Made by a program: the position numbers and the translations under genes. A stretch of 64,000 bases of DNA from Lutimonas halocynthiae (GTDB lineage Bacteria > Bacteroidota > Bacteroidia > Flavobacteriales > Flavobacteriaceae), in assembly GCF_030409835.1 (NCBI RefSeq), contig NZ_JAUFQO010000004.1, positions 806,001-870,000 of the forward strand, read 5' to 3'. The notes under the pieces are model-generated. The model searched no databases. It saw only the letters and a list, made by a program, of their open reading frames with translations, and had not been told where the DNA came from. Below, one piece after another: positions 1-64,000 of this stretch (position 1 is the first letter of the stretch; every line of letters starts with the position of its first letter).

Positions 1-103
1 GGCGATCAAAGCTACTGAAGAAGCCTATCTTTCGGTTCATACTTGTTGCAGGTATCGGGATGATGAGGTGCAGAAGGAGCATCAAGAGGAGAATAAGAAT
101 TGA
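1..103 (+). CDS. 3' end of an unidentified gene (5' truncated by the window edge)
   Basis: Reading from base 2 gives 33 sense codons ending in TGA at 101-103. The residues are hydrophilic and charged, ending EENKN. The tail is too short to assign a family. The stop codon lies inside a 59-bp sequence that recurs unchanged just after the DUF6090 gene ending at 1454. The gene may therefore belong to the same array, but that is inference. Confidence 0.5.
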   Translation, partial: AIKATEEAYLSVHTCCRYRDDEVQKEHQEENKN

Positions 104-154
104 TATTCTTATTTATCTTTTTGTTTTAGTGCAAGATTCCATCCTTGCATAAGG
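96..154 (+). repeat. 59-bp direct repeat at a gene 3' end, copy 1
   Basis: This stretch is identical to 1453-1511. Both copies begin at the stop codon of the preceding gene, and both contain the small hairpin formed by TGCAAG and CTTGCA. A degraded third copy follows the DUF6090 gene ending at 5460. Exact duplication starting at gene ends points to recombination or recent segmental duplication. Confidence 0.85.
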
Positions 155-172
155 GATAACCTTCTTTATTCA

Positions 173-356
173 TTTTTTTTGCTTCTCCAAAAAAAACGAA
201 TCAAAAAAAAGGAGCCTTTTACGAGGTGTTTTTTAGGCTTTTCTTCGAACGCCTAAAAACTGATTTAAAAGTGCTAAATTTCTTCCAAGCCTGCCTGTCG
301 GCAGACAGGGATTCAGAAATTTTCCACGCACTTTTCAATCTACACTGACGTAAAAG
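173..356 (+). repeat. Family D intergenic repeat, copy 1, with a palindrome insert
   Basis: About 180 bp, recurring at 27045-27211, 30523-30689, 44224-44420 and 55792-55958. It contains nested inverted repeats: AAAAGTGC with GCACTTTT outside, and AAATTTCT with AGAAATTT inside. A 20-bp palindrome variant at 290-309 sits at the apex. Short reading frames here are repeat-derived and were not called as genes. Confidence 0.8.
290..309. repeat. 20-bp palindrome insert (variant, forward orientation)
   Basis: CCTGCCTGTCGGCAGACAGG lies between ccaag and gattcag. Three other family D copies lack it and read straight through at this junction. The copy at 44335-44354 carries the reverse complement of the same variant at the same site. 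Confidence 0.85.
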
Positions 357-435
357 ATTCAGTCCAATTAATGATTTTGATTTAATAGAACACTTCGATA
401 TTCGATATTCAAAGAGGTCGACTTGGTCACGACAA

Positions 436-511
436 TAGTCAATGATGAGATCAACTCCCCTCTTGAGAGGGGCTGGGCCTGCCTGCCGGCAGGCAGGGGT
501 GTGTTCTAAAA
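436..511 (+). repeat. Family C intergenic repeat carrying a 20-bp palindrome insert
   Basis: Family C has a core hairpin CCCCTCT/AGAGGGG flanked by ggtgtgttct on one side and gagatcaac or its variants on the other. Here the 20-mer CCTGCCTGCCGGCAGGCAGG (478-497) splits ctggg from ggtgtgttc. The copies near 7390, 43170 and 55430 have these two parts joined. Confidence 0.8.
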
Positions 512-579
512 TCTCCAATCAACAATCTTCAATCTCAAATCAATTTTTAACTTCGATATTCGACATTCCTTATTTGACA

Positions 580-599
580 CCTGCCTGCCGGCAGGCAGG
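580..599. repeat. 20-bp palindrome CCTGCCTGCCGGCAGGCAGG
   Basis: A perfect copy of the palindrome, about 60 bp upstream of the first complete DUF6090 gene. Related full or partial copies occur in nearly every long intergenic gap of the window and in none of the confident genes. Confidence 0.85.
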
Positions 600-629
600 T
601 TCGACATTCAAACAAAAAATATATTTCCT

Positions 630-637
630 TATATTTA
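630..637 (+). promoter_or_regulatory. Candidate -7 promoter box TATATTTA
   Basis: The box matches the Bacteroidota TAnnTTTG consensus except for the last base and lies 19 bp before the ATG at 657. The same TATATTTA box precedes the DUF6090 genes starting at 1819, 3841, 7512 and 57502, at 1793-1800, 3814-3821, 7485-7492 and 57477-57484. Confidence 0.5.
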
Positions 638-656
638 TTCCTCAACTAAAACCTTA

Positions 657-1454
657 ATGATTCCATTCTTCCGTAAACTCCGTAAAAAAATGGCAGACGA
701 CAACCGACCTTTAAAATATGCCCGCTATGCTGTGGGCGAAATTGTACTTGTGGTGATTGGAATTTTGATTGCGCTTCAAATCAATACTTGGAATGAGGAG
801 CGGAAGAGCAAAAAGGCCACCATGGTCTATATGGACAGATTGATAGATGATTTAAAATCAGATACGATTATGCTATCTGATCATATACAATCTGCTGTTC
901 TAAAGAATCAGTTTTGCAAACAGATCAAAAAAGTTGTTCATCAAAACGCTATTATTCAAGACACGAATGCCTTTGTTATCAAATTACAAGGAGTCGGAAG
1001 GTCACTCAGGCCTTCCGTGAGCACTAATACTATTGATGATTTAAAAAGTACCGGAAATTTAAAGTTGGTCAAGGAAATTGAAATAACAAATTCTATCAGA
1101 AACTATTATAATTTTAGTCCTGATTGGTGGTTTGAAGAATATACCGATCAATTGGTTAACGGATATCTACCAATTGTGGTTGACGCTATCCCGATGCATA
1201 TCCATGAGGAAATATTAAGCCGTGAAAACATCCTTTTAACACCCACTGCTGGCTATGTTGGTAAAAATATTTCACATGTAAATCCCAATGACCTTGAAGC
1301 TATTTTAACTTATTTAAAAGAAAATGAGGATTTCGATTTTCAATTAAAACGCATTACACGGTCACACCTTGTGCAAGCCAGATTACTTACTGGCTTGAAA
1401 GATAATGCAGTTTCATTATTGAATGATTTAGAGCAGTGGAAGGCAGAGAAGTAG
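657..1454 (+). CDS. DUF6090 family membrane protein (paralogue 1)
   Basis: 265 aa. The head MIPFFRKLRKKMADDNRP is basic and presumably cytoplasmic. One membrane segment follows at about residues 28-46 (GEIVLVVIGILIALQI), then INTWNEER and a largely helical tail of about 215 residues, predicted outside the inner membrane. The family has no known function. The first 50 residues are nearly identical in the paralogues at 1819, 3841, 4720 and 7512, while the tails differ strongly. The start at 657 is fixed by the shared N-terminus and the upstream -7 box. The gene runs into a 59-bp repeat at its stop codon. Confidence 0.9.
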   Translation: MIPFFRKLRKKMADDNRPLKYARYAVGEIVLVVIGILIALQINTWNEERKSKKATMVYMDRLIDDLKSDTIMLSDHIQSAVLKNQFCKQIKKVVHQNAIIQDTNAFVIKLQGVGRSLRPSVSTNTIDDLKSTGNLKLVKEIEITNSIRNYYNFSPDWWFEEYTDQLVNGYLPIVVDAIPMHIHEEILSRENILLTPTAGYVGKNISHVNPNDLEAILTYLKENEDFDFQLKRITRSHLVQARLLTGLKDNAVSLLNDLEQWKAEK

Positions 1455-1511
1455 AATTGATATTCTTATTTATCTTTTTGTTTTAGTGCAAGATTCCATC
1501 CTTGCATAAGG
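1453..1511 (+). repeat. 59-bp direct repeat at a gene 3' end, copy 2
   Basis: Identical to 96-154. It starts on the last two bases of the TAG stop of the preceding DUF6090 gene and leads into a family F repeat. Confidence 0.85.
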
Positions 1512-1520
1512 ATTACCTTT

Positions 1521-1693
1521 TTTACTCTTTTGTCTTGAAACAAAAGAGCCAAAAATTCAAGGCTGGTTTTTATTTTTCTGTGCATCTATCTGATAATTTT
1601 TACCCTACCATAGCCCAAGCCGTTACACTCGTGGGCTATTACCTCTCCCTTTCCAAAATTATCAGGATGCAAGACGAAAAATCAAAAAGGCCG
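1521..1693 (-). repeat. Family F nested-hairpin element, copy 1
   Basis: Three nested stems are visible: TGCATC (1581-1586) with GATGCA (1666-1671), GATAATTTT (1592-1600) with AAAATTATC (1655-1663), and ATAGCCC (1610-1616) with GGGCTAT (1633-1639). A further hairpin of TTTTG-type arms (near 1529-1548) lies beside it. Other copies are at 29598, 46250, 52930 and 58676. The rest of the gap 1455-1818 holds a damaged CCTGCC palindrome near 1750 and a candidate -7 box at 1793. Confidence 0.8.
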
Positions 1694-1818
1694 TTTTGGA
1701 TCTAAATAACTATTTAGTTTGGGAGTTTACTTCTAAAATCAACAATCCCTGCCTTCAGGCAGGCAGGCAAGTTCGATATTCAAAAGTTCCTTATATTTAT
1801 CATTCAACGAACTAATCA

Positions 1819-2589
1819 ATGATTCCATTCTTTAGACGAATCCGAAAAAAAATGGCTGATGACAACAGACCTTTAAAGTATGCCCGTTATGCTGTGGGTG
1901 AGATTGTGCTCGTGGTGATTGGAATATTGATTGCCTTGCAGATCAATACCTGGAACAATGAGCAGATAGAAAAGCGTAAGGAGCAGTCGGTGCTTATCGG
2001 CTTGCATGAGACTTTTACAGATAATCTGGATAATCTCAACAATATTATTGCTATGTCAACAGATGCATTTGATTCAAGCAAAAAAATGTTATCACTAGTA
2101 CGCCCCAACGCTTCGGATTATACAATCGCTGAAGTAGATAGTTTGATCAGTCATATGATCAATTACAGCACCTATGATCCGTATACCGGTAGTGTAGATG
2201 ATATTATTAATTCAGGCAAACTCAATATTATTCAAAACAATACTTTAAAAGTTAACATCTCAAACTGGTCAGGTATGTTTAACGATGCCAATAAAGATAT
2301 TCAGATTGCAAACAACCATTCTTTTAATGTACTTATGATCTATTTAAATGATAAGTTCAACTTAAAAAATATTCCTACTCCAAAGAGAGTTAGCGAAATA
2401 ACACAATTAGACATTAAGGCGTCTTCTCATTTCCCGGCTAATTATGATGTTTTTATGCGGGATAAGGAATTTGAAAACCTGGTTGTTTTCCATGCCTTGA
2501 ATTTCAATTATTTAATACAAGAATATTTACAAATCAAAGACTATCTGGAGGAGAATTTGAAATTATTAGAGGAGGAGATTCAGGAGTGA
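1819..2589 (+). CDS. DUF6090 family membrane protein (paralogue 2)
   Basis: 256 aa with the conserved head MIPFFRRIRKKMADDNRP and one membrane helix at about 28-46. The helical tail contains the loosely conserved family pattern of a short 'SG.L..I.N..L' stretch (SGKLNIIQNNTL). Function is unknown. A TATATTTA -7 box lies 18 bp upstream of the start. After the stop codon come two damaged copies of the CCTGCC palindrome. Compared with paralogue 1, only the first 47 or so residues align convincingly. Confidence 0.9.
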   Translation: MIPFFRRIRKKMADDNRPLKYARYAVGEIVLVVIGILIALQINTWNNEQIEKRKEQSVLIGLHETFTDNLDNLNNIIAMSTDAFDSSKKMLSLVRPNASDYTIAEVDSLISHMINYSTYDPYTGSVDDIINSGKLNIIQNNTLKVNISNWSGMFNDANKDIQIANNHSFNVLMIYLNDKFNLKNIPTPKRVSEITQLDIKASSHFPANYDVFMRDKEFENLVVFHALNFNYLIQEYLQIKDYLEENLKLLEEEIQE

Positions 2590-2779
2590 TTTTGATTCAA
2601 GAGAACCCTTCAAAAATCCCTGCTGCCGACGAGGCAGGTCCAATCTCCAATCCCTGCCAGCCGGCAGGCAGGCACTAATCACCATACCCTCTCCACGGTA
2701 TTTTTACAACATCTACGGGAATCCATAAGGATATGCAGTAATTAAATCTTAATTTCCATGAAAAATCAAATCGTTTTTT

Positions 2780-3613
2780 ATGAAAAAGTCTTTTTTGTTG
2801 TTGTTTGTTCTGGGTCAAATCATCTCTTGTGGTTCTGATGGTTTAGAAAATAATTTTGATTCTTATGATCGGGGAACTGAGCTTTCAGAGGATGATCTTG
2901 ATGTCAGTGAGGGCTATTTATTAAAAAAAAGGTCTTGGAGCAAGTATGGGGAAACAAAGATTCAAGGAGAAGTTGAATATGAATATGATGACCAAGACAG
3001 ACTTATCCTGGAAACATCACATTACTATTATGAAAACACGATTCCAGAATTAAACATTACTGGTGGAGTGGTTAAATACACCTATGAAGAAGGGGTAGTA
3101 ATCGCCTCCTATCATAGTCATGAGAACGAATTAAAAAGCACTACGCGGTATATCAAAGAACCAAACAATATTATACGTTCTGAAATGCATTTTCCTGATG
3201 GTACTTCTCGATTACTAGGCATTGCCCACCTGGATAATAGCTGTGGAAGGACCAAATATGAATATTTTAATAGCAAAAGTGAAAGAACTGGCTACGCTGA
3301 ATTTGAATATGTTGATGCCAACTGTAGCTCTATCGTAACTGGTTATGACGATGATGGAGTGCTAGAGTATACGGATTACTATACTATGGATTCAAAAAAC
3401 GGATGGCATAGCTCAATCGGCCAACACCATAATTATGGAAATATTACATATCATAACACTATTGTAGCCGAAACAAAAGACGCTGCAGGAAATATGGATG
3501 AAAGCTTTTCTTATAAAAGTGAAATCATCTACAATTCATTGGACTATCCGGTATCAGAGATTCAGACTCATTATGATGGAAGGAAAATGGCGTTTTTTTA
3601 TGAGTATTATTAA
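2780..3613 (+). CDS. Putative lipoprotein of unknown function
   Basis: 277 aa. A signal peptide ends in the lipobox-like IISC at residues 14-17, so the mature protein is probably lipid-anchored in an outer or inner membrane. Acidic residues follow the cysteine (SDGLENNFDSYDRGTELSEDD), then a beta-rich body with repeated tyrosine-aspartate motifs such as YEYDDQDRL, YEYF and EYVD. These resemble the YD-like strands of Bacteroidota lipoproteins and Rhs proteins, but no true Rhs repeat is present. It is a single gene between DUF6090 paralogues on the same strand. I do not recognise a specific family. Confidence 0.75.
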   Translation: MKKSFLLLFVLGQIISCGSDGLENNFDSYDRGTELSEDDLDVSEGYLLKKRSWSKYGETKIQGEVEYEYDDQDRLILETSHYYYENTIPELNITGGVVKYTYEEGVVIASYHSHENELKSTTRYIKEPNNIIRSEMHFPDGTSRLLGIAHLDNSCGRTKYEYFNSKSERTGYAEFEYVDANCSSIVTGYDDDGVLEYTDYYTMDSKNGWHSSIGQHHNYGNITYHNTIVAETKDAAGNMDESFSYKSEIIYNSLDYPVSEIQTHYDGRKMAFFYEYY

Positions 3614-3634
3614 GGGTTTTTTGTCCCAATAAAG

Positions 3635-3685
3635 GTCAATGATCAGATCAACTCCCCTCTTGAGAGAGGCTGGGATGTGTCTTTC
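3635..3685 (+). repeat. Family C intergenic repeat
   Basis: The sequence contains gtcaatgatcagatcaac followed by the hairpin CCCCTCTTGAGAGAGG with one mismatch. It lies between the lipoprotein gene and the next DUF6090 gene. Confidence 0.65.
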
Positions 3686-3772
3686 TTGCTTCAAATAGTG
3701 ATGTGACCGCTCAGCGGTTGACTTCAGTTCACCCGGTGAGTTTTTTGTTTTAGAGCAATGGGTGAAATGGTG

Positions 3773-3862
3773 CAATCCCAGCCTCGCTGGCAGGCAGGTC
3801 CAATCTTTCTCCTTATATTTATGACTCAACTAACAAACCAATGATTCCTTTTTTTAGACGAA
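3773..3862 (+). repeat. 90-bp duplicated promoter and start region, copy 1
   Basis: These 90 bp match 7444-7533 at every position except one: the G of the ATG at 3841-3843 is T in the other copy. The duplicated segment covers a partial palindrome, the -7 box TATATTTA and the first seven codons. Confidence 0.85.
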
Positions 3863-4611
3863 CCCGTAAAAAAATGGCTGATGATAACCGACCTTTAAAA
3901 TATGCTCGCTATGCTGTGGGTGAAATAGTACTTGTGGTAATTGGGATATTGATTGCGCTTCAGATCAATACCTGGAATGAGGAACGAAAAACAAGGATCA
4001 TAACTCATGAATATCTGAATAATATAAAAAATGATCTTTTAGCAGATTCATTAAATTATAAAGATATCCGAGATCGTGAAGCATACTGGAAAAAGAGAAT
4101 CGCAAATTATTATGAGTATTATGACAGTGGTAATTGGACAGTCAATCAAATTGCAGATTCATGCCTTGTTACGGGTTTTGCTTTTCACAATTATATCCCG
4201 ATAAACAACACCTATTCCGACATGCTTTCATCAGGGAAAACTTCTCTTCTTAATGAGCAAATTCGCAATAAATTAGCTTTGCTTAAAAAAGAACAAGATT
4301 TATTAATGATTATTGATGAGCATTTGATTATGGACACCAAGCAGAACATCCATGAATTAGAAAAATATTGGAATCTGAGAAGTTCAACTTATTTTAGTCC
4401 AGCGATTCCTGGAGACGATTTTGTCCCGGTAACTGGAGGAAATGAAAGGAGAGATGAATCTGAAGTAAATATCCTTAGGGGATTACAATTTCATCACAAT
4501 GTGTATAACTGGATGTATAAACACATGAATTTTCATGAAAAGTGGGATACAATTATAAATAATCAATCCTCGGAAATAATTAAACTCATCGACTCAGAAC
4601 TTCAGAAATAA
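3841..4611 (+). CDS. DUF6090 family membrane protein (paralogue 3)
   Basis: 256 aa with the conserved head MIPFFRRTRKKMADDNRP, one membrane helix at about 28-46, and a divergent helical tail rich in charged and aromatic residues. Function is unknown. The upstream 68 bp are shared with the DUF6090 gene at 7512. Ten bases after its stop codon a 33-codon reading frame begins that overlaps the start of the next DUF6090 gene, so the two paralogues may be co-transcribed. Confidence 0.9.
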   Translation: MIPFFRRTRKKMADDNRPLKYARYAVGEIVLVVIGILIALQINTWNEERKTRIITHEYLNNIKNDLLADSLNYKDIRDREAYWKKRIANYYEYYDSGNWTVNQIADSCLVTGFAFHNYIPINNTYSDMLSSGKTSLLNEQIRNKLALLKKEQDLLMIIDEHLIMDTKQNIHELEKYWNLRSSTYFSPAIPGDDFVPVTGGNERRDESEVNILRGLQFHHNVYNWMYKHMNFHEKWDTIINNQSSEIIKLIDSELQK

Positions 4612-4621
4612 AATTCATTAA

Positions 4622-4723
4622 ATGATTTCTTTTTTTAAGGACAGAGTGTTAAGAAAATGTCTGGAAGACATTTTTAGCGAATGGGCCAGCTGGCGCGTTG
4701 GCCCTAAAACATCTAAATTATGA
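4622..4723 (+). CDS. Short 33-aa frame overlapping the next DUF6090 start (leader peptide or decayed paralogue)
   Basis: ATG at 4622 opens a 33-residue frame that ends at TGA 4721-4723. It overlaps the ATG of the next gene as ATGA, the usual geometry for translational coupling. Its start MISFFKDRVLRK resembles the MIPFFRKIRKK head of DUF6090 proteins, so it may be a truncated paralogue that now serves as a coupled leader. No other support exists for translation. Confidence 0.4.
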   Translation: MISFFKDRVLRKCLEDIFSEWASWRVGPKTSKL

Positions 4724-5460
4724 TCCCCTTTTTCAGAAAAATTAGAAAAAAAATGGCAGACGACAACCGACCTTTAAAATATGCTCGCTATGCTGTGGGT
4801 GAAATAATACTTGTGGTGATTGGGATATTGATTGCCCTTCAGATCAATACTTGGAATGAAGAACGGAAAACCGGGATCATTGAAACCAAGACTTTGAAAG
4901 AAATTCGTTCTAATTTAATGTTTGATTTGGTTGAACTCGATAGCGATATTGACATCATGGATTCTATAACCATTTCAGGGGAAGCAGTAATCGATTATTT
5001 AAGCAAGTATGACCAACCTAATGATGAATTCAAATACAATGTTCAGGTATCGAGGATAAACCCTCATTTTGACCCTATGCACGGAGGCTTCTCTCTTTTG
5101 AATTCAAAGGGTCTTGATATTATTTCAAACGACAGTTTAAGAGGATCCATTTCAAAACTCTATGAATCAAGTTATCCCTATTATGCGAAATATGAAAATG
5201 AACGCATTTTTAAGATCAATAATATTATTCTGCCTAAATATGCTGAGTATTTTTCATTTATCTCAAATCAGAACAATTATTTTGAAGCAACATCTGAAAT
5301 ATCTCAAACAGACTATATCGCATTGAAAAATGATCCTTCCTTTATCAATATTTTGAATCTAGCCATCCTTGAGAATAATATGGTTCAAAATCGAGCCCAA
5401 AGAACTTCCGGTAATATTAATGATTTGATTGATTTTATTGATGAGGAGTTAAGGGATTAA
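4720..5460 (+). CDS. DUF6090 family membrane protein (paralogue 4)
   Basis: 246 aa with the head MIPFFRKIRKKMADDNRP, the membrane helix GEIILVVIGILIALQI at about 28-46, and a divergent helical tail. Unlike its neighbours it lacks the TATATTTA box just upstream. It is preceded instead by a short frame whose stop overlaps its start codon (ATGA), suggesting read-through from the 3841 gene. A degraded version of the 59-bp gene-end repeat follows its stop. Function is unknown. Confidence 0.9.
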   Translation: MIPFFRKIRKKMADDNRPLKYARYAVGEIILVVIGILIALQINTWNEERKTGIIETKTLKEIRSNLMFDLVELDSDIDIMDSITISGEAVIDYLSKYDQPNDEFKYNVQVSRINPHFDPMHGGFSLLNSKGLDIISNDSLRGSISKLYESSYPYYAKYENERIFKINNIILPKYAEYFSFISNQNNYFEATSEISQTDYIALKNDPSFINILNLAILENNMVQNRAQRTSGNINDLIDFIDEELRD

Positions 5461-5560
5461 TGGTTTTTTTTTGATGCAAGATTCCATCCTTGCAGAAGGA
5501 TTATCTTTTTTACTCTTTTGTCTTGAAACATCTGTTCTTTATGGAGATAAAAACTTAATG

Positions 5561-5790
5561 ATATTTTCTGTTCATTTTTTTGCTCCTCCAAAAAAAGAAC
5601 CAAACCTGCCTGCCGGCAGGCAGGAAAAGGAGTCACTGCACGAGGCAATTGCTGCGCACCATTCACTCCCACAACTTCATGCTTGTTCTCCCTTTCAGTC
5701 CGAACGCACTTCCGTTGTTCCGTTCATTATTGCTGGCGTGCAGCGGCTCGATCCAATTAACGATTTCGGTTTAAAAGAATACTTCTCAAA
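5561..5790 (+). repeat. Family E intergenic repeat, copy 1, with a 20-bp palindrome insert
   Basis: About 210 bp, also present at 7066-7275 and, inverted, at 39388-39592. The 20-mer CCTGCCTGCCGGCAGGCAGG at 5605-5624 splits a run that is uninterrupted (caaa joined to aaaagg) in the 7066 copy and, on the other strand, in the 39388 copy. The element begins with a block (GCTCCTCC, A-run, GGAG) related to family D. The gap 5461-5944 also holds another partial palindrome near 5822 and the promoter of the NERD gene; I see no gene in it. Confidence 0.85.
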
Positions 5791-5872
5791 TCTTCAATCT
5801 CAAATCTTCAATCTCAAATCCCTGCCGGCAGGCAGGTTAAATCTCCTTTTATAGGCTAAATAGATCTAAAGA

Positions 5873-5915
5873 CATCTCATGTCGTCTGATTCATAGCTAG
5901 TTGGGCTTAAATTTG
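5873..5915 (+). promoter_or_regulatory. Shared NERD-gene promoter element, copy 1
   Basis: CATCTCATGTCGTCT (5873-5887) is followed after exactly 20 bp by the -7 box TAAATTTG (5908-5915), 29 bp before the start codon. The other NERD gene has CATCAGATGTCGTCT, 20 bp and TAAATTCG at 25075-25117. The shared element occupies the place of the usual -33 box, so a dedicated activator or sigma factor is plausible. Confidence 0.6.
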
Positions 5916-5944
5916 CACCAGTAAAACTATAAACTGGAATACAT

Positions 5945-7009
5945 ATGGCACAAATTCATGGACAAATTGACTCGCTAAAGCAAATTAGAAAAACCCTTGA
6001 TTCTAGGGGTATCAGCAGGTTCAATTCTGTAAATGAATTGCATGATTTTCTCAAAAATTATCGATCAGAGGAAAAGTTGATTGAAAAGCGTTTTGAAAAT
6101 GAATTAGCAAAAGACGTCATTGATTTAAAACAAAGCATTAATTATAATAACGACGTTTTACAAAGAGTCAGAAATAAAAGTTTGGAAAAACTGAATCGAA
6201 AGATCATTGCCAACTTTAACCGTAAGACTCAAATTAAAAAGGAATATGATAAGTCTTATATAGAAAAACTTTTCGCATCGATGATCGTGAAGGTTCTTGA
6301 TACAAGATTTAACTATTTACTCAACAACTACGACAACATATTACAGAAAGCAACCATTGAGGTAGAAAAGGAAATTAACAGTAAACATCAAACTCTAAAA
6401 AGATTTACTCTTGAAAAGGATATCGAAGTAAACAATAGGAGTAAAAAAGACATAAAACAGCTCGCGCAAATTAAAGATGTTGTTACAAATCTCAACCCAT
6501 TAATTGCAGGTGCGATTGGAGAGAATTTAGTTGTCAATGAAATAAAGAAACTTTCTGATGATTATATTTTGATCAACAATTTCTCATTAGCGCTTGACAC
6601 CCCTCTTTATTATAAAAAAGACAAGAGCAAAATTCATTCAATTCAAATAGACCATCTCTTAATTTCAAAGGCCGGAATATTCATTTTGGAAACAAAGAAC
6701 TGGAGCAGAAGGTCAATAAATTCTGCAAATTTCAGGTCACCTGTTGCGCAAATAAACAGATCCAGTTATGCTTTATTTGTTTTATTAAGTAGAAGAAATG
6801 TCAATTTAAAAAAGCATGTTTGGGGTGCAAACAAACAAATCCCAATTCGGAATATTGTTGTGATGATCAACAAGAAACCCAAGGGACAATTCAAACATGT
6901 AAAAATTAAAACTTTAAAAGAGTTAAACGCTTATATTGAATATTTTGATCCAATTTTCAATGATCAAGAATTGCATAAAATTTATATAGGATTAATTTCT
7001 TTGACATAG
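5945..7009 (+). CDS. Coiled-coil protein with C-terminal NERD (nuclease-related) domain
   Basis: 354 aa, no signal peptide. Residues 1-180 are charged and helical, probably coiled coil. From about 190 a NERD domain begins (GAIGENLVVNEI), with the conserved core IQIDHLLISKAGIFILETKN at about 237-256. This carries the Asp and Glu-x-Lys typical of the PD-(D/E)XK-like NERD fold. Family knowledge suggests nuclease activity or nucleic-acid processing, and NERD proteins often occur with defence genes. Its promoter element is shared with the second NERD gene at 25158, which borders the defence region. Substrate is unknown. Confidence 0.8.
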   Translation: MAQIHGQIDSLKQIRKTLDSRGISRFNSVNELHDFLKNYRSEEKLIEKRFENELAKDVIDLKQSINYNNDVLQRVRNKSLEKLNRKIIANFNRKTQIKKEYDKSYIEKLFASMIVKVLDTRFNYLLNNYDNILQKATIEVEKEINSKHQTLKRFTLEKDIEVNNRSKKDIKQLAQIKDVVTNLNPLIAGAIGENLVVNEIKKLSDDYILINNFSLALDTPLYYKKDKSKIHSIQIDHLLISKAGIFILETKNWSRRSINSANFRSPVAQINRSSYALFVLLSRRNVNLKKHVWGANKQIPIRNIVVMINKKPKGQFKHVKIKTLKELNAYIEYFDPIFNDQELHKIYIGLISLT

Positions 7010-7065
7010 GGTAAGGGTTTCCTTTATGAAAAGTTTTTGAGATATTGTTCTTTACTCTTTTGTCT

Positions 7066-7275
7066 TGATAAGATTTTCTGTTCATTTTTTTGCTCCTCCA
7101 AAAAAAGAACCAAAAAAAGGAGTCACTGCACGAGGCAATTACTTCGTACCATTCACTCCCACAACTTCATGCTTGTTCTCCCTTTCAGTCCGAACGCACT
7201 TCCGTTGTTCCGTTCATTATTGCTGGCGTGCAGCGGCACGGTCCAATTAACGATTTTAGTTTAGAAGAACCCTTC
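7066..7275 (+). repeat. Family E intergenic repeat, copy 2 (empty site)
   Basis: Nearly identical to 5561-5790 but without the 20-bp palindrome, giving a direct empty-site comparison. Reading frames here are repeat-derived. Confidence 0.85.
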
Positions 7276-7364
7276 AAAAATCTCAAATCTCCACTCTCCA
7301 ATCTTCATTCTCCAATCAAAACCCTACTTCGAAATTCAAAGAGGTCGATTTCGTCCCGATAAAA

Positions 7365-7425
7365 GTCAATGATGAGATCAACTCCCCTCTTGAGAGGGGT
7401 TGGGGGTGTGTTCTAAAATCAACAA
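7365..7425 (+). repeat. Family C intergenic repeat (empty site)
   Basis: Hairpin CCCCTCTTGAGAGGGG followed by ttgggggtgtgttctaaaa. It lacks the 20-mer that interrupts the same point at 478-497. Heptamer-like tracts (caatctcc) follow. No gene is seen between 7010 and 7511. Confidence 0.75.
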
Positions 7426-7443
7426 TCTCCAATCTCAATTCTC

Positions 7444-7533
7444 CAATCCCAGCCTCGCTGGCAGGCAGGTCCAATCTTTCTCCTTATATTTATGACTCAA
7501 CTAACAAACCAATTATTCCTTTTTTTAGACGAA
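7444..7533 (+). repeat. 90-bp duplicated promoter and start region, copy 2
   Basis: Matches 3773-3862 with one substitution, which converts the ATG start codon to ATT (7512-7514). Confidence 0.85.
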
Positions 7534-8261
7534 TCCGAAAAAAAATGGCTGATGACAACCGTCCTTTAAAATATGCTCGCTATGCTATGGGTGAGATCGT
7601 ACTTGTAGTGATTGGTATCTTGATCGCTTTGCAGATCAATACCTGGAATGAAGAACGGAAGGAAAATAAAATTGAAGGAAATTACTTAAAAGAGATGCTG
7701 GAAGATTACCAGACCAATCTCAGCAGATCTGAAAAAGTTATTAAAGAATATGAGTCAATGATACCCACTTTAAAAGGGTTAATAGAACAGTCTTTACTTG
7801 AAAAGCCATCAATTTCTGTCGATTCTTTAAACAAGGCTTGCATGACAATTAATAATATGCCAACCTATAGTAGCTCAGACAGAGTTTATAATAATTTGAT
7901 TGGATCCGGTGATTTAAAACTTCTTAAAAACAAAGCATTAAAAACTGAATTATCTTTTTATTTTGAGAAACTCAATATTTTAAAACTGGTTCAAACAACT
8001 CATGAATTAGAGCTCGTTGAATCGTTCCAACCTTATATTATTGATCATATGGATTTTCTTGCCGTTGCCCCTCGAAGGCTTGCGGAGTATCGTTTACCAA
8101 CACCTAATGAAAATGATAAAATTTTAGAGGTATTACATGATAGTAAATTTAGAAATATCATCACACTCAAATGGGTCATCATAACAGACTTACTAGAGCA
8201 AAATAGGGAGCTAGAGCAAATCAATATAAATATTTTAGAGCTATTAAAAGAGTATTATTAA
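7512..8261 (+). CDS. DUF6090 family membrane protein (paralogue 5) with a mutated ATT start
   Basis: 249 codons if read from ATT at 7512, which aligns with the ATG of all other paralogues; 238 aa if translation begins at the internal ATG 7545 (MADDNRPLKYARYAMG). The head, membrane helix and INTWNEER motif are intact, and the tail is a divergent helical domain. With the internal start the basic MIPFFRRIRKK segment is lost but the helix is kept, so a functional shorter protein is possible. Alternatives are initiation at ATT, or early pseudogenisation. The gene converges on the CPBP gene with a 9-bp gap. Confidence 0.8.
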   Translation: MIPFFRRIRKKMADDNRPLKYARYAMGEIVLVVIGILIALQINTWNEERKENKIEGNYLKEMLEDYQTNLSRSEKVIKEYESMIPTLKGLIEQSLLEKPSISVDSLNKACMTINNMPTYSSSDRVYNNLIGSGDLKLLKNKALKTELSFYFEKLNILKLVQTTHELELVESFQPYIIDHMDFLAVAPRRLAEYRLPTPNENDKILEVLHDSKFRNIITLKWVIITDLLEQNRELEQININILELLKEYY

Positions 8262-8270
8262 TTCAATCTA

Positions 8271-8972
8271 TTAGTTTCGAAATTGCAGTACAAAAAAAGC
8301 AAATTGTACGCCGTCATAAAGTGCATGAGAAATAATCAAGGGTAGTATTCTGCGGTATTTATAGAAGTAAAAACTCATGATGACACTTTTGAGTGCTATG
8401 GAGATGATCCCGGCGGTTCCTTGGTACAAATGTGCTACACCGATTAAGGCGGATGCTAAAAAGATGGCAACAACATGCCAATTCTTATTCTCATTTATAT
8501 TCCACAGGCATTTTAGTAAAAATACCCTTGATAGTTCTTCAAAGAGCGCAATGCCAATCCATAAAACAGGGCCAAACCAAATAAGCAGTAACAAAGGATT
8601 ATTTGCCAACTCTGCCATGGTATCAATCAATTCTGTATTGGGCGGATTATGATTGGGGATCCATCGGTACAAGGTGACTCGCTCTATAAAGAACATGATA
8701 AAATAGATCGCCGTTAAACCAAGACCTACTGCAATATCCGCATACCAAGTTCCTTTTCCTGGGTTAAATGTTTCTTTAAATGAATCCTTAATCAAGTATT
8801 TGTTCAGCCACCAAATCAGCAGGCTTATTCCTCCACCAAAAACCAACGGATAAACGATCATATCGGTGGTAGAGAAATTGTTTGTCTGTGTTAACCTATA
8901 CCATATCATGATGATATTGATTGGTAAAATGGCGATGCAGATTGCAAGGATATTTCGAGATGTTTTGGTCAT
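8271..8972 (-). CDS. CPBP (CAAX/abortive-infection-like) intramembrane metalloprotease
   Basis: 233 aa from the chosen start (an in-frame ATG 24 bp further upstream is the alternative; AAAGGTG lies about 7 bases before the chosen one). It is polytopic, with about six to seven membrane segments. The family motifs are present in order: EELSR (EExxR), a later histidine in GVAHLYQG, and HALYD (HxxxD). These are the predicted metal or catalytic residues. CPBP proteins cleave prenylated or membrane substrates, or protect against bacteriocins; the substrate here is unknown. It stands alone, convergent with the DUF6090 gene. Confidence 0.8.
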   Translation of the reverse strand: MTKTSRNILAICIAILPINIIMIWYRLTQTNNFSTTDMIVYPLVFGGGISLLIWWLNKYLIKDSFKETFNPGKGTWYADIAVGLGLTAIYFIMFFIERVTLYRWIPNHNPPNTELIDTMAELANNPLLLLIWFGPVLWIGIALFEELSRVFLLKCLWNINENKNWHVVAIFLASALIGVAHLYQGTAGIISIALKSVIMSFYFYKYRRILPLIISHALYDGVQFAFFVLQFRN

Positions 8973-9233
8973 GATATCACCTTTAAAAGTAATCATCTCT
9001 CTTTTGAAAAATTATGAGTTATGTCAGGGGGTTTGTTATGGAATGATTGAATGCTTCGAATGCAAGTCAAGGTTTGACTCTTTTCACCCTGCAGATGTCA
9101 AGCCTTGACTAAGCGGCCGGAATTCTTAAAGTCGAATTAAATTCGATCACTGCATAAACCTAAATCTTTAGCCTATGAATTAACCCGTTTTATTTCTAAA
9201 TAAGAGTCTCAAAAATTCTTTACAAATCACCTA

Positions 9234-9590
9234 TCAACAAATCCTCTCCACTCTATACCCTCTTGGATCATTCTTATCAGGAACCATTTTCCATAAACCA
9301 TTATTTGGATTGATATCAGGCGGATCGCTTATGGTTTTGATCACTTTGCCTTCCAGTTTGATCTTTGATTTAAGTGACATACTGCCCTTGCCTCCTATTG
9401 ATGAATAGTCAAAATTTCGTTTTTCTAATTGTTTGTGAAGCGCTCCGAGATAACTTGCTCTGGCAGTTCCCCAGCCGCAGTTTCCGGCTTCTGCATTAAA
9501 AGCTGCGATGATTTCCTGATCGGTACACTTGTCAAAACTTTCTGTGTACTGTTCGTACAATCTGATGGATAATGGTTTTTCTTTTTTCAT
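9234..9590 (-). CDS. Small conserved-looking cytoplasmic protein of unknown function
   Basis: 118 aa, no signal peptide or membrane segment, with a compact sequence rich in charged residues. A helical N-terminal half (LSIRLYEQYTESFDKCTD) is followed by a strand-rich half with a PPDINPNNGLW turn. I do not recognise the family. It lies next to the type II restriction-modification unit but is transcribed away from it, with a 311-bp gap in between, so a role in that unit cannot be claimed. Base composition matches its neighbours. Confidence 0.55.
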   Translation of the reverse strand: MKKEKPLSIRLYEQYTESFDKCTDQEIIAAFNAEAGNCGWGTARASYLGALHKQLEKRNFDYSSIGGKGSMSLKSKIKLEGKVIKTISDPPDINPNNGLWKMVPDKNDPRGYRVERIC

Positions 9591-9832
9591 GATATAAAGT
9601 TTTAAATGATTAGACTTATATCATTAGGATTTCAAAATAGCTTTCTTGGAATGTTTTCTATAATATTTTTCCTTTGTAAAGGCTCATTGTAAAAGCACCG
9701 TGGTGTTATACTCGGTTGCTGTCTGTTAGGACTCTTAATGATGGAGTAAAGGTATTTGTTTTGTTTTATTTATAAAATATTTTCCTATTTTTATTCTCAA
9801 AATAAATGATCTTATCCTATTTCATATATTTT

Positions 9833-9840
9833 TATTTTTG
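9833..9840 (+). promoter_or_regulatory. -7 promoter box TATTTTTG
   Basis: Perfect TAnnTTTG match directly abutting the left edge of the 34-bp inverted repeat. Transcription would start within the repeat, about 55 bp before the DUF6471 gene. No clear -33 TTTG box is seen. Confidence 0.5.
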
Positions 9841-9873
9841 CACATATATTTGCATATGTGCAAATATATGTGC
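9840..9873. promoter_or_regulatory. 34-bp perfect inverted repeat, probable operator of the R-M unit
   Basis: Arms GCACATATATTTGCA (9840-9854) and TGCAAATATATGTGC (9859-9873) flank the 4-base centre tatg. A partial extra half-site follows (gcaaatttgc). Placed at the predicted transcription start of the DUF6471-methyltransferase pair, it fits an autoregulatory operator delaying or balancing methyltransferase expression. It could also form an mRNA hairpin. Confidence 0.65.
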
Positions 9874-9901
9874 AAATTTGCAATAAATCAAATCCATAAT
9901 T

Positions 9902-10177
9902 ATGTCTGATTGGAATGATAAAGTCAAACGTTTGTTAAAGTCAGAATTGGTGCGTAGAGGAATTTCAAATTCAGACTTGGCGAATATGCTTGAGCAAATC
10001 GGAATTGAAGAAACCAAATCGAGTATAGATAGTAAAATCAGTCGAGGTACGTTTAGCGCATCTTTCTTTTTACAATGTTTAACTGTTATTGGTTGTGAAA
10101 AAATCGAAATTGAAGAATATGAAAATCAATTATCAATAGCTGCTGAACCTCAAGCAGAATATAACCTGAAAAAATAG
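9902..10177 (+). CDS. DUF6471 domain protein, putative regulator of the R-M unit
   Basis: 91 aa. The sequence DKVKRLLKSELVRRGISNSD through LANMLEQIGIEETKSSIDSK to ISRGTFSASFFLQCL matches the DUF6471 family, a small helical fold resembling a Cro/C1-type helix-turn-helix. Such proteins often lie next to methyltransferases. The start is the only ATG with suitable spacing. It is followed after 5 bp by the cytosine methyltransferase, so the two form an operon. By position it could act like a controller protein binding the 34-bp inverted repeat upstream; that function is inferred. Confidence 0.75.
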   Translation: MSDWNDKVKRLLKSELVRRGISNSDLANMLEQIGIEETKSSIDSKISRGTFSASFFLQCLTVIGCEKIEIEEYENQLSIAAEPQAEYNLKK

Positions 10178-10182
10178 TTAAT

Positions 10183-11529
10183 ATGCCAAAAGTTAAATTT
10201 ATCGACCTATTTGCTGGACTTGGAGGAATTAGGTTAGGTTTTGAAAAATCATTTCAAGAATTAGGTTTTGAAACAGAATGTGTAATGACTTCTGAAATTA
10301 AGCCTTATGCCGTGGAAACATTAACAAAAAATTTCAGTCACGATTATTTTAAAGGTGATATTTTTCAGGTTAAAAATGAGCAAATACCTGACTTTGATTT
10401 TCTTTTAGGCGGGTTTCCCTGCCAATCATTCAGTTCAGCAGGAAATCGTCATGGGTTTTCTGATACAAGAGGAACATTGTTTTTTGAAATTGAGAGAATT
10501 TTAAAAGATAAAAATCCATATGGTTTTATTCTGGAAAATGTTGAAGGGCTTGTTAAACACGATTTAGAGAATAAGGGTGATAAAATTGGGAAGACTTTAT
10601 CGACTATTTTATATAAGCTTAAAACTGAATTGGGATATAAAGTTACTTGGAAGGTTTTAGATTCTATTGAATTTGGTTTACCACAATCTCGCAAGAGAAT
10701 ATTTATTGTTGGAACAAAAGACGAAAAAGCGAACCTTACTTTTTTTGATAAAGAATTTAATACTTTAAATACCATTTTAGAAAGTGGATTGGAAACTATT
10801 AAATCTGATTTTACTGAAAAGCTATTTAACCATTTTGAAATGGAAGAATTGTACGGTAAATCTATTAAGGACAAAAGAGGCGGAGACAATAATATTCATA
10901 GTTGGGATATTGGAATCAAAGGAGAAGTATCAGACGAGCAAATTATTTTATTAAACAAGCTTTTTAAAGAAAGACGTAAAAAACATTGGGCTGAAAAAAT
11001 CGGAATTGACTGGATGGATGGAATGGCTTTAACTTTGAAGCAAATCTCAACTTTCCATAAGAATGATAAGCTTCTAGTTGTATTGGATGACTTAGTTAAA
11101 AAAGGTTATTTAAGATTTGAGCATCCAAAAAAACTTGTACATGAAATAACAGAAAATGGAGTTCGTAAATATCGTACTTATGATGAATCGAAGCCAAAGG
11201 GTTATAATATTGTTACTGGAAAATTAAGCTTTGAAATAAATAAAATTTTGGACCCAAATGATATTGCACCAACACTTGTAGCAACAGATGTTTCTCGATT
11301 AGCTGTTCCAGACAACGGAGGTTTAAGAAGATTAACTATTAGAGAAGGCTTACGTTTGTTTGGCTATCCAGAATGGTATCAAATTCCAGTAAAAGAAGCT
11401 GAAGCTTTTGATTTATTAGGAAATACGGTAGCTGTTCCTGTTGTTGAGCACGTAGTACGCCAATTAGCAGTAATATATCAAGACAATGTAAATAGTATTT
11501 CTGTTGATAAAAATGTAGTAAAGATTTGA
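10183..11529 (+). CDS. dcm: DNA (cytosine-5-)-methyltransferase of a type II R-M system
   Basis: 448 aa. It transfers a methyl group from S-adenosylmethionine to C5 of cytosine in double-stranded DNA. Motif I is FAGLGGIRLGF (10-20), motif IV GGFPCQSF with catalytic Cys80, motif VI ENVEG, motif VIII QSRKRIFIVG, and the C-terminal motif X LLGNTVAVPVV. The region between VIII and X (about 190-350) is a long target recognition domain. The paired endonuclease converges on it, with two bases between stop codons. If that enzyme is NgoBV-like, the target would be GGNNCC; this is inference from the partner only. Confidence 0.93.
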   Translation: MPKVKFIDLFAGLGGIRLGFEKSFQELGFETECVMTSEIKPYAVETLTKNFSHDYFKGDIFQVKNEQIPDFDFLLGGFPCQSFSSAGNRHGFSDTRGTLFFEIERILKDKNPYGFILENVEGLVKHDLENKGDKIGKTLSTILYKLKTELGYKVTWKVLDSIEFGLPQSRKRIFIVGTKDEKANLTFFDKEFNTLNTILESGLETIKSDFTEKLFNHFEMEELYGKSIKDKRGGDNNIHSWDIGIKGEVSDEQIILLNKLFKERRKKHWAEKIGIDWMDGMALTLKQISTFHKNDKLLVVLDDLVKKGYLRFEHPKKLVHEITENGVRKYRTYDESKPKGYNIVTGKLSFEINKILDPNDIAPTLVATDVSRLAVPDNGGLRRLTIREGLRLFGYPEWYQIPVKEAEAFDLLGNTVAVPVVEHVVRQLAVIYQDNVNSISVDKNVVKI

Positions 11530-11548
11530 TTTTAAATCAAATCTTTAC
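11518..11548. terminator. 31-bp palindrome, bidirectional terminator overlapping both gene ends
   Basis: GTAAAGATTTGATTT (11518-11532) and AAATCAAATCTTTAC (11534-11548) form perfect 15-bp arms around one base. The last codons of both the methyltransferase and the endonuclease lie inside it. It can form a stable hairpin on transcripts from either side and probably stops convergent transcription. Confidence 0.65.
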
Positions 11549-12221
11549 CCGTTGATTTTTTATAGCCACTTATTACTAATTTTTTCCAAGTACTGGTTAT
11601 GGCATCTCTAGATGTTCTTGCCCATTGTCTTTGATTGCTGTCAAAAGCTTCAACAAATTCTAAGGCACTCTTAAATGGTTTGAAAGTTGTTCTATTATTA
11701 TTATACCATTTTATTGGTCTAACATTGGTTAGCTCACCTTGTTTAACATTGCAATTTAATGCCCATTTTCCGCTAGGACCGCAGATTTCCCAAACTTTTT
11801 TTAACCAAACATCTTTTATAATAACATCAGTCCCATCCATAGCATATCCAATAATTAAATAGTCAGAGTCTAATCTAAATGGATGCTCTAGGAGTGATCT
11901 CCTGTACGCTAAAAACGCTGCAATGTCAAAATTTGCTGAAGCATCATAATCAAAGCATTTTATCTCTAATAGTCCTTTTGTATTATCCGATAAATCAAGC
12001 TGGAAATCGGGAAATTTTTGTGTACTTGGAGGATCTTTAAATTCAATATTTTCCGATATCATCCATGATTTTATCCATTCTTGAACCAAATTACCAACCG
12101 TGTCTTTTGTCTCAACTTCCAATGAAATATCCATTAATTTAAAAGTGATTTTTCCTTTTTTACCTATAAGTTTTTTCTCAATTACTAATTTGTTATAAAG
12201 TTGATTAGCGGTTAATTTCAT
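11532..12221 (-). CDS. Type II restriction endonuclease, NgoBV-like PD-(D/E)XK enzyme
   Basis: 229 aa, no signal peptide. A PD-(D/E)XK core is visible: P71-D72 followed by E86-x-K88 (LLEIKCF). The later stretch with WLKKVWEICG, NVKQGELTNVRPIKWY and a C-terminal GYKKSTGKDL resembles the NgoBV family, which cuts GGNNCC; I recall this pattern but could not search it. It faces the methyltransferase tail to tail, with a shared palindromic end. Even if the family name is wrong, a nuclease core beside an orphan-free C5 methyltransferase supports restriction. Confidence 0.75.
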   Translation of the reverse strand: MKLTANQLYNKLVIEKKLIGKKGKITFKLMDISLEVETKDTVGNLVQEWIKSWMISENIEFKDPPSTQKFPDFQLDLSDNTKGLLEIKCFDYDASANFDIAAFLAYRRSLLEHPFRLDSDYLIIGYAMDGTDVIIKDVWLKKVWEICGPSGKWALNCNVKQGELTNVRPIKWYNNNRTTFKPFKSALEFVEAFDSNQRQWARTSRDAITSTWKKLVISGYKKSTGKDLI

Positions 12222-12904
12222 ACGGTTTAAGTTTTACTGCCATTTATTATTTCCCAAATATAGTTTTAAAAAAAAATAAACTACATGAATTATATCAGCT
12301 CTCCAAATAGTTGAAACGAAAATTCTAGAACCCAATAATATAATTAATTGAACAAATTAGGAAATAACCATTCAGAGGAGTTTTTCATTTGTTTTTATTT
12401 TTAAAAATTTAACTCACTATCAGCTTTCAAAGTAATTTTGATGTAAATATTATCTTGAACCACCAAAATACAAAATTAGCTCACTGGTGATTCTAATTTG
12501 AGTAGCCCTTATTTCTTTGACTTCTAATTGGTTTATGCATAATGTTTTATAAATAAAAAACAGTCCGTGTATGGTGTTGCAGCATTCCGCAGGGCAAGTT
12601 TGAATGATACGTTTTGATGTATGCTATTTATTTTTCGTTAAGGTTTAAAACATTCTCTTCACCAAACCATTCCTTGGCCGTATTTATGACTTCTGCACTT
12701 GGAGAATGATATTAAACGGCCAGACGCTCCTTTTAAAATTATTTACAAGGTTTTTACTGTTAAAAATGAGGTTGACAAATTACTTCTTTGTTTTAAAACA
12801 AGTAAAATAATATTCTTTGGGGCGTATATACATTTTATATTTACTATCATAAATTATCATTTTATACGTTTTAGAGTAAATTTAAAATTTATCTATGACA
12901 AGGT
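12222..12904. other. 683-bp gap between the type II unit and the type I operon
   Basis: AT-rich and without a convincing gene. A plus-strand frame at 12699-12908 has no family signal. The minus strand carries a 27-codon fragment at 12628-12711 that looks like the tail of a lost gene. The stretch near 12570-12600 (gtccgtgtatggtgttgc) may be a module scar. None of the window's repeat families occurs here. Confidence 0.45.
12628..12711 (-). pseudogene. Possible 3' remnant of a lost gene
   Basis: An open stretch of 27 codons bounded by a stop on each side encodes ...SAEVINTAKEWFGEENVL and ends with a normal stop. Its composition is that of a helical protein tail rather than random AT-rich sequence. 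Family unknown; chance cannot be excluded. Confidence 0.25.
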
Positions 12905-15900
12905 TTAAATATTTCCATTATTATACTTCTTGAAATTCTCCGCTTGTTCAAAAATTTCTTTATAAACTTCATCGCGATCAACAGGTGGGTAATCATTTTC
13001 AGCTAAAAGGATAATCAAATCTACTTTGAGTTCAGCTTTGATATCCGATCGTTTACTCCAGTCCGTATATTTTGCTTTGTCATCCACTACTTTTTTGACT
13101 TTTCGAGCTAATTCAACTAACTTATCTTCAGGATAATCAAAATCATAGCGATGAGCCAATTCTTTTAGGATATCATAAAACGCCTTTTCTTCAAAATCAA
13201 TACCCATGTCTTCAAAGGAATCTTTTTCCTTTTTTAAGGCATGATATAGGTCTATTATTTCGTCAGTAAAATCTTCTAGAACTTCACTTCTTAGAACATC
13301 TGACTCTTTACGTTGGTTGTATTGGTCTATCAAGGCTCTTAACTTCTTCGAGAAATCGACCCCTTTTACTTTGTTGATTTTCTTAAAGTCGTCTATCGCT
13401 TTTGAAAGTAACTTTTGTAATAATTTTATCTTGGTATGAGGTAGTTTGATCTTGGCAATCTTGGCCAAATAGTCTTCATCAAAGATGTCGACTTCTGAAT
13501 TATCATTATCGCCAAGCTTAAAGATTTCTTCCACGCCTTCGCTTTCAATGGCCTCTTGAATCATCTCACTTACATTAGCATTCATCTGTGCGGTATCAGG
13601 TGCATTGCCTTTTGTAAGCTTGTGAACAATTGAGCGCACTGCTAAATAGAAATGGATGTGATCTTTTTCTTCAATACTAAAAGAAGCGCTTCCTGAACAA
13701 ATGTCATAAGCTGCTTTCATCCGCTTTACTAAGTTCATAAAACGATGTTCTAAATCTTTCGTAAGCTGGACATATTCTGCCGCCTTGTTGAGGGTATTCA
13801 ACTGATCTACCGGACTTCCATTAAAATATTTGCTATCGTCAAACTTATGTAAAATAGCTTCCAAAATTACTAGGTGATCTTTTACCACCACGATGGATTG
13901 TTGGATATCTTCAAAATTTTGACTGTCAACCGTAGAATACTGTTTTAAGGCTAAATTCATCTGACGTTTGATACCTAAATAATCAACTACCAAACCTTTT
14001 GACTTTCCTTCAAACTTACGATTGACGCGTGAAATAGTTTGAATTAAACTGTGTTGTTGTACAGGCTTGTCAATGTACATGGTATCTAAAAAAGGCACAT
14101 CAAAACCGGTGAGCCACATGTCTACCACGATAGCAATTTTAAAGTTGCTCTTGGCATTTTTAAACTGACGGTCTAATTCTTTACGGTCTTCTTTTGTCCC
14201 TAACGCATTATACATTTCTTCAGGATCGTCTTTGCCTCGAGTCATCACCATATTGATCCGAGCCATGGGTTTAATTTCACGTTTGTCTTTTTCCGAAAGT
14301 TCAGCTCCTTCGTCAAAGGCTTTTACCTCTGCCCATTCTGGGCGCAGGGCAATAACCTCTTTGTAAACCATATAAGCTATCGGACGACTACTCGCCACAT
14401 ACATAGCTTTCCCCAAAATGGTAGACCCTTCTTCTAAGCGGGCTTCATAATGGGCTACAAAATCAGCAGCAATGGCTTTTATTCTATCAGGGTCTCCAAT
14501 GATGTTGTTCATCGAAGCCATTTTCTTTTTACTTTCTTCTATTTGATATTCATTTGCCCCATCTGCCGCTACATTTTGATAATAAATCTCTATTTCTCGG
14601 AGCTTATAAGTGTTCAAAAGCACTTTTGCTGCCCGTCCTTCGTATACAATTCGAACGGTGATCTCATCTTCTACCGACTCCGTCATGGTATAGGAATCCA
14701 CAATATCACCAAATACATCCATGGTAGCATCTATAGGTGTTCCCGTGAACCCTGCATAGGTTGCATTGGGTAATGAATCGTGTAAGTGTTTGGCAAAACC
14801 GAAAGACTTTTTTACTCCATATTCCGTAACCCGAACCTTTAAATCTAGATTCGTTTGACTTCTGTGTGCTTCATCTGAAATACATATCACATTGCTGCGT
14901 TCGGTGAGTAAATCAGTGTCTTCGTTAAACTTGTGGATCGTAGTTAAAAACACGCCACCACTATTGCGCCCTTTCAGTTGATTGCGCAACTCGTCACGAC
15001 TGGTAACGCTTACAATGGTATTGTCGCCCACAAATCCTTTTGCACTGGTAAACAGACCGGATAACTGATCGTCTAAATCGGTTCTATCTGTAATAAGTAC
15101 AATGGTAGGACTAGCAAAATACGCGCTGCGCATTAAGAGCCGTGTTAGGAAGAGCATGGTAAAACTCTTGCCACATCCTGTGGCACCAAAGTAGGTTCCA
15201 CCTTTGCCATCGCCCTCAGGCTTTTGGTGGATTTTTATATTTTCAAATAATTTGGTTGCCGCATAGTATTGCGGGTAACGACACACAATCTTCTCGTCCT
15301 TTTTAGAACTATCGGGCAGGTAGATAAAGTTGTGTATTAAGTCTCGTAAACGATCTTTTTGAAACATCCCTTTTATCAAGGTATGCATGGAATCTATGCC
15401 ATCTACTTCTTTCTCATGGCCCTCAATTTTACGCCAGGCATAGAAGAACTCGTAAGGTGCAAAAAAAGATCCCGCCTTACTGTTTACGCCATCGCTAATG
15501 ACACAAAAGGCATTGTATTTATATAATTCTGGAATGTCTCTTTTGTAGCGTGTGGTGAGTTGAATATACGCATCATGAACTGTGGCGCTTTCTCTGATGG
15601 CCGACTTAAATTCAAATACTACGACCGGTAACCCATTGATGTATAAAATACCATCTGGAATGCGCTTTACAAACCCTTCAATTTCTAGCTGGTTGACCAT
15701 CTTGTAGATATTCTGGTCTGCCGCTGAATAGTCCATAAGATGAATCCAAATATCTTTTTGGCTATGGTCTTCTCGTTTGAGTAGGAAACCATCACACATC
15801 TTTTTCATGATGGCCTTGTTGCTCTCATACAAATCTGAAGCTGGGTATTTTTGTAAGTCTGTTATAATGCCCTCAACTTCTGATTGTGTAATGCCTTCTT

Positions 15901-16054
15901 TCTTGTACTGCTTTAGCAAGAAGGCTTCCAAGTCTTCTTTAATGATGACTTCCTCTGGTGCACGGTCAATTTCTTCCCCAGGGGCATAGAGATAACCTTG
16001 CTCTGCTAAGAGCGTAATAAATGCTTGTTCTAATTGTGCTTCGGTGAATTTCAT
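12905..16054 (-). CDS. hsdR: Type I restriction endonuclease subunit R
   Basis: 1049 aa, the normal length. The N-terminal nuclease domain has D134, E148 and K150 (VVFEFKSA) of the PD-(D/E)XK fold. The motor domain follows, with Walker A GATGCGKS (290-297), DEAH box (394-397) and later helicase motifs including QTISRVNR. A helical C-terminal region probably contacts HsdM. It translocates and cleaves unmodified DNA with HsdM2S. It is the last gene of the operon, starting two bases after the reverse transcriptase stop, so translation is probably coupled. All catalytic residues checked are present. Confidence 0.95.
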   Translation of the reverse strand: MKFTEAQLEQAFITLLAEQGYLYAPGEEIDRAPEEVIIKEDLEAFLLKQYKKEGITQSEVEGIITDLQKYPASDLYESNKAIMKKMCDGFLLKREDHSQKDIWIHLMDYSAADQNIYKMVNQLEIEGFVKRIPDGILYINGLPVVVFEFKSAIRESATVHDAYIQLTTRYKRDIPELYKYNAFCVISDGVNSKAGSFFAPYEFFYAWRKIEGHEKEVDGIDSMHTLIKGMFQKDRLRDLIHNFIYLPDSSKKDEKIVCRYPQYYAATKLFENIKIHQKPEGDGKGGTYFGATGCGKSFTMLFLTRLLMRSAYFASPTIVLITDRTDLDDQLSGLFTSAKGFVGDNTIVSVTSRDELRNQLKGRNSGGVFLTTIHKFNEDTDLLTERSNVICISDEAHRSQTNLDLKVRVTEYGVKKSFGFAKHLHDSLPNATYAGFTGTPIDATMDVFGDIVDSYTMTESVEDEITVRIVYEGRAAKVLLNTYKLREIEIYYQNVAADGANEYQIEESKKKMASMNNIIGDPDRIKAIAADFVAHYEARLEEGSTILGKAMYVASSRPIAYMVYKEVIALRPEWAEVKAFDEGAELSEKDKREIKPMARINMVMTRGKDDPEEMYNALGTKEDRKELDRQFKNAKSNFKIAIVVDMWLTGFDVPFLDTMYIDKPVQQHSLIQTISRVNRKFEGKSKGLVVDYLGIKRQMNLALKQYSTVDSQNFEDIQQSIVVVKDHLVILEAILHKFDDSKYFNGSPVDQLNTLNKAAEYVQLTKDLEHRFMNLVKRMKAAYDICSGSASFSIEEKDHIHFYLAVRSIVHKLTKGNAPDTAQMNANVSEMIQEAIESEGVEEIFKLGDNDNSEVDIFDEDYLAKIAKIKLPHTKIKLLQKLLSKAIDDFKKINKVKGVDFSKKLRALIDQYNQRKESDVLRSEVLEDFTDEIIDLYHALKKEKDSFEDMGIDFEEKAFYDILKELAHRYDFDYPEDKLVELARKVKKVVDDKAKYTDWSKRSDIKAELKVDLIILLAENDYPPVDRDEVYKEIFEQAENFKKYNNGNI

Positions 16055-16055
16055 A

Positions 16056-17570
16056 TTAATGATATTCCGGCTTAATAAAAGATACTTTGTTTTTTTTCAT
16101 GGCTTTGTAAGGCCCTTTTAGATTTATCTCTTTCAAAACTTCATAAACATAAACCCAATATTTATCAAAATCTTTCTTTTGGAGGCTTAATGCCCTAACA
16201 TAAAACCACGTTAAACATTTACCTTGTTGTTTAGAATATAAATATGCCAAAGTCATAAAAACGCAGTCGTCGCTTTTGAATGACTCGTACCTCATGTTAA
16301 ATCCATCTATTTTAAAATTGTACTTCAAGGCAAAAAAGAGGCTGTAACTGCACGCTTCATAGGATTGCTTTTCTATGCCAAGATCAAACATTGTTTCTGC
16401 AATTGCCTTCTTACCAGATTTCATCACCTTAAAAGGAGTGAAAACTAGTTTGTCGATGATTTGAATTAAATATGGATAAATGTAACAGAGGTGATGCACT
16501 CGTTTTACGAGATAATTGACTGCATGAGAATTAAGAGGTTTTTTTGAGAGCATATTCAATGCATAATTAAGAATAGCAGAATTGTCAGCTTCACTATGCA
16601 TTAGGTCTATGGCCAAATCAAGAAATACTTCAGTCTCTTTTAATGACTGAAACTCTTTGCCTTCTTCATTTTTATATAACTTAAATCTATGATTTTTGAG
16701 TTTTCGAACCCAAGAAGAAACAAATGAATGAGGCAATTCGTCAATTATTGATTTTTTGTGATTTAAACTCAACTCATATTTTTTCAACTCGTGATTCAAG
16801 TCAACTAAAAACTTCTCTGCTTCTTCTTTATGTTTTGTGTAGCATACATAATCATCTATGTGTCTTGTGAACTTATATTTCATTTTTACAAGCTCGTGAT
16901 CGATAGATATTAATATCAGTTCAGAAATCAAGTTTGATGAATGCGGTCCTATTAGAAGACCATTGGTTTCTTGATTTTTTATATTTCTAACATAAAAGTC
17001 CAGCTGATTTTGCCAAAGTAATTTATCATTCGATTTCCTTTTAGCCGTGGCTTTTCCTAATAAGGCCCAAGGAATAGAATGACTATAAATGCTAGGGAAA
17101 CAATTAGAGATGTCACCATGAACTTTATACCTCTTCCCAATAATTAAGTCTACATCCTTATTTGGTTCATCTTCATAAGTCTTGTAGTTCATTTCGAAAA
17201 GGCTTTTTGAATCCTTTTTTTTTCTGATATGAACTTTGCTAACCTTATATAATTGATTTGAAGTTTTTTCTGAGATGAATGTTGTCAACTCATCCCAGTT
17301 ATCTACAATGGTCTTTATCAAATTATGATAACCAATAGGGTTTGGAATTGCTAGAAGTCTAGGTACATTAATATTCCGCATATTCTCATATCTAATGAAA
17401 TCATATGAGCCCTTTTTTGGAAAACCTGGATCTTTTTTTAAAACAAAATCGAAAAACTGTTCAGAAGTAAAAACGGATGGGATTTTATTAGCAAATAAGC
17501 CGTTTCCTAATAAGCCTTCAAAAAGCTCTTCTTTAGTAATCTGATTGTAGTAACTTTTATATGTTTTCAT
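16056..17570 (-). CDS. UG/Abi-type reverse transcriptase embedded in the type I R-M operon
   Basis: 504 aa. Palm motifs are recognisable. Motif A is GDISNCFPSIY with Asp153. A motif-B-like GLLIGPHSSNLISE spans about 204-217. Motif C is RHIDDY with Asp239-Asp240 in place of the usual Y-x-D-D. Motif D is LSLNHKKS. The 'LIGP-SSN' and 'xIDDY' forms are typical of unknown-group and Abi reverse transcriptases used in phage defence, not of group II introns or retrons. About 210 residues of helical C-terminal extension follow the palm, as in AbiK-like enzymes. It lies 64 bp after AIPR and one base before hsdR. I cannot assign a UG subgroup. Confidence 0.85.
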   Translation of the reverse strand: MKTYKSYYNQITKEELFEGLLGNGLFANKIPSVFTSEQFFDFVLKKDPGFPKKGSYDFIRYENMRNINVPRLLAIPNPIGYHNLIKTIVDNWDELTTFISEKTSNQLYKVSKVHIRKKKDSKSLFEMNYKTYEDEPNKDVDLIIGKRYKVHGDISNCFPSIYSHSIPWALLGKATAKRKSNDKLLWQNQLDFYVRNIKNQETNGLLIGPHSSNLISELILISIDHELVKMKYKFTRHIDDYVCYTKHKEEAEKFLVDLNHELKKYELSLNHKKSIIDELPHSFVSSWVRKLKNHRFKLYKNEEGKEFQSLKETEVFLDLAIDLMHSEADNSAILNYALNMLSKKPLNSHAVNYLVKRVHHLCYIYPYLIQIIDKLVFTPFKVMKSGKKAIAETMFDLGIEKQSYEACSYSLFFALKYNFKIDGFNMRYESFKSDDCVFMTLAYLYSKQQGKCLTWFYVRALSLQKKDFDKYWVYVYEVLKEINLKGPYKAMKKNKVSFIKPEYH

Positions 17571-17634
17571 AAATTATTTACACGATTTGGTGTTTCATAA
17601 AGTACATCCGTGAATTTCATAGAATATTTTGATC

Positions 17635-19284
17635 TTAGTTTGATTGTATTTCTATATCAATAAGATCTTTTATTTCATTGCTTTTGAATAAGTTGTTCAA
17701 AGAGAATCTTAACCCTAATTCTGTTTGACGTCTTTGTATTATGCTATTTAATATAGTCGAACTGACTAGTAACGCCTGAATGAAATGCTCTCTAATTTGA
17801 TTTTCAGGGATATTTTCATTTAAAATATTTGCGTTAAGTAACTTCATGCAATAGGCAAATGAGTACATCGCATTATTCATTGTAGTCGAATCTATATTTG
17901 ATTCATTTGTTAAAAATCTATAAAGTTGGTAGCATAGGTAAAGTCTTCGAAACATTGGTTCGCCAATATCATTAGTAAACACAATATCGTAATATCTGTT
18001 AAAAACTGTCCTTTTACTCCTCTTTGCTGCTCCGGGCTCATCTAAATAAAGTGCTGCATACATCTGAAGTATTCCTTCGTTTGTAATCGTGTCATTATAG
18101 AATTCAATGTCCTCACCAACTTTAGTAAGGAAACCAATCCCTTTAGCTTCAAAGTAGGCTTTCACTCTTTTTTGAGCTTCATCATTTGAATGCAAGTCAA
18201 CAACATTGATCGGGTTTTGAGAGTTGGTTGCCTTGGCAATATTTAACAAGTATTCACTAGGAGCTTTATATATTCTTATTAGTAGGCTGGCTTGTTCAAA
18301 TTGATCAGAATAATTTCCCGTTTTGAAAAGATTGTGGAGAGTTGATATCGTTTGACCCCCGTTCACAACACTCGGTTTTGTCATTTCGATTCTAGTTATA
18401 GCAGTTCCAGTGGCGTGTAATTCAAAATCTTCACAAACAACAGTGATTCCATTGTTCAAAAAGCAAAATTTCTCAGGCTCGTCTATAAAGCTAGTCTTCA
18501 TTTCATTGTTAATTCTGCTTGTCTTTATTTTGTATCGAACATTATAGTTTAACAAGAGGTTTTCACCTGTCTCCTGGAAGAAACGCATAAGTTCATTTGT
18601 AAGGCACGTTGTGATTTTCCCATAATATGCGCCTTCTATTGTGCCAAGTACACTGTCTGTTTTATCTCGGTTATTTTTAAGGTTCACCATTAAATGGCCG
18701 TCCTTAAACTCAGGGTCAGGACCATATCGTGTGGCATCAAGAAATTCAGGGTAAATGCTATTATCTGGAGCTTGTCTTATTTCATCCAAATCTTTTCTTC
18801 CAGCGTGTATAATTCCATTAGTGGCGTAGAATAATCTTATTCGAATTTTTGGTTTCCCATTGGCTTCCTGTAGGTTTCTATACGTCTCTAATTTTCCCTT
18901 TAGTATGTCATTTTCATATTGGAAACTTTCACCATTTAAAATTTTTTCGCAACTCCTGATTGTAAGAATTACTTCATCTTGTGAGTGAGTTGAGGTATCA
19001 CCATCAACATTTTTATATTTTGATTGGATAATGACTAATTCAGATATTTCATCTTCATCATCACTGTAATAGAACCCATCAATTTTGTTGTCGTCATCCC
19101 CATCGGTTAAAGAATCATAGGCTTTAACTTGATCAACTCCGTAATAATCCATTAAAACAGACATGGTCAATGCCATGGAGTTTTTCATGTTGTCATCAGC
19201 TGACACCTTAGGCAATGAATCAATATAGGCTTTATTAAGATCTATGTGATGTCGTAGTTTGTTTAATTGAGTCTGATTAATCAT
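17635..19284 (-). CDS. AIPR (abortive infection phage resistance) family protein
   Basis: 549 aa, soluble. The N-terminal part DNMKNSMALTMSVLMDYYGV, with the following acidic SLTDGDDDNKIDGFYY, matches the AIPR family. So does the central VNGGQTISTLH (about residues 308-318) with a downstream KATNSQNPI. AIPR proteins are associated with abortive phage resistance in other bacteria; their biochemical activity is poorly defined. The early 'D-x-IDGFYY ... VIIQSKYK' stretch resembles a PD-(D/E)XK-like core, so a nuclease role is possible. It lies 14 bp after hsdS and before the reverse transcriptase in the same operon, an accessory position. Confidence 0.85.
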   Translation of the reverse strand: MINQTQLNKLRHHIDLNKAYIDSLPKVSADDNMKNSMALTMSVLMDYYGVDQVKAYDSLTDGDDDNKIDGFYYSDDEDEISELVIIQSKYKNVDGDTSTHSQDEVILTIRSCEKILNGESFQYENDILKGKLETYRNLQEANGKPKIRIRLFYATNGIIHAGRKDLDEIRQAPDNSIYPEFLDATRYGPDPEFKDGHLMVNLKNNRDKTDSVLGTIEGAYYGKITTCLTNELMRFFQETGENLLLNYNVRYKIKTSRINNEMKTSFIDEPEKFCFLNNGITVVCEDFELHATGTAITRIEMTKPSVVNGGQTISTLHNLFKTGNYSDQFEQASLLIRIYKAPSEYLLNIAKATNSQNPINVVDLHSNDEAQKRVKAYFEAKGIGFLTKVGEDIEFYNDTITNEGILQMYAALYLDEPGAAKRSKRTVFNRYYDIVFTNDIGEPMFRRLYLCYQLYRFLTNESNIDSTTMNNAMYSFAYCMKLLNANILNENIPENQIREHFIQALLVSSTILNSIIQRRQTELGLRFSLNNLFKSNEIKDLIDIEIQSN

Positions 19285-19298
19285 AAAGTTGGCTCGGT

Positions 19299-20477
19299 TT
19301 AAGCTATTTCTTTTTCTAGTTCTACTTTGGTCATTTTGGCAAGAAACAAGGACTTCAAATCATTTAGTTTCTTAATCGATTTTTCGTTGATATTCAATTG
19401 TTCATGAACCACAATAACATGTGAACCAAATATATCTTGTATACCTTTTTGCGGAATAAGTGTATAATGGAAACCCAAATCACCTGAAGTAATCTGTGAT
19501 TGAGCTGAACCACTATCTAAAGATCGCAGATTGTCATTCTTTAGGTAATAGAAATAATATTCTCTTGAAACAGAGTTTTTATCAATTTCAACCACAATGC
19601 TCAAGTTGGTTATGTGTGCTTGTTTGGGAGAGAGGCGAACTTCACCAGTCCCGCTGACACCACGGCATAAAACAAGAATTTGAGATTCTTCATACATGTA
19701 TGAAGAATAGTAACCACGAATACCATAGCCAGAAAAAATAGGGTAGCCTGATTCTAAAAACAATGACGAGTCTAACATTTTGCCGTATTTCAAGTCAGCA
19801 ACATCTTCAATTCTTTTAGCTTCCCACCTCTCGGGAATCTGCTTCTCCAACTCTTCATTGAAAACCATTTTACCACCAGAGGATTTATAGGGTTTACCTT
19901 CTTTATTTGGAAATTCAAAATCTACAAACCAATGCTTGTAAAGTGCTTGGGCGGTTTCTTCTAGTTTTTGGTTGAGTTGTTCATTGAGTTTTATGCGGTT
20001 TACAACCGTGTTGTATTCGGCAACTATTTCGTGTTGTTTTTCAAAAGAGGGAATGGGAAGTTCCATTTCAAGGAAATCGCCCCATTCAAGACTTCCGCGT
20101 ACACCACCCACAGCTAAGAAACACGCGTGTCGGTCAAACTCAGATCTTGAAAACCACATCATCAAATATTCTGGTAATAATAGATTTTCATCTATCACTT
20201 GAAAAACAGGATAGGCTTGTGAAATTATGGCTTTATCAAATTCTTGAAGAAGTGCGATAGGCATTTTTTTATCTCTTCTCACCTGCATAATACTGCATGC
20301 AAATTGTCCCTTCCTTATAATTTTATAGGTAGACATGTTTGTGCCTACAGTATTAGCCACAGATGGAATAAACTCCTTGGTAATACTTAAACCTAACAGT
20401 TTTGTAATCCTTAAATCTCTATTTCGTTCATCGACTAACTCAATGAAATCTCCTATTTTCTTATAGTTTGATTTCAT
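19299..20477 (-). CDS. hsdS: Type I restriction-modification specificity subunit
   Basis: 392 aa with two target recognition domains. The first ends near 185 in the helical spacer QLNQKLEETAQALYKHWFVD. The second (about 215-365) ends in a matching helical repeat NINEKSIKKLNDLKSLFLAK. The two halves set the two parts of a split recognition sequence and bind two HsdM subunits. It overlaps the end of hsdM by 17 bp, so the two are translationally coupled. The recognition sequence cannot be read from the protein. There is no sign of inverted partial hsdS copies that would allow phase shuffling. Confidence 0.93.
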   Translation of the reverse strand: MKSNYKKIGDFIELVDERNRDLRITKLLGLSITKEFIPSVANTVGTNMSTYKIIRKGQFACSIMQVRRDKKMPIALLQEFDKAIISQAYPVFQVIDENLLLPEYLMMWFSRSEFDRHACFLAVGGVRGSLEWGDFLEMELPIPSFEKQHEIVAEYNTVVNRIKLNEQLNQKLEETAQALYKHWFVDFEFPNKEGKPYKSSGGKMVFNEELEKQIPERWEAKRIEDVADLKYGKMLDSSLFLESGYPIFSGYGIRGYYSSYMYEESQILVLCRGVSGTGEVRLSPKQAHITNLSIVVEIDKNSVSREYYFYYLKNDNLRSLDSGSAQSQITSGDLGFHYTLIPQKGIQDIFGSHVIVVHEQLNINEKSIKKLNDLKSLFLAKMTKVELEKEIA

Positions 20478-22032
20478 GACCTAACTCTTTAAATACATTT
20501 AGTAAATCTTCTTTTGATTGTTGTTCTTGTTGTAAAAGCTCAGCAAATTCACCTTGCAGTCTTTGCATCTTATCATCAAAATTGATGTTTTCGTCTCGGT
20601 TAACGAACTCAATGTATTTACTAGGAACTAAGGAATAGTCTTTGGCTTTAATTTCATCCAACGTAGCCGAGTAAGTGTATTCAGCTTCATCAGAATAGCC
20701 GCTTTCATTTTGCTGCCAATCGTGATATGATTTAGCAATATCTCGAATATTGTCTTTAGAAAACTGAATGAATTTCTTTTCAAACGGTACGCCCACTTCT
20801 CTCAAATCCATAAAGAGTACTTCATGTTGGCGATCTCGGTAATTTCTACTTCCATCAGGATGCTTTACAACTCTCTCCTTTTTATTGTTGTTTAGAATCC
20901 AGAGGGTTACACTAATGTTAGTGGTATAGAACATGTTTTGCGGTAGAATCACAATGGCTTCTACCATTCCGTTTTCCACCAATTTCTTACGAATTTTGTA
21001 TTCTTCTCCTCCTCCTGAAAGGGCACCATTTGCTAGAATAAAACCAGCTACTCCATTTCTAGAGAGTTTAGAGGCGATGTTTAATATCCAACCGTAGTTG
21101 GCATTGCTGGTAGGTGGTATTTCGTAACCCTTCCAACGGGCATCGTCTACCAATTCGTTCGCAGCCCGCCAGTCTTTTTGGTTAAAAGGTGGGTTAGCCA
21201 TAATAAAGTCGGCCTTTAAATCGGGGTGTTGGTCGCGCCCAAAAGTATCGGCTGGTACATCGCCCAAATTGGCTGAAATTCCCCGAATAGCGAGATTCAT
21301 CTTGGCCAACTTATAGGTAGTGGCTGTGTATTCTTGTCCGTAAATGGAAACTTCTTTTTTGTCGCCATGGTGGTTGTCTATAAACTTCATAGACTGCACA
21401 AACATGCCACCCGAACCACAAGCGGGGTCGTAAATAATGCCCTTGTAGGGTTCAATCATTTCGGCAATAAGGTTTACAATACTCTTGGGGGTATAGAACT
21501 CTCCTTTACCCTTTCCTTCGGCCAAAGCGAACTTGCTTAGAAAATACTCATATACGCGTCCAACAATATCTTGCTGCTTGTCTTTTAAGGTGTCTATGTT
21601 GTTTATGGTATCTAGCAAAGCAGACAGCTTGCTTACATCCATATTTAAGCGTGAGAAGTAATTGTCGGGCAAGGCGCCTTTTAAGGCTGGGTTGTTCTTC
21701 TCTACATTATGCAGTGCGGTATCTATAATCAGGGCAATGTCGTCTTGCTTACAATTTTTTAAGATGTGGCTCCAACGGCTTTTTTCGGCCAAGAAGAATA
21801 TGTTCTTCATGTTGTAGAACTCTTTCATCTCGAGGTATTTCTCTTTGCCTTCTGTTATGAGTTCTTCTCTACGCTCTTCAAACTTGTCGCTGGCAAATTT
21901 TAAGAAGATGAGTCCGAGCACCACGTGCTTGTATTCAGAGCTTTCTACCGTTCCACGGAGTTTGTTGGCAGCATCCCAAAGCTGCTCTTCCATGGATTTG
22001 GTGGGTTTATTTGATATTTTCCTTTTGACCAT
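20461..22032 (-). CDS. hsdM: Type I DNA adenine methyltransferase subunit
   Basis: 523 aa. The helical N-terminal domain HsdM_N covers about 12-160. The AdoMet-binding motif I DPACGSGGM (202-210) is followed by the catalytic motif IV NPPF (280-283). Together with HsdS it methylates adenine N6 in the recognition site and protects host DNA. ATG at 22032 begins MVKRKISNKPTKSMEEQLWD, with MEEQLWD aligning to the usual family start, so a start at residue 14 is also possible. It is the first core gene of the operon; a 126-bp gap separates it from the upstream HsdR_N-like gene. Confidence 0.95.
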   Translation of the reverse strand: MVKRKISNKPTKSMEEQLWDAANKLRGTVESSEYKHVVLGLIFLKFASDKFEERREELITEGKEKYLEMKEFYNMKNIFFLAEKSRWSHILKNCKQDDIALIIDTALHNVEKNNPALKGALPDNYFSRLNMDVSKLSALLDTINNIDTLKDKQQDIVGRVYEYFLSKFALAEGKGKGEFYTPKSIVNLIAEMIEPYKGIIYDPACGSGGMFVQSMKFIDNHHGDKKEVSIYGQEYTATTYKLAKMNLAIRGISANLGDVPADTFGRDQHPDLKADFIMANPPFNQKDWRAANELVDDARWKGYEIPPTSNANYGWILNIASKLSRNGVAGFILANGALSGGGEEYKIRKKLVENGMVEAIVILPQNMFYTTNISVTLWILNNNKKERVVKHPDGSRNYRDRQHEVLFMDLREVGVPFEKKFIQFSKDNIRDIAKSYHDWQQNESGYSDEAEYTYSATLDEIKAKDYSLVPSKYIEFVNRDENINFDDKMQRLQGEFAELLQQEQQSKEDLLNVFKELGHEIKL

Positions 22033-22158
22033 ATATTAAATACTGTCTCTTAGTTTGTTTAACTTTTCCTTATTTCATGAATTGATAAATATAGACAGTT
22101 AGTTGTAAAGATCAGATTTTAATCTGGGTTTTAAAGTGATATATATCAACATGTTTTT

Positions 22159-23088
22159 TTAATTTTGAAATAGGATTTTGGTCAGAGCCTCACCTAATAA
22201 TTGGACTTGTTCTTTATCAAAAGGCCTGAAACGCCTCATGTGTTTTCCTTTATCATGCGGCGCTGAAGTCATAAAATCGAAATCAGAATTTTCCTCGACT
22301 AATTTTGTCAAAACCAACACATCCGGATTTCTCTTACCAAACTCAACTCTTCCAATTCTAACTCTCTTACCAGTTGATTCCATTATTTGAAAAATGCTTA
22401 ATCTTGTACTTCTTATTTCAAAGTCATTCTCATCATTAAAACCGCCGTTTTGTTCTAAATTTTCGAAAACCGAATGTAACAACTCGATATCTAATTTTGA
22501 AAGCTTCGGTGCAGATTTTATAAACTCTATGATTTGATCAAAATTTTTAACTTGAGTTATTGCGTTTGATTTTCTAGTGGCTTTATTAATCTTACTCAGT
22601 TGGATTGGTTGTATTTCAGATCGATAATACTTTGGTTCTTCATTCCAATTATCACTTTGATTAGCGCCATTTATAATAAATGAAACAATCTTATCTAACT
22701 TTTTAGCTACAACTATGGGTTCTCCATCAGTCAAACTAATACAATTATTTTTGCCATCAGAACATAATATCCATGACTCACCATTCGTAACAATACCTCT
22801 TAAACCTGGCTCTAAATATTTTGTGATTAATTCTGCAGAGATCTTTCTATTTATTCTTTTCGCCTCGATCATTAATACTGGCTTGCCCGCTTTAAGCATG
22901 GCAATATCTACTGATTGTGAAGCTCCATGGCTACTAGTTTGATTGAATTCAAAATAGACGTCATGCCCAATCGATTTATTAGCAAAATCCACAACAGGTG
23001 TTATAAGTCTATACATAGCCCATCGTTCTGATTTTTGACTATTTTGAAGATGATATGAAAGGTGGTTTATTAGGTTTTCTTTGGTCAT
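22159..23088 (-). CDS. HsdR_N-like (PD-(D/E)XK) protein upstream of the type I operon
   Basis: 309 aa. Residues 1-130 resemble the isolated N-terminal nuclease domain of type I R subunits, with D61, E75 and K77 (VDIAMLKAGKPVLMIEAKR) and a downstream 'YLEPGLRGIVTNGESWILCS' segment. No helicase domain is present, so it is not a truncated HsdR by simple deletion; the C-terminal 150 residues are a separate, unrecognised domain with RVRIGRVEFG. It is on the same strand 126 bp upstream of hsdM and could be a further effector of the locus. Function is inferred only from the fold. Confidence 0.65.
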   Translation of the reverse strand: MTKENLINHLSYHLQNSQKSERWAMYRLITPVVDFANKSIGHDVYFEFNQTSSHGASQSVDIAMLKAGKPVLMIEAKRINRKISAELITKYLEPGLRGIVTNGESWILCSDGKNNCISLTDGEPIVVAKKLDKIVSFIINGANQSDNWNEEPKYYRSEIQPIQLSKINKATRKSNAITQVKNFDQIIEFIKSAPKLSKLDIELLHSVFENLEQNGGFNDENDFEIRSTRLSIFQIMESTGKRVRIGRVEFGKRNPDVLVLTKLVEENSDFDFMTSAPHDKGKHMRRFRPFDKEQVQLLGEALTKILFQN

Positions 23089-23215
23089 TTTTCATTTAAA
23101 TATTTGAATTAAATACCGCTTGAAGCTACATATAATAAATCAAAACCGTATTCTTTGCAATTTAGAATATCCTTCTAAAAGTTTCTTCCAACATGTATTG
23201 ATGAAATAGAGATTA

Positions 23216-23764
23216 TTACCAATCACCCCCTCCATTATCATTTTTTATATCCTTCGTCTTTTCTGCCAATGAATTGAATATCCCTTCAGAATATGTTTCT
23301 GCTTTTAATTTTAGCCCATCCCACACTTTATTATGGTATTTCTTTGACATACCTTTTGTGGCGTAAACCTCGGCAGTTGTTAGTACCCCTAAGGCACACG
23401 ATGCAGCATTACCAGGTTTAACAGTATGATTAAAATTGGTGAGAACAACTTTAAATCTATTGTCTTTTATATACACTTTAATCGTATATTTTAAATAGCC
23501 TTCATAACATACATAAGACATGCCTTTATAATTAAAGGACATTGATCCATTACCAACAATAACTCCTGCATCTTTATCTGCCATTTGAATAACATCATTG
23601 GCTGAATTATAGGTTGTTGCAAACCAATCATTAACGCTGACAAAAATTAATTCTTTCCCTACACTGTCAGTTTCAATAACTCTCTCAAACTTCAGAGTTT
23701 CCTGTGCTGTCAAACTAATTGATGTAAATATTAGCAATACCAAAATTTTCCTAACCCTATTCAT
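23216..23764 (-). CDS. DUF4468 domain secreted protein
   Basis: 182 aa from the ATG at 23764, chosen because MNRVRKILVLLIFTSISLTA forms a clean signal peptide; a longer frame exists upstream to 23872 without such a signal. The mature part begins QETLKFERVIE and has the DUF4468 pattern, including W and GNGSM (about 77-81), typical of Bacteroidota periplasmic proteins with a TBP-like fold. Function unknown. Upstream it carries the palindrome TACGG-n4-CCGTA (23833-23846), also found upstream of the PLD gene. This suggests shared regulation despite different products. Confidence 0.75.
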   Translation of the reverse strand: MNRVRKILVLLIFTSISLTAQETLKFERVIETDSVGKELIFVSVNDWFATTYNSANDVIQMADKDAGVIVGNGSMSFNYKGMSYVCYEGYLKYTIKVYIKDNRFKVVLTNFNHTVKPGNAASCALGVLTTAEVYATKGMSKKYHNKVWDGLKLKAETYSEGIFNSLAEKTKDIKNDNGGGDW

Positions 23765-23829
23765 AAATTTAAAAATTTGTTTAATATTTTCTTCCTTGAT
23801 ATCAAAAATAAGTTGAATATATCCATAGA

Positions 23830-23846
23830 TTTTACGGATTTCCGTA
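23830..23846 (-). promoter_or_regulatory. TACGG-n4-CCGTA palindrome, copy 1
   Basis: On the minus strand TACGGAAATCCGTAAAAT lies about 66 bp upstream of the DUF4468 start. The same element with one base changed in the spacer is at 24750-24766, upstream of the PLD gene. Confidence 0.5.
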
Positions 23847-23937
23847 ATTAAAACCTGTAACCTAACCTGCATTTTTTTGCGTTTTCAATCCATTTTAAAA
23901 CAAAACACTTTTGCAATTATGAATACTTAGTTCACTC

Positions 23938-24696
23938 TTATACTTTATTTAATTGAAGTTCTTTTAGTATCTCTTCTGGCCAAATAATAAATTTACCATA
24001 CTGACCACTCCTAGAGGTACCTCCAAGGTCCTCGCCTTTTTTTGTCGCTACCCAATCTTCTCCTTTTTTATACATTAATCTATTATCAACAAACCAAGCG
24101 TTTATTTTTCTACTTGTTTCTCCAATTTCACTCGATAATTCTTTTGTTGTAAGAAGTTTTGAGTAAGAAGAATCACTCTTTTTAATCACAGTCTGATTCT
24201 CATTTTTAACTACCGTTTTTACTTTCTTAAAAGGAGTTTCTTTTTGCGGAACCTTTGCGTAAGAAAAATCTTCACTATTGTGAACAATTGATTCAATGTC
24301 TTTTGTAGCATCTTCGTACACTTTTTTATCCTCGTCATTTTCTGCATCAATCAAAATTCCCATCTCTCTGTTATTTTGTTGAGAATATTCATAAAGGTTC
24401 ATTGAGGCAATAATCATTTTGCTTTCGTTCATATAGCACTTTGCATGAAGGTTTTTAGAAAAGTATAAGCGCACATAACTCAAATTTTCTAAATAACTCA
24501 TTTCGGCAGGAGCGAGTTCTTGTTTCCCAAAAATTATTCTTACTTCGACTTTTTCTCTTTCCTTGTCGTTAAGTAATTCTTTAACATTGTCAGATAACTT
24601 TAAATATGGGCTTATAATGTATAATTCTTTACGTGCTTCTCTAATTAAATTTTCTAATTCTGCTGTAATACTTGAAGTTCTTAAATACTTTGCCAT
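23938..24696 (-). CDS. Phospholipase D-like (HKD) nuclease-family protein with C-terminal wHTH-like region
   Basis: 252 aa, cytoplasmic. One HKD motif is present as HAKCYMNE...ASMN at about 86-103: H-x-K, then Glu where the consensus has Asp, then the S-x-N of GSxN. Such one-motif proteins act as homodimers, often as nucleases. Residues about 185-245 (LTTKELSSEIGETSRKINAW) resemble a winged-helix or KilA/antirepressor-like C-terminal domain. It lies between the type I locus and a NERD gene, which supports a defence role, but no partner is evident. The Asp-to-Glu change may alter catalysis. Confidence 0.8.
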   Translation of the reverse strand: MAKYLRTSSITAELENLIREARKELYIISPYLKLSDNVKELLNDKEREKVEVRIIFGKQELAPAEMSYLENLSYVRLYFSKNLHAKCYMNESKMIIASMNLYEYSQQNNREMGILIDAENDEDKKVYEDATKDIESIVHNSEDFSYAKVPQKETPFKKVKTVVKNENQTVIKKSDSSYSKLLTTKELSSEIGETSRKINAWFVDNRLMYKKGEDWVATKKGEDLGGTSRSGQYGKFIIWPEEILKELQLNKV

Positions 24697-24749
24697 GATT
24701 GATTTTTAATGATTTGATTTCGAGAGTTAACGAACCATTGACTCATATA

Positions 24750-24766
24750 TTTTACGGCTTTCCGTA
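24750..24766 (-). promoter_or_regulatory. TACGG-n4-CCGTA palindrome, copy 2
   Basis: On the minus strand TACGGAAAGCCGTAAAAT lies about 54 bp upstream of the PLD gene start and matches copy 1 at 17 of 18 positions. Confidence 0.5.
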
Positions 24767-25074
24767 GCCAACCCCTCTAATTTTTTCTCAGATTTTTATC
24801 GAGCTTATTTTCAGAAAATTAAGTTTAAACTTTGTGCTTAATTTGTTGTAATTCTAAATAGGGTTTCATTGCATAGCAACAAATTAAATAGCAAAAAAGC
24901 TCAATAAAAAGATGCAAAATTAATGTGAAATTGACATAAAACCAGCTTCTAACCCCAAAACAAGCCTTCTACCGAATGATGGCTCTTGCAAGATATTATA
25001 CTTAAAAAAAATCCTTGATGCTAATTGCATAGAATTGAATATTAAACATAGAGAGATAAGAAGTTTATTAAGGG

Positions 25075-25117
25075 CATCAGATGTCGTCTATCTATTGATG
25101 TAAGGGAAGTAAATTCG
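25075..25117 (+). promoter_or_regulatory. Shared NERD-gene promoter element, copy 2
   Basis: CATCAGATGTCGTCT (25075-25089), exactly 20 bp, then TAAATTCG (25110-25117), 41 bp before the start codon. Thirteen of 15 bases of the upstream box match the copy at 5873. Confidence 0.6.
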
Positions 25118-25157
25118 TACTCATGCCAATAATGGCTGTAGATTAATCCGCAATACA

Positions 25158-25832
25158 ATGAGACTACTTCGAGGTTGGTTCGGCGAAAAGAAAACCACTT
25201 TTAATATGTGGGTCTGGCTTGATAGCAAGACTTATCGTAGGTTTCATGATATCATAATTCCAGGAAGCAATGGAACTACTCAAATTGACCATTTACTAGT
25301 GTCTGAATTTGGGGTTTTCATAGTTGAAACAAAAAATAAAAAGGGCTGGATTTTTGGATCTGAGAATCAATCAAATTGGACTCAAACTCTATACGGGAAC
25401 AAGTATTCTTTCCAGAACCCACTTCGACAAACTTTCAGGCAAAAAAAAGTCTTATCTGAATTTTTAGGGATACATGATTCATACATTAATAGAGTTGTTT
25501 ATTTTGTTGGAGATTGTAGGTTAAAAACAAAGCTCCCAGCTAATGTGATGACAAATGGATTGTCTAGTTATATAAAAAGCTTTCGAACTCCTGTTTTGTC
25601 AAAAGATGTAGTAAATGATGTAATTGAACAATTAGAGAAGCACCTTGCTGTCTCGACCTTAACTCGAAGAGATCATATCCGTTCCTTAAAAAAACGCCAT
25701 GCATCAATGACTATTTGCCCTAAATGTGGTGGGAATCTTGTTCAGAAAATGGCTAGGAGAGGACCAAATGCTGGCTCGATTTTTTTGGGATGTAATAATT
25801 ATCCAAAATGTCGATTTACCAAAAACGCTTAG
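25158..25832 (+). CDS. NERD domain protein with C-terminal topoisomerase-type zinc finger
   Basis: 224 aa, no signal peptide. The NERD domain (about 25-130) has IIIPGSNGTTQIDHLLVSEF, then GVFIVETKN with the Asp and Glu-x-Lys of the PD-(D/E)XK-like core. The C-terminus (about 188-220) is a four-cysteine zinc ribbon, CPKCGG...CNNYPKC, of the topoisomerase I DNA-binding type. The pairing suggests a DNA-acting nuclease or repair protein. It borders the defence region and shares its promoter element with the coiled-coil NERD gene at 5945. Confidence 0.85.
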   Translation: MRLLRGWFGEKKTTFNMWVWLDSKTYRRFHDIIIPGSNGTTQIDHLLVSEFGVFIVETKNKKGWIFGSENQSNWTQTLYGNKYSFQNPLRQTFRQKKVLSEFLGIHDSYINRVVYFVGDCRLKTKLPANVMTNGLSSYIKSFRTPVLSKDVVNDVIEQLEKHLAVSTLTRRDHIRSLKKRHASMTICPKCGGNLVQKMARRGPNAGSIFLGCNNYPKCRFTKNA

Positions 25833-25945
25833 AAAAACTTTTAAGTATTCATAGCATCCCTTCATTCACCCACTAAATCCCCGTCCTCCTGTAACAAATC
25901 CCCCCTTCCCACTGTCTAATCAAAGTCTAACCCTAACAATCAAAA

Positions 25946-26854
25946 ATGAAACTTAAAAAAACCCTACTAATAACCCTATTCATAATCCCTACCATATTCT
26001 TCGCTCAAGCAGAACAACAATTCAACGGGGTCACTATGCATGAATCCCTGACAACAGTGCAAAGCAAACTCAAAGACATCGTCGCTACATCGGAATTAAT
26101 TACGGTAGACAATACTATTTTTCCTTTGGCAAAAGACAAAGAGCAGCACCTGATCTGTTCAGAGCTCAAAACCGAAACCGGAACCATCAGCAAGGCGGTT
26201 TTTACTTTTGCAGATGACCAGCTCACCAATATTGAAGCCCGAGGTAATGTACTAGAAAGTCTTACTACCAAGCTTACAGATATCGCCATCAATTATATGG
26301 ACTACACTGTCTATCAAAAGCAAATGTTATTGATCAATAATAAAAAAGACATCGCCTGGATCATGACTGATGAGGCTATGTTTTCACATTTATTCACCTG
26401 GGAAAATCCTTTACTAGATGAAAAAGCCAGTGAAGCCCTACCGAATACCGGATTGGTTCCAGCCTTCTTACAAATGGGTGCCAGTTTTGAAGAATTACAA
26501 GCCCCGTTTAAGGCGAATAGCACCTTTACCCTCAGACAAGATTTAGACGGATCTGACCCCAATGCCCAATACCAGATCAATTGTTTTGGCGTCAACTATT
26601 TAGGCTTCCCCAGAAAAGCAGAAGCACGTTTTGGCGATGACAAACTGAACGTAGTCTGGATCCTTCTGGGAAAAGCAGAAGAAGACAGAGTCAGACAAGC
26701 CCTTATCAAACAATACGGCCCTCCTATTTTTACAGATGACACTTGGGAAGTGTATAACAACTGGCAAGTTGCCCAACGAAAAGACAAACCAGAAATACTA
26801 CTCATGACACAGGAGATTGGACTTGATTATAAGACGTCTTATTTTAAGCAATAA
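25946..26854 (+). CDS. Secreted protein of unknown function with internal duplication
   Basis: 302 aa. The signal peptide MKLKKTLLITLFIIPTIFFA is cleaved before QAEQQ. The mature protein appears to hold two similar halves: VTMHESLTTVQSKLKD with a following FTFADDQLTNIEA, and QMGASFEELQAPFKA with a following ARFGDDKLNVVWI. Each half resembles a strand-helix unit of about 140 residues, probably periplasmic. I do not recognise a named family. It is a single gene, followed by a long repeat region. An FNR-type site like those of the stress genes is not present upstream. Confidence 0.75.
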   Translation: MKLKKTLLITLFIIPTIFFAQAEQQFNGVTMHESLTTVQSKLKDIVATSELITVDNTIFPLAKDKEQHLICSELKTETGTISKAVFTFADDQLTNIEARGNVLESLTTKLTDIAINYMDYTVYQKQMLLINNKKDIAWIMTDEAMFSHLFTWENPLLDEKASEALPNTGLVPAFLQMGASFEELQAPFKANSTFTLRQDLDGSDPNAQYQINCFGVNYLGFPRKAEARFGDDKLNVVWILLGKAEEDRVRQALIKQYGPPIFTDDTWEVYNNWQVAQRKDKPEILLMTQEIGLDYKTSYFKQ

Positions 26855-27541
26855 TGCCGTTTTAAGCTCAAAAGACGCATTCTACTGAGAGATGGATATG
26901 GTGGGATATTATAATGCCTTAAATGAGGAAAGGATTGGAGATTGGAGATTTGAGATTTAAGATTTTTGAAGTGTCACTAAAACACACCCCCACCCCCTCT
27001 CAAGAGGGGAGCTCATCTGATCATTGACTTTTATCGGGATGGATCTTTTACGTCAGTGTAGATTTAAAGGCGCGTCAAGAATTTTTGAAACCTTGGAAAA
27101 AATTTAGCGCATTGAAAACGGTTTTTAGACGTTCGACAGAAAAGTCTAAAAAACACCTCGTAAAAGGCTCCTTTTTTTTGATTCGTTTTTTTTGGAGAAG
27201 CAAAAAAAATGAAGAAAGAATAACATCCTTTATGTCAATAAAGAAACTTGCATCAAGGCAAAAGGACAAAAAAAAATATCTTACGAATAGTCGTACCACT
27301 CCAAAAGAACAAAAAAGAAAATATCTTGTATTTGTAATAAAGACCATATCCTGTAACAAATCCCTCCCCAAAAGACCTCTAACAAAAGTTTAATTCATAC
27401 AGTGAAAAACCAAAACATTTACTGCAACTTAAACAATAGTAAATGAGACAGATATAACAATAAACAAAGGTAATATGAGTTATAGTTATAAGCTATTCGA
27501 ACTCAAAATGTTAGCAGTCTGAACAAGTTGATACAGTTATC
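26855..27541. other. 687-bp repeat-filled gap
   Basis: Contains a short heptamer tract (gattggagattgg) near 26937, a family C repeat at about 26979-27035, a family D copy (27045-27211) and a ggcaaaaggacaaa fragment at 27255. Frames in it on both strands run through these repeats and were rejected. The region 27400-27541 is AT-rich leader sequence of the next gene. Confidence 0.6.
27045..27211 (-). repeat. Family D intergenic repeat, copy 2 (empty site)
   Basis: Inverted relative to copy 1. It lacks the 20-bp palindrome: on the minus strand ccaag is joined directly to gtttcaaaa. The nested arms AATTTTT/AAAAAATT and GCGC/GCGC are kept. Confidence 0.8.
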
Positions 27542-27898
27542 ATGGTAAAAGATAAAAGCAAAGAAGGATATAAAGAGACCATCCAATCATTTAATACAAC
27601 ATTGATCGCTGTATTACTTTTGCTATATACAATGTCTAGCTGTACCACTACACATCAAGTTTCGGAAGCTACCGTAATGAAAATTAGAACTAAAGAACAA
27701 AAGAAACAGTTTTATACAGAGGCTAGAATTGAACGTAAATCAGCAAGAAAGTATAAGTTGTTAGATAATTATAAAAACGGATACTACGAACCGTTTTATA
27801 CCCCACATGAATCATATAGTGAAGACATTTATAATATGGTACCAAAAAAGCTACAACAAGAAACACCAAATCACAATCGTCCTATTGGGACACGCTAG
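27542..27898 (+). CDS. Small putative lipoprotein of unknown function
   Basis: 118 aa. The N-terminus is charged (MVKDKSKEGYKET), then a hydrophobic stretch TLIAVLLLLYTMSSC ends in a lipobox cysteine at about residue 34. The mature part is basic and tyrosine-rich with no recognised domain. The long region before the hydrophobic segment is unusual for a lipoprotein signal, so an internal start is possible, but no in-frame ATG sits closer. It stands alone between repeat regions. Confidence 0.5.
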   Translation: MVKDKSKEGYKETIQSFNTTLIAVLLLLYTMSSCTTTHQVSEATVMKIRTKEQKKQFYTEARIERKSARKYKLLDNYKNGYYEPFYTPHESYSEDIYNMVPKKLQQETPNHNRPIGTR

Positions 27899-27914
27899 AT
27901 AAAAATATTTGATT

Positions 27915-28060
27915 GAACCCGCCTGCCGGCGAGGCAGGCCTGCCTGCCGGCAGGCAGGGATTGATGATTGGAGATTGGAGATTTTTGAAGTATTCTTCTA
28001 AACTAGAATCATCCTTTGGACCGTTCCGCTGCACGCTAGCAATAATGAATGAAGTTTTTT
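27915..28060 (-). repeat. Tandem palindromes followed by a truncated family E copy
   Basis: Two CCTGCC palindromes lie back to back (about 27919-27959): a GCCTGCCGGCGAGGC variant and the standard 20-mer. After a gattggag tract comes about 70 bp of the right end of family E (ccgctgcacgctagcaataatgaa). Similar pairs occur at 29339-29380 and 52660-52840. Confidence 0.7.
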
Positions 28061-28151
28061 TGATTGGAGATTGGAGATTTGAGATTTGAGATTTGAGAAG
28101 TAAACTCCCTAACAAAATTGTTGTTTAAATCGAAACCGACCTCTTTGAATT

Positions 28152-28306
28152 CTCGTTTTAGCTTCCGACTTATTTTAGAATGGCAGAGTAGTAGCCGAAA
28201 AGTGAAACGGCTCAGGCTACGGTGTAGAAAAGAAGGAGGGAAAGCTACAGAGAATTAAAAGCAGTCTTGATCTTTTCGTTCTTTTGCATCAAGGCAAAAG
28301 GACAAA
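28152..28306 (+). repeat. Family G nested-hairpin element, copy 1
   Basis: Outer TAGCTT with AAGCTA, a middle CTTATTTT arm with one mismatch in its partner, and inner GTAGCC (28191-28196) with GGCTAC (28215-28220). The other family G copies have GCAGCC with GGCTGC, a paired change. It ends with the cttttgcatcaaggcaaaag hairpin. Confidence 0.75.
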
Positions 28307-28388
28307 AAACAATATCTAGAACACTGCTTCATTTGAAGCAAGACAAAACAAACCCCTACCCCTCTCAAAAGAGGAACCCACCACATCA

Positions 28389-28432
28389 TTGACCAATGTC
28401 ATTGTTTACTCCCCTCTGTTTTATTATCTTAT
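28389..28432 (+). promoter_or_regulatory. FNR/CRP-type site and -7 box of universal stress gene 1
   Basis: TTGACCAATGTCAT (28389-28402) is followed after 22 bp by TATCTTAT (28425-28432). The site ends 55 bp before the ATG. Sites at 30729, 38183, 43575 and 53219 share the 22-bp spacing. This geometry is that of a class II activator centred near -41.5. Confidence 0.65.
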
Positions 28433-28457
28433 ACCCAGAACCTTAAAAGGTATCACG

Positions 28458-29303
28458 ATGAAAAAAATACTATTTGCAACCGATTTTTCAAGCAATGCCA
28501 ACAAGGCGTTTGGTTTTGCGCTAAACTTAGCAGAAAAGCACCAGGCCGAATTGATCATGCTGCATGTATATGACATTTCACCTGTTTATGGTCAACCTTA
28601 TATAGATGGTCCTGATGAAATGGCAAAACAGACTGGGAAAAGCTGGGAAAAGAGCTTAAAGGATTTTTTCAAACAATCTAATTCTGATATACAACCTACC
28701 TATATTGCCCATGAAAACAGGTCTGTTGTTAAAGGAATCCTGTCAGTGATTGAAAAATATCAGCCTCAATTAGTAGTGACCGGAACCAAGGGAAAAAACC
28801 AAGTGAAAGAACTATTATTTGGTGGTACCACAAAAGCCTTGGTAAAAAGATCGCCGATTCCGGTGATGGCCATACCAGCATACGCAAAATTAGAAGATTA
28901 CAACAAGGTTTTATATACTTCAGACTTTCGTGAAGTTGACCTAAAAGCCCTACAAGATTTGGTAGAATTGGTACGCCCCTTCTTACCCGAAATTAAGATC
29001 ATGCACATGTGTACCGGTGATGAGTTCAAACGACGCGAAAAAATGGAATGGTTCAAAGAACTGATCAACGACAATGTTTCCTATCCAGCTATTTCATGCG
29101 AAATGGTTTCGGCTGATGATATTTTTAACACCCTGAATAAATATATGACCGAGAATGACTTTGATATGCTTGTAATGCTTGAAAAAGAGCGTCACGGAAT
29201 TATTGATAAAATTTTCCATGAAGATCTTGTCAAGAAAATGGAATTCAGAACCTGGATACCACTATTGAGCTATAACGAACATTATCTGCGTGTTGCAGAG
29301 TAG
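28458..29303 (+). CDS. Tandem-domain universal stress protein (copy 1)
   Basis: 281 aa from the ATG at 28458, which starts MKKILFATDFSSNA like the two paralogues; the longer upstream frame covers the promoter. Domain 1 (about 1-140) keeps the nucleotide-binding signature GTKGKNQVKELLFGGTTKAL, of the form G-x2-G-x9-G-T. Domain 2 (about 150-281) lacks it. UspA-family proteins bind ATP and aid survival in stress, energy limitation or low oxygen. Its activator site is shared with both paralogues at 30798 and 53288. Cytoplasmic; partners unknown. Confidence 0.92.
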   Translation: MKKILFATDFSSNANKAFGFALNLAEKHQAELIMLHVYDISPVYGQPYIDGPDEMAKQTGKSWEKSLKDFFKQSNSDIQPTYIAHENRSVVKGILSVIEKYQPQLVVTGTKGKNQVKELLFGGTTKALVKRSPIPVMAIPAYAKLEDYNKVLYTSDFREVDLKALQDLVELVRPFLPEIKIMHMCTGDEFKRREKMEWFKELINDNVSYPAISCEMVSADDIFNTLNKYMTENDFDMLVMLEKERHGIIDKIFHEDLVKKMEFRTWIPLLSYNEHYLRVAE

Positions 29304-29790
29304 CAACACGTCAAACGAGATACTTCTGAAAATTGAACCCGCCTGCCGGCGAGGCAGGCCTGCCTGCCGGCAGGCAGGGATTGGAGATTGATGATTGGAG
29401 ATTGGAGATTTTTGATTTTTGATTTGAGATTTTTGAAGTATTCTTCTAAACCAGAAACATTCTTTGGACCCTGCCGCTGCACGCTAGCAATAATGAACGG
29501 AACTTTTTTAATTGGAGATTGGAGATTGGAGATTTTTGATTTACGAAATGTTCAGTATTGAAATCATATTCTTAAATGGAAAAGCGACATATTTAATTTT
29601 TCGTCTTGTATCCTGATAATTTTCAGAAAGGCTCATGCAATAGCCCCCGAGTGCAACGGCTGGGGCTATGGAAGAGAAAAATTATCCAAGAGATACACAG
29701 AAAAATAAAATCAGTCTTGATCTTTTCGTTCTTTTGCATCAAGGCAAAAGGACAAAACAATATCAAAAGATTTGTTTTGATTAAAACCAC
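29304..29790. other. 487-bp repeat-filled gap
   Basis: Contains tandem palindromes at 29339-29380, gattggag tracts, a truncated family E copy at 29436-29508 and a family F copy at 29598-29756. The frames present are repeat-derived. No gene is seen. Confidence 0.7.
29598..29756 (+). repeat. Family F nested-hairpin element, copy 2
   Basis: Outer GTATC (29608-29612) with GATAC (29692-29696) replaces the GCATC/GATGC pair of other copies: a compensatory double change. Middle GATAATTTT (29615-29623) pairs with AAAATTATC (29678-29686), and inner ATAGCCC (29640-29646) with GGGCTAT (29663-29669). Confidence 0.8.
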
Positions 29791-30171
29791 TTACCGCGTC
29801 GCTGCAGGAGCAAATAAAAAATCAGTAGGGTTATCGATGTCATATAAATACTGATAACCTTTAGAGTCTTTCACACAGAATGGCTCTATGAGTTTCAACA
29901 TGTTGTGATAGCCTTCTACTGTTAAGGCACAATAAAAAGTTTTATCATCAACACTAAATATTCCTTCATCAGTTTTAAACAGTCCAAGAATTAAATTACA
30001 ATTGTGTGTTTCGATAAAATCAACTTGAGACAGAATTAGTTTCTGTTTTCTTTTTACAATAGTATCCTTAATTAAATCTCTGAATTTAATGGCTTCATAT
30101 TTATCAAAATTGAATAATCTCACAACATTTTCTCCGTATTCATTTATGTTATCTATGAAATCTACTTCCAT
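29791..30171 (-). CDS. Small cytoplasmic protein of unknown function
   Basis: 126 aa, no signal or membrane segment, alpha/beta composition with conserved-looking patches VVRLFNFDKYEAIKFRDLI and YQYLYDIDNPTDFLFAP. I do not recognise the family. A TATATTTG box on the minus strand, seen as CAAATATA near 30225 on the plus strand, is a good -7 promoter about 50 bp upstream. This supports a real gene despite its position among repeats. The stop lies at the border of the family F region. Confidence 0.6.
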   Translation of the reverse strand: MEVDFIDNINEYGENVVRLFNFDKYEAIKFRDLIKDTIVKRKQKLILSQVDFIETHNCNLILGLFKTDEGIFSVDDKTFYCALTVEGYHNMLKLIEPFCVKDSKGYQYLYDIDNPTDFLFAPAATR

Positions 30172-30728
30172 TTAGTACCTGTTTTATTAATAATAAATAT
30201 GCTTTTATTTCAGCGCAAATATAGCTATTTAATAAAAGAGAATCTGCCCTCGGTCACTTCACTCAATACCCTAATTTTCTATGTCATCTTGCGAGTAAAT
30301 AAGCATCCTTAAATGACCCATTCCCTGCCTGCCGGCAGGCAGGGTTTGGAGATTGAAGATTGAACCCGCCTGCCGGCGAGGCAGGGATTGGAGATTTAAG
30401 AAGTGTTTTTTGAATGTCGAATGTCGAACAAGGAATGTCGAATTTCGAAGTATTACTAGAACACACCCCCAGCCCCTCTCAAGAGGGGAGTTCGTCTGAT
30501 CATTGACTTTTATCGAGAGGTCTCTTTTACGTCAGTGTAGTTTTCAAGGCGCGTCAAGAATTTTTGAAACCTTGGAAAAAATTTAGCGCCTTGAAAATGG
30601 TTTTTAGGCGTTCGAAGAAAAGCCTGAAAAACACCTCGTAAAAGGCTCCTTTTTTTTGGTTCGTTTTTTTTGGAGAAGCAAAAAAAATGAAGAAATAACA
30701 TTATTCTTTATCAAAATCAACAATTTCA
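30172..30728. other. Repeat-filled gap upstream of universal stress gene 2
   Basis: Holds palindromes near 30325 and 30366, gaatgtcgaa tracts, a family C repeat at about 30460-30510 and a family D copy at 30523-30689. No gene is supported; frames at 30284 and 30510 are repeat-derived. Confidence 0.65.
30523..30689 (-). repeat. Family D intergenic repeat, copy 3 (empty site)
   Basis: Closely matches the copy at 27045-27211, including the uninterrupted apex without the 20-bp palindrome. Confidence 0.8.
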
Positions 30729-30772
30729 TTGACCCTCATCATTGCTTTGCAATACTTCTTCTACTATTTTAT
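30729..30772 (+). promoter_or_regulatory. FNR/CRP-type site and -7 box of universal stress gene 2
   Basis: TTGACCCTCATCAT (30729-30742), 22 bp, TATTTTAT (30765-30772). The site ends 55 bp before the ATG, the same distance as in stress genes 1 and 3. Confidence 0.65.
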
Positions 30773-30797
30773 TGACCTACTATAAAAAAGGTTTAAG

Positions 30798-31679
30798 ATG
30801 AAAAAAATACTATTTACAACAGACTTTTCTGCAAATGCTACTAGAGCGTTTTATTTTGCATTAAACATGGCCGAAAAACATCAGGCTGAACTGATATTGG
30901 CGCATGTATTTGACATTCCAAATGTTTGGAACTATCCGATTGAATATAATCCCTCAGAAATGAAACAGGGAATGATTAATGATTGGAAACATAAATTAAA
31001 AGAATTTTTCGAAAATTATGACACTAAGGTAAAAGCCAAATTCGAGGCTGTTGAACATCCTTCTGTTCTGAAGGGAATTCTCTCTATTATAGAAGCGCAT
31101 AAGCCACAATTGTTGGTTGTTGGAACCAGAGGCAAAAGCATCATCAAAGAAGTTATACTCGGAAGTACCACAAAGGCCTTAGTAAAACATTCACCCGTTC
31201 CTGTAATGGCCATTCCTGAATATACGAATCGAAAAGACTTTGGTAAAGTTTTATATGCATCTGATTTACGTGAAGATGATGTTCAGGCTCTTTCAAAGCT
31301 GGTTCAACTTGTTGCGCCCTATCAACCAGAGATTCAAATACTACATATACATCCTGCTAGTGAGTATAAAGGGATCGAAAAAATAGCATGGTTTAAAGAA
31401 CTCGTTAAAGAGCATATTGCCTATAAGCGTATTTCATTTGAGGTTTTGCAATCTGACGATAATTTTGCCGCGCTTCATAATCATATGGCTTGGAACAAAT
31501 TTGACCTGCTGGTGATGTTGGAAAAAAAACGCGGCGGTATTATTGATAAATTATTCCATGATGATCTTGTTAAGAAAATGGAATTCCACACCAGGATTCC
31601 GTTGTTGAGTTATAATGAGAATTTTTTACCTGCAACCGATGACAAGGATATCAAAAAAAGCGATACTATTGAAAATTGA
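30798..31679 (+). CDS. Tandem-domain universal stress protein (copy 2)
   Basis: 293 aa starting MKKILFTTDFSANATRAF. The first UspA domain carries GTRGKSIIKEVILGSTTKAL, the nucleotide-binding signature; the second domain lacks it but keeps the paralogue-specific block LVMLEKKRGGIIDKLFHDDL. The C-terminus has an extra acidic tail (DKDIKKSDTIEN) shared with copy 3 but missing from copy 1. It converges on a metallopeptidase-like gene. Expression probably follows the FNR-type site upstream. Role as for the family: stress survival through an unknown mechanism. Confidence 0.92.
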   Translation: MKKILFTTDFSANATRAFYFALNMAEKHQAELILAHVFDIPNVWNYPIEYNPSEMKQGMINDWKHKLKEFFENYDTKVKAKFEAVEHPSVLKGILSIIEAHKPQLLVVGTRGKSIIKEVILGSTTKALVKHSPVPVMAIPEYTNRKDFGKVLYASDLREDDVQALSKLVQLVAPYQPEIQILHIHPASEYKGIEKIAWFKELVKEHIAYKRISFEVLQSDDNFAALHNHMAWNKFDLLVMLEKKRGGIIDKLFHDDLVKKMEFHTRIPLLSYNENFLPATDDKDIKKSDTIEN

Positions 31680-31782
31680 AGTTAGTTTTTGATTGGAGAT
31701 TGAACCCGCCTGCCGGCAGGCGGGGATTGGAGATTGGAGATTTTTGAATAATGATTAGAAAGAACAACACAAAAGCAAAAAA

Positions 31783-33063
31783 TTAATACTTCTTCACTTT
31801 CTTCTCCCACTTGCTATCATCCAAGAACTTCCTGTAATCCCTGACATGCAGCATATCGTAGATAGCCTGTTGCTTGTCTTTCTTATTTTCATAATATGAC
31901 TTACAAATTTCATAACCAATCCAATACCCGAGATCAGGGTAGCTGTCTTTTGAGGCAGTGCTGTAATTGGCAATCCAGTTTTTAGAGCGGTTATAATACA
32001 TGTCTTTTTTAAAGTCGTTCCAAATTTGATGCTCTTTCCCTTTGGCCCAGTCAAAGATCTTTTCATTGGCTGTACCGCCACTAATTAATTCACCAATAAA
32101 ATCAGCCATACCTTCTTTAATAGCATATCCAAGGGTAATGGTATCACGCTTCATATGATCTTGTTGAAAATGAATCAATTCATGAGCAACTATATTTGGG
32201 ATATATTTTGATTTATTCATTAATAATTTCGCGCGAAAATCGAGCTCTTCAGTATTGACTCCTATCCCGTCACTCATTTGATTTGTCCCGATCAGCAAAC
32301 CTGCACTTGAAATTGTCCCGCCACTGGTAAAGGCACCGATCACAAAATACACATCCGGAAATTTTGCCTCAGGATAAATGGCTTTCAAATTCTTAAAACC
32401 AGTCTGGATCTCTTTTTTATAGACCTCAACTTTGAGCGTATTTTCTCTAATCGATGTATATAATTTAGGATGAGACTGGATATGCTTTGTAAATCGATCT
32501 ATTGAAGACACTTTTAAGCCCATATAGTCCTGCATTCCGTCACTAGCCTTGTCAAAATAATATTTTTTATAAATACTTTTTGCATTGGCTGTGTCTTTCG
32601 CTGCCAGGTCATATGCCTCCCAAAAATGGTGTATATCTCTGGTAATGATATGTGCCTTTTCAGGATTGTCGTTCAAAGTTTTGGACGCAGGAACCTCATC
32701 CAGCAATTTTTTCCACTTCGCGTCTTGATGCAGGATCTTTAAATCACTGTCTGTACTAAGGTGAAGTTTGTTATTATATCCATAAGCGATCGCGCTGTTC
32801 AACAATACAAAAGCGCTATCCGTCTTTTTCTGTAAGGCAAGGCAACAGGCAGCATTATACGCAGCGTTTCTTTTTTGACTGTTAAAGTCAGACATGTCAA
32901 TTACCCTAAGATAATTGGCCGTTGCAGCATCGTATTTTTTTTCAAGATAAAAATGATCAGCTTCATTTCCAATGGCAGATACACTTTCTTTTTCTTGCGC
33001 AATCACTTGACTAAACAAGAGCAAAACCATGGCAGAAAACAATATTTTTTTCATGAATCTCAT
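31783..33063 (-). CDS. Secreted DUF2268-like zinc metallopeptidase with N-terminal TPR-like region
   Basis: 426 aa. ATG at 33063 follows an A-rich stretch; ATG 33054 (MKKILFSAMV) is equally possible. A signal peptide ends near VIAQE. Residues about 30-110 are TPR-like helices (AAYNAACCLALQKKTDSAFV). A zinc-binding HExxH motif lies in VAHELIHFQQDH at about residue 292, with a downstream Glu in IKEGMADFIGE as a likely third ligand. These are the features of the predicted Zn-dependent protease family DUF2268. It is probably periplasmic; the substrate is unknown. It is monocistronic. Confidence 0.75.
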   Translation of the reverse strand: MRFMKKILFSAMVLLLFSQVIAQEKESVSAIGNEADHFYLEKKYDAATANYLRVIDMSDFNSQKRNAAYNAACCLALQKKTDSAFVLLNSAIAYGYNNKLHLSTDSDLKILHQDAKWKKLLDEVPASKTLNDNPEKAHIITRDIHHFWEAYDLAAKDTANAKSIYKKYYFDKASDGMQDYMGLKVSSIDRFTKHIQSHPKLYTSIRENTLKVEVYKKEIQTGFKNLKAIYPEAKFPDVYFVIGAFTSGGTISSAGLLIGTNQMSDGIGVNTEELDFRAKLLMNKSKYIPNIVAHELIHFQQDHMKRDTITLGYAIKEGMADFIGELISGGTANEKIFDWAKGKEHQIWNDFKKDMYYNRSKNWIANYSTASKDSYPDLGYWIGYEICKSYYENKKDKQQAIYDMLHVRDYRKFLDDSKWEKKVKKY

Positions 33064-33248
33064 TTTTATATGAGACTGTGAATGGAGTTATTTGTTACAA
33101 CCGATTGTGATCAGGGCTGTATTTGACCTTTTTGAATATTGAATTCCTGCCTGACGGCAGGCAGGTTGAAGTAAGCTACTTAACTCAATATTTTGTTTAA
33201 ATAAAATACGATTTTAAAAACCGACATTAAAAAATGAACAAACCAGTA

Positions 33249-34775
33249 TTAATCCTTAACCAACTCAATTTCTCCTGGTTTCCACGATTTATCAAACCAT
33301 GGCTCTAGCGGACCATATATTCTAAGAAGAACGAACCACCCTTTGTTTTCAATGGTTTGGATCCAGTTTTTTTCTTTTCCTTCAGGTGATTTTGGCCCAA
33401 AGTACAGATCTACCGAACCATCACTGTTTTTTTCCAGATCACTGAGTTCACTATTCACACTAGGAAAAGGATTATCTGTTTCAAGCATACTTCTGGTTTG
33501 TGGGTCATACAATACAATTGACCAAAAATCTTTTACCGGTGGATTGGCAGGAATAGTAAGTTTATAGTTTTTTGAACCATCTAAATAATGTCCCTGGTCA
33601 TCTTTATATGTTGCTGCATATTGAGAACCAACCCCAACCATTTCAATTTCCATGGCAGGCGTAACCGCTGTGGCTATATAATGAAACAAGGTTCTTCCGT
33701 CAAGCTCGCGCGCATTGTTGGTTTGAAATTGATAGCCACCTAGAAAAGCGATGGTCCAATAGCTGTCTGGGTAGAGATAAATATCATTATTACGCGGGCT
33801 AAATGAAATAGATCTTGCCGTGGCATTACCTACTTTGACGGCATCTTCAAGGATTGCTTTTAATCGTGGGTCTGGATTAAATTCTTTTCCTTTTTCAATT
33901 CCTATTGACTTAAATATGCCTAAAATCTGAGGTTCAAACGCTTCTGAAGGCTCGTATTGAATGACCTCATTTAACTCTTCATAAAATTTAAAATCGTTGG
34001 CGTGTATCGTATTAAATCTTTTTCCTGACCAATCCATAAATACAGGTTCGGGTGGATTTTTTGTCTGGCTCAATAAATAAATATTGGTATTTGCCTTGAT
34101 GCTTTCCACTGCGGGTTTCGGATCTCCGTTTTGCAGGAAGCCTCTCCAAAATACAATGTTTTGGTAAGTTGGTGGTCGTACAACGAAATAGCCCTCAGGA
34201 ACGTTTCCTTCATAATCAGGAGGAAGCACCAAATATTTTCCACCCTTTCCTTTATCAGGGCCGGCATTACCGAGATCGGTGACATACCTAAAGAACATAT
34301 CGTTGATCATCCCTAGGGTATTTGGCGGGCTTTCTACAACTATCGGGCCTTCTTTCAAATCAAAGTGGCTGATGGTATAGACTGATTCTGTATTGGGCGT
34401 TAAAAATAAAGACTTTGAATCCATAAGATTCTCAAAAATGGCTATTTCACCAAGATCATTTACCCCTGCACCGCTAAATCCTTCAATCAAAGCATGCATA
34501 GAAGCCGCAGGTATACCGTTTAAAAAAGTTTCCATACCTCTGGTAAAGTCGAGGTTATCATAAACTTTTTCTACTGTCTCTTCTGATGGATAACCATCAA
34601 AATAATTAAGTGTGCCAAGCCTTTCTGTTTCTACTACCGATGGGGTAACAATGTGCTTTTTGATCGGCTCAATTTCTGTAGTTTCAGCCTTTACAACTGT
34701 TTTATCCTGATTCGTGCACGAAAAAAGGGAAAAAACTAAAAACAGTACTGCTAATTTGAAGATGTTGGTTTGCAT
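33249..34775 (-). CDS. DUF1254/DUF1214 domain lipoprotein (copy 1)
   Basis: 508 aa from ATG 34775, which gives the lipoprotein signal MQTNIFKLAVLFLVFSLFSC. The DUF1254 domain comes first (about 70-190: LFLTPNTESVYTISHFDL...). The C-terminal DUF1214 domain includes PPVKDFWSIVLYDPQTRSML and ends LLRIYGPLEPWFDKSWKPGEIELV. These widespread periplasmic proteins have no firmly established role. A second copy lies at 44456. It appears to be a single-gene unit. Confidence 0.85.
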   Translation of the reverse strand: MQTNIFKLAVLFLVFSLFSCTNQDKTVVKAETTEIEPIKKHIVTPSVVETERLGTLNYFDGYPSEETVEKVYDNLDFTRGMETFLNGIPAASMHALIEGFSGAGVNDLGEIAIFENLMDSKSLFLTPNTESVYTISHFDLKEGPIVVESPPNTLGMINDMFFRYVTDLGNAGPDKGKGGKYLVLPPDYEGNVPEGYFVVRPPTYQNIVFWRGFLQNGDPKPAVESIKANTNIYLLSQTKNPPEPVFMDWSGKRFNTIHANDFKFYEELNEVIQYEPSEAFEPQILGIFKSIGIEKGKEFNPDPRLKAILEDAVKVGNATARSISFSPRNNDIYLYPDSYWTIAFLGGYQFQTNNARELDGRTLFHYIATAVTPAMEIEMVGVGSQYAATYKDDQGHYLDGSKNYKLTIPANPPVKDFWSIVLYDPQTRSMLETDNPFPSVNSELSDLEKNSDGSVDLYFGPKSPEGKEKNWIQTIENKGWFVLLRIYGPLEPWFDKSWKPGEIELVKD

Positions 34776-34999
34776 AATATATTCATTTTCGGGGTTAAGT
34801 TCACTCTCAAGATATTCAGGCATCTATTGATTCGCTGGCAGGTGGGTCGAAAAAATACCAGTAGTAAACAATAGAAAACCCAATGGCCTGTTACTAACAA
34901 TACTACAAAGTAATATGGAATTATTGCATGATTTATGTCAGTGAAGTTTGCAAGGCACTTGAAGAATTCTACAACCTTAAAAAACCCTGCATAAACCCC

Positions 35000-36556
35000 T
35001 TATTCCTTTATAAATCGCTCTGTAACACTACCCTGTTCTGCGATGATTCTTATCAAATACAAACCTTTATTCACTGATGACACGTCCACAGCATCTTTAG
35101 GATAAGGCCACTGCATCAACCGTTGCCCAATGGTAGAATAAAGTTCAACACTTTCAATTGGAACCTGTGAATTAATGTAAAGCATCTGCTCTGCCGGATT
35201 TGGATAGAAGACCAGGCCTTCTTGCAACACTTCATCGTCAACCGCCAATGCATAGAAACAATCTTCAGCAAAAGAGGTGGTATCATCTCTGTTTTTCCAA
35301 TTAGTCGTAGCATAAATAGCATCGTCTACCTGGATACAGCCCAGGTTTGGGTTGTTAGTGGTATTAATGTCATTAATATTCTCATTATTCCCATTTTGGA
35401 GATTTAAGGAGAATAAATTATTATTTGCACAAGCTACCCACGCCAAATTCACATTGGTACTGAGATCTAAATCCTCCAGTTTATTATTGTCACATTCAAA
35501 TTGATTCAGCGTTATGGCACCGGTTGTGATCAAAGAGGTCAATTGATTATCACTGGCAGAGATGGTAAACAAATCCGGATGCTTCGTCAAATCTAAAGAA
35601 GTGAGTTGATTACCCCAGCATATAAGCAGAACGAGCGCCTCGTTTTCACTCAAATCTAATGTTGTCAGCTCATTTTCACTGCAATACAAGAATTCGAGCT
35701 TGTTAGCTCCGGTAGTAATCAATTCTTGCAGCTTTCCATTAGTACAGAATAGTGTTTGAAGGTTTTGGTTGCTGCTAAAATCTAAACGCGTCAGCTGATT
35801 GTTTTCAGCATCAAATTCCGTTAAATTTACCAACCCTTCCAGATCTAATTCCGTAAATGGATTCATACCGCAATGCAGGTCTCTTAAATTGATGTTTTCA
35901 GTTAAAGAAAGGGAAGCCAGTGAATTCTCAGAACATTCTAAAAATTCAAGTGCATCCGCACCTGCGGTTAAAAGTTCGGTCATTTGATTGTTATGAACAT
36001 AAACGGTTTTAAGAGAGCCGTTTGAACCTAAATTCAACGAGTTAATCTGATTAAAACTTACCCATAAGGTTTCCAGCTCCACATTATTACTTAGATTAAG
36101 CGCTGTTAATTTGTTTTCTTGGGCAAAAAATTCCTTTAACCTGTTGTTTTGATTCAGGTCAATGGAATTGAGCAGGTTACCGCCGCAATCTAAGACCTCC
36201 AGCAGTATATTCTGGCTTAGATCCAGTTGTTCCAAAACATTCGAGTCACATTTGAGCTCCTTCAAATTAGTATTCTTTGCAAGATCAAGTGCACTGAGCC
36301 GATTGTCAGTTAAATGAAGCTTCTCCAACATTATAAAATCTTCAATGCCTGTGAGATCAGAAATAAACTGGCTGCGCAGGTCTAATGAAGTAAGGCCAGA
36401 AATATTTGAAGTAAGTACATAATCATCCAACTCGTCATCATATCCTAAATTGATCAGTGATACTTCAAAATTATTATCCGGCACATAGGTAACTTGACCT
36501 AGTAAAGTTCCTGTTAATAGTAAAACAAAAAAACGGAGTTTGTAAAAATGCCTCAT
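35000..36556 (-). CDS. Secreted leucine-rich-repeat protein with a type IX secretion sorting domain
   Basis: 518 aa. Signal peptide at 1-20, then about 17 LRR units of about 21 residues of the form LDLS.N..L..L.C..N.L (about 45-400). A linker follows, and the C-terminal sorting domain (about 435-518) starts LVFYPNPAEQMLYINS and ends KGLYLIRIIAEQG...ERFIKE. The C-terminal domain directs the protein through the gliding-associated type IX system to the surface. The LRR array suggests binding to protein or glycan partners. A perfect FNR-type palindrome lies 79 bp upstream. Confidence 0.92.
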   Translation of the reverse strand: MRHFYKLRFFVLLLTGTLLGQVTYVPDNNFEVSLINLGYDDELDDYVLTSNISGLTSLDLRSQFISDLTGIEDFIMLEKLHLTDNRLSALDLAKNTNLKELKCDSNVLEQLDLSQNILLEVLDCGGNLLNSIDLNQNNRLKEFFAQENKLTALNLSNNVELETLWVSFNQINSLNLGSNGSLKTVYVHNNQMTELLTAGADALEFLECSENSLASLSLTENINLRDLHCGMNPFTELDLEGLVNLTEFDAENNQLTRLDFSSNQNLQTLFCTNGKLQELITTGANKLEFLYCSENELTTLDLSENEALVLLICWGNQLTSLDLTKHPDLFTISASDNQLTSLITTGAITLNQFECDNNKLEDLDLSTNVNLAWVACANNNLFSLNLQNGNNENINDINTTNNPNLGCIQVDDAIYATTNWKNRDDTTSFAEDCFYALAVDDEVLQEGLVFYPNPAEQMLYINSQVPIESVELYSTIGQRLMQWPYPKDAVDVSSVNKGLYLIRIIAEQGSVTERFIKE

Positions 36557-36634
36557 AACTTTACTAATTAAGATTCAATTATTAAAGTTAATAAGGCTTC
36601 TTTCTTATAACGATGATGCGAATCAAGACCCAAA

Positions 36635-36648
36635 TTGATTCTAGTCAA
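36635..36648. promoter_or_regulatory. FNR-type palindrome TTGATTCTAGTCAA
   Basis: A perfect TTGAY-N4-RTCAA site between the LRR gene and the end of the membrane-protein gene. Unlike the five class II sites, no TAnnTTTA box sits 22 bp towards the LRR gene, so activity is uncertain. Confidence 0.4.
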
Positions 36649-36681
36649 TATCGCTTTATAGGTGATAATTAAAAATAGTTC

Positions 36682-37494
36682 CTAGGCGCTTTTATTCAAC
36701 AATTCCTGACCCAGTAAGTAAGCCAAAGTCATTCCATAGAGAAAATTAGAGATCCCTACCTCGATTCCATGCACCATTCTAATATTTGCCGGCATAAACT
36801 CATTGGGTGAGATCAACGGCGCAATGCCTCCAATAACTGAAAACACCAGTCCTATGATCAGGGCCTTTTTGATTTGTGGCAACTTCAAGGTTCGCAGCAT
36901 CAAGATGGCTACCAGCACAAATAAGAGTCCTCTTGGAAACTGGGTGAAGATCATCACATCCACCGCTGGCAGTTTTCCTTCGTAAAAAGACATAAGGTCA
37001 GGATAGGTGGCTTGTAAGATCATACCGGCACCAATATAAAAGATCAAATAGATAAAAATGCCCAGTGCTCCCCTCCAGATCCAGCTGAATACGGATCGTT
37101 TTTTGAATTGCAATGCTTCTGAACTTCCCTCCCATTTATTGAGGAGCAGCACAAATAACGGCGCAAAAATGGATGCAATAAACAGGCCTTGAAGTATTTC
37201 TTTGGTCGTTTCTGCTCGGTCTGTAACATTAAATATATATGCTTCAATTAATATATTGAAGTGACCAATGATATAATAAATAAAAAATACCGAAAGCGCC
37301 AGTTTCATCCCTCTTAAACTTGAATTAGACACATAAAAACCCAGTAGGATTACGATGAAGACATTAGAAACTACAGCCCACAAATTCAGCGAATCCAGCG
37401 TAGTATCCGATAAGAACAATGCATCAAAAATAAAGTATAAAACAGGTATAATTATTGACGCTACTAACAATTTTAAATAATAATGAAGTTTCAT
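36682..37494 (-). CDS. Polytopic membrane protein of unknown function, in operon with PadR
   Basis: 270 aa with about eight hydrophobic segments spread along the whole length and short loops. No catalytic motif is seen. The gene begins 11 bp after padR, so the repressor probably controls it. PadR partners are often transporters or membrane stress proteins. A small ORF-free gap follows. I do not recognise a named family. Confidence 0.8.
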   Translation of the reverse strand: MKLHYYLKLLVASIIIPVLYFIFDALFLSDTTLDSLNLWAVVSNVFIVILLGFYVSNSSLRGMKLALSVFFIYYIIGHFNILIEAYIFNVTDRAETTKEILQGLFIASIFAPLFVLLLNKWEGSSEALQFKKRSVFSWIWRGALGIFIYLIFYIGAGMILQATYPDLMSFYEGKLPAVDVMIFTQFPRGLLFVLVAILMLRTLKLPQIKKALIIGLVFSVIGGIAPLISPNEFMPANIRMVHGIEVGISNFLYGMTLAYLLGQELLNKSA

Positions 37495-37505
37495 AATAGT
37501 TCATT

Positions 37506-38042
37506 TTAGGTTAATACTGAGATCGTATTCTTACACCATTTTAAGGTAGTTTTGTTTGACTCAATGCCATGTTGAAAAGCGAGCCTGGCATGCAAGGGCA
37601 TATTGTTTGATTCATTGCTGTAAAATGTTTGAAGATCTTGAATATATGTTTTTAACAAGTCTTGAAAAGAATGAAGAAAAATGATTTTCTGCTCTTTATT
37701 GACCAAGGTCTCCATAAATGCAAATCGAAGTAAAAGTTCATCTGTTTTCTTTTCAACTTCTTTTTTTTCAATGGGTTGTATCAACCATTCTTTAAGCCTT
37801 AAAAGCCCCTTTTGAGTGATTTGAAATCGTGTTTTTGCTGTATCTTTTTGTAAAACCTTTTCTGCCAGTTCAAATTTCTCTAACCTTTTGATGGCAGGGT
37901 AGATTGTTCCCGGGCTGTTACTATAATTACCCATTGCTGTTTCCTCAAACACTTTTCGAATACCATAGCCTGATAAAGGCTGATCCTGAATCAATCCGAG
38001 TATTGCAAAATCTAATAATGTTGGTTTAATATCTTTTTTCAT
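37506..38042 (-). CDS. PadR family transcriptional repressor
   Basis: 178 aa. N-terminal winged helix (about 8-85: LDFAILGLIQDQPLSGYGIR, then YSNSPGTIYPAIKRLEKFEL) and a C-terminal helical dimerisation domain with FAFMETL. PadR proteins repress nearby genes until an effector or stress releases them. Two 14-bp inverted operators lie directly before its start, and a membrane-protein gene follows 11 bp after its stop, so it probably autoregulates a two-gene operon. Confidence 0.9.
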   Translation of the reverse strand: MKKDIKPTLLDFAILGLIQDQPLSGYGIRKVFEETAMGNYSNSPGTIYPAIKRLEKFELAEKVLQKDTAKTRFQITQKGLLRLKEWLIQPIEKKEVEKKTDELLLRFAFMETLVNKEQKIIFLHSFQDLLKTYIQDLQTFYSNESNNMPLHARLAFQHGIESNKTTLKWCKNTISVLT

Positions 38043-38044
38043 AA

Positions 38045-38084
38045 TAGTACGATTCGTACTACGAATATAATACGAATCGTACTA
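38045..38084. promoter_or_regulatory. PadR operator: 14-bp inverted repeats
   Basis: TAGTACGATTCGTA (38045-38058) and TACGAATCGTACTA (38071-38084) are exact inverted copies 12 bp apart; each is itself nearly palindromic (AGTACGA-t-TCGTACT). They lie 3 bp before the padR start codon, over the likely promoter. Confidence 0.75.
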
Positions 38085-38182
38085 AATAACAAATTTATTT
38101 TAAAATATTATTCTTTTCGTTAGGTAAGGACAAAGAATAAGCAAAAAGCATAAACTTCAAAAAATCAAAATCAACAATCCCA

Positions 38183-38226
38183 ATGACCACCATCAATGTA
38201 AAAACCCCACTCACGATTTATCTTTA
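38183..38226 (+). promoter_or_regulatory. FNR/CRP-type site and -7 box of the lipoprotein pair
   Basis: ATGACCACCATCAA (38183-38196), 22 bp, TATCTTTA (38219-38226). The gene starts at 38255. Same spacing as the three stress-gene promoters. Confidence 0.6.
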
Positions 38227-38254
38227 AGGCTATAGAACTTAAAAATGAACGGTC

Positions 38255-38785
38255 ATGAACAAACTAAAGAATTTAGTATCTCGGTTTTTCATCCTATCTA
38301 CATGCATAGGCTTGGTGATTTCTTACAACAGTTGTGAATCAGACCAAAAGGATAAGGATCTAATTGTGGCCCAAACCTTCCTTGAAAAACATGATGGAAG
38401 CAAATGGACGGTCATTGAAGAGGATATGCGCATTTATGTAAGACTTAATGACGACATAGACAAGGATATGGAGATATGGATAGCTGAGTTGGGATTTGAG
38501 GAACTGATGGCCGCTAAAGAATGTTTCTATTATAGTCAAGAGCTATTGAACACCGAAGAAGTAGAAGTGCTTGAAAATTTTGGAGGCAAACTGGAATTCA
38601 CCCACCTTGATAATGGAACCTGGACTTTTAGTATAGACGGAGATCGCCTAAAATTGGAGTTTGAAACCTTAAACAATGTCAAGAAGACTGTCTATTTTTC
38701 TAAAACCAAAGAAAATGTTGATGAGCTTGGCAGATGTCCTGAAGAAAGAAACAAAGGCGTTTTTGACTGGAAGTTTTTGAAATAA
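38255..38785 (+). CDS. Putative lipoprotein (tandem paralogue A)
   Basis: 176 aa. Signal peptide with lipobox-like SYNSCESD at about residues 24-31. The body is acidic and beta-rich, with DGSKWTVIEEDMRIYVRLND and a late GTWTFSIDGDRLKLEF. The next gene is a clear paralogue with the same layout. No named family is recognised. Its promoter carries the class II FNR-type site shared with the universal stress genes, suggesting a role under the same condition. Confidence 0.75.
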   Translation: MNKLKNLVSRFFILSTCIGLVISYNSCESDQKDKDLIVAQTFLEKHDGSKWTVIEEDMRIYVRLNDDIDKDMEIWIAELGFEELMAAKECFYYSQELLNTEEVEVLENFGGKLEFTHLDNGTWTFSIDGDRLKLEFETLNNVKKTVYFSKTKENVDELGRCPEERNKGVFDWKFLK

Positions 38786-38828
38786 GAAAAGAAGTGTTGT
38801 TTGAAGTTAAATCTAAAAAAAAACAATC

Positions 38829-39341
38829 ATGAGCAAAATAAAAAATACAGTAATTAGATATCTAATACTTTTTACCTGTATTGGATTGTTGGCATCAATT
38901 AGTAATTGTACTTCAGATGATAAGGATGATGAAATAGTGAATCAAACTTTTCTTGAAAAACAAGATGGCACAAAATGGAAGATTACTGAAGATGAAGGGG
39001 TTATTTATATGAGAATCAACAACAATATGAATAAACCAATTGAACTTTGGATCTCTGAAATAGAGTTTGAAAAAGGTATGGTTGATGATGATTGTTACTA
39101 TTACAGCGATGACTTGTTAGAAATAGAAGAAATGGAGATTCTTGAAAATTCAGCCAATAACCTGACCTTTACTTACCTCGGTAACGAAACCTGGACACTC
39201 ACTATAGAAAACAATCGATTGAAAATGGTATTTACCAATATGAGCGGCCTCCAAGACGCAATGTATATGGATAAAGCCAATGATGACGTTGATAGCTTTG
39301 AGATTTGCGCTGAAGAATTTAAGCTTCGTTTAGGAGAATAA
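38829..39341 (+). CDS. Putative lipoprotein (tandem paralogue B)
   Basis: 170 aa. Signal peptide and lipobox-like SNCTSD, then a body matching paralogue A throughout (FLEKQDGTKWKITEDEG, ETWTLTIENNRLKMVF). It starts 43 bp after A with no promoter evident between, so the two probably form an operon arisen by tandem duplication. Function unknown. Confidence 0.75.
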   Translation: MSKIKNTVIRYLILFTCIGLLASISNCTSDDKDDEIVNQTFLEKQDGTKWKITEDEGVIYMRINNNMNKPIELWISEIEFEKGMVDDDCYYYSDDLLEIEEMEILENSANNLTFTYLGNETWTLTIENNRLKMVFTNMSGLQDAMYMDKANDDVDSFEICAEEFKLRLGE

Positions 39342-39387
39342 ATGATTTTTGAATATCGAACCTCGAACAAGGAATATCGAATGTCGA

Positions 39388-39592
39388 AGTGTTCTTGCAC
39401 TAGAATCATTCTTTGGAACGTGCCGCTGCACGCTAGCAATAATGAACGTAGCAACGGAAGTGCGTTCGGACTGAAAGGGAGAACAAGCATGTAGTTGCGA
39501 GAGTGAATGATACGAAGTAATTGCCTCGTGCAGTGACTCCTTTTTTTGGTTCTTTTTTTGGAGGGGCAAAAAAATGAACAAAGAATATCATC
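39388..39592 (-). repeat. Family E intergenic repeat, copy 3 (inverted, empty site)
   Basis: Inverted copy of the element at 5561 and 7066. On the minus strand the A-run between GAACC and GGAG is continuous, without the 20-bp palindrome. The three-frame ORFs crossing it are repeat-derived. The gap 39342-39645 holds nothing else. Confidence 0.8.
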
Positions 39593-39645
39593 CTTTATGT
39601 AAATAAAGAAACCTTGCTTCAAAATAAAAAAATAAAAAACACCCC

Positions 39646-40014
39646 TTAAGAAGAAACTGAATTAAGAACAGCATTCTCCTCCTCCGTCAACAACCTCGAA
39701 TGAATAATAAACCGCAAGCCTAGCGGAATTTCGAGTGAAAAACTTGAGCCTCTGCCCTCTGTGATATCAACGGTTAAATGCGTGTGTTTCCAATAGTCAA
39801 ATTGGTCTTGATTCATATAATAATTTACACCGTCTAACTGACCAAGTAAAATATCACTATCGTCTAAGTACAGATCTCCTTCTTCTAAAATCATAGGTGA
39901 TGAACCATCACAACAACCACCACTTTGATGGAAGATTAAATCGCCGTGCTTTGCTTTAAGTTCATTTAAAACAGCGACGGCTTTTTCAGTAATGGCAACC
40001 CTTTCATATTTCAT
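39646..40014 (-). CDS. DUF779 domain protein
   Basis: 122 aa, cytoplasmic. Contains a cysteine-rich HQSGGCCDGSSPMI (about 28-41), followed by LYLDDSDILLGQLDG and FYWKHT-type residues, matching DUF779. These proteins accompany acetaldehyde dehydrogenase genes, as here, and are presumed accessory factors for alcohol or aldehyde oxidation; the mechanism is unknown. The dehydrogenase gene lies upstream on the same strand. A strong hairpin terminator separates them, so this gene may depend on read-through or its own promoter. Confidence 0.85.
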   Translation of the reverse strand: MKYERVAITEKAVAVLNELKAKHGDLIFHQSGGCCDGSSPMILEEGDLYLDDSDILLGQLDGVNYYMNQDQFDYWKHTHLTVDITEGRGSSFSLEIPLGLRFIIHSRLLTEEENAVLNSVSS

Positions 40015-40033
40015 AATGACAGTATAAAAATCA

Positions 40034-40062
40034 AAAAGACTGACTGATACAGTCAGTCTTTT
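40034..40062 (-). terminator. Rho-independent terminator after the aldehyde dehydrogenase gene
   Basis: Arms AAAAGACTGACT (40034-40045) and AGTCAGTCTTTT (40051-40062) are perfectly complementary with a 5-base loop and A/T tracts on both sides. It lies 21 bp after the aldehyde dehydrogenase stop and 19 bp before the DUF779 start. Confidence 0.8.
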
Positions 40063-40083
40063 CGTTTTGTTAATCTCTAGTTT

Positions 40084-41583
40084 CTAAAAGAATCCTAATT
40101 TATTTTTATCATAAGAAATCAGCATATTTTTAGTCTGACGGTAATGATTCATCATCATCAAATGATTCTCTCTACCAAATCCTGATTTTTTATAGCCTCC
40201 AAAAGGAGCGTGAGCCGGGTAGGCATGATAACAGTTTACCCAAACCCTACCAGCTTTAATAGCCCTTGGAATTTGATATAATTGATGTGCATCTCTGGTC
40301 CAGACACCTGCACCTAATCCGTAAAGGGTATCATTTGCAATAGCAATGGCATCCGCTTCGTCTTTAAACTTCGTTACTGCAACAACAGGTCCAAAAATTT
40401 CTTCCTGAAAAATGCGCATTTTATTATGCCCTTCTAAAATAGTAGGCTGCACGTAAAAACCATTGGCTAAATCACCCTCTAATTTGCAAGCTCCGCCACC
40501 AGTAAGCACTTTAGCACCCTCTTCCTTGCCTATATTAATATAAGAAAGAATCTTTTCGTACTGGTCATTAGAGGCTTGTGCCCCAAGCATACAAGTAGAA
40601 TCATAAGGACTGTTCTGAACGATCGCATTAGTTCTGGCGATCACTTTTTCCATAAAAGCATCATATATATCTTCTTGTACTAATAACCTTGACGGACAGG
40701 TACAAACTTCACCTTGGTTAAAGGCAAATAAAACAGCCCCTTCAATGGCTTTGTCTAAAAAGGCATCATCCTCATCCATCACAGAATTGAAGAAAATATT
40801 AGGCGACTTACCCCCTAATTCCATCGTTACAGGATTTATATTTTTAGAAGCATATTGCATAATTAATTGACCCGTTGTGGTTTCACCTGTAAAGGCTACT
40901 TTATCAACTCCTGAATGAGATGCTAAAGGTTTCCCTGCTTCGGGACCAAATCCATGCACAATATTGATAACACCCGGAGGAAATATATCAGCAATCTTTT
41001 CCATTAACAAAGTAGCTGTTGATGGTGTTTGTTCAGCTGGTTTTAAAACCACACAGTTTCCTGCGGCCAATGCAGGTGGTAGTTTCCACGAAAGCATTAA
41101 CATCGGAAAATTCCAGGGAATAATTTGTCCTATTACGCCCAAAGGCTCTTTTATATTCATTGAAAGCGTGTTGGCATCTAATTCAGTTGCCGAACCCTCT
41201 TCTGCTCTAATAACGGCTGCAAAATAGCGCCAGTGGTCAATCGCCAATGGAATATCAGCATTTATTGTTTCTCTAATAGGTTTACCATTGTCGCAAGTTT
41301 CCATCACAGCAAACTCCTCTAGGTTTGCTTCCATCACATCAGCTACTTTATTGAGCATTGCGGCTCGTTCAGCAGCAGATGTATTTCCCCAAGCCTCTTT
41401 TGCCGCATTAGCTGCTGCTACAGCAAGATCTACATCCTCTTTTTGCGAACGCGGATACTTTGCTATAAGAGAATTGTCAATTGGGGAAGGATTATCAAAA
41501 TACCCACCACCAACCGGTTCCATAAATTTTCCATTGATAAAATTACCGTACTTTTCTTTGAACTTTGGTTTAGAATAACTCAT
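40084..41583 (-). CDS. aldB: NAD-dependent aldehyde (acetaldehyde) dehydrogenase
   Basis: 499 aa from ATG 41583 ([20 protein letters not shown]); 12 upstream codons are open but unlike the family. NAD-binding and catalytic regions are complete: [32 protein letters not shown] with the general-base Glu, and [12 protein letters not shown] with the catalytic Cys. The C-terminus [20 protein letters not shown] is typical of the AldB/ExaC branch. It oxidises acetaldehyde and similar aldehydes to acids. The DUF779 partner downstream supports this branch. A strong terminator follows. Confidence 0.93.
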
Positions 41584-42185
41584 TTGATATGTATTTAAAA
41601 TGTTGATTAATAGCGGCAAACGATTTGAAACTATATAAATTTACATATTTTTTAGGGGATAATTTGCATAGCTGGAACGAATTCAGGGAAAATCGTATAG
41701 ATGTATTTGAATTTTGAATGCTTGTTGACGAGAAGTAAGGGATTGGAGAATGAAGATTGGAGATTGGAGATTGGAGATTGGAGATTTTTGATTTAAGAAG
41801 TAAACTCGCCAACAAAATTGTTGTTTAGATCGAAATCGGCCTTTTTGATTCCTGCCTGCCGGCAGGCAGGGATTGGAGATTGAAGATTGGAGATTTGAGA
41901 TTTGAGATTTTTGAAGTGTTCTACCAAAAACAATTGTTATCGGAAGGCAGTCGACCTCTTTAAATTCTCGTTTTAGCTTCTGACTTATTTTAAAAGGGAA
42001 GAGGAGCAGCCGTCAAGTGAAACGACTCAGGCTGCGGCGGAGAAAATAAGGAGGAAAAGCTACAGAGAAATCGAAGATTCAGCGGAGCTAATTAAAAGCA
42101 GTCTTGATTTTTTCGTTCTTTTGCATCAAGGCAAAAGGACAAATAAAAAATATCTTACGAATTTTTGTTTTATTAAAACAAAAAT
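41584..42185. other. 602-bp repeat-filled gap
   Basis: Leader of the aldehyde dehydrogenase gene, then gattggag heptamer tracts at 41755-41785 and 41875-41900, a perfect 20-bp palindrome at 41851-41870, and a family G element at 41968-42142. No gene. Confidence 0.7.
41968..42142 (+). repeat. Family G nested-hairpin element, copy 2
   Basis: All three stems are perfect: TAGCTT (41974-41979) with AAGCTA (42057-42062), CTTATTTT (41984-41991) with AAAATAAG (42043-42050), and GCAGCC (42006-42011) with GGCTGC (42030-42035). The final cttttgcatcaaggcaaaag hairpin lies at about 42118-42137. Confidence 0.85.
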
Positions 42186-43022
42186 TCACTCCACAACCCT
42201 CACACTCAAAATCCTCACATCCTTCACAGGTCTGTCAAAGATTCCCGTCTGAACGGAAGAAATAGAATCAATTACCTCAAGACCCTCAATCACCTCGCCA
42301 TACACGGTATAATTCTGATCAAGATGCGGTGTACCACCAATGGTTTTATAAACTTCTCTTTGTGCTGCAGAAATACTGTAAGCAGGAAAATTGGTATAGT
42401 TCTGTGACATGCTATGAATGTGCTCACTATAAACCGCATATTTTTCCATATCCTCTTTGACCAAAGCCACTTGCATAGAATCAAGAAGTGCTTTGTTTTT
42501 TGGATCATTTTTAAAATAATACTCAGAAAGCCAGCTATTCACTCTGAACTGCGCCAGGTCAATAAGACTATCATTTAAGACTTTTCCCTCTACAATATAA
42601 AATTGGGTGCTGCTCGAGGCTCTTTCAATATTACCATCTCTGGCAGCTGCCAGTACACCCTTTTTATGAAACAAATTCGGATTAAATTCAGCAGGGATTT
42701 TATAGTCAAGCCCGCCATTACCCAAGGTATCACCAGGCTTGGCATATTTACTATCAGGATCTCCACCCTGTATCATAAAAGAATCGATCACCCTATGAAA
42801 AAGCACACTGTCATAAACGCCAGCCAGCGCCTGCTTTATAAAATTATCACGATGCAAAGGTGTTTCATTGTACAACTCAAGAACCATGGTTCCATGATCT
42901 GTAACCATTTCAATTTTTTTCCTCACCTCCACTTTTTGAACAGCAACTGTTGGTTTTTGATTACAGGCAAAAACAAGCAAAAAAACAACTAACACTAACG
43001 AGACCCTTACGACTAATTTCAT
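42186..43022 (-). CDS. Cyclophilin-type peptidyl-prolyl isomerase lipoprotein
   Basis: 278 aa. Lipoprotein signal ending LVFACNQK. The cyclophilin fold is clear: MVLELYNETPLHRDNFIK, FHRVIDSFMIQGGDPDS with the catalytic Arg, then GNGGLDYKIPAEF and STQFYIVEG. A helical insertion of about 70 residues (LNDSLIDLAQFRVNSWLSEY...) precedes the final LDQNYTVYGEVIEGLEVID. It speeds proline isomerisation during folding of exported proteins and is probably periplasmic. A TATATTTG box lies about 25 bp upstream on the minus strand. Single gene. Confidence 0.9.
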   Translation of the reverse strand: MKLVVRVSLVLVVFLLVFACNQKPTVAVQKVEVRKKIEMVTDHGTMVLELYNETPLHRDNFIKQALAGVYDSVLFHRVIDSFMIQGGDPDSKYAKPGDTLGNGGLDYKIPAEFNPNLFHKKGVLAAARDGNIERASSSTQFYIVEGKVLNDSLIDLAQFRVNSWLSEYYFKNDPKNKALLDSMQVALVKEDMEKYAVYSEHIHSMSQNYTNFPAYSISAAQREVYKTIGGTPHLDQNYTVYGEVIEGLEVIDSISSVQTGIFDRPVKDVRILSVRVVE

Positions 43023-43574
43023 ATGATACGATTAATTTTAAACGCGCAAATATAATGAATTCAAAAACGAGAAGATTTAGATCTTGATTGGAGATTGGAC
43101 CCTCCTGCCGACGAGGCAGGGATTGGAGATTGAAGATTGGAGATTGGAGATTGGAGATTTTAGAACACACCCCCAGCCCCTCTCAAGAGGGGAGTTGATC
43201 TCATCGTTGACCGCTGTCGCGACGCAAGCGACCTCTTTGAATTCTCGTTTTAGCTTCCGACTTATTTTAGTATGGAAGAGGAGCAGCCGCCAAGTGAAAC
43301 GACTTCGGCTGTGGCAGAAAAAATAAGGAGGAAAAGCTACAGAGAAATCGAAGATTCAGCGAAGCTAATTAAAAGCAGTCTTGAATTTTTCGTTCTTTTG
43401 TTTCAAGACAAAAGAACAAAGAAGAATATTTCACGAATTTTTGTTCAAGTCAAAAAGATAAAAAATTGAAAAAAAAACCGCCTACTGCGCAGCAGAAAAT
43501 GTTAATTCAAGGTTAAAATAGTACACATTTCGATTATAAATGCATATTTTAGTGATGAGAATCAATCATAACTT
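43023..43574. other. Repeat-filled gap upstream of the secreted 147-aa gene
   Basis: Contains a damaged palindrome at about 43100, gattggag tracts, a family C repeat at about 43164-43215 and a family G copy at 43244-43418. Frames at 43084 and 43272 are repeat-derived. Confidence 0.65.
43244..43418 (+). repeat. Family G nested-hairpin element, copy 3
   Basis: Stems TAGCTT with AAGCTA, CTTATTTT with AAAATAAG, and GCAGCC (43283-43288) with GGCTGT (43307-43312, one G-T pair). The final hairpin is gttcttttgt with acaaaagaac instead of the gc-gc form, a paired change. Confidence 0.8.
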
Positions 43575-43618
43575 TGACCCATGTCATTGAAGATTGATTT
43601 CTACGACAGTAATTTTAG
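43575..43618 (+). promoter_or_regulatory. FNR/CRP-type site and -7 box of the 147-aa secreted protein gene
   Basis: TTGACCCATGTCAT (43575-43588), 22 bp, TAATTTTA (43611-43618), 19 bp before the start codon at 43638. Confidence 0.65.
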
Positions 43619-43637
43619 ATAACTTAATCCCCTGAGT

Positions 43638-44081
43638 ATGAAGAAAAATTACTTTACCCTTTTTTTATTGTTTACCCTTTTTTTCGTCTTGAACGCTTCT
43701 TCGCAAACCTATAGTTTAGATGACGGGATGGTTGGAAGAATCCCTATTACGTTTAAAGAAGGCTCGTTTGTCAAAATTCAAGACTCGACGTTGCTCCTCC
43801 AAATAAACGTTGTGGCCTTTCAACAATCAGTTAGTGAGTACAAAATTGTACAAGACGAAACTAAAAAACATGATGATCGAGAAATTAGAACTCTGCGCTT
43901 GTTAAGCACCAGCGATGAGAACATTAGAATCCATGGAACCATCGTAACAGGTGATTCAGTGCGCAATACCTTATCAGCCAACTACTATGATATGACTACC
44001 CAAATCACGACTCCGTATGTGATTTATATTGGGGACGAAAGTTATGTTAGGTTGCAACCGGTTGCCAGTGAGGGTTTTTGA
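43638..44081 (+). CDS. Small secreted protein of unknown function
   Basis: 147 aa. Signal peptide MKKNYFTLFLLFTLFFVLNA ends before SSQ. The mature part is beta-rich (GRIPITFKEGSFVKIQDS; LLQINVVAFQQSV; ENIRIHGTIVTGD). No family recognised. It belongs by promoter structure to the same putative FNR-type regulon as the universal stress genes. The stop codon borders a family D repeat region. Confidence 0.7.
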   Translation: MKKNYFTLFLLFTLFFVLNASSQTYSLDDGMVGRIPITFKEGSFVKIQDSTLLLQINVVAFQQSVSEYKIVQDETKKHDDREIRTLRLLSTSDENIRIHGTIVTGDSVRNTLSANYYDMTTQITTPYVIYIGDESYVRLQPVASEGF

Positions 44082-44223
44082 TTGAACATTTGAAATTTTT
44101 GAATGTAGAATCTCTAATGCCTACCTCGTCGGCGAGGCAGAGAATTAAGATTATATTTCTATTCATTTTTTTTACTCATCCCTCTTTTATTTGCATTAAG
44201 GAATTCGTGATGTGCTTCGCAGT

Positions 44224-44420
44224 TGCTTCTCCAAAAAAAACGAACCAAAAAAAAGGAGCCTTTTACGAGGTGTTTTTTAGGTTTTTCTATCGAACACCTA
44301 AAAACCGTTTGCAAAGCGCTAAATTTCTTCCAAGCCTGTCTGCCGACAGGCAGGGTTTCAGAAATTCTTTACGCGCTTTTTAACATACACTGACGTAAAA
44401 GCTTCGGTCCAAAGAATGAT
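44224..44420 (+). repeat. Family D intergenic repeat, copy 4, with an inverted palindrome insert
   Basis: The insert CCTGTCTGCCGACAGGCAGG (44335-44354) lies between ccaag and gtttcag. It is the exact reverse complement of the insert at 290-309 at the same site. Outer arms are AAAGCGC (about 44314) and GCGCTTT. The gap 44082-44455 otherwise shows a damaged palindrome at about 44130. Confidence 0.85.
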
Positions 44421-44455
44421 TTTAGTTGATAAAGAGCGGAAAAAGAAAAAAAATA

Positions 44456-45892
44456 CTATTTCACAATCTCCAAAGGAGGATTAACCCACTCCCCTGAAAG
44501 TGCAGTTTCTTTAGGTCCATATAGGCGCATAACGCAGTAAAAAGGTCCGTCAGGTGCTGGTAGCCAATTAGGCTCCAATTCTTTACCAGGCGACTCTTTT
44601 TGGACATATAAGGTCAAGGAACCGTCTTCACCAAAAACAAAACTATCTAGTGAATTCGAGTTAAGTAAATACCTGTCTAATGAATTATCAATAAACAATT
44701 GGGTAGTGCCATCATACATGCTCAATGACCAGAACGCATTTACAGGAGGCAAAGCGTCTTTTTCAAAGGTCATGGTATATTTATTGCTTGCGGCATCAAA
44801 AGGAACACCTGAAGCATCTACTAAATAGGTCGGGTAAATGGCCTCTTCACCCGAATTACCATAAAGACCCATTAAGGCCGCTACAGCGCGCATTACATAA
44901 AAGTTATCCGAATTATAATTTTCTCTGGCACTTTTTGTCAAAAACGATCTTGTTCCAAAAATCTTAGCACTGGCTAAAGGGTCATGGGTAATGGCATTTT
45001 TAAAATCATCCATTTCTTGATACCCTGCAGCAACACCTTCTTCAATTGCTTTTTGTGTTGCAGCGTCAAAACGATTTATATCGAAACCTTCTTTTGTGCC
45101 AATCCCTAACTTCGCCATTCGGGCTCTGATTTCCGATTCAGAGGCAATTGGTTCGGTAAGATTGAGCATATAGTCTAAGTAAGGAAACATTGCGGTGGTC
45201 AGTTCATCACCATCCTGCCATGCAAGTACAGTTTCATTTCTTTCGGCAACTACAGGTGTTTTTCCTAAAAAACTACTTAGGCCCTGTACCTTATAGACGT
45301 CTTGAATTGTCTTCACATTATCAAGGTCGTCCTCACCCATTAACTGAGTGCGTACCACCACAAAAAACAGATCCGTTTCACAAGTAATAACCTCTGTAAT
45401 ACCTTCAGGTTTCTCACCTTCCCATCCTTGACTTACAACCATGTAATTCCCGGCCTTATTTCCGGTAGTTAGCGTACCTAAGTAAGCAAAATTGTGTGTA
45501 AACACATCAACCAGTTGAAAATGATAAAATCTATCAGGCTCCATTTCTGGAACTGAAATCACCCGTGGTTCATCCTTAATATCTACCCAGAACATACAAT
45601 AAGGTGTGTCAGAATTAGGCGTTACAATAGTCTTGTCTTCAGGCGTAAACAAACGTGCTTCGCAAACTATTTGATTCATCTGGCCCTTATATTCTGCTGA
45701 TTTATCATTCAAGACATAATTATACAAAGTCTTGTAATTCATCACAATAGGGAAGCCATATACATACGCTTCTTTGGCGATTTCTTTTGCTTCTTCAGGG
45801 CCCAATTGTTCTTTTGTTTCGCAGGCAGTAATTAGTAATCCAATAACTAGAATTCCAATTAGTTTCGAAAATAATGCGGTAGCCTTTTTCAT
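44456..45892 (-). CDS. DUF1254/DUF1214 domain lipoprotein (copy 2)
   Basis: 478 aa. Lipoprotein signal with LLITACETK. DUF1254 region from about 35 (AKEAYVYGFPIVMNYKTLYN) to about 170, and a C-terminal DUF1214 region with ALPPVNAFWSLSMYDG and the end MRLYGPKETALSGEWVNPPL. It shares domain order with the gene at 33249 but is clearly diverged, so the duplication is old or the two were acquired separately. Envelope location; activity not established. Single gene. Confidence 0.87.
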   Translation of the reverse strand: MKKATALFSKLIGILVIGLLITACETKEQLGPEEAKEIAKEAYVYGFPIVMNYKTLYNYVLNDKSAEYKGQMNQIVCEARLFTPEDKTIVTPNSDTPYCMFWVDIKDEPRVISVPEMEPDRFYHFQLVDVFTHNFAYLGTLTTGNKAGNYMVVSQGWEGEKPEGITEVITCETDLFFVVVRTQLMGEDDLDNVKTIQDVYKVQGLSSFLGKTPVVAERNETVLAWQDGDELTTAMFPYLDYMLNLTEPIASESEIRARMAKLGIGTKEGFDINRFDAATQKAIEEGVAAGYQEMDDFKNAITHDPLASAKIFGTRSFLTKSARENYNSDNFYVMRAVAALMGLYGNSGEEAIYPTYLVDASGVPFDAASNKYTMTFEKDALPPVNAFWSLSMYDGTTQLFIDNSLDRYLLNSNSLDSFVFGEDGSLTLYVQKESPGKELEPNWLPAPDGPFYCVMRLYGPKETALSGEWVNPPLEIVK

Positions 45893-46531
45893 AATATTGA
45901 TATTATTTGTGAATATGATTTATTCTGATTTATTCATCATAAAACCTATAGCTCCGGCAACTCAATTACTATGCTTTTAATGCTGAAAATTACTTCATCT
46001 AAGTCTATACAAATATAAGAAGGTAATCGCCATTTTTAGCAAGTACCACCCGATTTTTAGTGATTAAAATACCCGTTAACGAGGAAGGGATTGGAGATTG
46101 GAGATTTAAGATTGGAGATTTGACCCGCCTGCCGGCGAGGCAGAGATTTGAGATTGAAGATTGAAGATTGGAGATTGGAGATTGGAGATTTTTGATTTAA
46201 GAAGTAAACTCGCCAACAAAATTGTTGTTTAGATCGAAATCGGCCTTTTTGATTTTTAGTCTTGCATCCTGATAATTTTAGCATGGCAGAAGCAATAGCC
46301 CTCGAGTGAAACGGCTAGGGCTATGGTGGCGTAAAAATTATCAGCTTGATGCACAGAAAAATGAAAACAGCCTTGATCTTTTCGTTCTTTTGCATCAAGG
46401 CAAAAGGACAAAGAACAATATCAAAAGATTTTTTTTGATTAAAACCTCTTAATTCCAGGTAATGTAAGATCAAAAAGCTAAAACACACCCCAGCCCCTTT
46501 CAAGAGGGGAATTCATCTGATCAAAACTTTA
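45893..46531. other. 639-bp gap with repeats
   Basis: The first 180 bp are the leader of the 45892 gene. Then come gattggag tracts (46088-46190) with a GCCTGCCGGCGAGGC palindrome at about 46127, a family F element (46250-46411) and a family C repeat at about 46481-46520. No gene. Confidence 0.65.
46250..46411 (+). repeat. Family F nested-hairpin element, copy 3
   Basis: Outer TGCATC with GATGCA, middle GATAATTTT with AAAATTATC, inner ATAGCCC with GGGCTAT, followed by the cttttgcatcaaggcaaaag hairpin. Confidence 0.8.
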
Positions 46532-48790
46532 TTAAAAAGAGCCTGAATAAATCGGCAAAACAACTCTGCTCCCTTTTTGAATCTTAATCACTAAAGGCGT
46601 ATCTGCATCATTTATTGATTCACTGCTCACATCTTTTCCGGTACCGTAATTAATTTGTCCGGAAGCGTTTTTATTTCCGTTCACTACGATCATGATCTTG
46701 CTGTTTTTTGAAATTTTCTTACTCACAATTCTTGTATTGTCAAATAGTATGGTTGTTAGTGTATTGGGGGTCAATAGTTTTCTGTGCTCATTGCTCTCTG
46801 CATAACTTGCGCGTCCGATATAAAAACTCAGGTGAAAGTACTTGCCTTCAGCTGTCAATTCATACAGATTTACGCCGAAGTCAAAATCTTTCTTATTGAT
46901 TTCTACTATTAATTCTCCAGAAAAGGAGCCGTTAAAAACCAGTTCTTCTGTAAAAGCATCACTTACAAAAACAAGGCCGTCATGTAGGTTGATACTGTCT
47001 TTGAGTATAGGCCAGGGATAATAATCGGTATTATTCATGGCTGTTCTGTCTGCCAGGTCCACTTCTATGCTCAGCGTTCCTTTGCCTGGCTTTTCAGGTT
47101 GCAAGGGATACTGACCTTCCGATAAAGTCATACCTAAATAGAAAGAGCGCGATTCATTTTTTAAGGCTTCTAGTGAAGGAGCATGCATCCAGCTATTGGC
47201 GCCCATCACCTGAACGTTCACCTTATCTTTGAGCAGCGCCGGTTTTTCTTTGCCTTTTAAGATAAAATCAAACCACTCATAGGCCAATCCTTCTCTGATA
47301 TTCAATGCTGCCGCCTCATCAATTTCATAGCCATGTAAATACGCACTTGATGCAAATTGTGCCGTCCAATGATCATAGGGCCCCATGAGCAAGTAATGCT
47401 CCGCATTTGGATTGTATTTTAAATGTTCGGCATAGTAATACATAGCGCCTCGCTGCGAGTCATCATAATAACCTGTGATCGTGAGTATCGGGATGTTGAT
47501 ATGTGCAAACTCCTGCTGGTAAGGAATCATTCCTTGCCAATAGTCATCATAACTAGGATGGCTGATCCATTCCTGAAAAAGCGGTCTGGAGGTTCCTTCT
47601 ATGCTATCCATTTTCTGAAAAGCTTTGCCAGATTCAAACCAGGTTTTTTCCAGCGTATTCCATCTGTCACGATCAAAATTCGCGGCTTTGTCTAAGAACT
47701 TATTGCTGGTCACATAGGGTATCCACTTATAAGGGAAATTATAGAAAATATTATTCTCTATGGGGTAATCAATGCCGGGCGCAATCGATACCATGGGAAT
47801 GATAGTTTTTAAAGCGGGGTGTACCTTTTCTTTCATTGAGGCCCATTGGGCAAAACCATCATAACTGCCACCATACATACCAATGCTTTCGTTGTTCCAG
47901 CTTTGTTTGCTGACCCAATCGATTACTGCATAAACGTCCTTATATTCATGTTTTAGCGGATCAATGACACTAGCACTAAGTCGCTTTCCTCTGGCTGTTG
48001 CTACCACACCTGCATACCCTTTTGAAGCAGCTAATAGGGCATGCCTTTTATTGGATGATTCGGCATACATGGTAAACAACACGACCGCGGGCAGCGGTCC
48101 TGTATCTCTCTTGCGAGCTGTAATTACAGTGAGTTCTGCGCCATCTCTTGGCGATACGATGAGCTGCTCGTTGATGACATATCGGTTATTTTCATCCTGT
48201 TCTATGACCTCAAAAACAAGAGGTTCGGTCTGGATATTTACATGGTATAAAAAATAAGATTTTAAAAGCGTCAAGGCCTGATCAGCACCGATGGAACTGC
48301 CTGTAATCTTGCCGTATTCAGCCTCAAAAGCATTGGTGAATTGGGCCACGGCATCATAGGTCGTGAAAACAATAGTCGCCGAATAGGCCTGTTCATCATT
48401 ACAATTTTCCAGATACGCTTTAAAAACTGATCGATAAGCTTCGTTAAACGTAACTGCAGATTCCAATTGCGTAATTTTCGCTTTTGAAAACAATTCATAG
48501 GGCATATAACCCGGATGCCCATGATTCAAATCTGAATCTTCTCTCAGCGATTGGATCGTCTTGATAGAAGCCTCATAATCACCAGCCAGAATTTCAATCA
48601 TATAACGATTAAAGGCTTCTATTTCCTGGTCTCCTGTCTGACTTCGCTGCAAATAGTCTGAGGCAAGATCTTGCATTTCCAAGGCCACCACTACTGTGTC
48701 TGTCAAGGCTGCTTTTTCGATTTTTAGCTCTTGACCTACAGCAGTCAGGTTAATTAATGCAATAATTAATAGCTCGAATAATTTCTTCAT
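46532..48790 (-). CDS. CocE/NonD family secreted hydrolase
   Basis: 752 aa. Signal peptide MKKLFELLIIALINLTAVG. A helical N-terminal segment (to about 170) is followed by the alpha/beta-hydrolase domain, with nucleophile elbow GMYGGSYDGFAQW (Ser at about 306). The cap domain covers about 340-450. A C-terminal jelly-roll domain (LSIEVDLADRT...) is typical of X-Pro dipeptidyl-peptidase and CocE enzymes. It would cleave esters or aminoacyl peptides outside the cytoplasm; substrate unknown. The gene starts 8 bp after a lipoprotein gene on the same strand. Confidence 0.88.
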   Translation of the reverse strand: MKKLFELLIIALINLTAVGQELKIEKAALTDTVVVALEMQDLASDYLQRSQTGDQEIEAFNRYMIEILAGDYEASIKTIQSLREDSDLNHGHPGYMPYELFSKAKITQLESAVTFNEAYRSVFKAYLENCNDEQAYSATIVFTTYDAVAQFTNAFEAEYGKITGSSIGADQALTLLKSYFLYHVNIQTEPLVFEVIEQDENNRYVINEQLIVSPRDGAELTVITARKRDTGPLPAVVLFTMYAESSNKRHALLAASKGYAGVVATARGKRLSASVIDPLKHEYKDVYAVIDWVSKQSWNNESIGMYGGSYDGFAQWASMKEKVHPALKTIIPMVSIAPGIDYPIENNIFYNFPYKWIPYVTSNKFLDKAANFDRDRWNTLEKTWFESGKAFQKMDSIEGTSRPLFQEWISHPSYDDYWQGMIPYQQEFAHINIPILTITGYYDDSQRGAMYYYAEHLKYNPNAEHYLLMGPYDHWTAQFASSAYLHGYEIDEAAALNIREGLAYEWFDFILKGKEKPALLKDKVNVQVMGANSWMHAPSLEALKNESRSFYLGMTLSEGQYPLQPEKPGKGTLSIEVDLADRTAMNNTDYYPWPILKDSINLHDGLVFVSDAFTEELVFNGSFSGELIVEINKKDFDFGVNLYELTAEGKYFHLSFYIGRASYAESNEHRKLLTPNTLTTILFDNTRIVSKKISKNSKIMIVVNGNKNASGQINYGTGKDVSSESINDADTPLVIKIQKGSRVVLPIYSGSF

Positions 48791-48798
48791 GTGTTTTT

Positions 48799-49434
48799 TT
48801 ATTGTCCGGTTTTATAATCATAAAGCTCAAACACATATGAACCATAACCGTCATCTTGTACATGTTTGATATTCATTTTTAAAGCTGGCGCATACCAGTA
48901 AGTTTCATTTATTTCAGAACTTCCTCCTATTGAATTGGTAATGGTCCCTCTATGTACAATTTCATAAGCCATAAATCTTCCAGCAAGCACAGCCTCTGCT
49001 CCATATGACACTACCTCAACGTCTTGACTTGTTTTCATAGGAGTACCTTCAGAGTTTTTCCAGTCACTCTCGTGTTTCCACTTTTTACCTACTTTTAGAG
49101 GCCATTTGCGAAAAGGAGTGCTGCTTTTTTCTTGGTTTAAAGTACTTGAAACCATAACGGTGTCATTACCATTCCAAAATCCCAAAGTCCCCTTAAATTC
49201 TACTACCTCTAGTATATCTTTGCCTTCCCATCTGATTTTCCCTTCAGCGACGCTTTTCTCTAACCATGTCCATTTTTCGCCTATGCGATACTCATCTAAG
49301 GTGGGTTCTGAGGTTACATGTTCTGAAGTTGCAGGTTCAGCAGATGTCGATTCAGAAATTGTATTATGAGGTTCCTTCTTGCAGGCAGTGAATGCCATGA
49401 TTACTATTAAAACTAAGATCGTGTAATTTTTCAT
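48799..49434 (-). CDS. Putative lipoprotein of unknown function
   Basis: 211 aa. Signal with lipobox MAFTACKKE at about residues 14-22. A low-complexity Ser/Thr/Glu/Pro linker follows (TSESTSAEPATSEHVTSEP), then a beta-rich domain with GEKWTWLEKSVAEGKIRWEG and YWYAPALKMNIKHVQ. It precedes the CocE-type hydrolase by 8 bp, so the two form an operon. It may be a periplasmic partner, but no family was recognised. Confidence 0.75.
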   Translation of the reverse strand: MKNYTILVLIVIMAFTACKKEPHNTISESTSAEPATSEHVTSEPTLDEYRIGEKWTWLEKSVAEGKIRWEGKDILEVVEFKGTLGFWNGNDTVMVSSTLNQEKSSTPFRKWPLKVGKKWKHESDWKNSEGTPMKTSQDVEVVSYGAEAVLAGRFMAYEIVHRGTITNSIGGSSEINETYWYAPALKMNIKHVQDDGYGSYVFELYDYKTGQ

Positions 49435-49572
49435 GTTATAATAAGTTTAAAATTTTTCAGAGTTACCTCGGAAAGTTATGATTAATAAAAATGATTTTTT
49501 TAATGTATTTTTCCATTATCAAGCTTTTTTAAAGCTTAATTCAAGATATTATTTCAATAAAACTTCAATTGA

Positions 49573-50760
49573 TTATTCTAATTCTAATTTGCGAATCATC
49601 TCTTTCGCATTCTCATTTGCACTGTCTAATGCTAAAGACTTTTTATAATGCTGCATCGCATTTTCTATATCACCCTTAAGCATATATACTTCTCCTAAAC
49701 TGTCAAAGGCATTTGCAGAACCTGGGTAATTTGTGGTGTTCAGTGTAAAAAATACCAGGGCCTTCTCATAATTCTCTTTTCTCAGATGTTCATAGCCAAT
49801 AGTATTGATGTCATTTTCAGGAGGCAAGAAGGCCCCATTGTAATTCGTTTTATAGTACGCTTCAATCTCTTCAATAGAACTGCCACTCATATTTTTCATT
49901 CTAAGCCCCTTGTAAATGAACTGCATCCCATGATACAAACTCATCAATGCTACCGTCCAGTGATTTTCTTCTTTAAAATATTCGAGTTCAATATTTGTTG
50001 GAGCGATTCCTTTGTTTTTTAAAGTCGTATTGAATAATTCATGCGCGTTAATATTTGCTTTGAACACCCCTGGAATTCTATCAAAATTCTCAAACTTATC
50101 AGCCGTAGACACATAGATTCTCTTATTTTTTATTTGCTCAAGATCAGTGCTGCTTATTTGCTTGACAACATATTGGTCATCCCACCAAAAGCTTGGATCC
50201 ATTGAAACAAAACCATTAAATGAAGATGCTTTTGAAAGATAAGATGAGCCTACCAACAAGCCTCCATGAGAAATCCCTACCAGCATTTTAAAAGAATTGC
50301 TTCTGTAATTTGCTTCGACTTCGGGTACTAATTCTTCTTCAATAAATTTTAAAAATGCAGCACTTCCGCCACTCGTTTTCTGGTTTTCTACAGCACTAGA
50401 TCCATTTAGGTTGGTCAAATAATTGGTCGGTGTAAAATCTCTTACCCTGTCTACATTTGTGATCGCGATAATGATCATTTCAGGTATTTGACCCCCTTGA
50501 ACCATCTGTTTCAGAATGCCAGAATGAGAATGGTAAGTAACCTCTCCGTCTAACAAAACCAAGATGGGATATTCTTTTGAACTTGTCTCATAAGATTCAG
50601 GAAGTTCAAGAAAATATGTTCGCGCTTCATTTAAAACTTTAGATTGAATTGTATGGCTTGTTCCTATTTCAAATGTGCCGCTTTTTTGTGCAACAGCCTG
50701 TAACTGAAACAAGGTAAAAAACACAAGGAGTACTTTTGATATGTGATTGATTCTTTTCAT
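49573..50760 (-). CDS. Secreted esterase-family (enterochelin-esterase-like) hydrolase with TPR repeats
   Basis: 395 aa from ATG 50760 (MKRINHISKVLLVFFTLFQL), which gives a clear signal peptide; eight further upstream codons are open. The hydrolase domain (about 20-265) has the nucleophile motif VGISHGGLL and a late His in KEENHWTVALM. Two TPR units follow at the C-terminus (YEKALVFFTLNTTNYPGSAN, GDIENAMQHYKKSLAL). It lies 8 bp after the LytTR regulator stop and is probably controlled with it. Substrate unknown. Confidence 0.85.
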   Translation of the reverse strand: MKRINHISKVLLVFFTLFQLQAVAQKSGTFEIGTSHTIQSKVLNEARTYFLELPESYETSSKEYPILVLLDGEVTYHSHSGILKQMVQGGQIPEMIIIAITNVDRVRDFTPTNYLTNLNGSSAVENQKTSGGSAAFLKFIEEELVPEVEANYRSNSFKMLVGISHGGLLVGSSYLSKASSFNGFVSMDPSFWWDDQYVVKQISSTDLEQIKNKRIYVSTADKFENFDRIPGVFKANINAHELFNTTLKNKGIAPTNIELEYFKEENHWTVALMSLYHGMQFIYKGLRMKNMSGSSIEEIEAYYKTNYNGAFLPPENDINTIGYEHLRKENYEKALVFFTLNTTNYPGSANAFDSLGEVYMLKGDIENAMQHYKKSLALDSANENAKEMIRKLELE

Positions 50761-50768
50761 TTTTTTAA

Positions 50769-51488
50769 TTATAAACTGTTCCAATTTTTAAATTTGGCTG
50801 ATTGTCGGCTTGACACCTCCAAAGATTCTCCGCTTGTTAAAGTGATTTGCAACTTGCCATTAAAATGGGGATGAATTTCTTTAATGTACTGCGTATTGAT
50901 GATCTGACTCCTGTTGATTCTAAAGAATACAGTGGGATCCAGCTTATCTGCCAACAGGTTTAAGGAACGCTTGATCATTGCTTTGTCTTCTCCAAAAAAC
51001 AAGCGGGCATAATTGTCCATAGATTGAATGAGCCTGATATCCGTTAAGGGAATAAAAAAACATTTTTCTCCGTCCTTTATAAAGATTTTGTGATGCATCG
51101 GCAATGCATCTCGCTTTGCTTCTCTTTTAGCAAAAGTTGCCTTCACCTTTTCAATGCTTACAGCAAAACGTTCATCCCGCAAAGGTTTTACCAGGTAATC
51201 AATGGCGTTAACTTCAAAAGCTTTTACAGCATATTGATCATAGGCAGTGGTAAATACCACTTCAGGAACTATCGTTAGTTCTTCTAATAAATCAAAGCCC
51301 GATTTTTCTGGCATATGGATGTCTAAAAAAATCAAATCCGGACGTTCTTTATCTATCAAAACAATAGCCTCGTCTACATTGGCCGCTTCTCCCAAGACAA
51401 CAAATTCAGGATAGGCAGACAGGGCTCTTTTCACTTCTTCCCGCGCTAAGCGCTCATCATCTATAATAATCGTTTTGTAGGTATTCAT
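50769..51488 (-). CDS. LytTR-family two-component response regulator
   Basis: 239 aa. Receiver domain (1-120) with phospho-acceptor Asp56 in LIFLDIHMPEKSG and the conserved Lys in NAIDYLVKPL. The LytTR DNA-binding domain is at about 140-239 (FIPLTDIRLIQSMDNYARLF, FFRINRSQIINTQYIKEIHP). It overlaps the histidine kinase gene by four bases (ATGA), so kinase and regulator form one operon with the esterase downstream. Target promoters are not visible in the window. Confidence 0.95.
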   Translation of the reverse strand: MNTYKTIIIDDERLAREEVKRALSAYPEFVVLGEAANVDEAIVLIDKERPDLIFLDIHMPEKSGFDLLEELTIVPEVVFTTAYDQYAVKAFEVNAIDYLVKPLRDERFAVSIEKVKATFAKREAKRDALPMHHKIFIKDGEKCFFIPLTDIRLIQSMDNYARLFFGEDKAMIKRSLNLLADKLDPTVFFRINRSQIINTQYIKEIHPHFNGKLQITLTSGESLEVSSRQSAKFKNWNSL

Positions 51489-52564
51489 TTTTTGCGAATT
51501 GGAATGATTAAGGTGGCTGTTACCTTGTCTTCAGCCTCATTTTTCAAGGTAAAACTGGCTTCACCATTGTATTGTAATAACAATCTTTTTGTTAGGTTTT
51601 TTATCCCGATACCTGTTTTGGCACCATGATCAACTATTTGTCCGGGGTTCTGCACTACAATAATCAACTGACCGTCTTTTTCAACAATCGATAGCATAAT
51701 GCTTCCACCTTGAATCCGCTTATCAATGCCGTGCTTAATCGCATTCTCTACCAAAAGCTGTATGCTTAAGGGTGGAATCATGTATCCTTCTAAAGCCTCA
51801 TCCATGGTGATCAGCATATTCAAACGCTCTTCAAACCTTACCTTTTCTAGTTCAACATAGTCTTTTACCAAGCCTAATTCATTTTTAATACTTATAAACG
51901 AAGCATCTTTTTCATAAAGCGACGAGCGCAGGATGTCAGATAATAAATCTATGGCCCTTCTGGCTGTTTTGGGATTTTCTATAACCAATGACTTAATAGA
52001 GTTGAGTGAATTAAACAAAAAATGAGGATTCAATTGCTCCGACAAATTGTCTAACTCAGCCTGTTTTGCGATGATTGAAAGCTCAGCGTTTTGCTGGGCC
52101 GTTTCTATTTCTTTCTGATAATAATGGTATAAATGATAAGCCAAAATCCAAATAGACATCAAACGCAATCCAGTAATTAAAACAGGATCCCAATACTTCA
52201 GCGATTCCAATAAATCAACCTCTTTGTCTCCGAAAATAGTCCAGTAGGAATACCATTTTAAATCGACAATCTCCATATATAATACTGCTAAAAGAATAAT
52301 AGAAGGCACAATTCTTACAAACAATTGACGCAGACTAAGCGTGTTCCATTTAAACTTTAAAGCAAAGAATCTATAGCCATGGGTCAATACGATTCCGATG
52401 GCAATGTCAAGTACATAATTGAGAAATGTAAAAAAATACCCGTAACCATCTCTATTATAAACAACATAGGCCCAGTAAATGGAGACCGTTCCCCATCCTA
52501 AAAGTTGGCATTTCCAATAAAGGGAAATTGACTTGGTATTTAATATTTTTTCTATTCTATCCAT
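51485..52564 (-). CDS. LytS-type sensor histidine kinase
   Basis: 359 aa from ATG 52564 (MDRIEKILNTKSISLYWKCQ). The open frame continues upstream to 52900 but only through repeat DNA, so the longer start is rejected. Four membrane segments (about 15-150), then a coiled linker, the His_kinase dimerisation motif SEQLNPHFLFNSLNSIKSL with the phospho-His, and an ATPase domain with LVENAIKHGID and GIGIKNLTKRL. It phosphorylates the LytTR regulator with which it overlaps by four bases. No ligand-binding domain is obvious beyond the membrane region. Confidence 0.93.
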   Translation of the reverse strand: MDRIEKILNTKSISLYWKCQLLGWGTVSIYWAYVVYNRDGYGYFFTFLNYVLDIAIGIVLTHGYRFFALKFKWNTLSLRQLFVRIVPSIILLAVLYMEIVDLKWYSYWTIFGDKEVDLLESLKYWDPVLITGLRLMSIWILAYHLYHYYQKEIETAQQNAELSIIAKQAELDNLSEQLNPHFLFNSLNSIKSLVIENPKTARRAIDLLSDILRSSLYEKDASFISIKNELGLVKDYVELEKVRFEERLNMLITMDEALEGYMIPPLSIQLLVENAIKHGIDKRIQGGSIMLSIVEKDGQLIIVVQNPGQIVDHGAKTGIGIKNLTKRLLLQYNGEASFTLKNEAEDKVTATLIIPIRKK

Positions 52565-53218
52565 TGATGCCACAAAGAAAAGGTAAACTAGCCAATCTAA
52601 AAAGAGAAAGTACAGGAGCGCAGGTTTTTGGTGGTGAATGTGAAGGAAAGGGGTAAATTCCTGCCTGCCGGCGAGGAAGGGATTGGACCCGCCTGCCGGC
52701 GAGGCAGGGATTGGAGATTTGAGATTTTTGAAGGGTTCTTCTAAACTAGAATCATTCTTTGGACCGCAACGCTGCGCGCCAGCAATAATGAACGAAGCTT
52801 TTATGATTGGAGATTGTACCCGCCTGCCGGCGAGGCAGGGATTGGAGATTGGAGATTGAAGATTTGAGATTTTTGATTTAAGAAGTAAACTCGCCAACAA
52901 GATTGTTGTTTAGATACAAATCGGCCTTTTTTATTTTTCGTCTTGTATCCTGATAATTTAAGGGAGGCCGAAGCAATAGCCCTCGAGTGAAACGGCTAGG
53001 GCTATGGCGGCGTAAAAATTATCAGCTTGATGCACAGAAAAATAAAAACAGCCTTGAATTTTTCGTTCTTTTGTTTCAAGACAAAAGGACAAATAAAAAT
53101 ATTTAAAAAATAGCTTCACTTAAAGCAAGAAAAACACACCCCCGACCCCTCTCAAGAGGGGAGTTCATCCTTAATACCGGCAAAAAAAAAGAAAAATTGC
53201 TCCAAATCAACACCAACA
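52565..53218. other. Repeat-filled gap upstream of universal stress gene 3
   Basis: Holds palindromes near 52660, 52690 and 52820, gattggag tracts, a truncated family E copy at about 52730-52805, a family F element at 52930-53093 and a family C repeat at about 53131-53170. No gene is supported. Confidence 0.65.
52930..53093 (+). repeat. Family F nested-hairpin element, copy 4
   Basis: Outer arm GTATC (52945-52949) faces GATGC (53029-53033), a G-T intermediate between the GCATC/GATGC and GTATC/GATAC forms. The middle stem is intact apart from one arm end. Inner ATAGCCC pairs with GGGCTAT. The terminal hairpin is in its tttgt/acaaa form. Confidence 0.8.
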
Positions 53219-53262
53219 TTGACTCACGTCATTGCATAAAAACAGCAATTTTTCTAGCTTTA
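53219..53262 (+). promoter_or_regulatory. FNR/CRP-type site and -7 box of universal stress gene 3
   Basis: TTGACTCACGTCAT (53219-53232), 22 bp, TAGCTTTA (53255-53262). The site ends 55 bp before the ATG at 53288, as for stress genes 1 and 2. Confidence 0.65.
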
Positions 53263-53287
53263 GGTTTTAATCTTAATAGACATACAA

Positions 53288-54169
53288 ATGGAAAAAATAT
53301 TATATGCTACAGATTTTTCTAAGAATGCTGAAAAGGCTTTTCATTTTGCGTTGAAAATTGCAGAAAAGCATCGTGCTGAATTGATCATGCTACACGTGTT
53401 TGACATTCCACCCATTTGGGGTGATCCTCAAATGAATTATCCGGTTGAACTGACAAAGGAAGCTAGCAAAAGTTGGAAACGAACCTTGAAGGAATTATCC
53501 GAACAATTTATTTCTGATATAAAACCAACCTTTTTGGCCATTGAAAATACCTCTGTTGTCAAAGGCATTCTTTCAGTCATCACAAAACACAAGCCCGATT
53601 TGGTTATTACAGGTACCAAAGGAAAAAGTTTATTAAAGGAAATCTTTATTGGCAGCACAACCAAGGCACTGGTAAAACAATCACCTGTTCCTGTTTTGGC
53701 AATTCCTACAGTTGCCGATTACAGAGATATCGATAATGTGCTCTATGCTTCTGACTTTCGGGAAGTTGATCTTGAGGCCATTAGGCAGTTGATCGAATTT
53801 GTTAAGCCTTATAAACCTGAGATCAAGCTCGTACATGTCAGCTCCGAAACTGAGTACAATGCTAATCAAAAAATGGAATGGTTTAAAGATCTTGTAAAAG
53901 ATAACATCTCGTATAAGAATATTTCATTTGAGCTTTTGCATTCTGACAGAATTTTTGAAAGATTATGCAACTACGTGCAAAATCATAACCTTGATATGAT
54001 CGTAATGCTCGAAAAAGAACGCGATGGAATTATTGAGAAACTGTTTCATGAAGACCTTGTCTGTAAAATGGAGGTACACACCTCAATTCCAATATTGAGC
54101 TATAATGAGCATTATTTGCGCGCCAGTATTGATCAGGATATTAAAAAGGAAGATACCGTTGATCATTGA
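53288..54169 (+). CDS. Tandem-domain universal stress protein (copy 3)
   Basis: 293 aa starting MEKILYATDFSKNAEKAF. Domain 1 has GTKGKSLLKEIFIGSTTKAL with the G-x2-G-x9-G-S nucleotide signature. Domain 2 lacks it and ends in the LEKERDGIIEKLFHEDL block shared by all three copies, with an acidic C-terminal tail as in copy 2. The presence of three diverged paralogues with identical promoter geometry suggests a family kept for graded or condition-specific stress responses. Confidence 0.92.
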   Translation: MEKILYATDFSKNAEKAFHFALKIAEKHRAELIMLHVFDIPPIWGDPQMNYPVELTKEASKSWKRTLKELSEQFISDIKPTFLAIENTSVVKGILSVITKHKPDLVITGTKGKSLLKEIFIGSTTKALVKQSPVPVLAIPTVADYRDIDNVLYASDFREVDLEAIRQLIEFVKPYKPEIKLVHVSSETEYNANQKMEWFKDLVKDNISYKNISFELLHSDRIFERLCNYVQNHNLDMIVMLEKERDGIIEKLFHEDLVCKMEVHTSIPILSYNEHYLRASIDQDIKKEDTVDH

Positions 54170-54235
54170 TGTCAATGGGTTAAGCAGAAGCGCATTAGTT
54201 TAATGATCTTCGAAGTGGTGCAACAAGACTCTTTA

Positions 54236-54835
54236 TTATTGTGACTGCATCCCTTTGAGGATCATCTCTAACGCCCAGTTTAAGGTTTCATTGGTCTTTT
54301 TATCGGTGAGACCGCAGACGTCTTTGGCTACAATGACTGATTCAATCCCCATAAGTATGGTTCCTGCGTTTTTCAAATAATCCAGGTCTTTTTTCGAGAG
54401 CTTCTTTTTCGAAGATGACAATGCAAGTGACATGGCTTCTACCCTTCTAGCTCCTCTGATTTTTTTGTTAGATCCCAAGGATTCTAAAAGTGCGGCGCTT
54501 AAATACCTTCGGAATATCAATTCATGGTCTTGCGCCATCTTATTGTAATAGTTCTGGATATAGATTAAACGCTGGTCAAGGGGCATGTTTTTCACCTCTT
54601 CAAATAACTCTTCAGGTGATGAAAAATGAATGTCAAGCGAGGCTTCAGTATAAAGAAGGTCTATGTTCGGAAAATAGCGATAAATAGTTGCTCGAGCCAC
54701 TTCCGCTTTTAGCGCCACCTCCTCAAGCGTAATCTTTTTATTCTCTGACATTAAATTCTTGGCTGCACTAAGAATACGAGTCCTGGTTTTGATCTTCTGA
54801 TTAATTCTACCGTTTTCGAGTGAAATTGTGTTCAT
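54236..54835 (-). CDS. TetR family transcriptional repressor
   Basis: 199 aa. N-terminal helix-turn-helix at about 36-58 (ITLEEVALKAEVARATIYRY, then FPNIDLLY) and a helical C-terminal ligand domain. It is divergent from a cupin gene 81 bp away. Two identical palindromic operators lie in that gap, one overlapping its own start codon, so it probably represses both itself and the cupin gene. The ligand is unknown. Confidence 0.92.
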   Translation of the reverse strand: MNTISLENGRINQKIKTRTRILSAAKNLMSENKKITLEEVALKAEVARATIYRYFPNIDLLYTEASLDIHFSSPEELFEEVKNMPLDQRLIYIQNYYNKMAQDHELIFRRYLSAALLESLGSNKKIRGARRVEAMSLALSSSKKKLSKKDLDYLKNAGTILMGIESVIVAKDVCGLTDKKTNETLNWALEMILKGMQSQ

Positions 54836-54850
54836 GAGACAAATATCTCA
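54835..54850. promoter_or_regulatory. TetR operator 1 TGAGACAAATATCTCA
   Basis: Palindrome with arms TGAGA/TCTCA; it covers the tetR start codon. A second identical 16-bp copy lies at 54888-54903, 53 bp away. Confidence 0.8.
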
Positions 54851-54855
54851 TAAAA

Positions 54856-54887
54856 TTTGGTTCTTACAAAATTAATTTTTAGCTTTG
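54856..54887 (+). promoter_or_regulatory. Promoter of the cupin gene, overlapping a divergent tetR promoter
   Basis: TTTG (54856-54859), 20-bp spacer, TAGCTTTG (54880-54887), a perfect match to the Bacteroidota -33/-7 consensus. On the opposite strand TAATTTTG (plus-strand CAAAATTA, 54867-54874) with TTTG (plus-strand CAAA, 54893-54896) 18 bp away forms the tetR promoter. Confidence 0.7.
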
Positions 54888-54903
54888 TGAGACAAATATC
54901 TCA
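54888..54903. promoter_or_regulatory. TetR operator 2 TGAGACAAATATCTCA
   Basis: Identical to operator 1. It starts immediately after the cupin -7 box and covers the -33 region of the tetR promoter, so binding would block both. Confidence 0.8.
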
Positions 54904-54916
54904 TAAAACTCTTATT

Positions 54917-55339
54917 ATGGCACAATGGGTACTAGGACACAAAATAAAACCACAACAGGTTAGCGGTGATTACGATCTTGTTATAGGCGAAACGCCTGCT
55001 CAAACACCTGGTCCGCCTCCGCATCATCACAATAGCTTTCATGAAGTCTTTTTAGTAACCCAAGGAGAGATGGAATTTATGGTCGATGGCAAAGTCACAA
55101 CAGTTAAAAGTGGGGAATCCATTAACCTGTCACCAAAATCAATGCATTCCTTTTCCAATAAATCTGACAGTCGCTGTGAATGGGTCAATATTCACAGCCC
55201 TAAAGGTTTCTTACGTTTTTTTGAAAACCTCGGGATTCCTGATACCGAAGAAAATGCACCTCAAAAATCTGTCGACCCTCAACTCATTCAAAAAGTTATC
55301 CAGACAGCTTCAGAATATGACATGATTATTTCATTGTAA
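54917..55339 (+). CDS. Cupin domain protein under TetR control
   Basis: 140 aa from ATG 54917 (MAQWVLGHKIKPQQV); 20 upstream codons are open but cover the promoter. One cupin barrel: PPHHHNSFHEVFLVTQGEM with the metal-ligand histidines and Glu, and GESINLSPKSMHSFSN with the second-motif His. It probably binds a metal and a small ligand; the reaction is unknown. It is regulated by the divergent TetR through two operators. Confidence 0.88.
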   Translation: MAQWVLGHKIKPQQVSGDYDLVIGETPAQTPGPPPHHHNSFHEVFLVTQGEMEFMVDGKVTTVKSGESINLSPKSMHSFSNKSDSRCEWVNIHSPKGFLRFFENLGIPDTEENAPQKSVDPQLIQKVIQTASEYDMIISL

Positions 55340-55410
55340 TAGGCTTAATAGTGGCCGTCACTCCCTTGGAAGGTGTTTTTTGAATATCGAACCTGCCTGC
55401 CGGCGAGACA

Positions 55411-55743
55411 GGGATTTTAGAACACACCCCCAGCCCCTCTCAAGAGGGGAGTTCTTCTCAACATTGATCCTTGTCGTGACTAAATCGGCCTTTTTGAATT
55501 TAGAATGTCGAATATCGAAGTAAAATATTAAAACACACCCCTAGCCCCTCTCAAGAGGGGAGTTCTTCTCAACATTGATCCTTGTCGTGACTAAATCGGC
55601 CTTTTTGAATTTAGAATATCGAATATCGAAGTAAAATATTAAAACACACCCCCAGCCCCTCTCAAGAGGGGAGTTCTTCTCAACATTGATTCTTGTCGTG
55701 ACCAAATCGGCCTTTTTGAATTTAGAATGTCGAATATCGAACT
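55411..55743 (+). repeat. Three tandem 111-bp units built on family C
   Basis: The hairpin CCCCTCTCAAGAGGGG recurs at 55434, 55545 and 55656, exactly 111 bp apart, each followed by gttcttctcaacattgat and aaatcggcctttttgaat. Units differ by a few substitutions. The rest of the gap 55340-55997 holds a GCCTGCCGGCGAG palindrome at about 55392 and a family D copy. Confidence 0.85.
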
Positions 55744-55791
55744 CTGAATTTAGAAGTGATCTTCTAAACTAAAATCATTCTTTGGACTGAA

Positions 55792-55958
55792 GCTTTTACG
55801 TCAGTGTAGATTAAAAAGTGTGTTACAAATTTTTGAAGCCTTGGAAAAAATTTAGCACTTTTTAATCGGTTTTTAGGCGTTCGATAGATAAGCCTGAAAA
55901 ACACCTCGTAAAAGGCTCCTTTTTTTTGGTTCGTTTTTTTTGGAGAAGCAAAAAAAAT
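55792..55958 (-). repeat. Family D intergenic repeat, copy 5 (empty site)
   Basis: Inverted copy without the 20-bp palindrome; apex aagccttgg. A 50-bp fragment of the same family is at about 58539-58591. Confidence 0.8.
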
Positions 55959-55997
55959 GAACAACAATAATTATCGATCCTGCTATAAAGCAGGATA

Positions 55998-57320
55998 CTA
56001 AAACTCAATACCTACCCCCAACTCATACAAAGTCTCCGAAGCAGGAACCTCGTCTTGTGGATCAAGGTTGTCTCTGAACCTGACATCAAATTTGAGTGCA
56101 ATATGGTGGTTGGGTTTATAGTTCACACCAACCATCCAAATATTGAGGTTATTGCGCACATAGTCGAGATCTGCTAACTCAGGAGCCACACTACTATGCG
56201 TATCGAGTCTTTCATAGCGCACAAAAAAAGGCAACTCTGAGTTTGAAACAGTAAATATATTTCCTGATGTGGTCTCTGTTCCGGTTGAAAGACCAAAGAT
56301 TTTTAAAATATCCACGCTTGGTTCAATATAGAAACCATAAGCTTTTTCACCAATCACCTGCCCAAATCCCTGGGTTTCTTGAGTAAGTTGGTATACCTCC
56401 GGAGTGTCTCCAAGGGTACCATAAATACCCATTCCAATAAGACTAAATGCCTTGTAATCCCAACGTGCATAGCCAGAGAGCACAAAAACGGGAGCCGAAA
56501 CTTCCTTTGTCTCTCCATCAACCACAATGGTTTCATCTCGTCCCGATTCATTATAATAGCTACTGGCACTTAGTGTGACGTTGTTAACTGGCAAATAATT
56601 AACCTGTGCATTGATCGCGAGTTTATTAAAAGATTCCATCTGCCCTTCTGCCCCGCCTCTTATCCAGGTAGCCGACTGGAAATCTTTAGCCAATACACCA
56701 TTGGTAAAACCTAGTGCATAATTTATTTTATTAAAAAGATCTCCGTAAACAGTCACCCCTGCTTCGATCCATTCTGATGGCAAGACCAATCTTTCTGCCT
56801 CCGGACGGTTTACACTCGAAAACAGCAAGGGCTCTTCATTATTATTGATATACCCAATGTTCAAAGGTTGTAATCCAGCCCTGAAACTCATCCATTTCTT
56901 AACGATAAAATCTACATACAGTTCTGGAATAAAGTGGGTTTCACTTTCGCCATTTCCTTCAAGGTGTTCGAAGCCTAATTCAGTGGTCAGGAAAATGCTT
57001 TTCGTTATTCTCACCCCGATAAAGGGCACTACCCGATACAATTGACTATAATACAATTCCAGATCGCCAGAACTAAGATCTCTGGGTTGACCTCCGTTAA
57101 ACACATTGGCCAGTTCGGCATATCCCGAAAAAGCAACCCTTTTATCAGAATAAAAAATCTCAGAGGCAGCGCGACCCAATCCTGGATACTGGCCCTCACG
57201 ATAACCATCACCCCCTAATTGTTCTTGCGCAGACAGGCTATCCAGCTGGGCAAAACAAGCTCCACCCGAAAATACGGTCAGTATAAAAAAACAAAACAAG
57301 GTGCTATAGACAGGTCTCAT
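55998..57320 (-). CDS. Outer-membrane porin (phosphate-selective porin-like beta barrel)
   Basis: 440 aa. Signal peptide ending GGACFA. The mature protein alternates polar and aromatic residues along strands (FSGYAELANVFN, FLTTELGFEHLEG, INAQVNYLPVNNVTLSASSY) and ends with the outer-membrane Phe (LYELGVGIEF). The pattern resembles the OprO/OprP and related Bacteroidota porin families. It would form a diffusion channel; the solute is unknown. Single gene, preceded by an AT-rich leader. Confidence 0.82.
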   Translation of the reverse strand: MRPVYSTLFCFFILTVFSGGACFAQLDSLSAQEQLGGDGYREGQYPGLGRAASEIFYSDKRVAFSGYAELANVFNGGQPRDLSSGDLELYYSQLYRVVPFIGVRITKSIFLTTELGFEHLEGNGESETHFIPELYVDFIVKKWMSFRAGLQPLNIGYINNNEEPLLFSSVNRPEAERLVLPSEWIEAGVTVYGDLFNKINYALGFTNGVLAKDFQSATWIRGGAEGQMESFNKLAINAQVNYLPVNNVTLSASSYYNESGRDETIVVDGETKEVSAPVFVLSGYARWDYKAFSLIGMGIYGTLGDTPEVYQLTQETQGFGQVIGEKAYGFYIEPSVDILKIFGLSTGTETTSGNIFTVSNSELPFFVRYERLDTHSSVAPELADLDYVRNNLNIWMVGVNYKPNHHIALKFDVRFRDNLDPQDEVPASETLYELGVGIEF

Positions 57321-57501
57321 AGGATAATTAATCGGAGAATAAATATAGTGTTATTTGTTCATTTTCTGATTCTAAGGCAGGCGGGTTTTCCGCGCTTTCG
57401 ATAAATATTTAAGTCATTTCGAAAACGATTTTATACTATTCGTCCTTAACAAGTATTCGAATGAAAGTATAAATACTATATTTAGGTTCAAACCTCAATC
57501 T

Positions 57502-58272
57502 ATGATGCCTTTCCTCCGTAAAACAAGAAAACAACTCGCTGATCACAACCAGTTTTTGAAATATAGTCGCTATGCCATTGGTGAGATAATTTTAGTCGTT
57601 GTTGGGATATTAATCGCCTTACAAATCAATAATTGGAATGAAGATAGCAAAACCAATTTACTAGAACAAAATTATTTGGAAAGCATTCGCAAAGAGTTGG
57701 ATTTAAATATTCGAACTGCTTTATTCCAAAATACCTTTAATGATTTCCAGATCAAAAATGGAGAGATTATGCTTGATTGTTTAGATAATGATTATCCCAA
57801 AAATCAAACCGAATTTGCCATAGCCATAACACATGTGGGATACCAAAATACACCCAATTATATTAAAAACGTTTGGTATGAACTCTATGCAACTGGAAAT
57901 ATTGCCATCATAAAAAACAAAAGAATCAAAAACGATTTAATCGAGCTTTACATGAATATGGATGACGTTGTTTTTCATGAGAAGCAAGAATGGAGTAAAT
58001 ATAATTTTGGTTATCGAAGACTGGTTGGTGACATACTTCCTGCTAAGGTCCGAATCGAATTTAGCCAAAATCTTAGCCCCGTATTATATTCAGGAGGGTC
58101 AATCAGCTTGGATAATTATGAGGAATTAATTCAAAATCTCATGAAAATAGACGGTCTCAGTGGATACTTGGCAGACATTATTGGTACTAGAAAAGTTTCC
58201 ACATTGTACATGACAAAACAGATTAAACTAATGAGGGAGATTATTATACTTATCGATGAGGAGCTAAAATAA
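57502..58272 (+). CDS. DUF6090 family membrane protein (paralogue 6, diverged)
   Basis: 256 aa. The head MMPFLRKTRKQLADHNQFLK and helix GEIILVVVGILIALQI match the family. It is less like the five array members than they are like each other, and its tail contains the usual ATGNIAIIKNKRIKNDLIELY stretch in place of SG-x-L-x-x-I. A TATATTTA -7 box lies 17 bp upstream. It is separate from the array at the left of the window, so this is an older relative. Function unknown. Confidence 0.88.
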   Translation: MMPFLRKTRKQLADHNQFLKYSRYAIGEIILVVVGILIALQINNWNEDSKTNLLEQNYLESIRKELDLNIRTALFQNTFNDFQIKNGEIMLDCLDNDYPKNQTEFAIAITHVGYQNTPNYIKNVWYELYATGNIAIIKNKRIKNDLIELYMNMDDVVFHEKQEWSKYNFGYRRLVGDILPAKVRIEFSQNLSPVLYSGGSISLDNYEELIQNLMKIDGLSGYLADIIGTRKVSTLYMTKQIKLMREIIILIDEELK

Positions 58273-58866
58273 AAAGCACAAACGCACCTGCACATGAAGC
58301 AGGGATTGTTGAAGAAATTTTTGAATATCCAATGTCGAAGTATTCTTCTAAACAGAATTGTCATCTGGAAGAAAGTTGGCCTTTTTTAATCCTGCCTCGC
58401 CGGCAGGCAGGGATTTTAAAACACACCCCCAGCCCCTCTCAAGAGGGGAGTTGATCTCATTATTGACTTTTATCGTGACCAAATCGACCTCTGAATCTAG
58501 AAGTGTTCTACTAAACTGAAATCATTAATTGGACCGAAGCTTTTACGTCAGTGTAGATTGAAAAGTGCGTTACAAATTTTTGAAGCGGTTTTTTGAATAT
58601 CGAAACTGCCTGCCCTCAGGCAGATTGAAGTGTTCTACTAAACAGAATTGCCTTCGGGAAGACATTCGGCCTTTTTGATTTTTCGTCTTGCATCCTGATA
58701 ATTTTTGCATGGCAGAAGCAATAGCCCTCGAGTGAAACGGCTAGGGCTATGGTGGCGTAATAATTATCAGCTTGATGCACAGAAAAATAAAAGCAGCCTT
58801 GAACTTTTCGTTCTTTTGTTTCAAGACAAAAGAACAAAAAACAATATCAAAATATTTAACACTAAT
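58273..58866. other. 594-bp repeat-filled gap
   Basis: Contains a palindrome variant at about 58391, a family C repeat at about 58418-58470, a family D fragment at about 58539-58591, another damaged palindrome at 58607 and a family F element at 58676-58836. No gene. Confidence 0.65.
58676..58836 (+). repeat. Family F nested-hairpin element, copy 5
   Basis: Outer GCATC with GATGC, middle GATAATTTT with a near-complete partner (one T for A), inner ATAGCCC with GGGCTAT. The terminal hairpin is fully paired: gttcttttgt with acaaaagaac. Confidence 0.8.
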
Positions 58867-59805
58867 TTAAAAAAGAAACAAAAGATATAACCCTGGCCCT
58901 TGATAAGCATATTGAATTTCTCCCTTAAAGGCTCTGGCTTCTGAATTAATATCTAAATCAAATTTTGAATAAGATGCACCTGCGCTTAACCATTTAAGAG
59001 CTCGATAATCAAGATTCAATTTTACATTATTAATGGCTCCTCCATAGTCACCAATTTGTAAAAAGAAAAAGGTGTGGGTTCCACCGAATCTAACTTTTGG
59101 TAGAATTTCATAACTGAATCTATATCCAATACTTGGAAGTGGAGCTGTTATCCTAAATCGATCATGAATATCTCTGTTTTCAATATCCAATCCTGTGCTA
59201 ACACCTAAAACAAACAAATTGACAAAGAAAGATAATTCAGCTTCAGGTTTATTAATAAAGGAATACATATAACCAAAACTCCAGATTTGTGTATTTAAAA
59301 AAATGTCTACTCCAGCACCTTCTGGCACTACTATATCTCCCCAATCAAATTCTTCTTCAACATCGAAACTTGACTTTCTTGCAATATTGTAATACTCAGC
59401 GTATAATGAAGAATGGCGGTTAAATGAATACTGAAAATCGAATTTTGGAATGATCTTGGATTTTTCAAAGCCTAACTCATCCTCAAGGCTCAATTCTACT
59501 CCTAATACGCCGTTAGGGCCTTCGAATTGTATATAGCTATCTAAAGAGGCGCTAATAAATGTAGAAGCAATTCTCCATCTTCTTCCCTCCATGTACTCAT
59601 CATCTAATCTCTTTTTTTCGGCTTTTTTGTCTTTTTTAGACATTTTATTCTCCTTTGTTTCAGACACTTGCATAATAGAGTCTGATTGCGAAAACACTTG
59701 ATCCGTATTTATAAAAAAGGATGCAAATGCAAGAAAATAAAATATGGATCCTTTCACTGATTTGAGATTCAATAATTGAGTGGAAAAGTATAAAAAAAGT
59801 TCCAT
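58867..59805 (-). CDS. Probable outer-membrane beta-barrel protein
   Basis: 312 aa. A hydrophobic signal (about 18-40, GSIFYFLAFASFF) is followed by a charged linker KMSKKDKKAEKKRLDDEYME. About ten amphipathic strands come next (YIQFEGPNGVLGVELSLED, RHSSLYAEYYNIARK, LSAGASYSKFDLDINS), and the final residue is Phe. The N-terminal 17 residues before the signal are unusual, so the true start may lie further in, but no ATG is better placed. Family unassigned. It is downstream of YceI on the same strand with a 167-bp gap. Confidence 0.7.
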   Translation of the reverse strand: MELFLYFSTQLLNLKSVKGSIFYFLAFASFFINTDQVFSQSDSIMQVSETKENKMSKKDKKAEKKRLDDEYMEGRRWRIASTFISASLDSYIQFEGPNGVLGVELSLEDELGFEKSKIIPKFDFQYSFNRHSSLYAEYYNIARKSSFDVEEEFDWGDIVVPEGAGVDIFLNTQIWSFGYMYSFINKPEAELSFFVNLFVLGVSTGLDIENRDIHDRFRITAPLPSIGYRFSYEILPKVRFGGTHTFFFLQIGDYGGAINNVKLNLDYRALKWLSAGASYSKFDLDINSEARAFKGEIQYAYQGPGLYLLFLF

Positions 59806-59972
59806 ATAATTACTTGAAAATGAGAACTAGAAAATCTTTTTTTAAATTTTCAATCAAGATCAAATAAAAATAACAAATGACAAAAAAACAGCAAAGAATT
59901 CTCGCAGGCAGGGATTTTTGAAGGTTTCTACTAAACTAAAATCATTAAGCCCGGATTTCGAGCATCGAAACC

Positions 59973-60530
59973 CTAGTAAACCGCTTTCACAGTAACCTCC
60001 ACAACTTTAGCAATATTCTTAGCAGGCTTTCCTTTTTCAAAAGCAACCTCATAGTCAGCCAAGGTGATATTAAATTTTGAATCTAAAGACACTTTACCTC
60101 CCTCAACAAGAATTGTTGCTTCTTCTGCGATGGCATTGGTTACACCATTAATAGTCAGTTCTCCTGAAATACTTATAGGATAAGAACCATCCTCTTCAAA
60201 GTTGACCTCAGACAAATTATCAATCTTCCCTTTTAGTTTTGCTTTTGGATTGGTTTTGGTATCAAGGTATTTCTTCCCATTAAAGTGCTGTTGCATCAAT
60301 GACTTTTTAAATTCAAAACTTTGCATGGGTACAGAAAACACAACCTCGCCTGTACTTGTTTCAATTGTACCAACTGTTTTATAATTATTCGCCTCAATAT
60401 CTTCTGAGGAAGTGCTTGAAAAGAACTTAAAATGAGTCTTGGAACTAACTAATTTTTGGGCTGAAACATGAATTGATACCAGTGAAAAACTCATGAACAT
60501 GATGATTGAAAATAGTGTCGTTTTTTTCAT
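59973..60530 (-). CDS. YceI family periplasmic protein
   Basis: 185 aa. Signal peptide MKKTTLFSIIMFMSFSLVSI. The lipocalin-like YceI barrel has THFKFFSSTSSEDIEANNYK, FKKSLMQQHFNGKKYLDTK and ISGELTINGVTNAI. YceI proteins bind polyisoprenoid or amide lipids in the periplasm and are often induced by stress. It follows the OB-fold protein gene after 32 bp, a pairing seen repeatedly in Bacteroidota, so the two probably act together on the envelope. Confidence 0.92.
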   Translation of the reverse strand: MKKTTLFSIIMFMSFSLVSIHVSAQKLVSSKTHFKFFSSTSSEDIEANNYKTVGTIETSTGEVVFSVPMQSFEFKKSLMQQHFNGKKYLDTKTNPKAKLKGKIDNLSEVNFEEDGSYPISISGELTINGVTNAIAEEATILVEGGKVSLDSKFNITLADYEVAFEKGKPAKNIAKVVEVTVKAVY

Positions 60531-60562
60531 TTTTAATAAGTTTAGTGGCTTTAAGATAAAAA

Positions 60563-61045
60563 TTATTTGTCTGATACGATGTCGCTTTTCTCTACAATGA
60601 CGTTCTCATACATTCCCAGATCTTCATCATAAGCAGCACCAGAACGTATAACGCCTTTGATAGTAATCTCATCTCCTATTTTAAAGGCTGCTGCGCGTGC
60701 ATTGCTCTCTGCAGTAAAAGTGCAACTTACGCCAGCCTTATCGGTATCGCTCTTTAACAGGATAACCGTTTGACCTTTGAAGTCTTCTGAGATTTCAGCT
60801 ACGATGCCAGTCACTTCGAGGACTTTTGAATTCCCTTCCTCATCGAGGTATTTTTCATTCGCTTTATGGGCATCCAACAAATACTCATCTACAATTTCAC
60901 CTGCATCAAAACTAAAATCAGTTTTGGTCTTTTGAACATCCCTGGCCGGTTTGTTAAACATATAAAAACCCGCCCCTCCTATTATCAGGATTCCTATTCC
61001 AATAATTATGATTGTGATTTTTAAAATTTTCTTGCTAGAAGCCAT
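60563..61045 (-). CDS. Membrane-anchored OB-fold (tRNA_anti-like) protein
   Basis: 160 aa from ATG 61045 (the ATG 3 bp upstream is equivalent). One N-terminal membrane helix (KITIIIIGIGILIIGGAGFY) and a soluble domain from about 55 with VTGIVAEISEDFKGQTVILL and FKIGDEITIKGVIRSG, the OB-fold of the tRNA_anti-like group. Location is probably periplasmic, anchored to the inner membrane. It precedes yceI by 32 bp in the same operon and follows the histidine kinase gene by 106 bp. Confidence 0.8.
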   Translation of the reverse strand: MASSKKILKITIIIIGIGILIIGGAGFYMFNKPARDVQKTKTDFSFDAGEIVDEYLLDAHKANEKYLDEEGNSKVLEVTGIVAEISEDFKGQTVILLKSDTDKAGVSCTFTAESNARAAAFKIGDEITIKGVIRSGAAYDEDLGMYENVIVEKSDIVSDK

Positions 61046-61154
61046 CATGTGGTTTGATTTATTGGTTCAATAGACAAACATAAAACCAAGTCCTGACAAA
61101 AAAATATTGACTTGTGATTATTTTAACACAATTTCAGCGCTTTAAAAAAGGCGA

Positions 61155-64000
61155 TTAAACAAGTCCCTTCAATTCCCCCACAACCTCTTCAATAACATCA
61201 TCTAAATGGTTTATAAGGTTTTCAAGTCGTTCTGAAGATTGATAGATTTCCGCATTTTTCTCCATATCTCTTATGTCATTCTTTAAAGACACAATTTCCA
61301 TAATATCTATGGTAGGTTTAATTCTATGGGCTATTTTCTTTATTTTTTCAAAGTCTCCTGCTTGATAGGCCGTTTTGATTTCAAAAACTGAATCAGGCAC
61401 CTGAGTAATAAATAAACGAAGCATTTTATCTATAAACTTTTGATTGCCTTTTGCTATATCCTCAAGTTTAGTCAAATCATACAAGGGTAATTTTGGCGCT
61501 TTAATTATTAATTCTGATTCTCGCTCTTTTGGTTTATCTAACCATTCACAAACTATTTGAAGTAATTGCTCTTCGGTGAATGGTTTTGACAAATAACCAT
61601 CCATACCAGCCTCAATACATTTTTCGTTTTCACCTTTAATGGCATTAGCAGTTAATGCTACAATTGCAACTTGTGATTTTAATTTTTCTCTTATCAATTT
61701 AGTAGCCTCATAACCATTTAATTCAGGCATTTGAATGTCCATCAAAATCATATCAAATTGATTTTCATTTACTTCCTTAACAGCTACAGCACCATTTTCA
61801 GCCTCCGACGACAGTACACCATAATCTTCTAAAATGGTTGTTGCCACCAATCGATTGGTTTCGTTGTCATCAACTATTAAAATTTTCTTACCCTCCAACA
61901 TTTTTGTATCGATGAATTGACCTTCCTTTTTTTCCAAATCACTGGCAGTTCCTTTTTGAAAATCAATCACAACTTTTATGGTAGTTCCTATTCCTTTTTC
62001 ACTTTCAACAATAATCTCACCCTTCATAAGGTCTACTAACGAATGGGTAATGCTCATACCCAAGCCGGTTCCTCCAAATTTTCTGGTAATTGAGGCATCT
62101 TCCTGACTGAATTTTTGAAACAAATTTCTCACAAAAAGAGGATCCATTCCGATGCCGGTATCTGTTACACTGATTTCAACCTTTTGCTCCGCATTAATGT
62201 CTTCCAAAACAATACAACTAATATCAACGCCCCCTTTTTCTGTGAATTTTATAGAGTTCGAAACCAAATTGAGTAAAATCTGATTTAAACGATAAGGGTC
62301 TCCTATCAGCACATTATCCAAAGCTGGATCACAAAAATTATTAGTCAGTTTCAGTCCTTTCTCCTCTGCTTTGTACATCATCCCCTGGATGACTTTCTCT
62401 ACCAAATATTTCGGGTCGAAACCAATATTCTCGACACTTAATTTTCCTGCCTCAAGTTTTGCAAGATCCAGCACATCATTAATAATTACCAATAAATTCT
62501 CAGATGAATTCGTGATGGTTTCCAGATACACTTGTTGCTTTTCATTCAAGGAAGTTTTTTGAAGTTGACTGCTCAGCCCCATGATTGCATTCATCGGTGT
62601 TCGAATCTCATGACTCATGTTTGCTAAAAAATTCTGTTTTGATCTGGCCAGATCCTCTGTCACCTTTTTTGCGATTTTTAGCTCTTTTTCTGCTAAAATT
62701 CGATCGGTAATATCCACTGCAAAACCAATGACATAAGGCTCTTTTCCTGGTTCTTCTTTTAAAAAATTATTATATAGATTATAAACAATACTTCCGTCTT
62801 TATGTCTAATTCTGAAAACCCCTGTTGCTTCTTTATCTTTTAATATTTTTTTCAAATACACATTGTGAAATAGTGATTTGTCAGCCTTAGGCATATAATC
62901 AGTTAAGTAACGTCCAATCACCTCTTCATCTTTATATCCATACAATTTATAAACCATAGGGTTCACCGTAAGAAATCTTCCATTTAAATCATGGGTTGTG
63001 ACAATGGCCAAAGTGTTATCAATCACATCTCGATACCTTTTTTCGCTTTGCTCCTTCTCATGCTGAATCTCTTTGATATTTGTAATGTCGATTCCATAGC
63101 CAATTACAAGTTCTACTTTATCATCCCTGTTAATCACAGGGAACATATTTCTCATGATATAATGAATGCTATCATCTGGTTGTTTCAATTCTTCTTCCCA
63201 GCTTTTCAATTTTTTGGAATCCAAAACACTTTTGAAAACCTTCTTTCTGCCATCCAGAAGTGATAAGGGTTTATTACGCTTTTTAATATAGTCTTCATCT
63301 TTTTTACCAATCATCCATTTTCGCAGCACTGGATCTTTAATCCCTTTAGGGTTGATATATAAATACGTGTGTTCAGGATCAAAAACGGCAATATCTGTGG
63401 GGATATTATCCAATATCTGTTCATAAAACTTTCTTTGATTCTCGAGTTTTTCCTGTGCCTGCTTCTCAAAAGTAATATCTTCTTCAATGGCGAAAAACTG
63501 GCTCACTTCTCCTTGATCATTAAAAAGAGGTTGGGCATTGATTCGCAACCAATAACCTTCTCCTGTTTTTGTATAATTATAAATCTCGCAAGTAAATGGC
63601 TCCTTATTTTGGATCTGCCTTTTCATATAAGCGATGGTTTCAGGGTTTGTCTTTTCTCCCTGTAACAAGCTACCTGGTGTTTTGCCCTTTACTTCAAGCA
63701 ATTCATAACCAGTCATGTTCACAAATCCATTATTGATCCATTCAATTTTTCCATTGGCATCAGTGATAATAACTGCATTAACGGTTTTTTGAACAATCAA
63801 TGACAATTTCTCTAATTCGAGTTTATACTCTTTTTGTCTGGTAATATCTGTCCCATAGAAATTAATATAATCTTCTCCCAACACCGGAACACACGTGAAT
63901 GAATAATCTATATTATTTGAACTACATTCTAGTTCCCATTTATCTGATTTTTGCTCAAAATCCTTAACGATCAGCTTAAAAAACGCATCATTGCGATAGG
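61155..64000 (-). CDS. Multi-PAS hybrid sensor histidine kinase (5' end beyond the window)
   Basis: Open to the window edge without a stop; upstream of 63884 the frame continues as PAS-like sequence (KWELECSSNNIDYSF), so the true start lies beyond 64000. Visible domains in order: at least four PAS/PAC units, each closed by an acidic 'GxDIT' type end; a HisKA domain with the phospho-His in NMSHEIRTPMNAIMG; an ATPase domain with GTGLGMSI; a receiver domain with ILMDIQMPELNGYEA; and an Hpt domain with AHRIKPTI. It runs a full internal phosphorelay. The output regulator is not in the window. Confidence 0.93.
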   Translation of the reverse strand, partial: YRNDAFFKLIVKDFEQKSDKWELECSSNNIDYSFTCVPVLGEDYINFYGTDITRQKEYKLELEKLSLIVQKTVNAVIITDANGKIEWINNGFVNMTGYELLEVKGKTPGSLLQGEKTNPETIAYMKRQIQNKEPFTCEIYNYTKTGEGYWLRINAQPLFNDQGEVSQFFAIEEDITFEKQAQEKLENQRKFYEQILDNIPTDIAVFDPEHTYLYINPKGIKDPVLRKWMIGKKDEDYIKKRNKPLSLLDGRKKVFKSVLDSKKLKSWEEELKQPDDSIHYIMRNMFPVINRDDKVELVIGYGIDITNIKEIQHEKEQSEKRYRDVIDNTLAIVTTHDLNGRFLTVNPMVYKLYGYKDEEVIGRYLTDYMPKADKSLFHNVYLKKILKDKEATGVFRIRHKDGSIVYNLYNNFLKEEPGKEPYVIGFAVDITDRILAEKELKIAKKVTEDLARSKQNFLANMSHEIRTPMNAIMGLSSQLQKTSLNEKQQVYLETITNSSENLLVIINDVLDLAKLEAGKLSVENIGFDPKYLVEKVIQGMMYKAEEKGLKLTNNFCDPALDNVLIGDPYRLNQILLNLVSNSIKFTEKGGVDISCIVLEDINAEQKVEISVTDTGIGMDPLFVRNLFQKFSQEDASITRKFGGTGLGMSITHSLVDLMKGEIIVESEKGIGTTIKVVIDFQKGTASDLEKKEGQFIDTKMLEGKKILIVDDNETNRLVATTILEDYGVLSSEAENGAVAVKEVNENQFDMILMDIQMPELNGYEATKLIREKLKSQVAIVALTANAIKGENEKCIEAGMDGYLSKPFTEEQLLQIVCEWLDKPKERESELIIKAPKLPLYDLTKLEDIAKGNQKFIDKMLRLFITQVPDSVFEIKTAYQAGDFEKIKKIAHRIKPTIDIMEIVSLKNDIRDMEKNAEIYQSSERLENLINHLDDVIEEVVGELKGLV

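Follow-up and report, generated by a model that had tools for sequence, protein, structure and literature searches.

Why does this type I restriction-modification (RM) operon of Lutimonas halocynthiae carry an AIPR-family protein and a reverse transcriptase (RT) between its specificity and restriction genes, and did the five genes come together as one system or piece by piece? For the 64,000-nucleotide stretch analysed here (hereafter the window), the answer that we prefer, with a probability of roughly 0.8, is a type I operon, from a lineage of Bacteroidota, that uses the interval between hsdS and hsdR as a cargo bay, filled stepwise at the start of hsdR, by AIPR and then by the RT, a DRT4.

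The operon and its two cargo genes

The operon runs on the minus strand in the order hsdM-hsdS-AIPR-RT-hsdR, and all five ORFs are open. The N6-adenine methyltransferase subunit HsdM (20461..22032, 523 aa) matches Pfam N6_Mtase (331 bits) and HsdM_N and contains DPACGSG and NPPF; the specificity subunit HsdS (19299..20477, 392 aa) matches Pfam Methylase_S in two stretches and PADLOC Specificity_I (226 bits); and the restriction/translocase subunit HsdR (12905..16054, 1049 aa) matches NCBIfam hsdR (471 bits), PADLOC REase_I (1260 bits) and Pfam HSDR_N, SWI2_SNF2 and T1RH-like_C, with the motifs GATGCGKS and DEAHR, and with an EFK that is presumably part of the nuclease. With their catalytic motifs kept, these subunits are, judged by sequence, a type I RM system. 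hsdM and hsdS overlap by 17 bp, hsdS and AIPR are 14 bp apart, and the RT ends 1 bp before hsdR; the 64-bp gap between AIPR and RT (17571-17634) is the most informative stretch of the operon. The gene order, the three shorter spacings, the gene identities and the operon-like layout had all been proposed in a first-pass annotation of this DNA, and the coordinates, profile matches, catalytic motifs and tightly packed same-strand ORFs bear it out. Same-strand cargo thus sits between hsdS and hsdR with the RM genes intact, and hsdR and the RT each have a single match in the genome. Profile matches also reveal further defence-type genes elsewhere nearby in the window.

The Bacteroidota-type promoter pattern is TTG-N17-24-TAnnTTTG. 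A scan with this consensus only gave six matches on the minus strand of the window, one of them within hsdM (21240-21267), and none in the operon gaps or directly upstream of hsdM; a promoter of its own in the AIPR-RT gap was rejected on that scan.

The RT, the second cargo gene (16056..17570, minus strand, 504 aa), matches Pfam RVT_1 and, over residues 1-503, PADLOC Drt4 with 634 bits, against 282 bits for the next class, Drt6. It also matches PDB chains, one of them named UG15 (phmmer, E 1.9e-55), and D153, D239 and D240 are present and invariant in all seven aligned sequences. Its score against the NCBIfam Drt4 equivalog NF041749 (424 bits) falls below the cut-off of 450, so that it is at most a divergent member of that narrower model. 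By these matches the RT is DRT4/UG15, agreeing with the described enzyme (PMC13213688, PMC13314766) over its full length and in its catalytic aspartates. In the available text of both papers DRT4 makes untemplated single-stranded DNA and is a single-gene system, whereas the window DRT4 sits inside a type I operon. The product becomes toxic once the phage protein ORF55 shields it from exonuclease (PMC13213688, in the part available); for the related DRT3, RecBCD is described as clearing the product and phage Gam as letting it accumulate (PMC13174585, likewise in part). The abortive mode that the first-pass annotation had suggested for the RT is likely, since the RT is DRT4 and this mechanism would apply.

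The first cargo gene (17635..19284, minus strand, 549 aa) encodes a member of the AIPR family, with 115.5 bits against PF10592 (gathering score 25) and 127.5 bits against PADLOC AbiU. For its N-terminus we propose a PD-(D/E)xK nuclease core (19018..19092, minus strand; residues 65-89, D65/D69...Q87-x-K89). The D-x3-D...QxK residues are invariant in 16/16 and 20/20 aligned AIPR proteins, and the strand order in a structural model (pLDDT 71, pTM 0.48) sets the D and QxK on adjacent strands; Foldseek returned no match to this model at E 0.001. Mrr_cat was matched in one of 20 AIPR members (E 3.3e-4) and Mrr_cat_2 in two (best E 0.1), in each case members other than the window protein, which matched no nuclease-family profile. 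The accessible part of PMC3506569 gives AIPR/AbiU an N-terminal HEPN domain; the window protein has instead PD-(D/E)xK-like residues, and neither AIPR alignment has an invariant histidine column for the HEPN R-x4-6-H motif (top H count 4/16 and 11/20). If confirmed, this would mean that a widespread family should be expected to act as a PD-(D/E)xK nuclease and not as a HEPN RNase. For the C-terminus a GmrSD/ParB-like NTPase is at best a weak candidate: Foldseek gave weak matches (first six ranks, E from 0.11 to 0.69) to SspE and ParB, and there is an NGGQT/DGQQR likeness, but an hhalign profile comparison with GmrSD gave a probability of only 0.1% (E 0.4).

The AIPR/AbiU family is described as frequent in RM operons (PMC2292703, PMC3506569, in the text available), as is the case in the window, and the available part of PMC5608340 places an AIPR in a type II operon. 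Among 20 AIPR neighbourhoods none has AIPR between hsdS and hsdR; in one (L138) a broken RT follows AIPR close to the contig end, its halves best matching UG17 and a generic RT profile; this RT is of another class than DRT4, and the neighbourhood showed no hsd gene. Plasmids gave no AIPR match at 1e-30 and 30 distant matches at 1e-8. In viral contigs a single-protein scan found none, and an alignment-based scan found 52 distant loci, which served the alignment and the model only.

The hsdS-hsdR slot in related operons

Defence genes embedded in type I operons have been described as individual cases, and in the literature searched we found no explanation of how such cargo enters or leaves. Embedded defences are reportedly the subject of Payne et al. 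2024. The closest case is the RptR-RMS-DarTG2 island of enteropathogenic E. coli, with a defence system in the same slot between hsdS and hsdR (PMC12255303); its cargo is DarTG2, or in four other genomes an RNA-binding/AAA pair, as against AIPR and DRT4 in the window, and we found no description of hsdR-start copies in the available part of that paper. TgvAB, in the type I cluster of VPI-2 in V. cholerae, likewise consists of two cargo genes and extends the phage range (PMC11411939, in part); TgvA and TgvB are required jointly, as one two-protein system, whereas AIPR and DRT4 look like separate arrivals. In Campylobacter jejuni, the hsd loci contain the rlo and mlo genes (PMC5183652, in part), a case from another organism and locus. 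Our literature searches, which covered few subscription papers, found no publication on AIPR with an RT in a type I operon, on DRT4 recurring in type I operons or on hsdR-start stubs, and the accessible text of PMC9508834 and PMC11077055 yielded nothing on type I operons. Cargo embedded at this site is thus already known, at least from the available part of PMC12255303; the stubs and the repeated capture of DRT4 appear new.

We could assess the slot in 27 related operons, namely 20 family relatives and seven from a phylum-wide census, excluding L084, L202, L205 and L207, whose contigs end before hsdR; in one that was kept, L097, the contig stops 156 aa into hsdR. Neither AIPR nor DRT4 was found in the slot in any of the 27 (blastp at 1e-5 for the 20, HMM at 1e-5 for the seven), and other genes filled it in 24 (18/20 and 6/7). 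In operons of another type I subtype (L197-L199, three operons only) the slot was filled in 0/3, against 24/27 in the pooled relatives (Fisher 0.005). The assignment to the window type in the second census is our reading of HsdM HMM scores, 806-877 against 609-614, with L207 at 759.

The contents include Gabija-, CBASS-, Kiwa-, AbiE-, SIR2-HerA-, Shedu- and GmrSD-type genes and one Cas13b; in three of the 24 filled slots (L083, L090, L201), for the subset of cargo genes scanned, no defence-type match was found except a generic AAA in L083. Different cargo was found despite HsdM/HsdR identities of 96/93 (L080/L082) and 92/94 (L080/L018), and L078/L079 (92/98) have a single cargo gene in common, of about 170 aa. 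L018 and L019 (HsdM 93%, HsdR 94%) have their cargo largely in common, so swapping is not universal. These two, of the same RM type, hold DRT4 in the slot without AIPR, and were found through the RT, hence outside the 27. As read from these genomes, the bay is filled in most relatives, its contents can differ even at more than 90% RM identity, and cargo units are separated in places by short copies of the hsdR start.

DRT4 inside and outside type I operons

Of 39 DRT4 loci, nine have the RT gene between hsdS and hsdR, and these nine are spread over five phyla and several type I families. One of the nine, L036, has its contig end inside the RT, so that its own hsdR is unseen, and was counted on account of its hsdM and hsdS and its likeness to L021 and L023. 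The embedded RTs are not one clade (monophyly rejected, p-AU 6.7e-7). A tree of 38 of 40 rows (the window and 37 of 39 loci; L052 and L055, below 100 bits, were left out) shows six changes of the embedded state, with 28 of the 38 rows not embedded; several non-embedded loci lie near contig ends, and the changes are still six without nine of them.

These repeated captures raise the alternative that DRT4, and not AIPR, has a functional tie to type I restriction. A phage that survives restriction through proteins shielding its DNA ends or blocking the exonucleases of the host would thereby let the DRT4 product build up and so set off DRT4, and selection would favour its recapture by type I operons. 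The effects of ORF55 on the DRT4 product (PMC13213688) and of RecBCD and Gam on that of DRT3 (PMC13174585), each in the part of the paper available, would fit such a tie, as would the spread over phyla, RM families and tree changes. However, the same slot hosts many other defence genes, so that the capture of DRT4 alone requires no special tie, and the non-embedded majority of tree rows also speaks against it; we consider this alternative unlikely.

Phages and plasmids were rejected as vehicles of DRT4: there was no match in phages at 1e-20, and elsewhere one plasmid record (30% identity) and five viral contigs (30-44%) were found. A first single-protein scan of genome contigs with the RT gave no match.

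Copies of the hsdR start and a proposed order of capture

Within the AIPR-RT gap, at 17607..17620 of the minus strand, lies ATGAAATTCACGGA, a copy of the hsdR start ATGAAATTCACCGA (16041..16054, minus strand), the latter being our proposed accretion point. The position of this stub, between the two cargo genes, suggests that they were acquired in separate events. The pattern ATGAAATTCACNGA, chosen after the gap had been inspected, occurs only twice in the 3.99 Mb searched, at the stub and at the hsdR start, with an expected count of 0 in the window. On the 24-nt profile alone the window stub scores 2.1, a value that 6 of 200 shuffles also reach, as do 8 of 1080 windows taken inside ORFs, and the alignment test missed it, the best gap score being reached by 43 of 200 shuffles.

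Across operons, six of 70 junctions score at least 7.5 on the hsdR-start profile, against 0.17 expected and at most two in any of 200 shuffled sets, and they are distributed over five operons besides the window. The second junction of L097 (8923-9034, beside a CRISPR array) and a lower-scoring one in L204 may be chance. The alignment search picked up L086, L097 and L098, with stubs of 29, 23 and 107 nt. The rest of the operons, among them six from the second census, gave no strong match in that search; L203 and L093 stood out only once the profile was used. In L098 a start resembling that of hsdR, recognised by eye, lies at the stop of SLFN; the 107-nt copy, the DUF6088 and AbiEii genes and hsdR follow in that order, and the copy is 94% identical to that operon's own hsdR start.

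The stub could also be a leader peptide or a chance likeness and no scar. It opens a 17-codon frame (17567..17620, minus strand; translation MKFTDVLYETPNRVNNL) that reaches the RT start with a 4-nt ATGA overlap, as a coupling leader would, and the resemblance to hsdR tapers off beyond about 16 nt. Against this stand the uniqueness of the pattern besides the hsdR start and the stubs of the three other operons, above all the long copy in L098, which make such an explanation quite improbable.

Under the stepwise reading, a unit of new cargo plus hsdR would be joined by recombination to the start of the hsdR already present, and a stub of that earlier start would remain behind the older cargo; in the window genome AIPR would have been captured first and DRT4 added later. 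Such stubs would offer a readable record of capture order and a concrete recombination model. They are absent from most filled slots, so other filling routes exist, and no donor-recipient pair was caught among the operons compared. A single transcript from upstream of hsdM would then give three defence layers: HsdMSR cutting unmodified DNA, DRT4 making untemplated single-stranded DNA that turns toxic when shielded by a phage protein, and AIPR as a nuclease-type effector. The layers are probably independent under shared expression and not one machine. More tentatively, and possible at best, the hsdR start could, in type I operons of this lineage, be an accretion point at which whole defence systems are collected serially without an integrase, each stub a dated layer and all cargo under the RM promoter, with DRT4 recaptured for its ability to sense the end-shielding by which phages survive restriction.

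Ordinary defence-island crowding, with chance placement between hsdS and hsdR and no link in expression or mechanism, might be suggested by the other defence-type genes near the operon. Yet all 62 inner ORFs of at least 100 aa in the family relatives lie on the operon strand (18/19 in window-type operons of the second census), the hsdM-hsdS gap is open in only 2/20 where the hsdS-hsdR slot is filled in 18/20 (Fisher 5e-7), and the same slot is used again across phyla, so that we regard crowding as very unlikely.

Least probable of all is one dedicated five-gene system in which AIPR and RT belong to the core and bring about cell death if restriction fails: the close same-strand spacing and PrrC in EcoprrI, which does guard a type I enzyme and senses its inhibition (PMC12707154, in the part available), would favour it, but neither gene was found in the slot of the 27 relatives, AIPR is unmatched in all 39 DRT4 loci (single-sequence HMM), none of the 20 AIPR neighbourhoods puts AIPR between hsdS and hsdR, and the stub separates the two genes. 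Like PrrC, the window cargo would be effector genes embedded in a type I RM locus, and with PrrC as the precedent it could conceivably serve as a suicidal back-up when HsdR is blocked. The first-pass annotation had called AIPR and RT core members and had proposed conserved synteny of the two between hsdS and hsdR as support; the counts above, together with L018 and L019, do not support core membership, and a conserved pair was rejected on the very outcome that the annotation had named as speaking against it.

The slot itself offers a search handle, unfamiliar genes within it being good defence candidates. One of them, in L018 and L019, encodes a 340-aa protein.

The operon and its filled interval

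On the minus strand of the window, the identities, order, common strand and spacing of the five genes hsdM, hsdS, AIPR, reverse transcriptase (RT) and hsdR (12905-22032) all stood as the first-pass annotation had given them, and the catalytic motifs were present in the restriction-modification (RM) genes. HsdMSR restricts unmodified DNA, as is established for the family. The RT belongs to DRT4/UG15: its PADLOC Drt4 score was 634 bits, spanning residues 1-503, against 282 for the runner-up class Drt6, and it matched PDB chains annotated as UG15 or as reverse transcriptase at E 1.9e-55. Because it missed the NCBIfam Drt4 cut-off (424 vs 450 bits), we regard it as a divergent DRT4 member. The AIPR protein reached 115.5 bits with Pfam AIPR and 127.5 bits with PADLOC AbiU.

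Upstream of hsdM, at a distance of 126 bp and in the same orientation, a 309-aa ORF (22159-23088) gave a sub-threshold HSDR_N-like match (20.9 bits) and possibly belongs to the operon. The operon also adjoins a type II RM unit (10183-12221) of a cytosine-5 methyltransferase and an NgoBV-like endonuclease, and further defence-type genes lie close by: a PLD-like protein with weak DrmC likeness (23938-24696) and a NERD and zinc-ribbon protein with weak PglW likeness (25158-25832). Additionally, a SAM-I/IV riboswitch (9655-9746, minus strand, 57.6 bits) precedes a 118-aa minus-strand ORF (9590-9234), seemingly no methionine gene.

With the window HsdM as query (E 1e-150), matches were found in 22 of 299 Flavobacteriaceae genomes, our own counted; 20 of the 21 other operons carry hsdS and hsdR, L097 among them with the hsdR start only. 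The interval between hsdS and hsdR held at least one ORF of at least 100 aa in 18 of these 20 operons, all 62 such ORFs lay on the operon strand, and the hsdM-hsdS junction was open in just 2 of 20 (Fisher 5e-7). When the HsdM of locus L039 was used as query across Bacteroidota (14 of 296 genomes, own counted), 10 of the 13 other operons looked window-type; 6 of 7 assessable ones were filled, 18 of 19 inner ORFs being on the operon strand, and none of three operons of the L039 HsdM's own type was filled. Pooling both censuses gives 24/27 window-type operons filled vs 0/3 (Fisher 0.005). The hsdS-hsdR interval is thus special among window-type operons.

Defence genes as exchangeable cargo

Cargo identities come from Pfam and PADLOC scans covering part of the cargo of the comparison loci. 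We found GajA-like and UvrD genes (L078), OLD-like and UvrD (L081), AAA_13/PDC-S06 with a Schlafen-type gene (L079), a TIR with SLOG plus a ThsB-like TIR (L080 and, by likeness, L085, the latter with a Schlafen-type gene), DUF6088 with AbiEii (L082, and L098 together with a Schlafen-type gene), GmrSD (L086, L089, L018, and L092 alongside PifA/KAP), SIR2 with HerA (L087, L208), KwaB (L096), Old (L203, L206), AriA (L204), SduA (L209) and a Schlafen-type gene (L093). In these scans L083 gave an AAA domain only, and L090 and L201 gave no matches. L095 has a complete complement of type II CBASS-like genes there (patatin, DncV-like cyclase, E2/ThiF and JAB; 2327-9792); its hsdM-hsdS interval has a Schlafen-type gene. 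L088 contains GmrSD and a UG39 RT (8177-9922, 577 bits), a second defence RT class in this interval, flanked by OLD-like and PDDEXK/GmrSD genes. L097 carries AbiEii and a Cas13b ORF (5691-9110, minus strand, 861 bits), and with it inside the interval a repeat array (4751-5584, 66-nt spacing); here a type VI-B CRISPR system seems to be lodged within the type I RM operon. Directly before hsdR, L018 (13373-14395) and L019 (15374-16396) encode 340-aa proteins 80% identical to each other, the L018 copy having no Pfam or PADLOC matches; this is a candidate new defence gene.

Cargo can differ between RM genes more than 90% identical. It differs in L080/L082 (HsdM 96%, HsdR 93%) and in L080/L018 (92%, 94%), is limited in common to one ~170-aa gene in L078/L079 (92%, 98%), and is mostly shared in L018/L019 (93%, 94%). 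A 107-aa piece in L082 that shares 95% identity with the L089 GmrSD is a leftover of earlier cargo.

Type I clusters are known to host TgvAB (PMC11411939), PrrC (PMC12707154) and rlo genes (PMC5183652); PMC2292703 places AIPR in RM operons in general terms, and PMC8934634 places AbiA/AbiK RTs close to RM genes. The literature searched contained no reports of recurrent DRT4 type I cargo, AIPR with DRT4, or hsdR-start stubs.

No conserved pairing of DRT4 with AIPR

DRT4 is rare, occurring, own genome counted, in 2 of 397 family genomes (1e-30) and 7 of 395 phylum genomes (PADLOC profile, 1e-50). One genome per species from 84,980 species yielded 39 DRT4-related loci, nine of which have the RT between hsdS and hsdR (L018, L019, L021, L023, L030, L031, L033, L036, whose contig stops within the RT, and L039); in two more, L045 and L050, it lies downstream of hsdR. 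The embedded loci span Bacteroidota, Bacillota, Fibrobacterota, Campylobacterota and Pseudomonadota, and their HsdR proteins share 23-73% identity with that of the window; L021, L023 and L036 are closely related. Mapping the embedded label onto a maximum-likelihood tree built from 38 RTs takes six changes, and placing all embedded RTs in one clade is rejected (p-AU 6.7e-7), so repeated uptake of DRT4 by type I operons is most likely.

The window AIPR protein has no close relative in the family (the one match among 299 genomes at 1e-40 is its own); across the phylum, 19 of 296 genomes, own counted, matched at 1e-12, the others at 25-35% identity. The proposal that AIPR and RT are core members of one five-gene system was not borne out as a conserved pairing: a single-sequence HMM of the window AIPR matched no ORF of the 39 DRT4 loci at 1e-4, and neither gene was detected in the 27 assessable operons with window-type HsdM (blastp; HMM). 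L018 and L019, located via the RT and outside those 27, share the RM type of the window and have DRT4 and no AIPR. The neighbourhoods of 20 AIPR genes (18 genomes) yielded no hsdM or hsdS, and hsdR appeared once, ~5 kb away (L141). In L138 (6721-10420), an AIPR gene is followed by a broken RT of non-DRT4 class, close to the contig end.

According to PMC13213688 and PMC13314766, DRT4 makes untemplated ssDNA, whose toxicity sets in when a DNA-binding protein from the phage covers the 3' end. In AIPR, D65, D69, Q87 and K89 are invariant in 16/16 and 20/20 aligned proteins; a predicted model, of middling quality and with no significant fold matches, puts D69 before one strand and Q87/K89 at the end of the next, and one of 20 members matched Mrr_cat. 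This fits a candidate PD-(D/E)xK nuclease rather than HEPN, the domain to which the N-terminal region is assigned in PMC3506569.

Copies of the hsdR start and a proposed capture history

The 64-nt AIPR-RT gap (17571-17634) contains ATGAAATTCACGGA, and hsdR begins ATGAAATTCACCGA. The pattern ATGAAATTCACNGA, picked after the gap was inspected, occurs twice in the window vs none expected, and in 3.99 Mb of the own genome again only twice, in this gap and at the hsdR start on the same strand; the reversed pattern does not occur there. This stub opens a 17-codon frame whose end overlaps the RT start by 4 nt.

Other stubs stand where an AAA gene stops, ahead of GmrSD (L086), where a Schlafen-like fragment ends, ahead of AbiE genes (L097), and ahead of a 500-aa gene (L203) and a Bro-N gene (L093). 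L098 has, in order, a decayed start (by eye) at a Schlafen-type stop, a 107-nt stub 94% identical to the local hsdR start, AbiE genes and hsdR. Against an hsdR-start profile built with the scored operon left out, 6 of 70 junctions (five operons; 29 scored) reached at least 7.5, vs a mean of 0.17 and a maximum of 2 over 200 shuffled sets. The window stub, weak by profile (2.1, matched by 6/200 shuffles and 8/1080 within-ORF windows), is taken as an hsdR copy because of its exact 5' end and uniqueness, not its score. Stub lengths vary between about 16 and 107 nt, a spread that speaks against the action of a site-specific recombinase.

Every stub lies where hsdR would start if the preceding cargo gene were the last one. 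In the simplest history, a donor piece of new cargo plus hsdR would join the resident operon within the hsdR start, its other end perhaps anchored through hsdR homology. The window may then have passed from hsdM-hsdS-AIPR-hsdR to hsdM-hsdS-AIPR-stub-DRT4-hsdR, and under this capture model the stub in the AIPR-RT gap would make AIPR and RT two arrivals.
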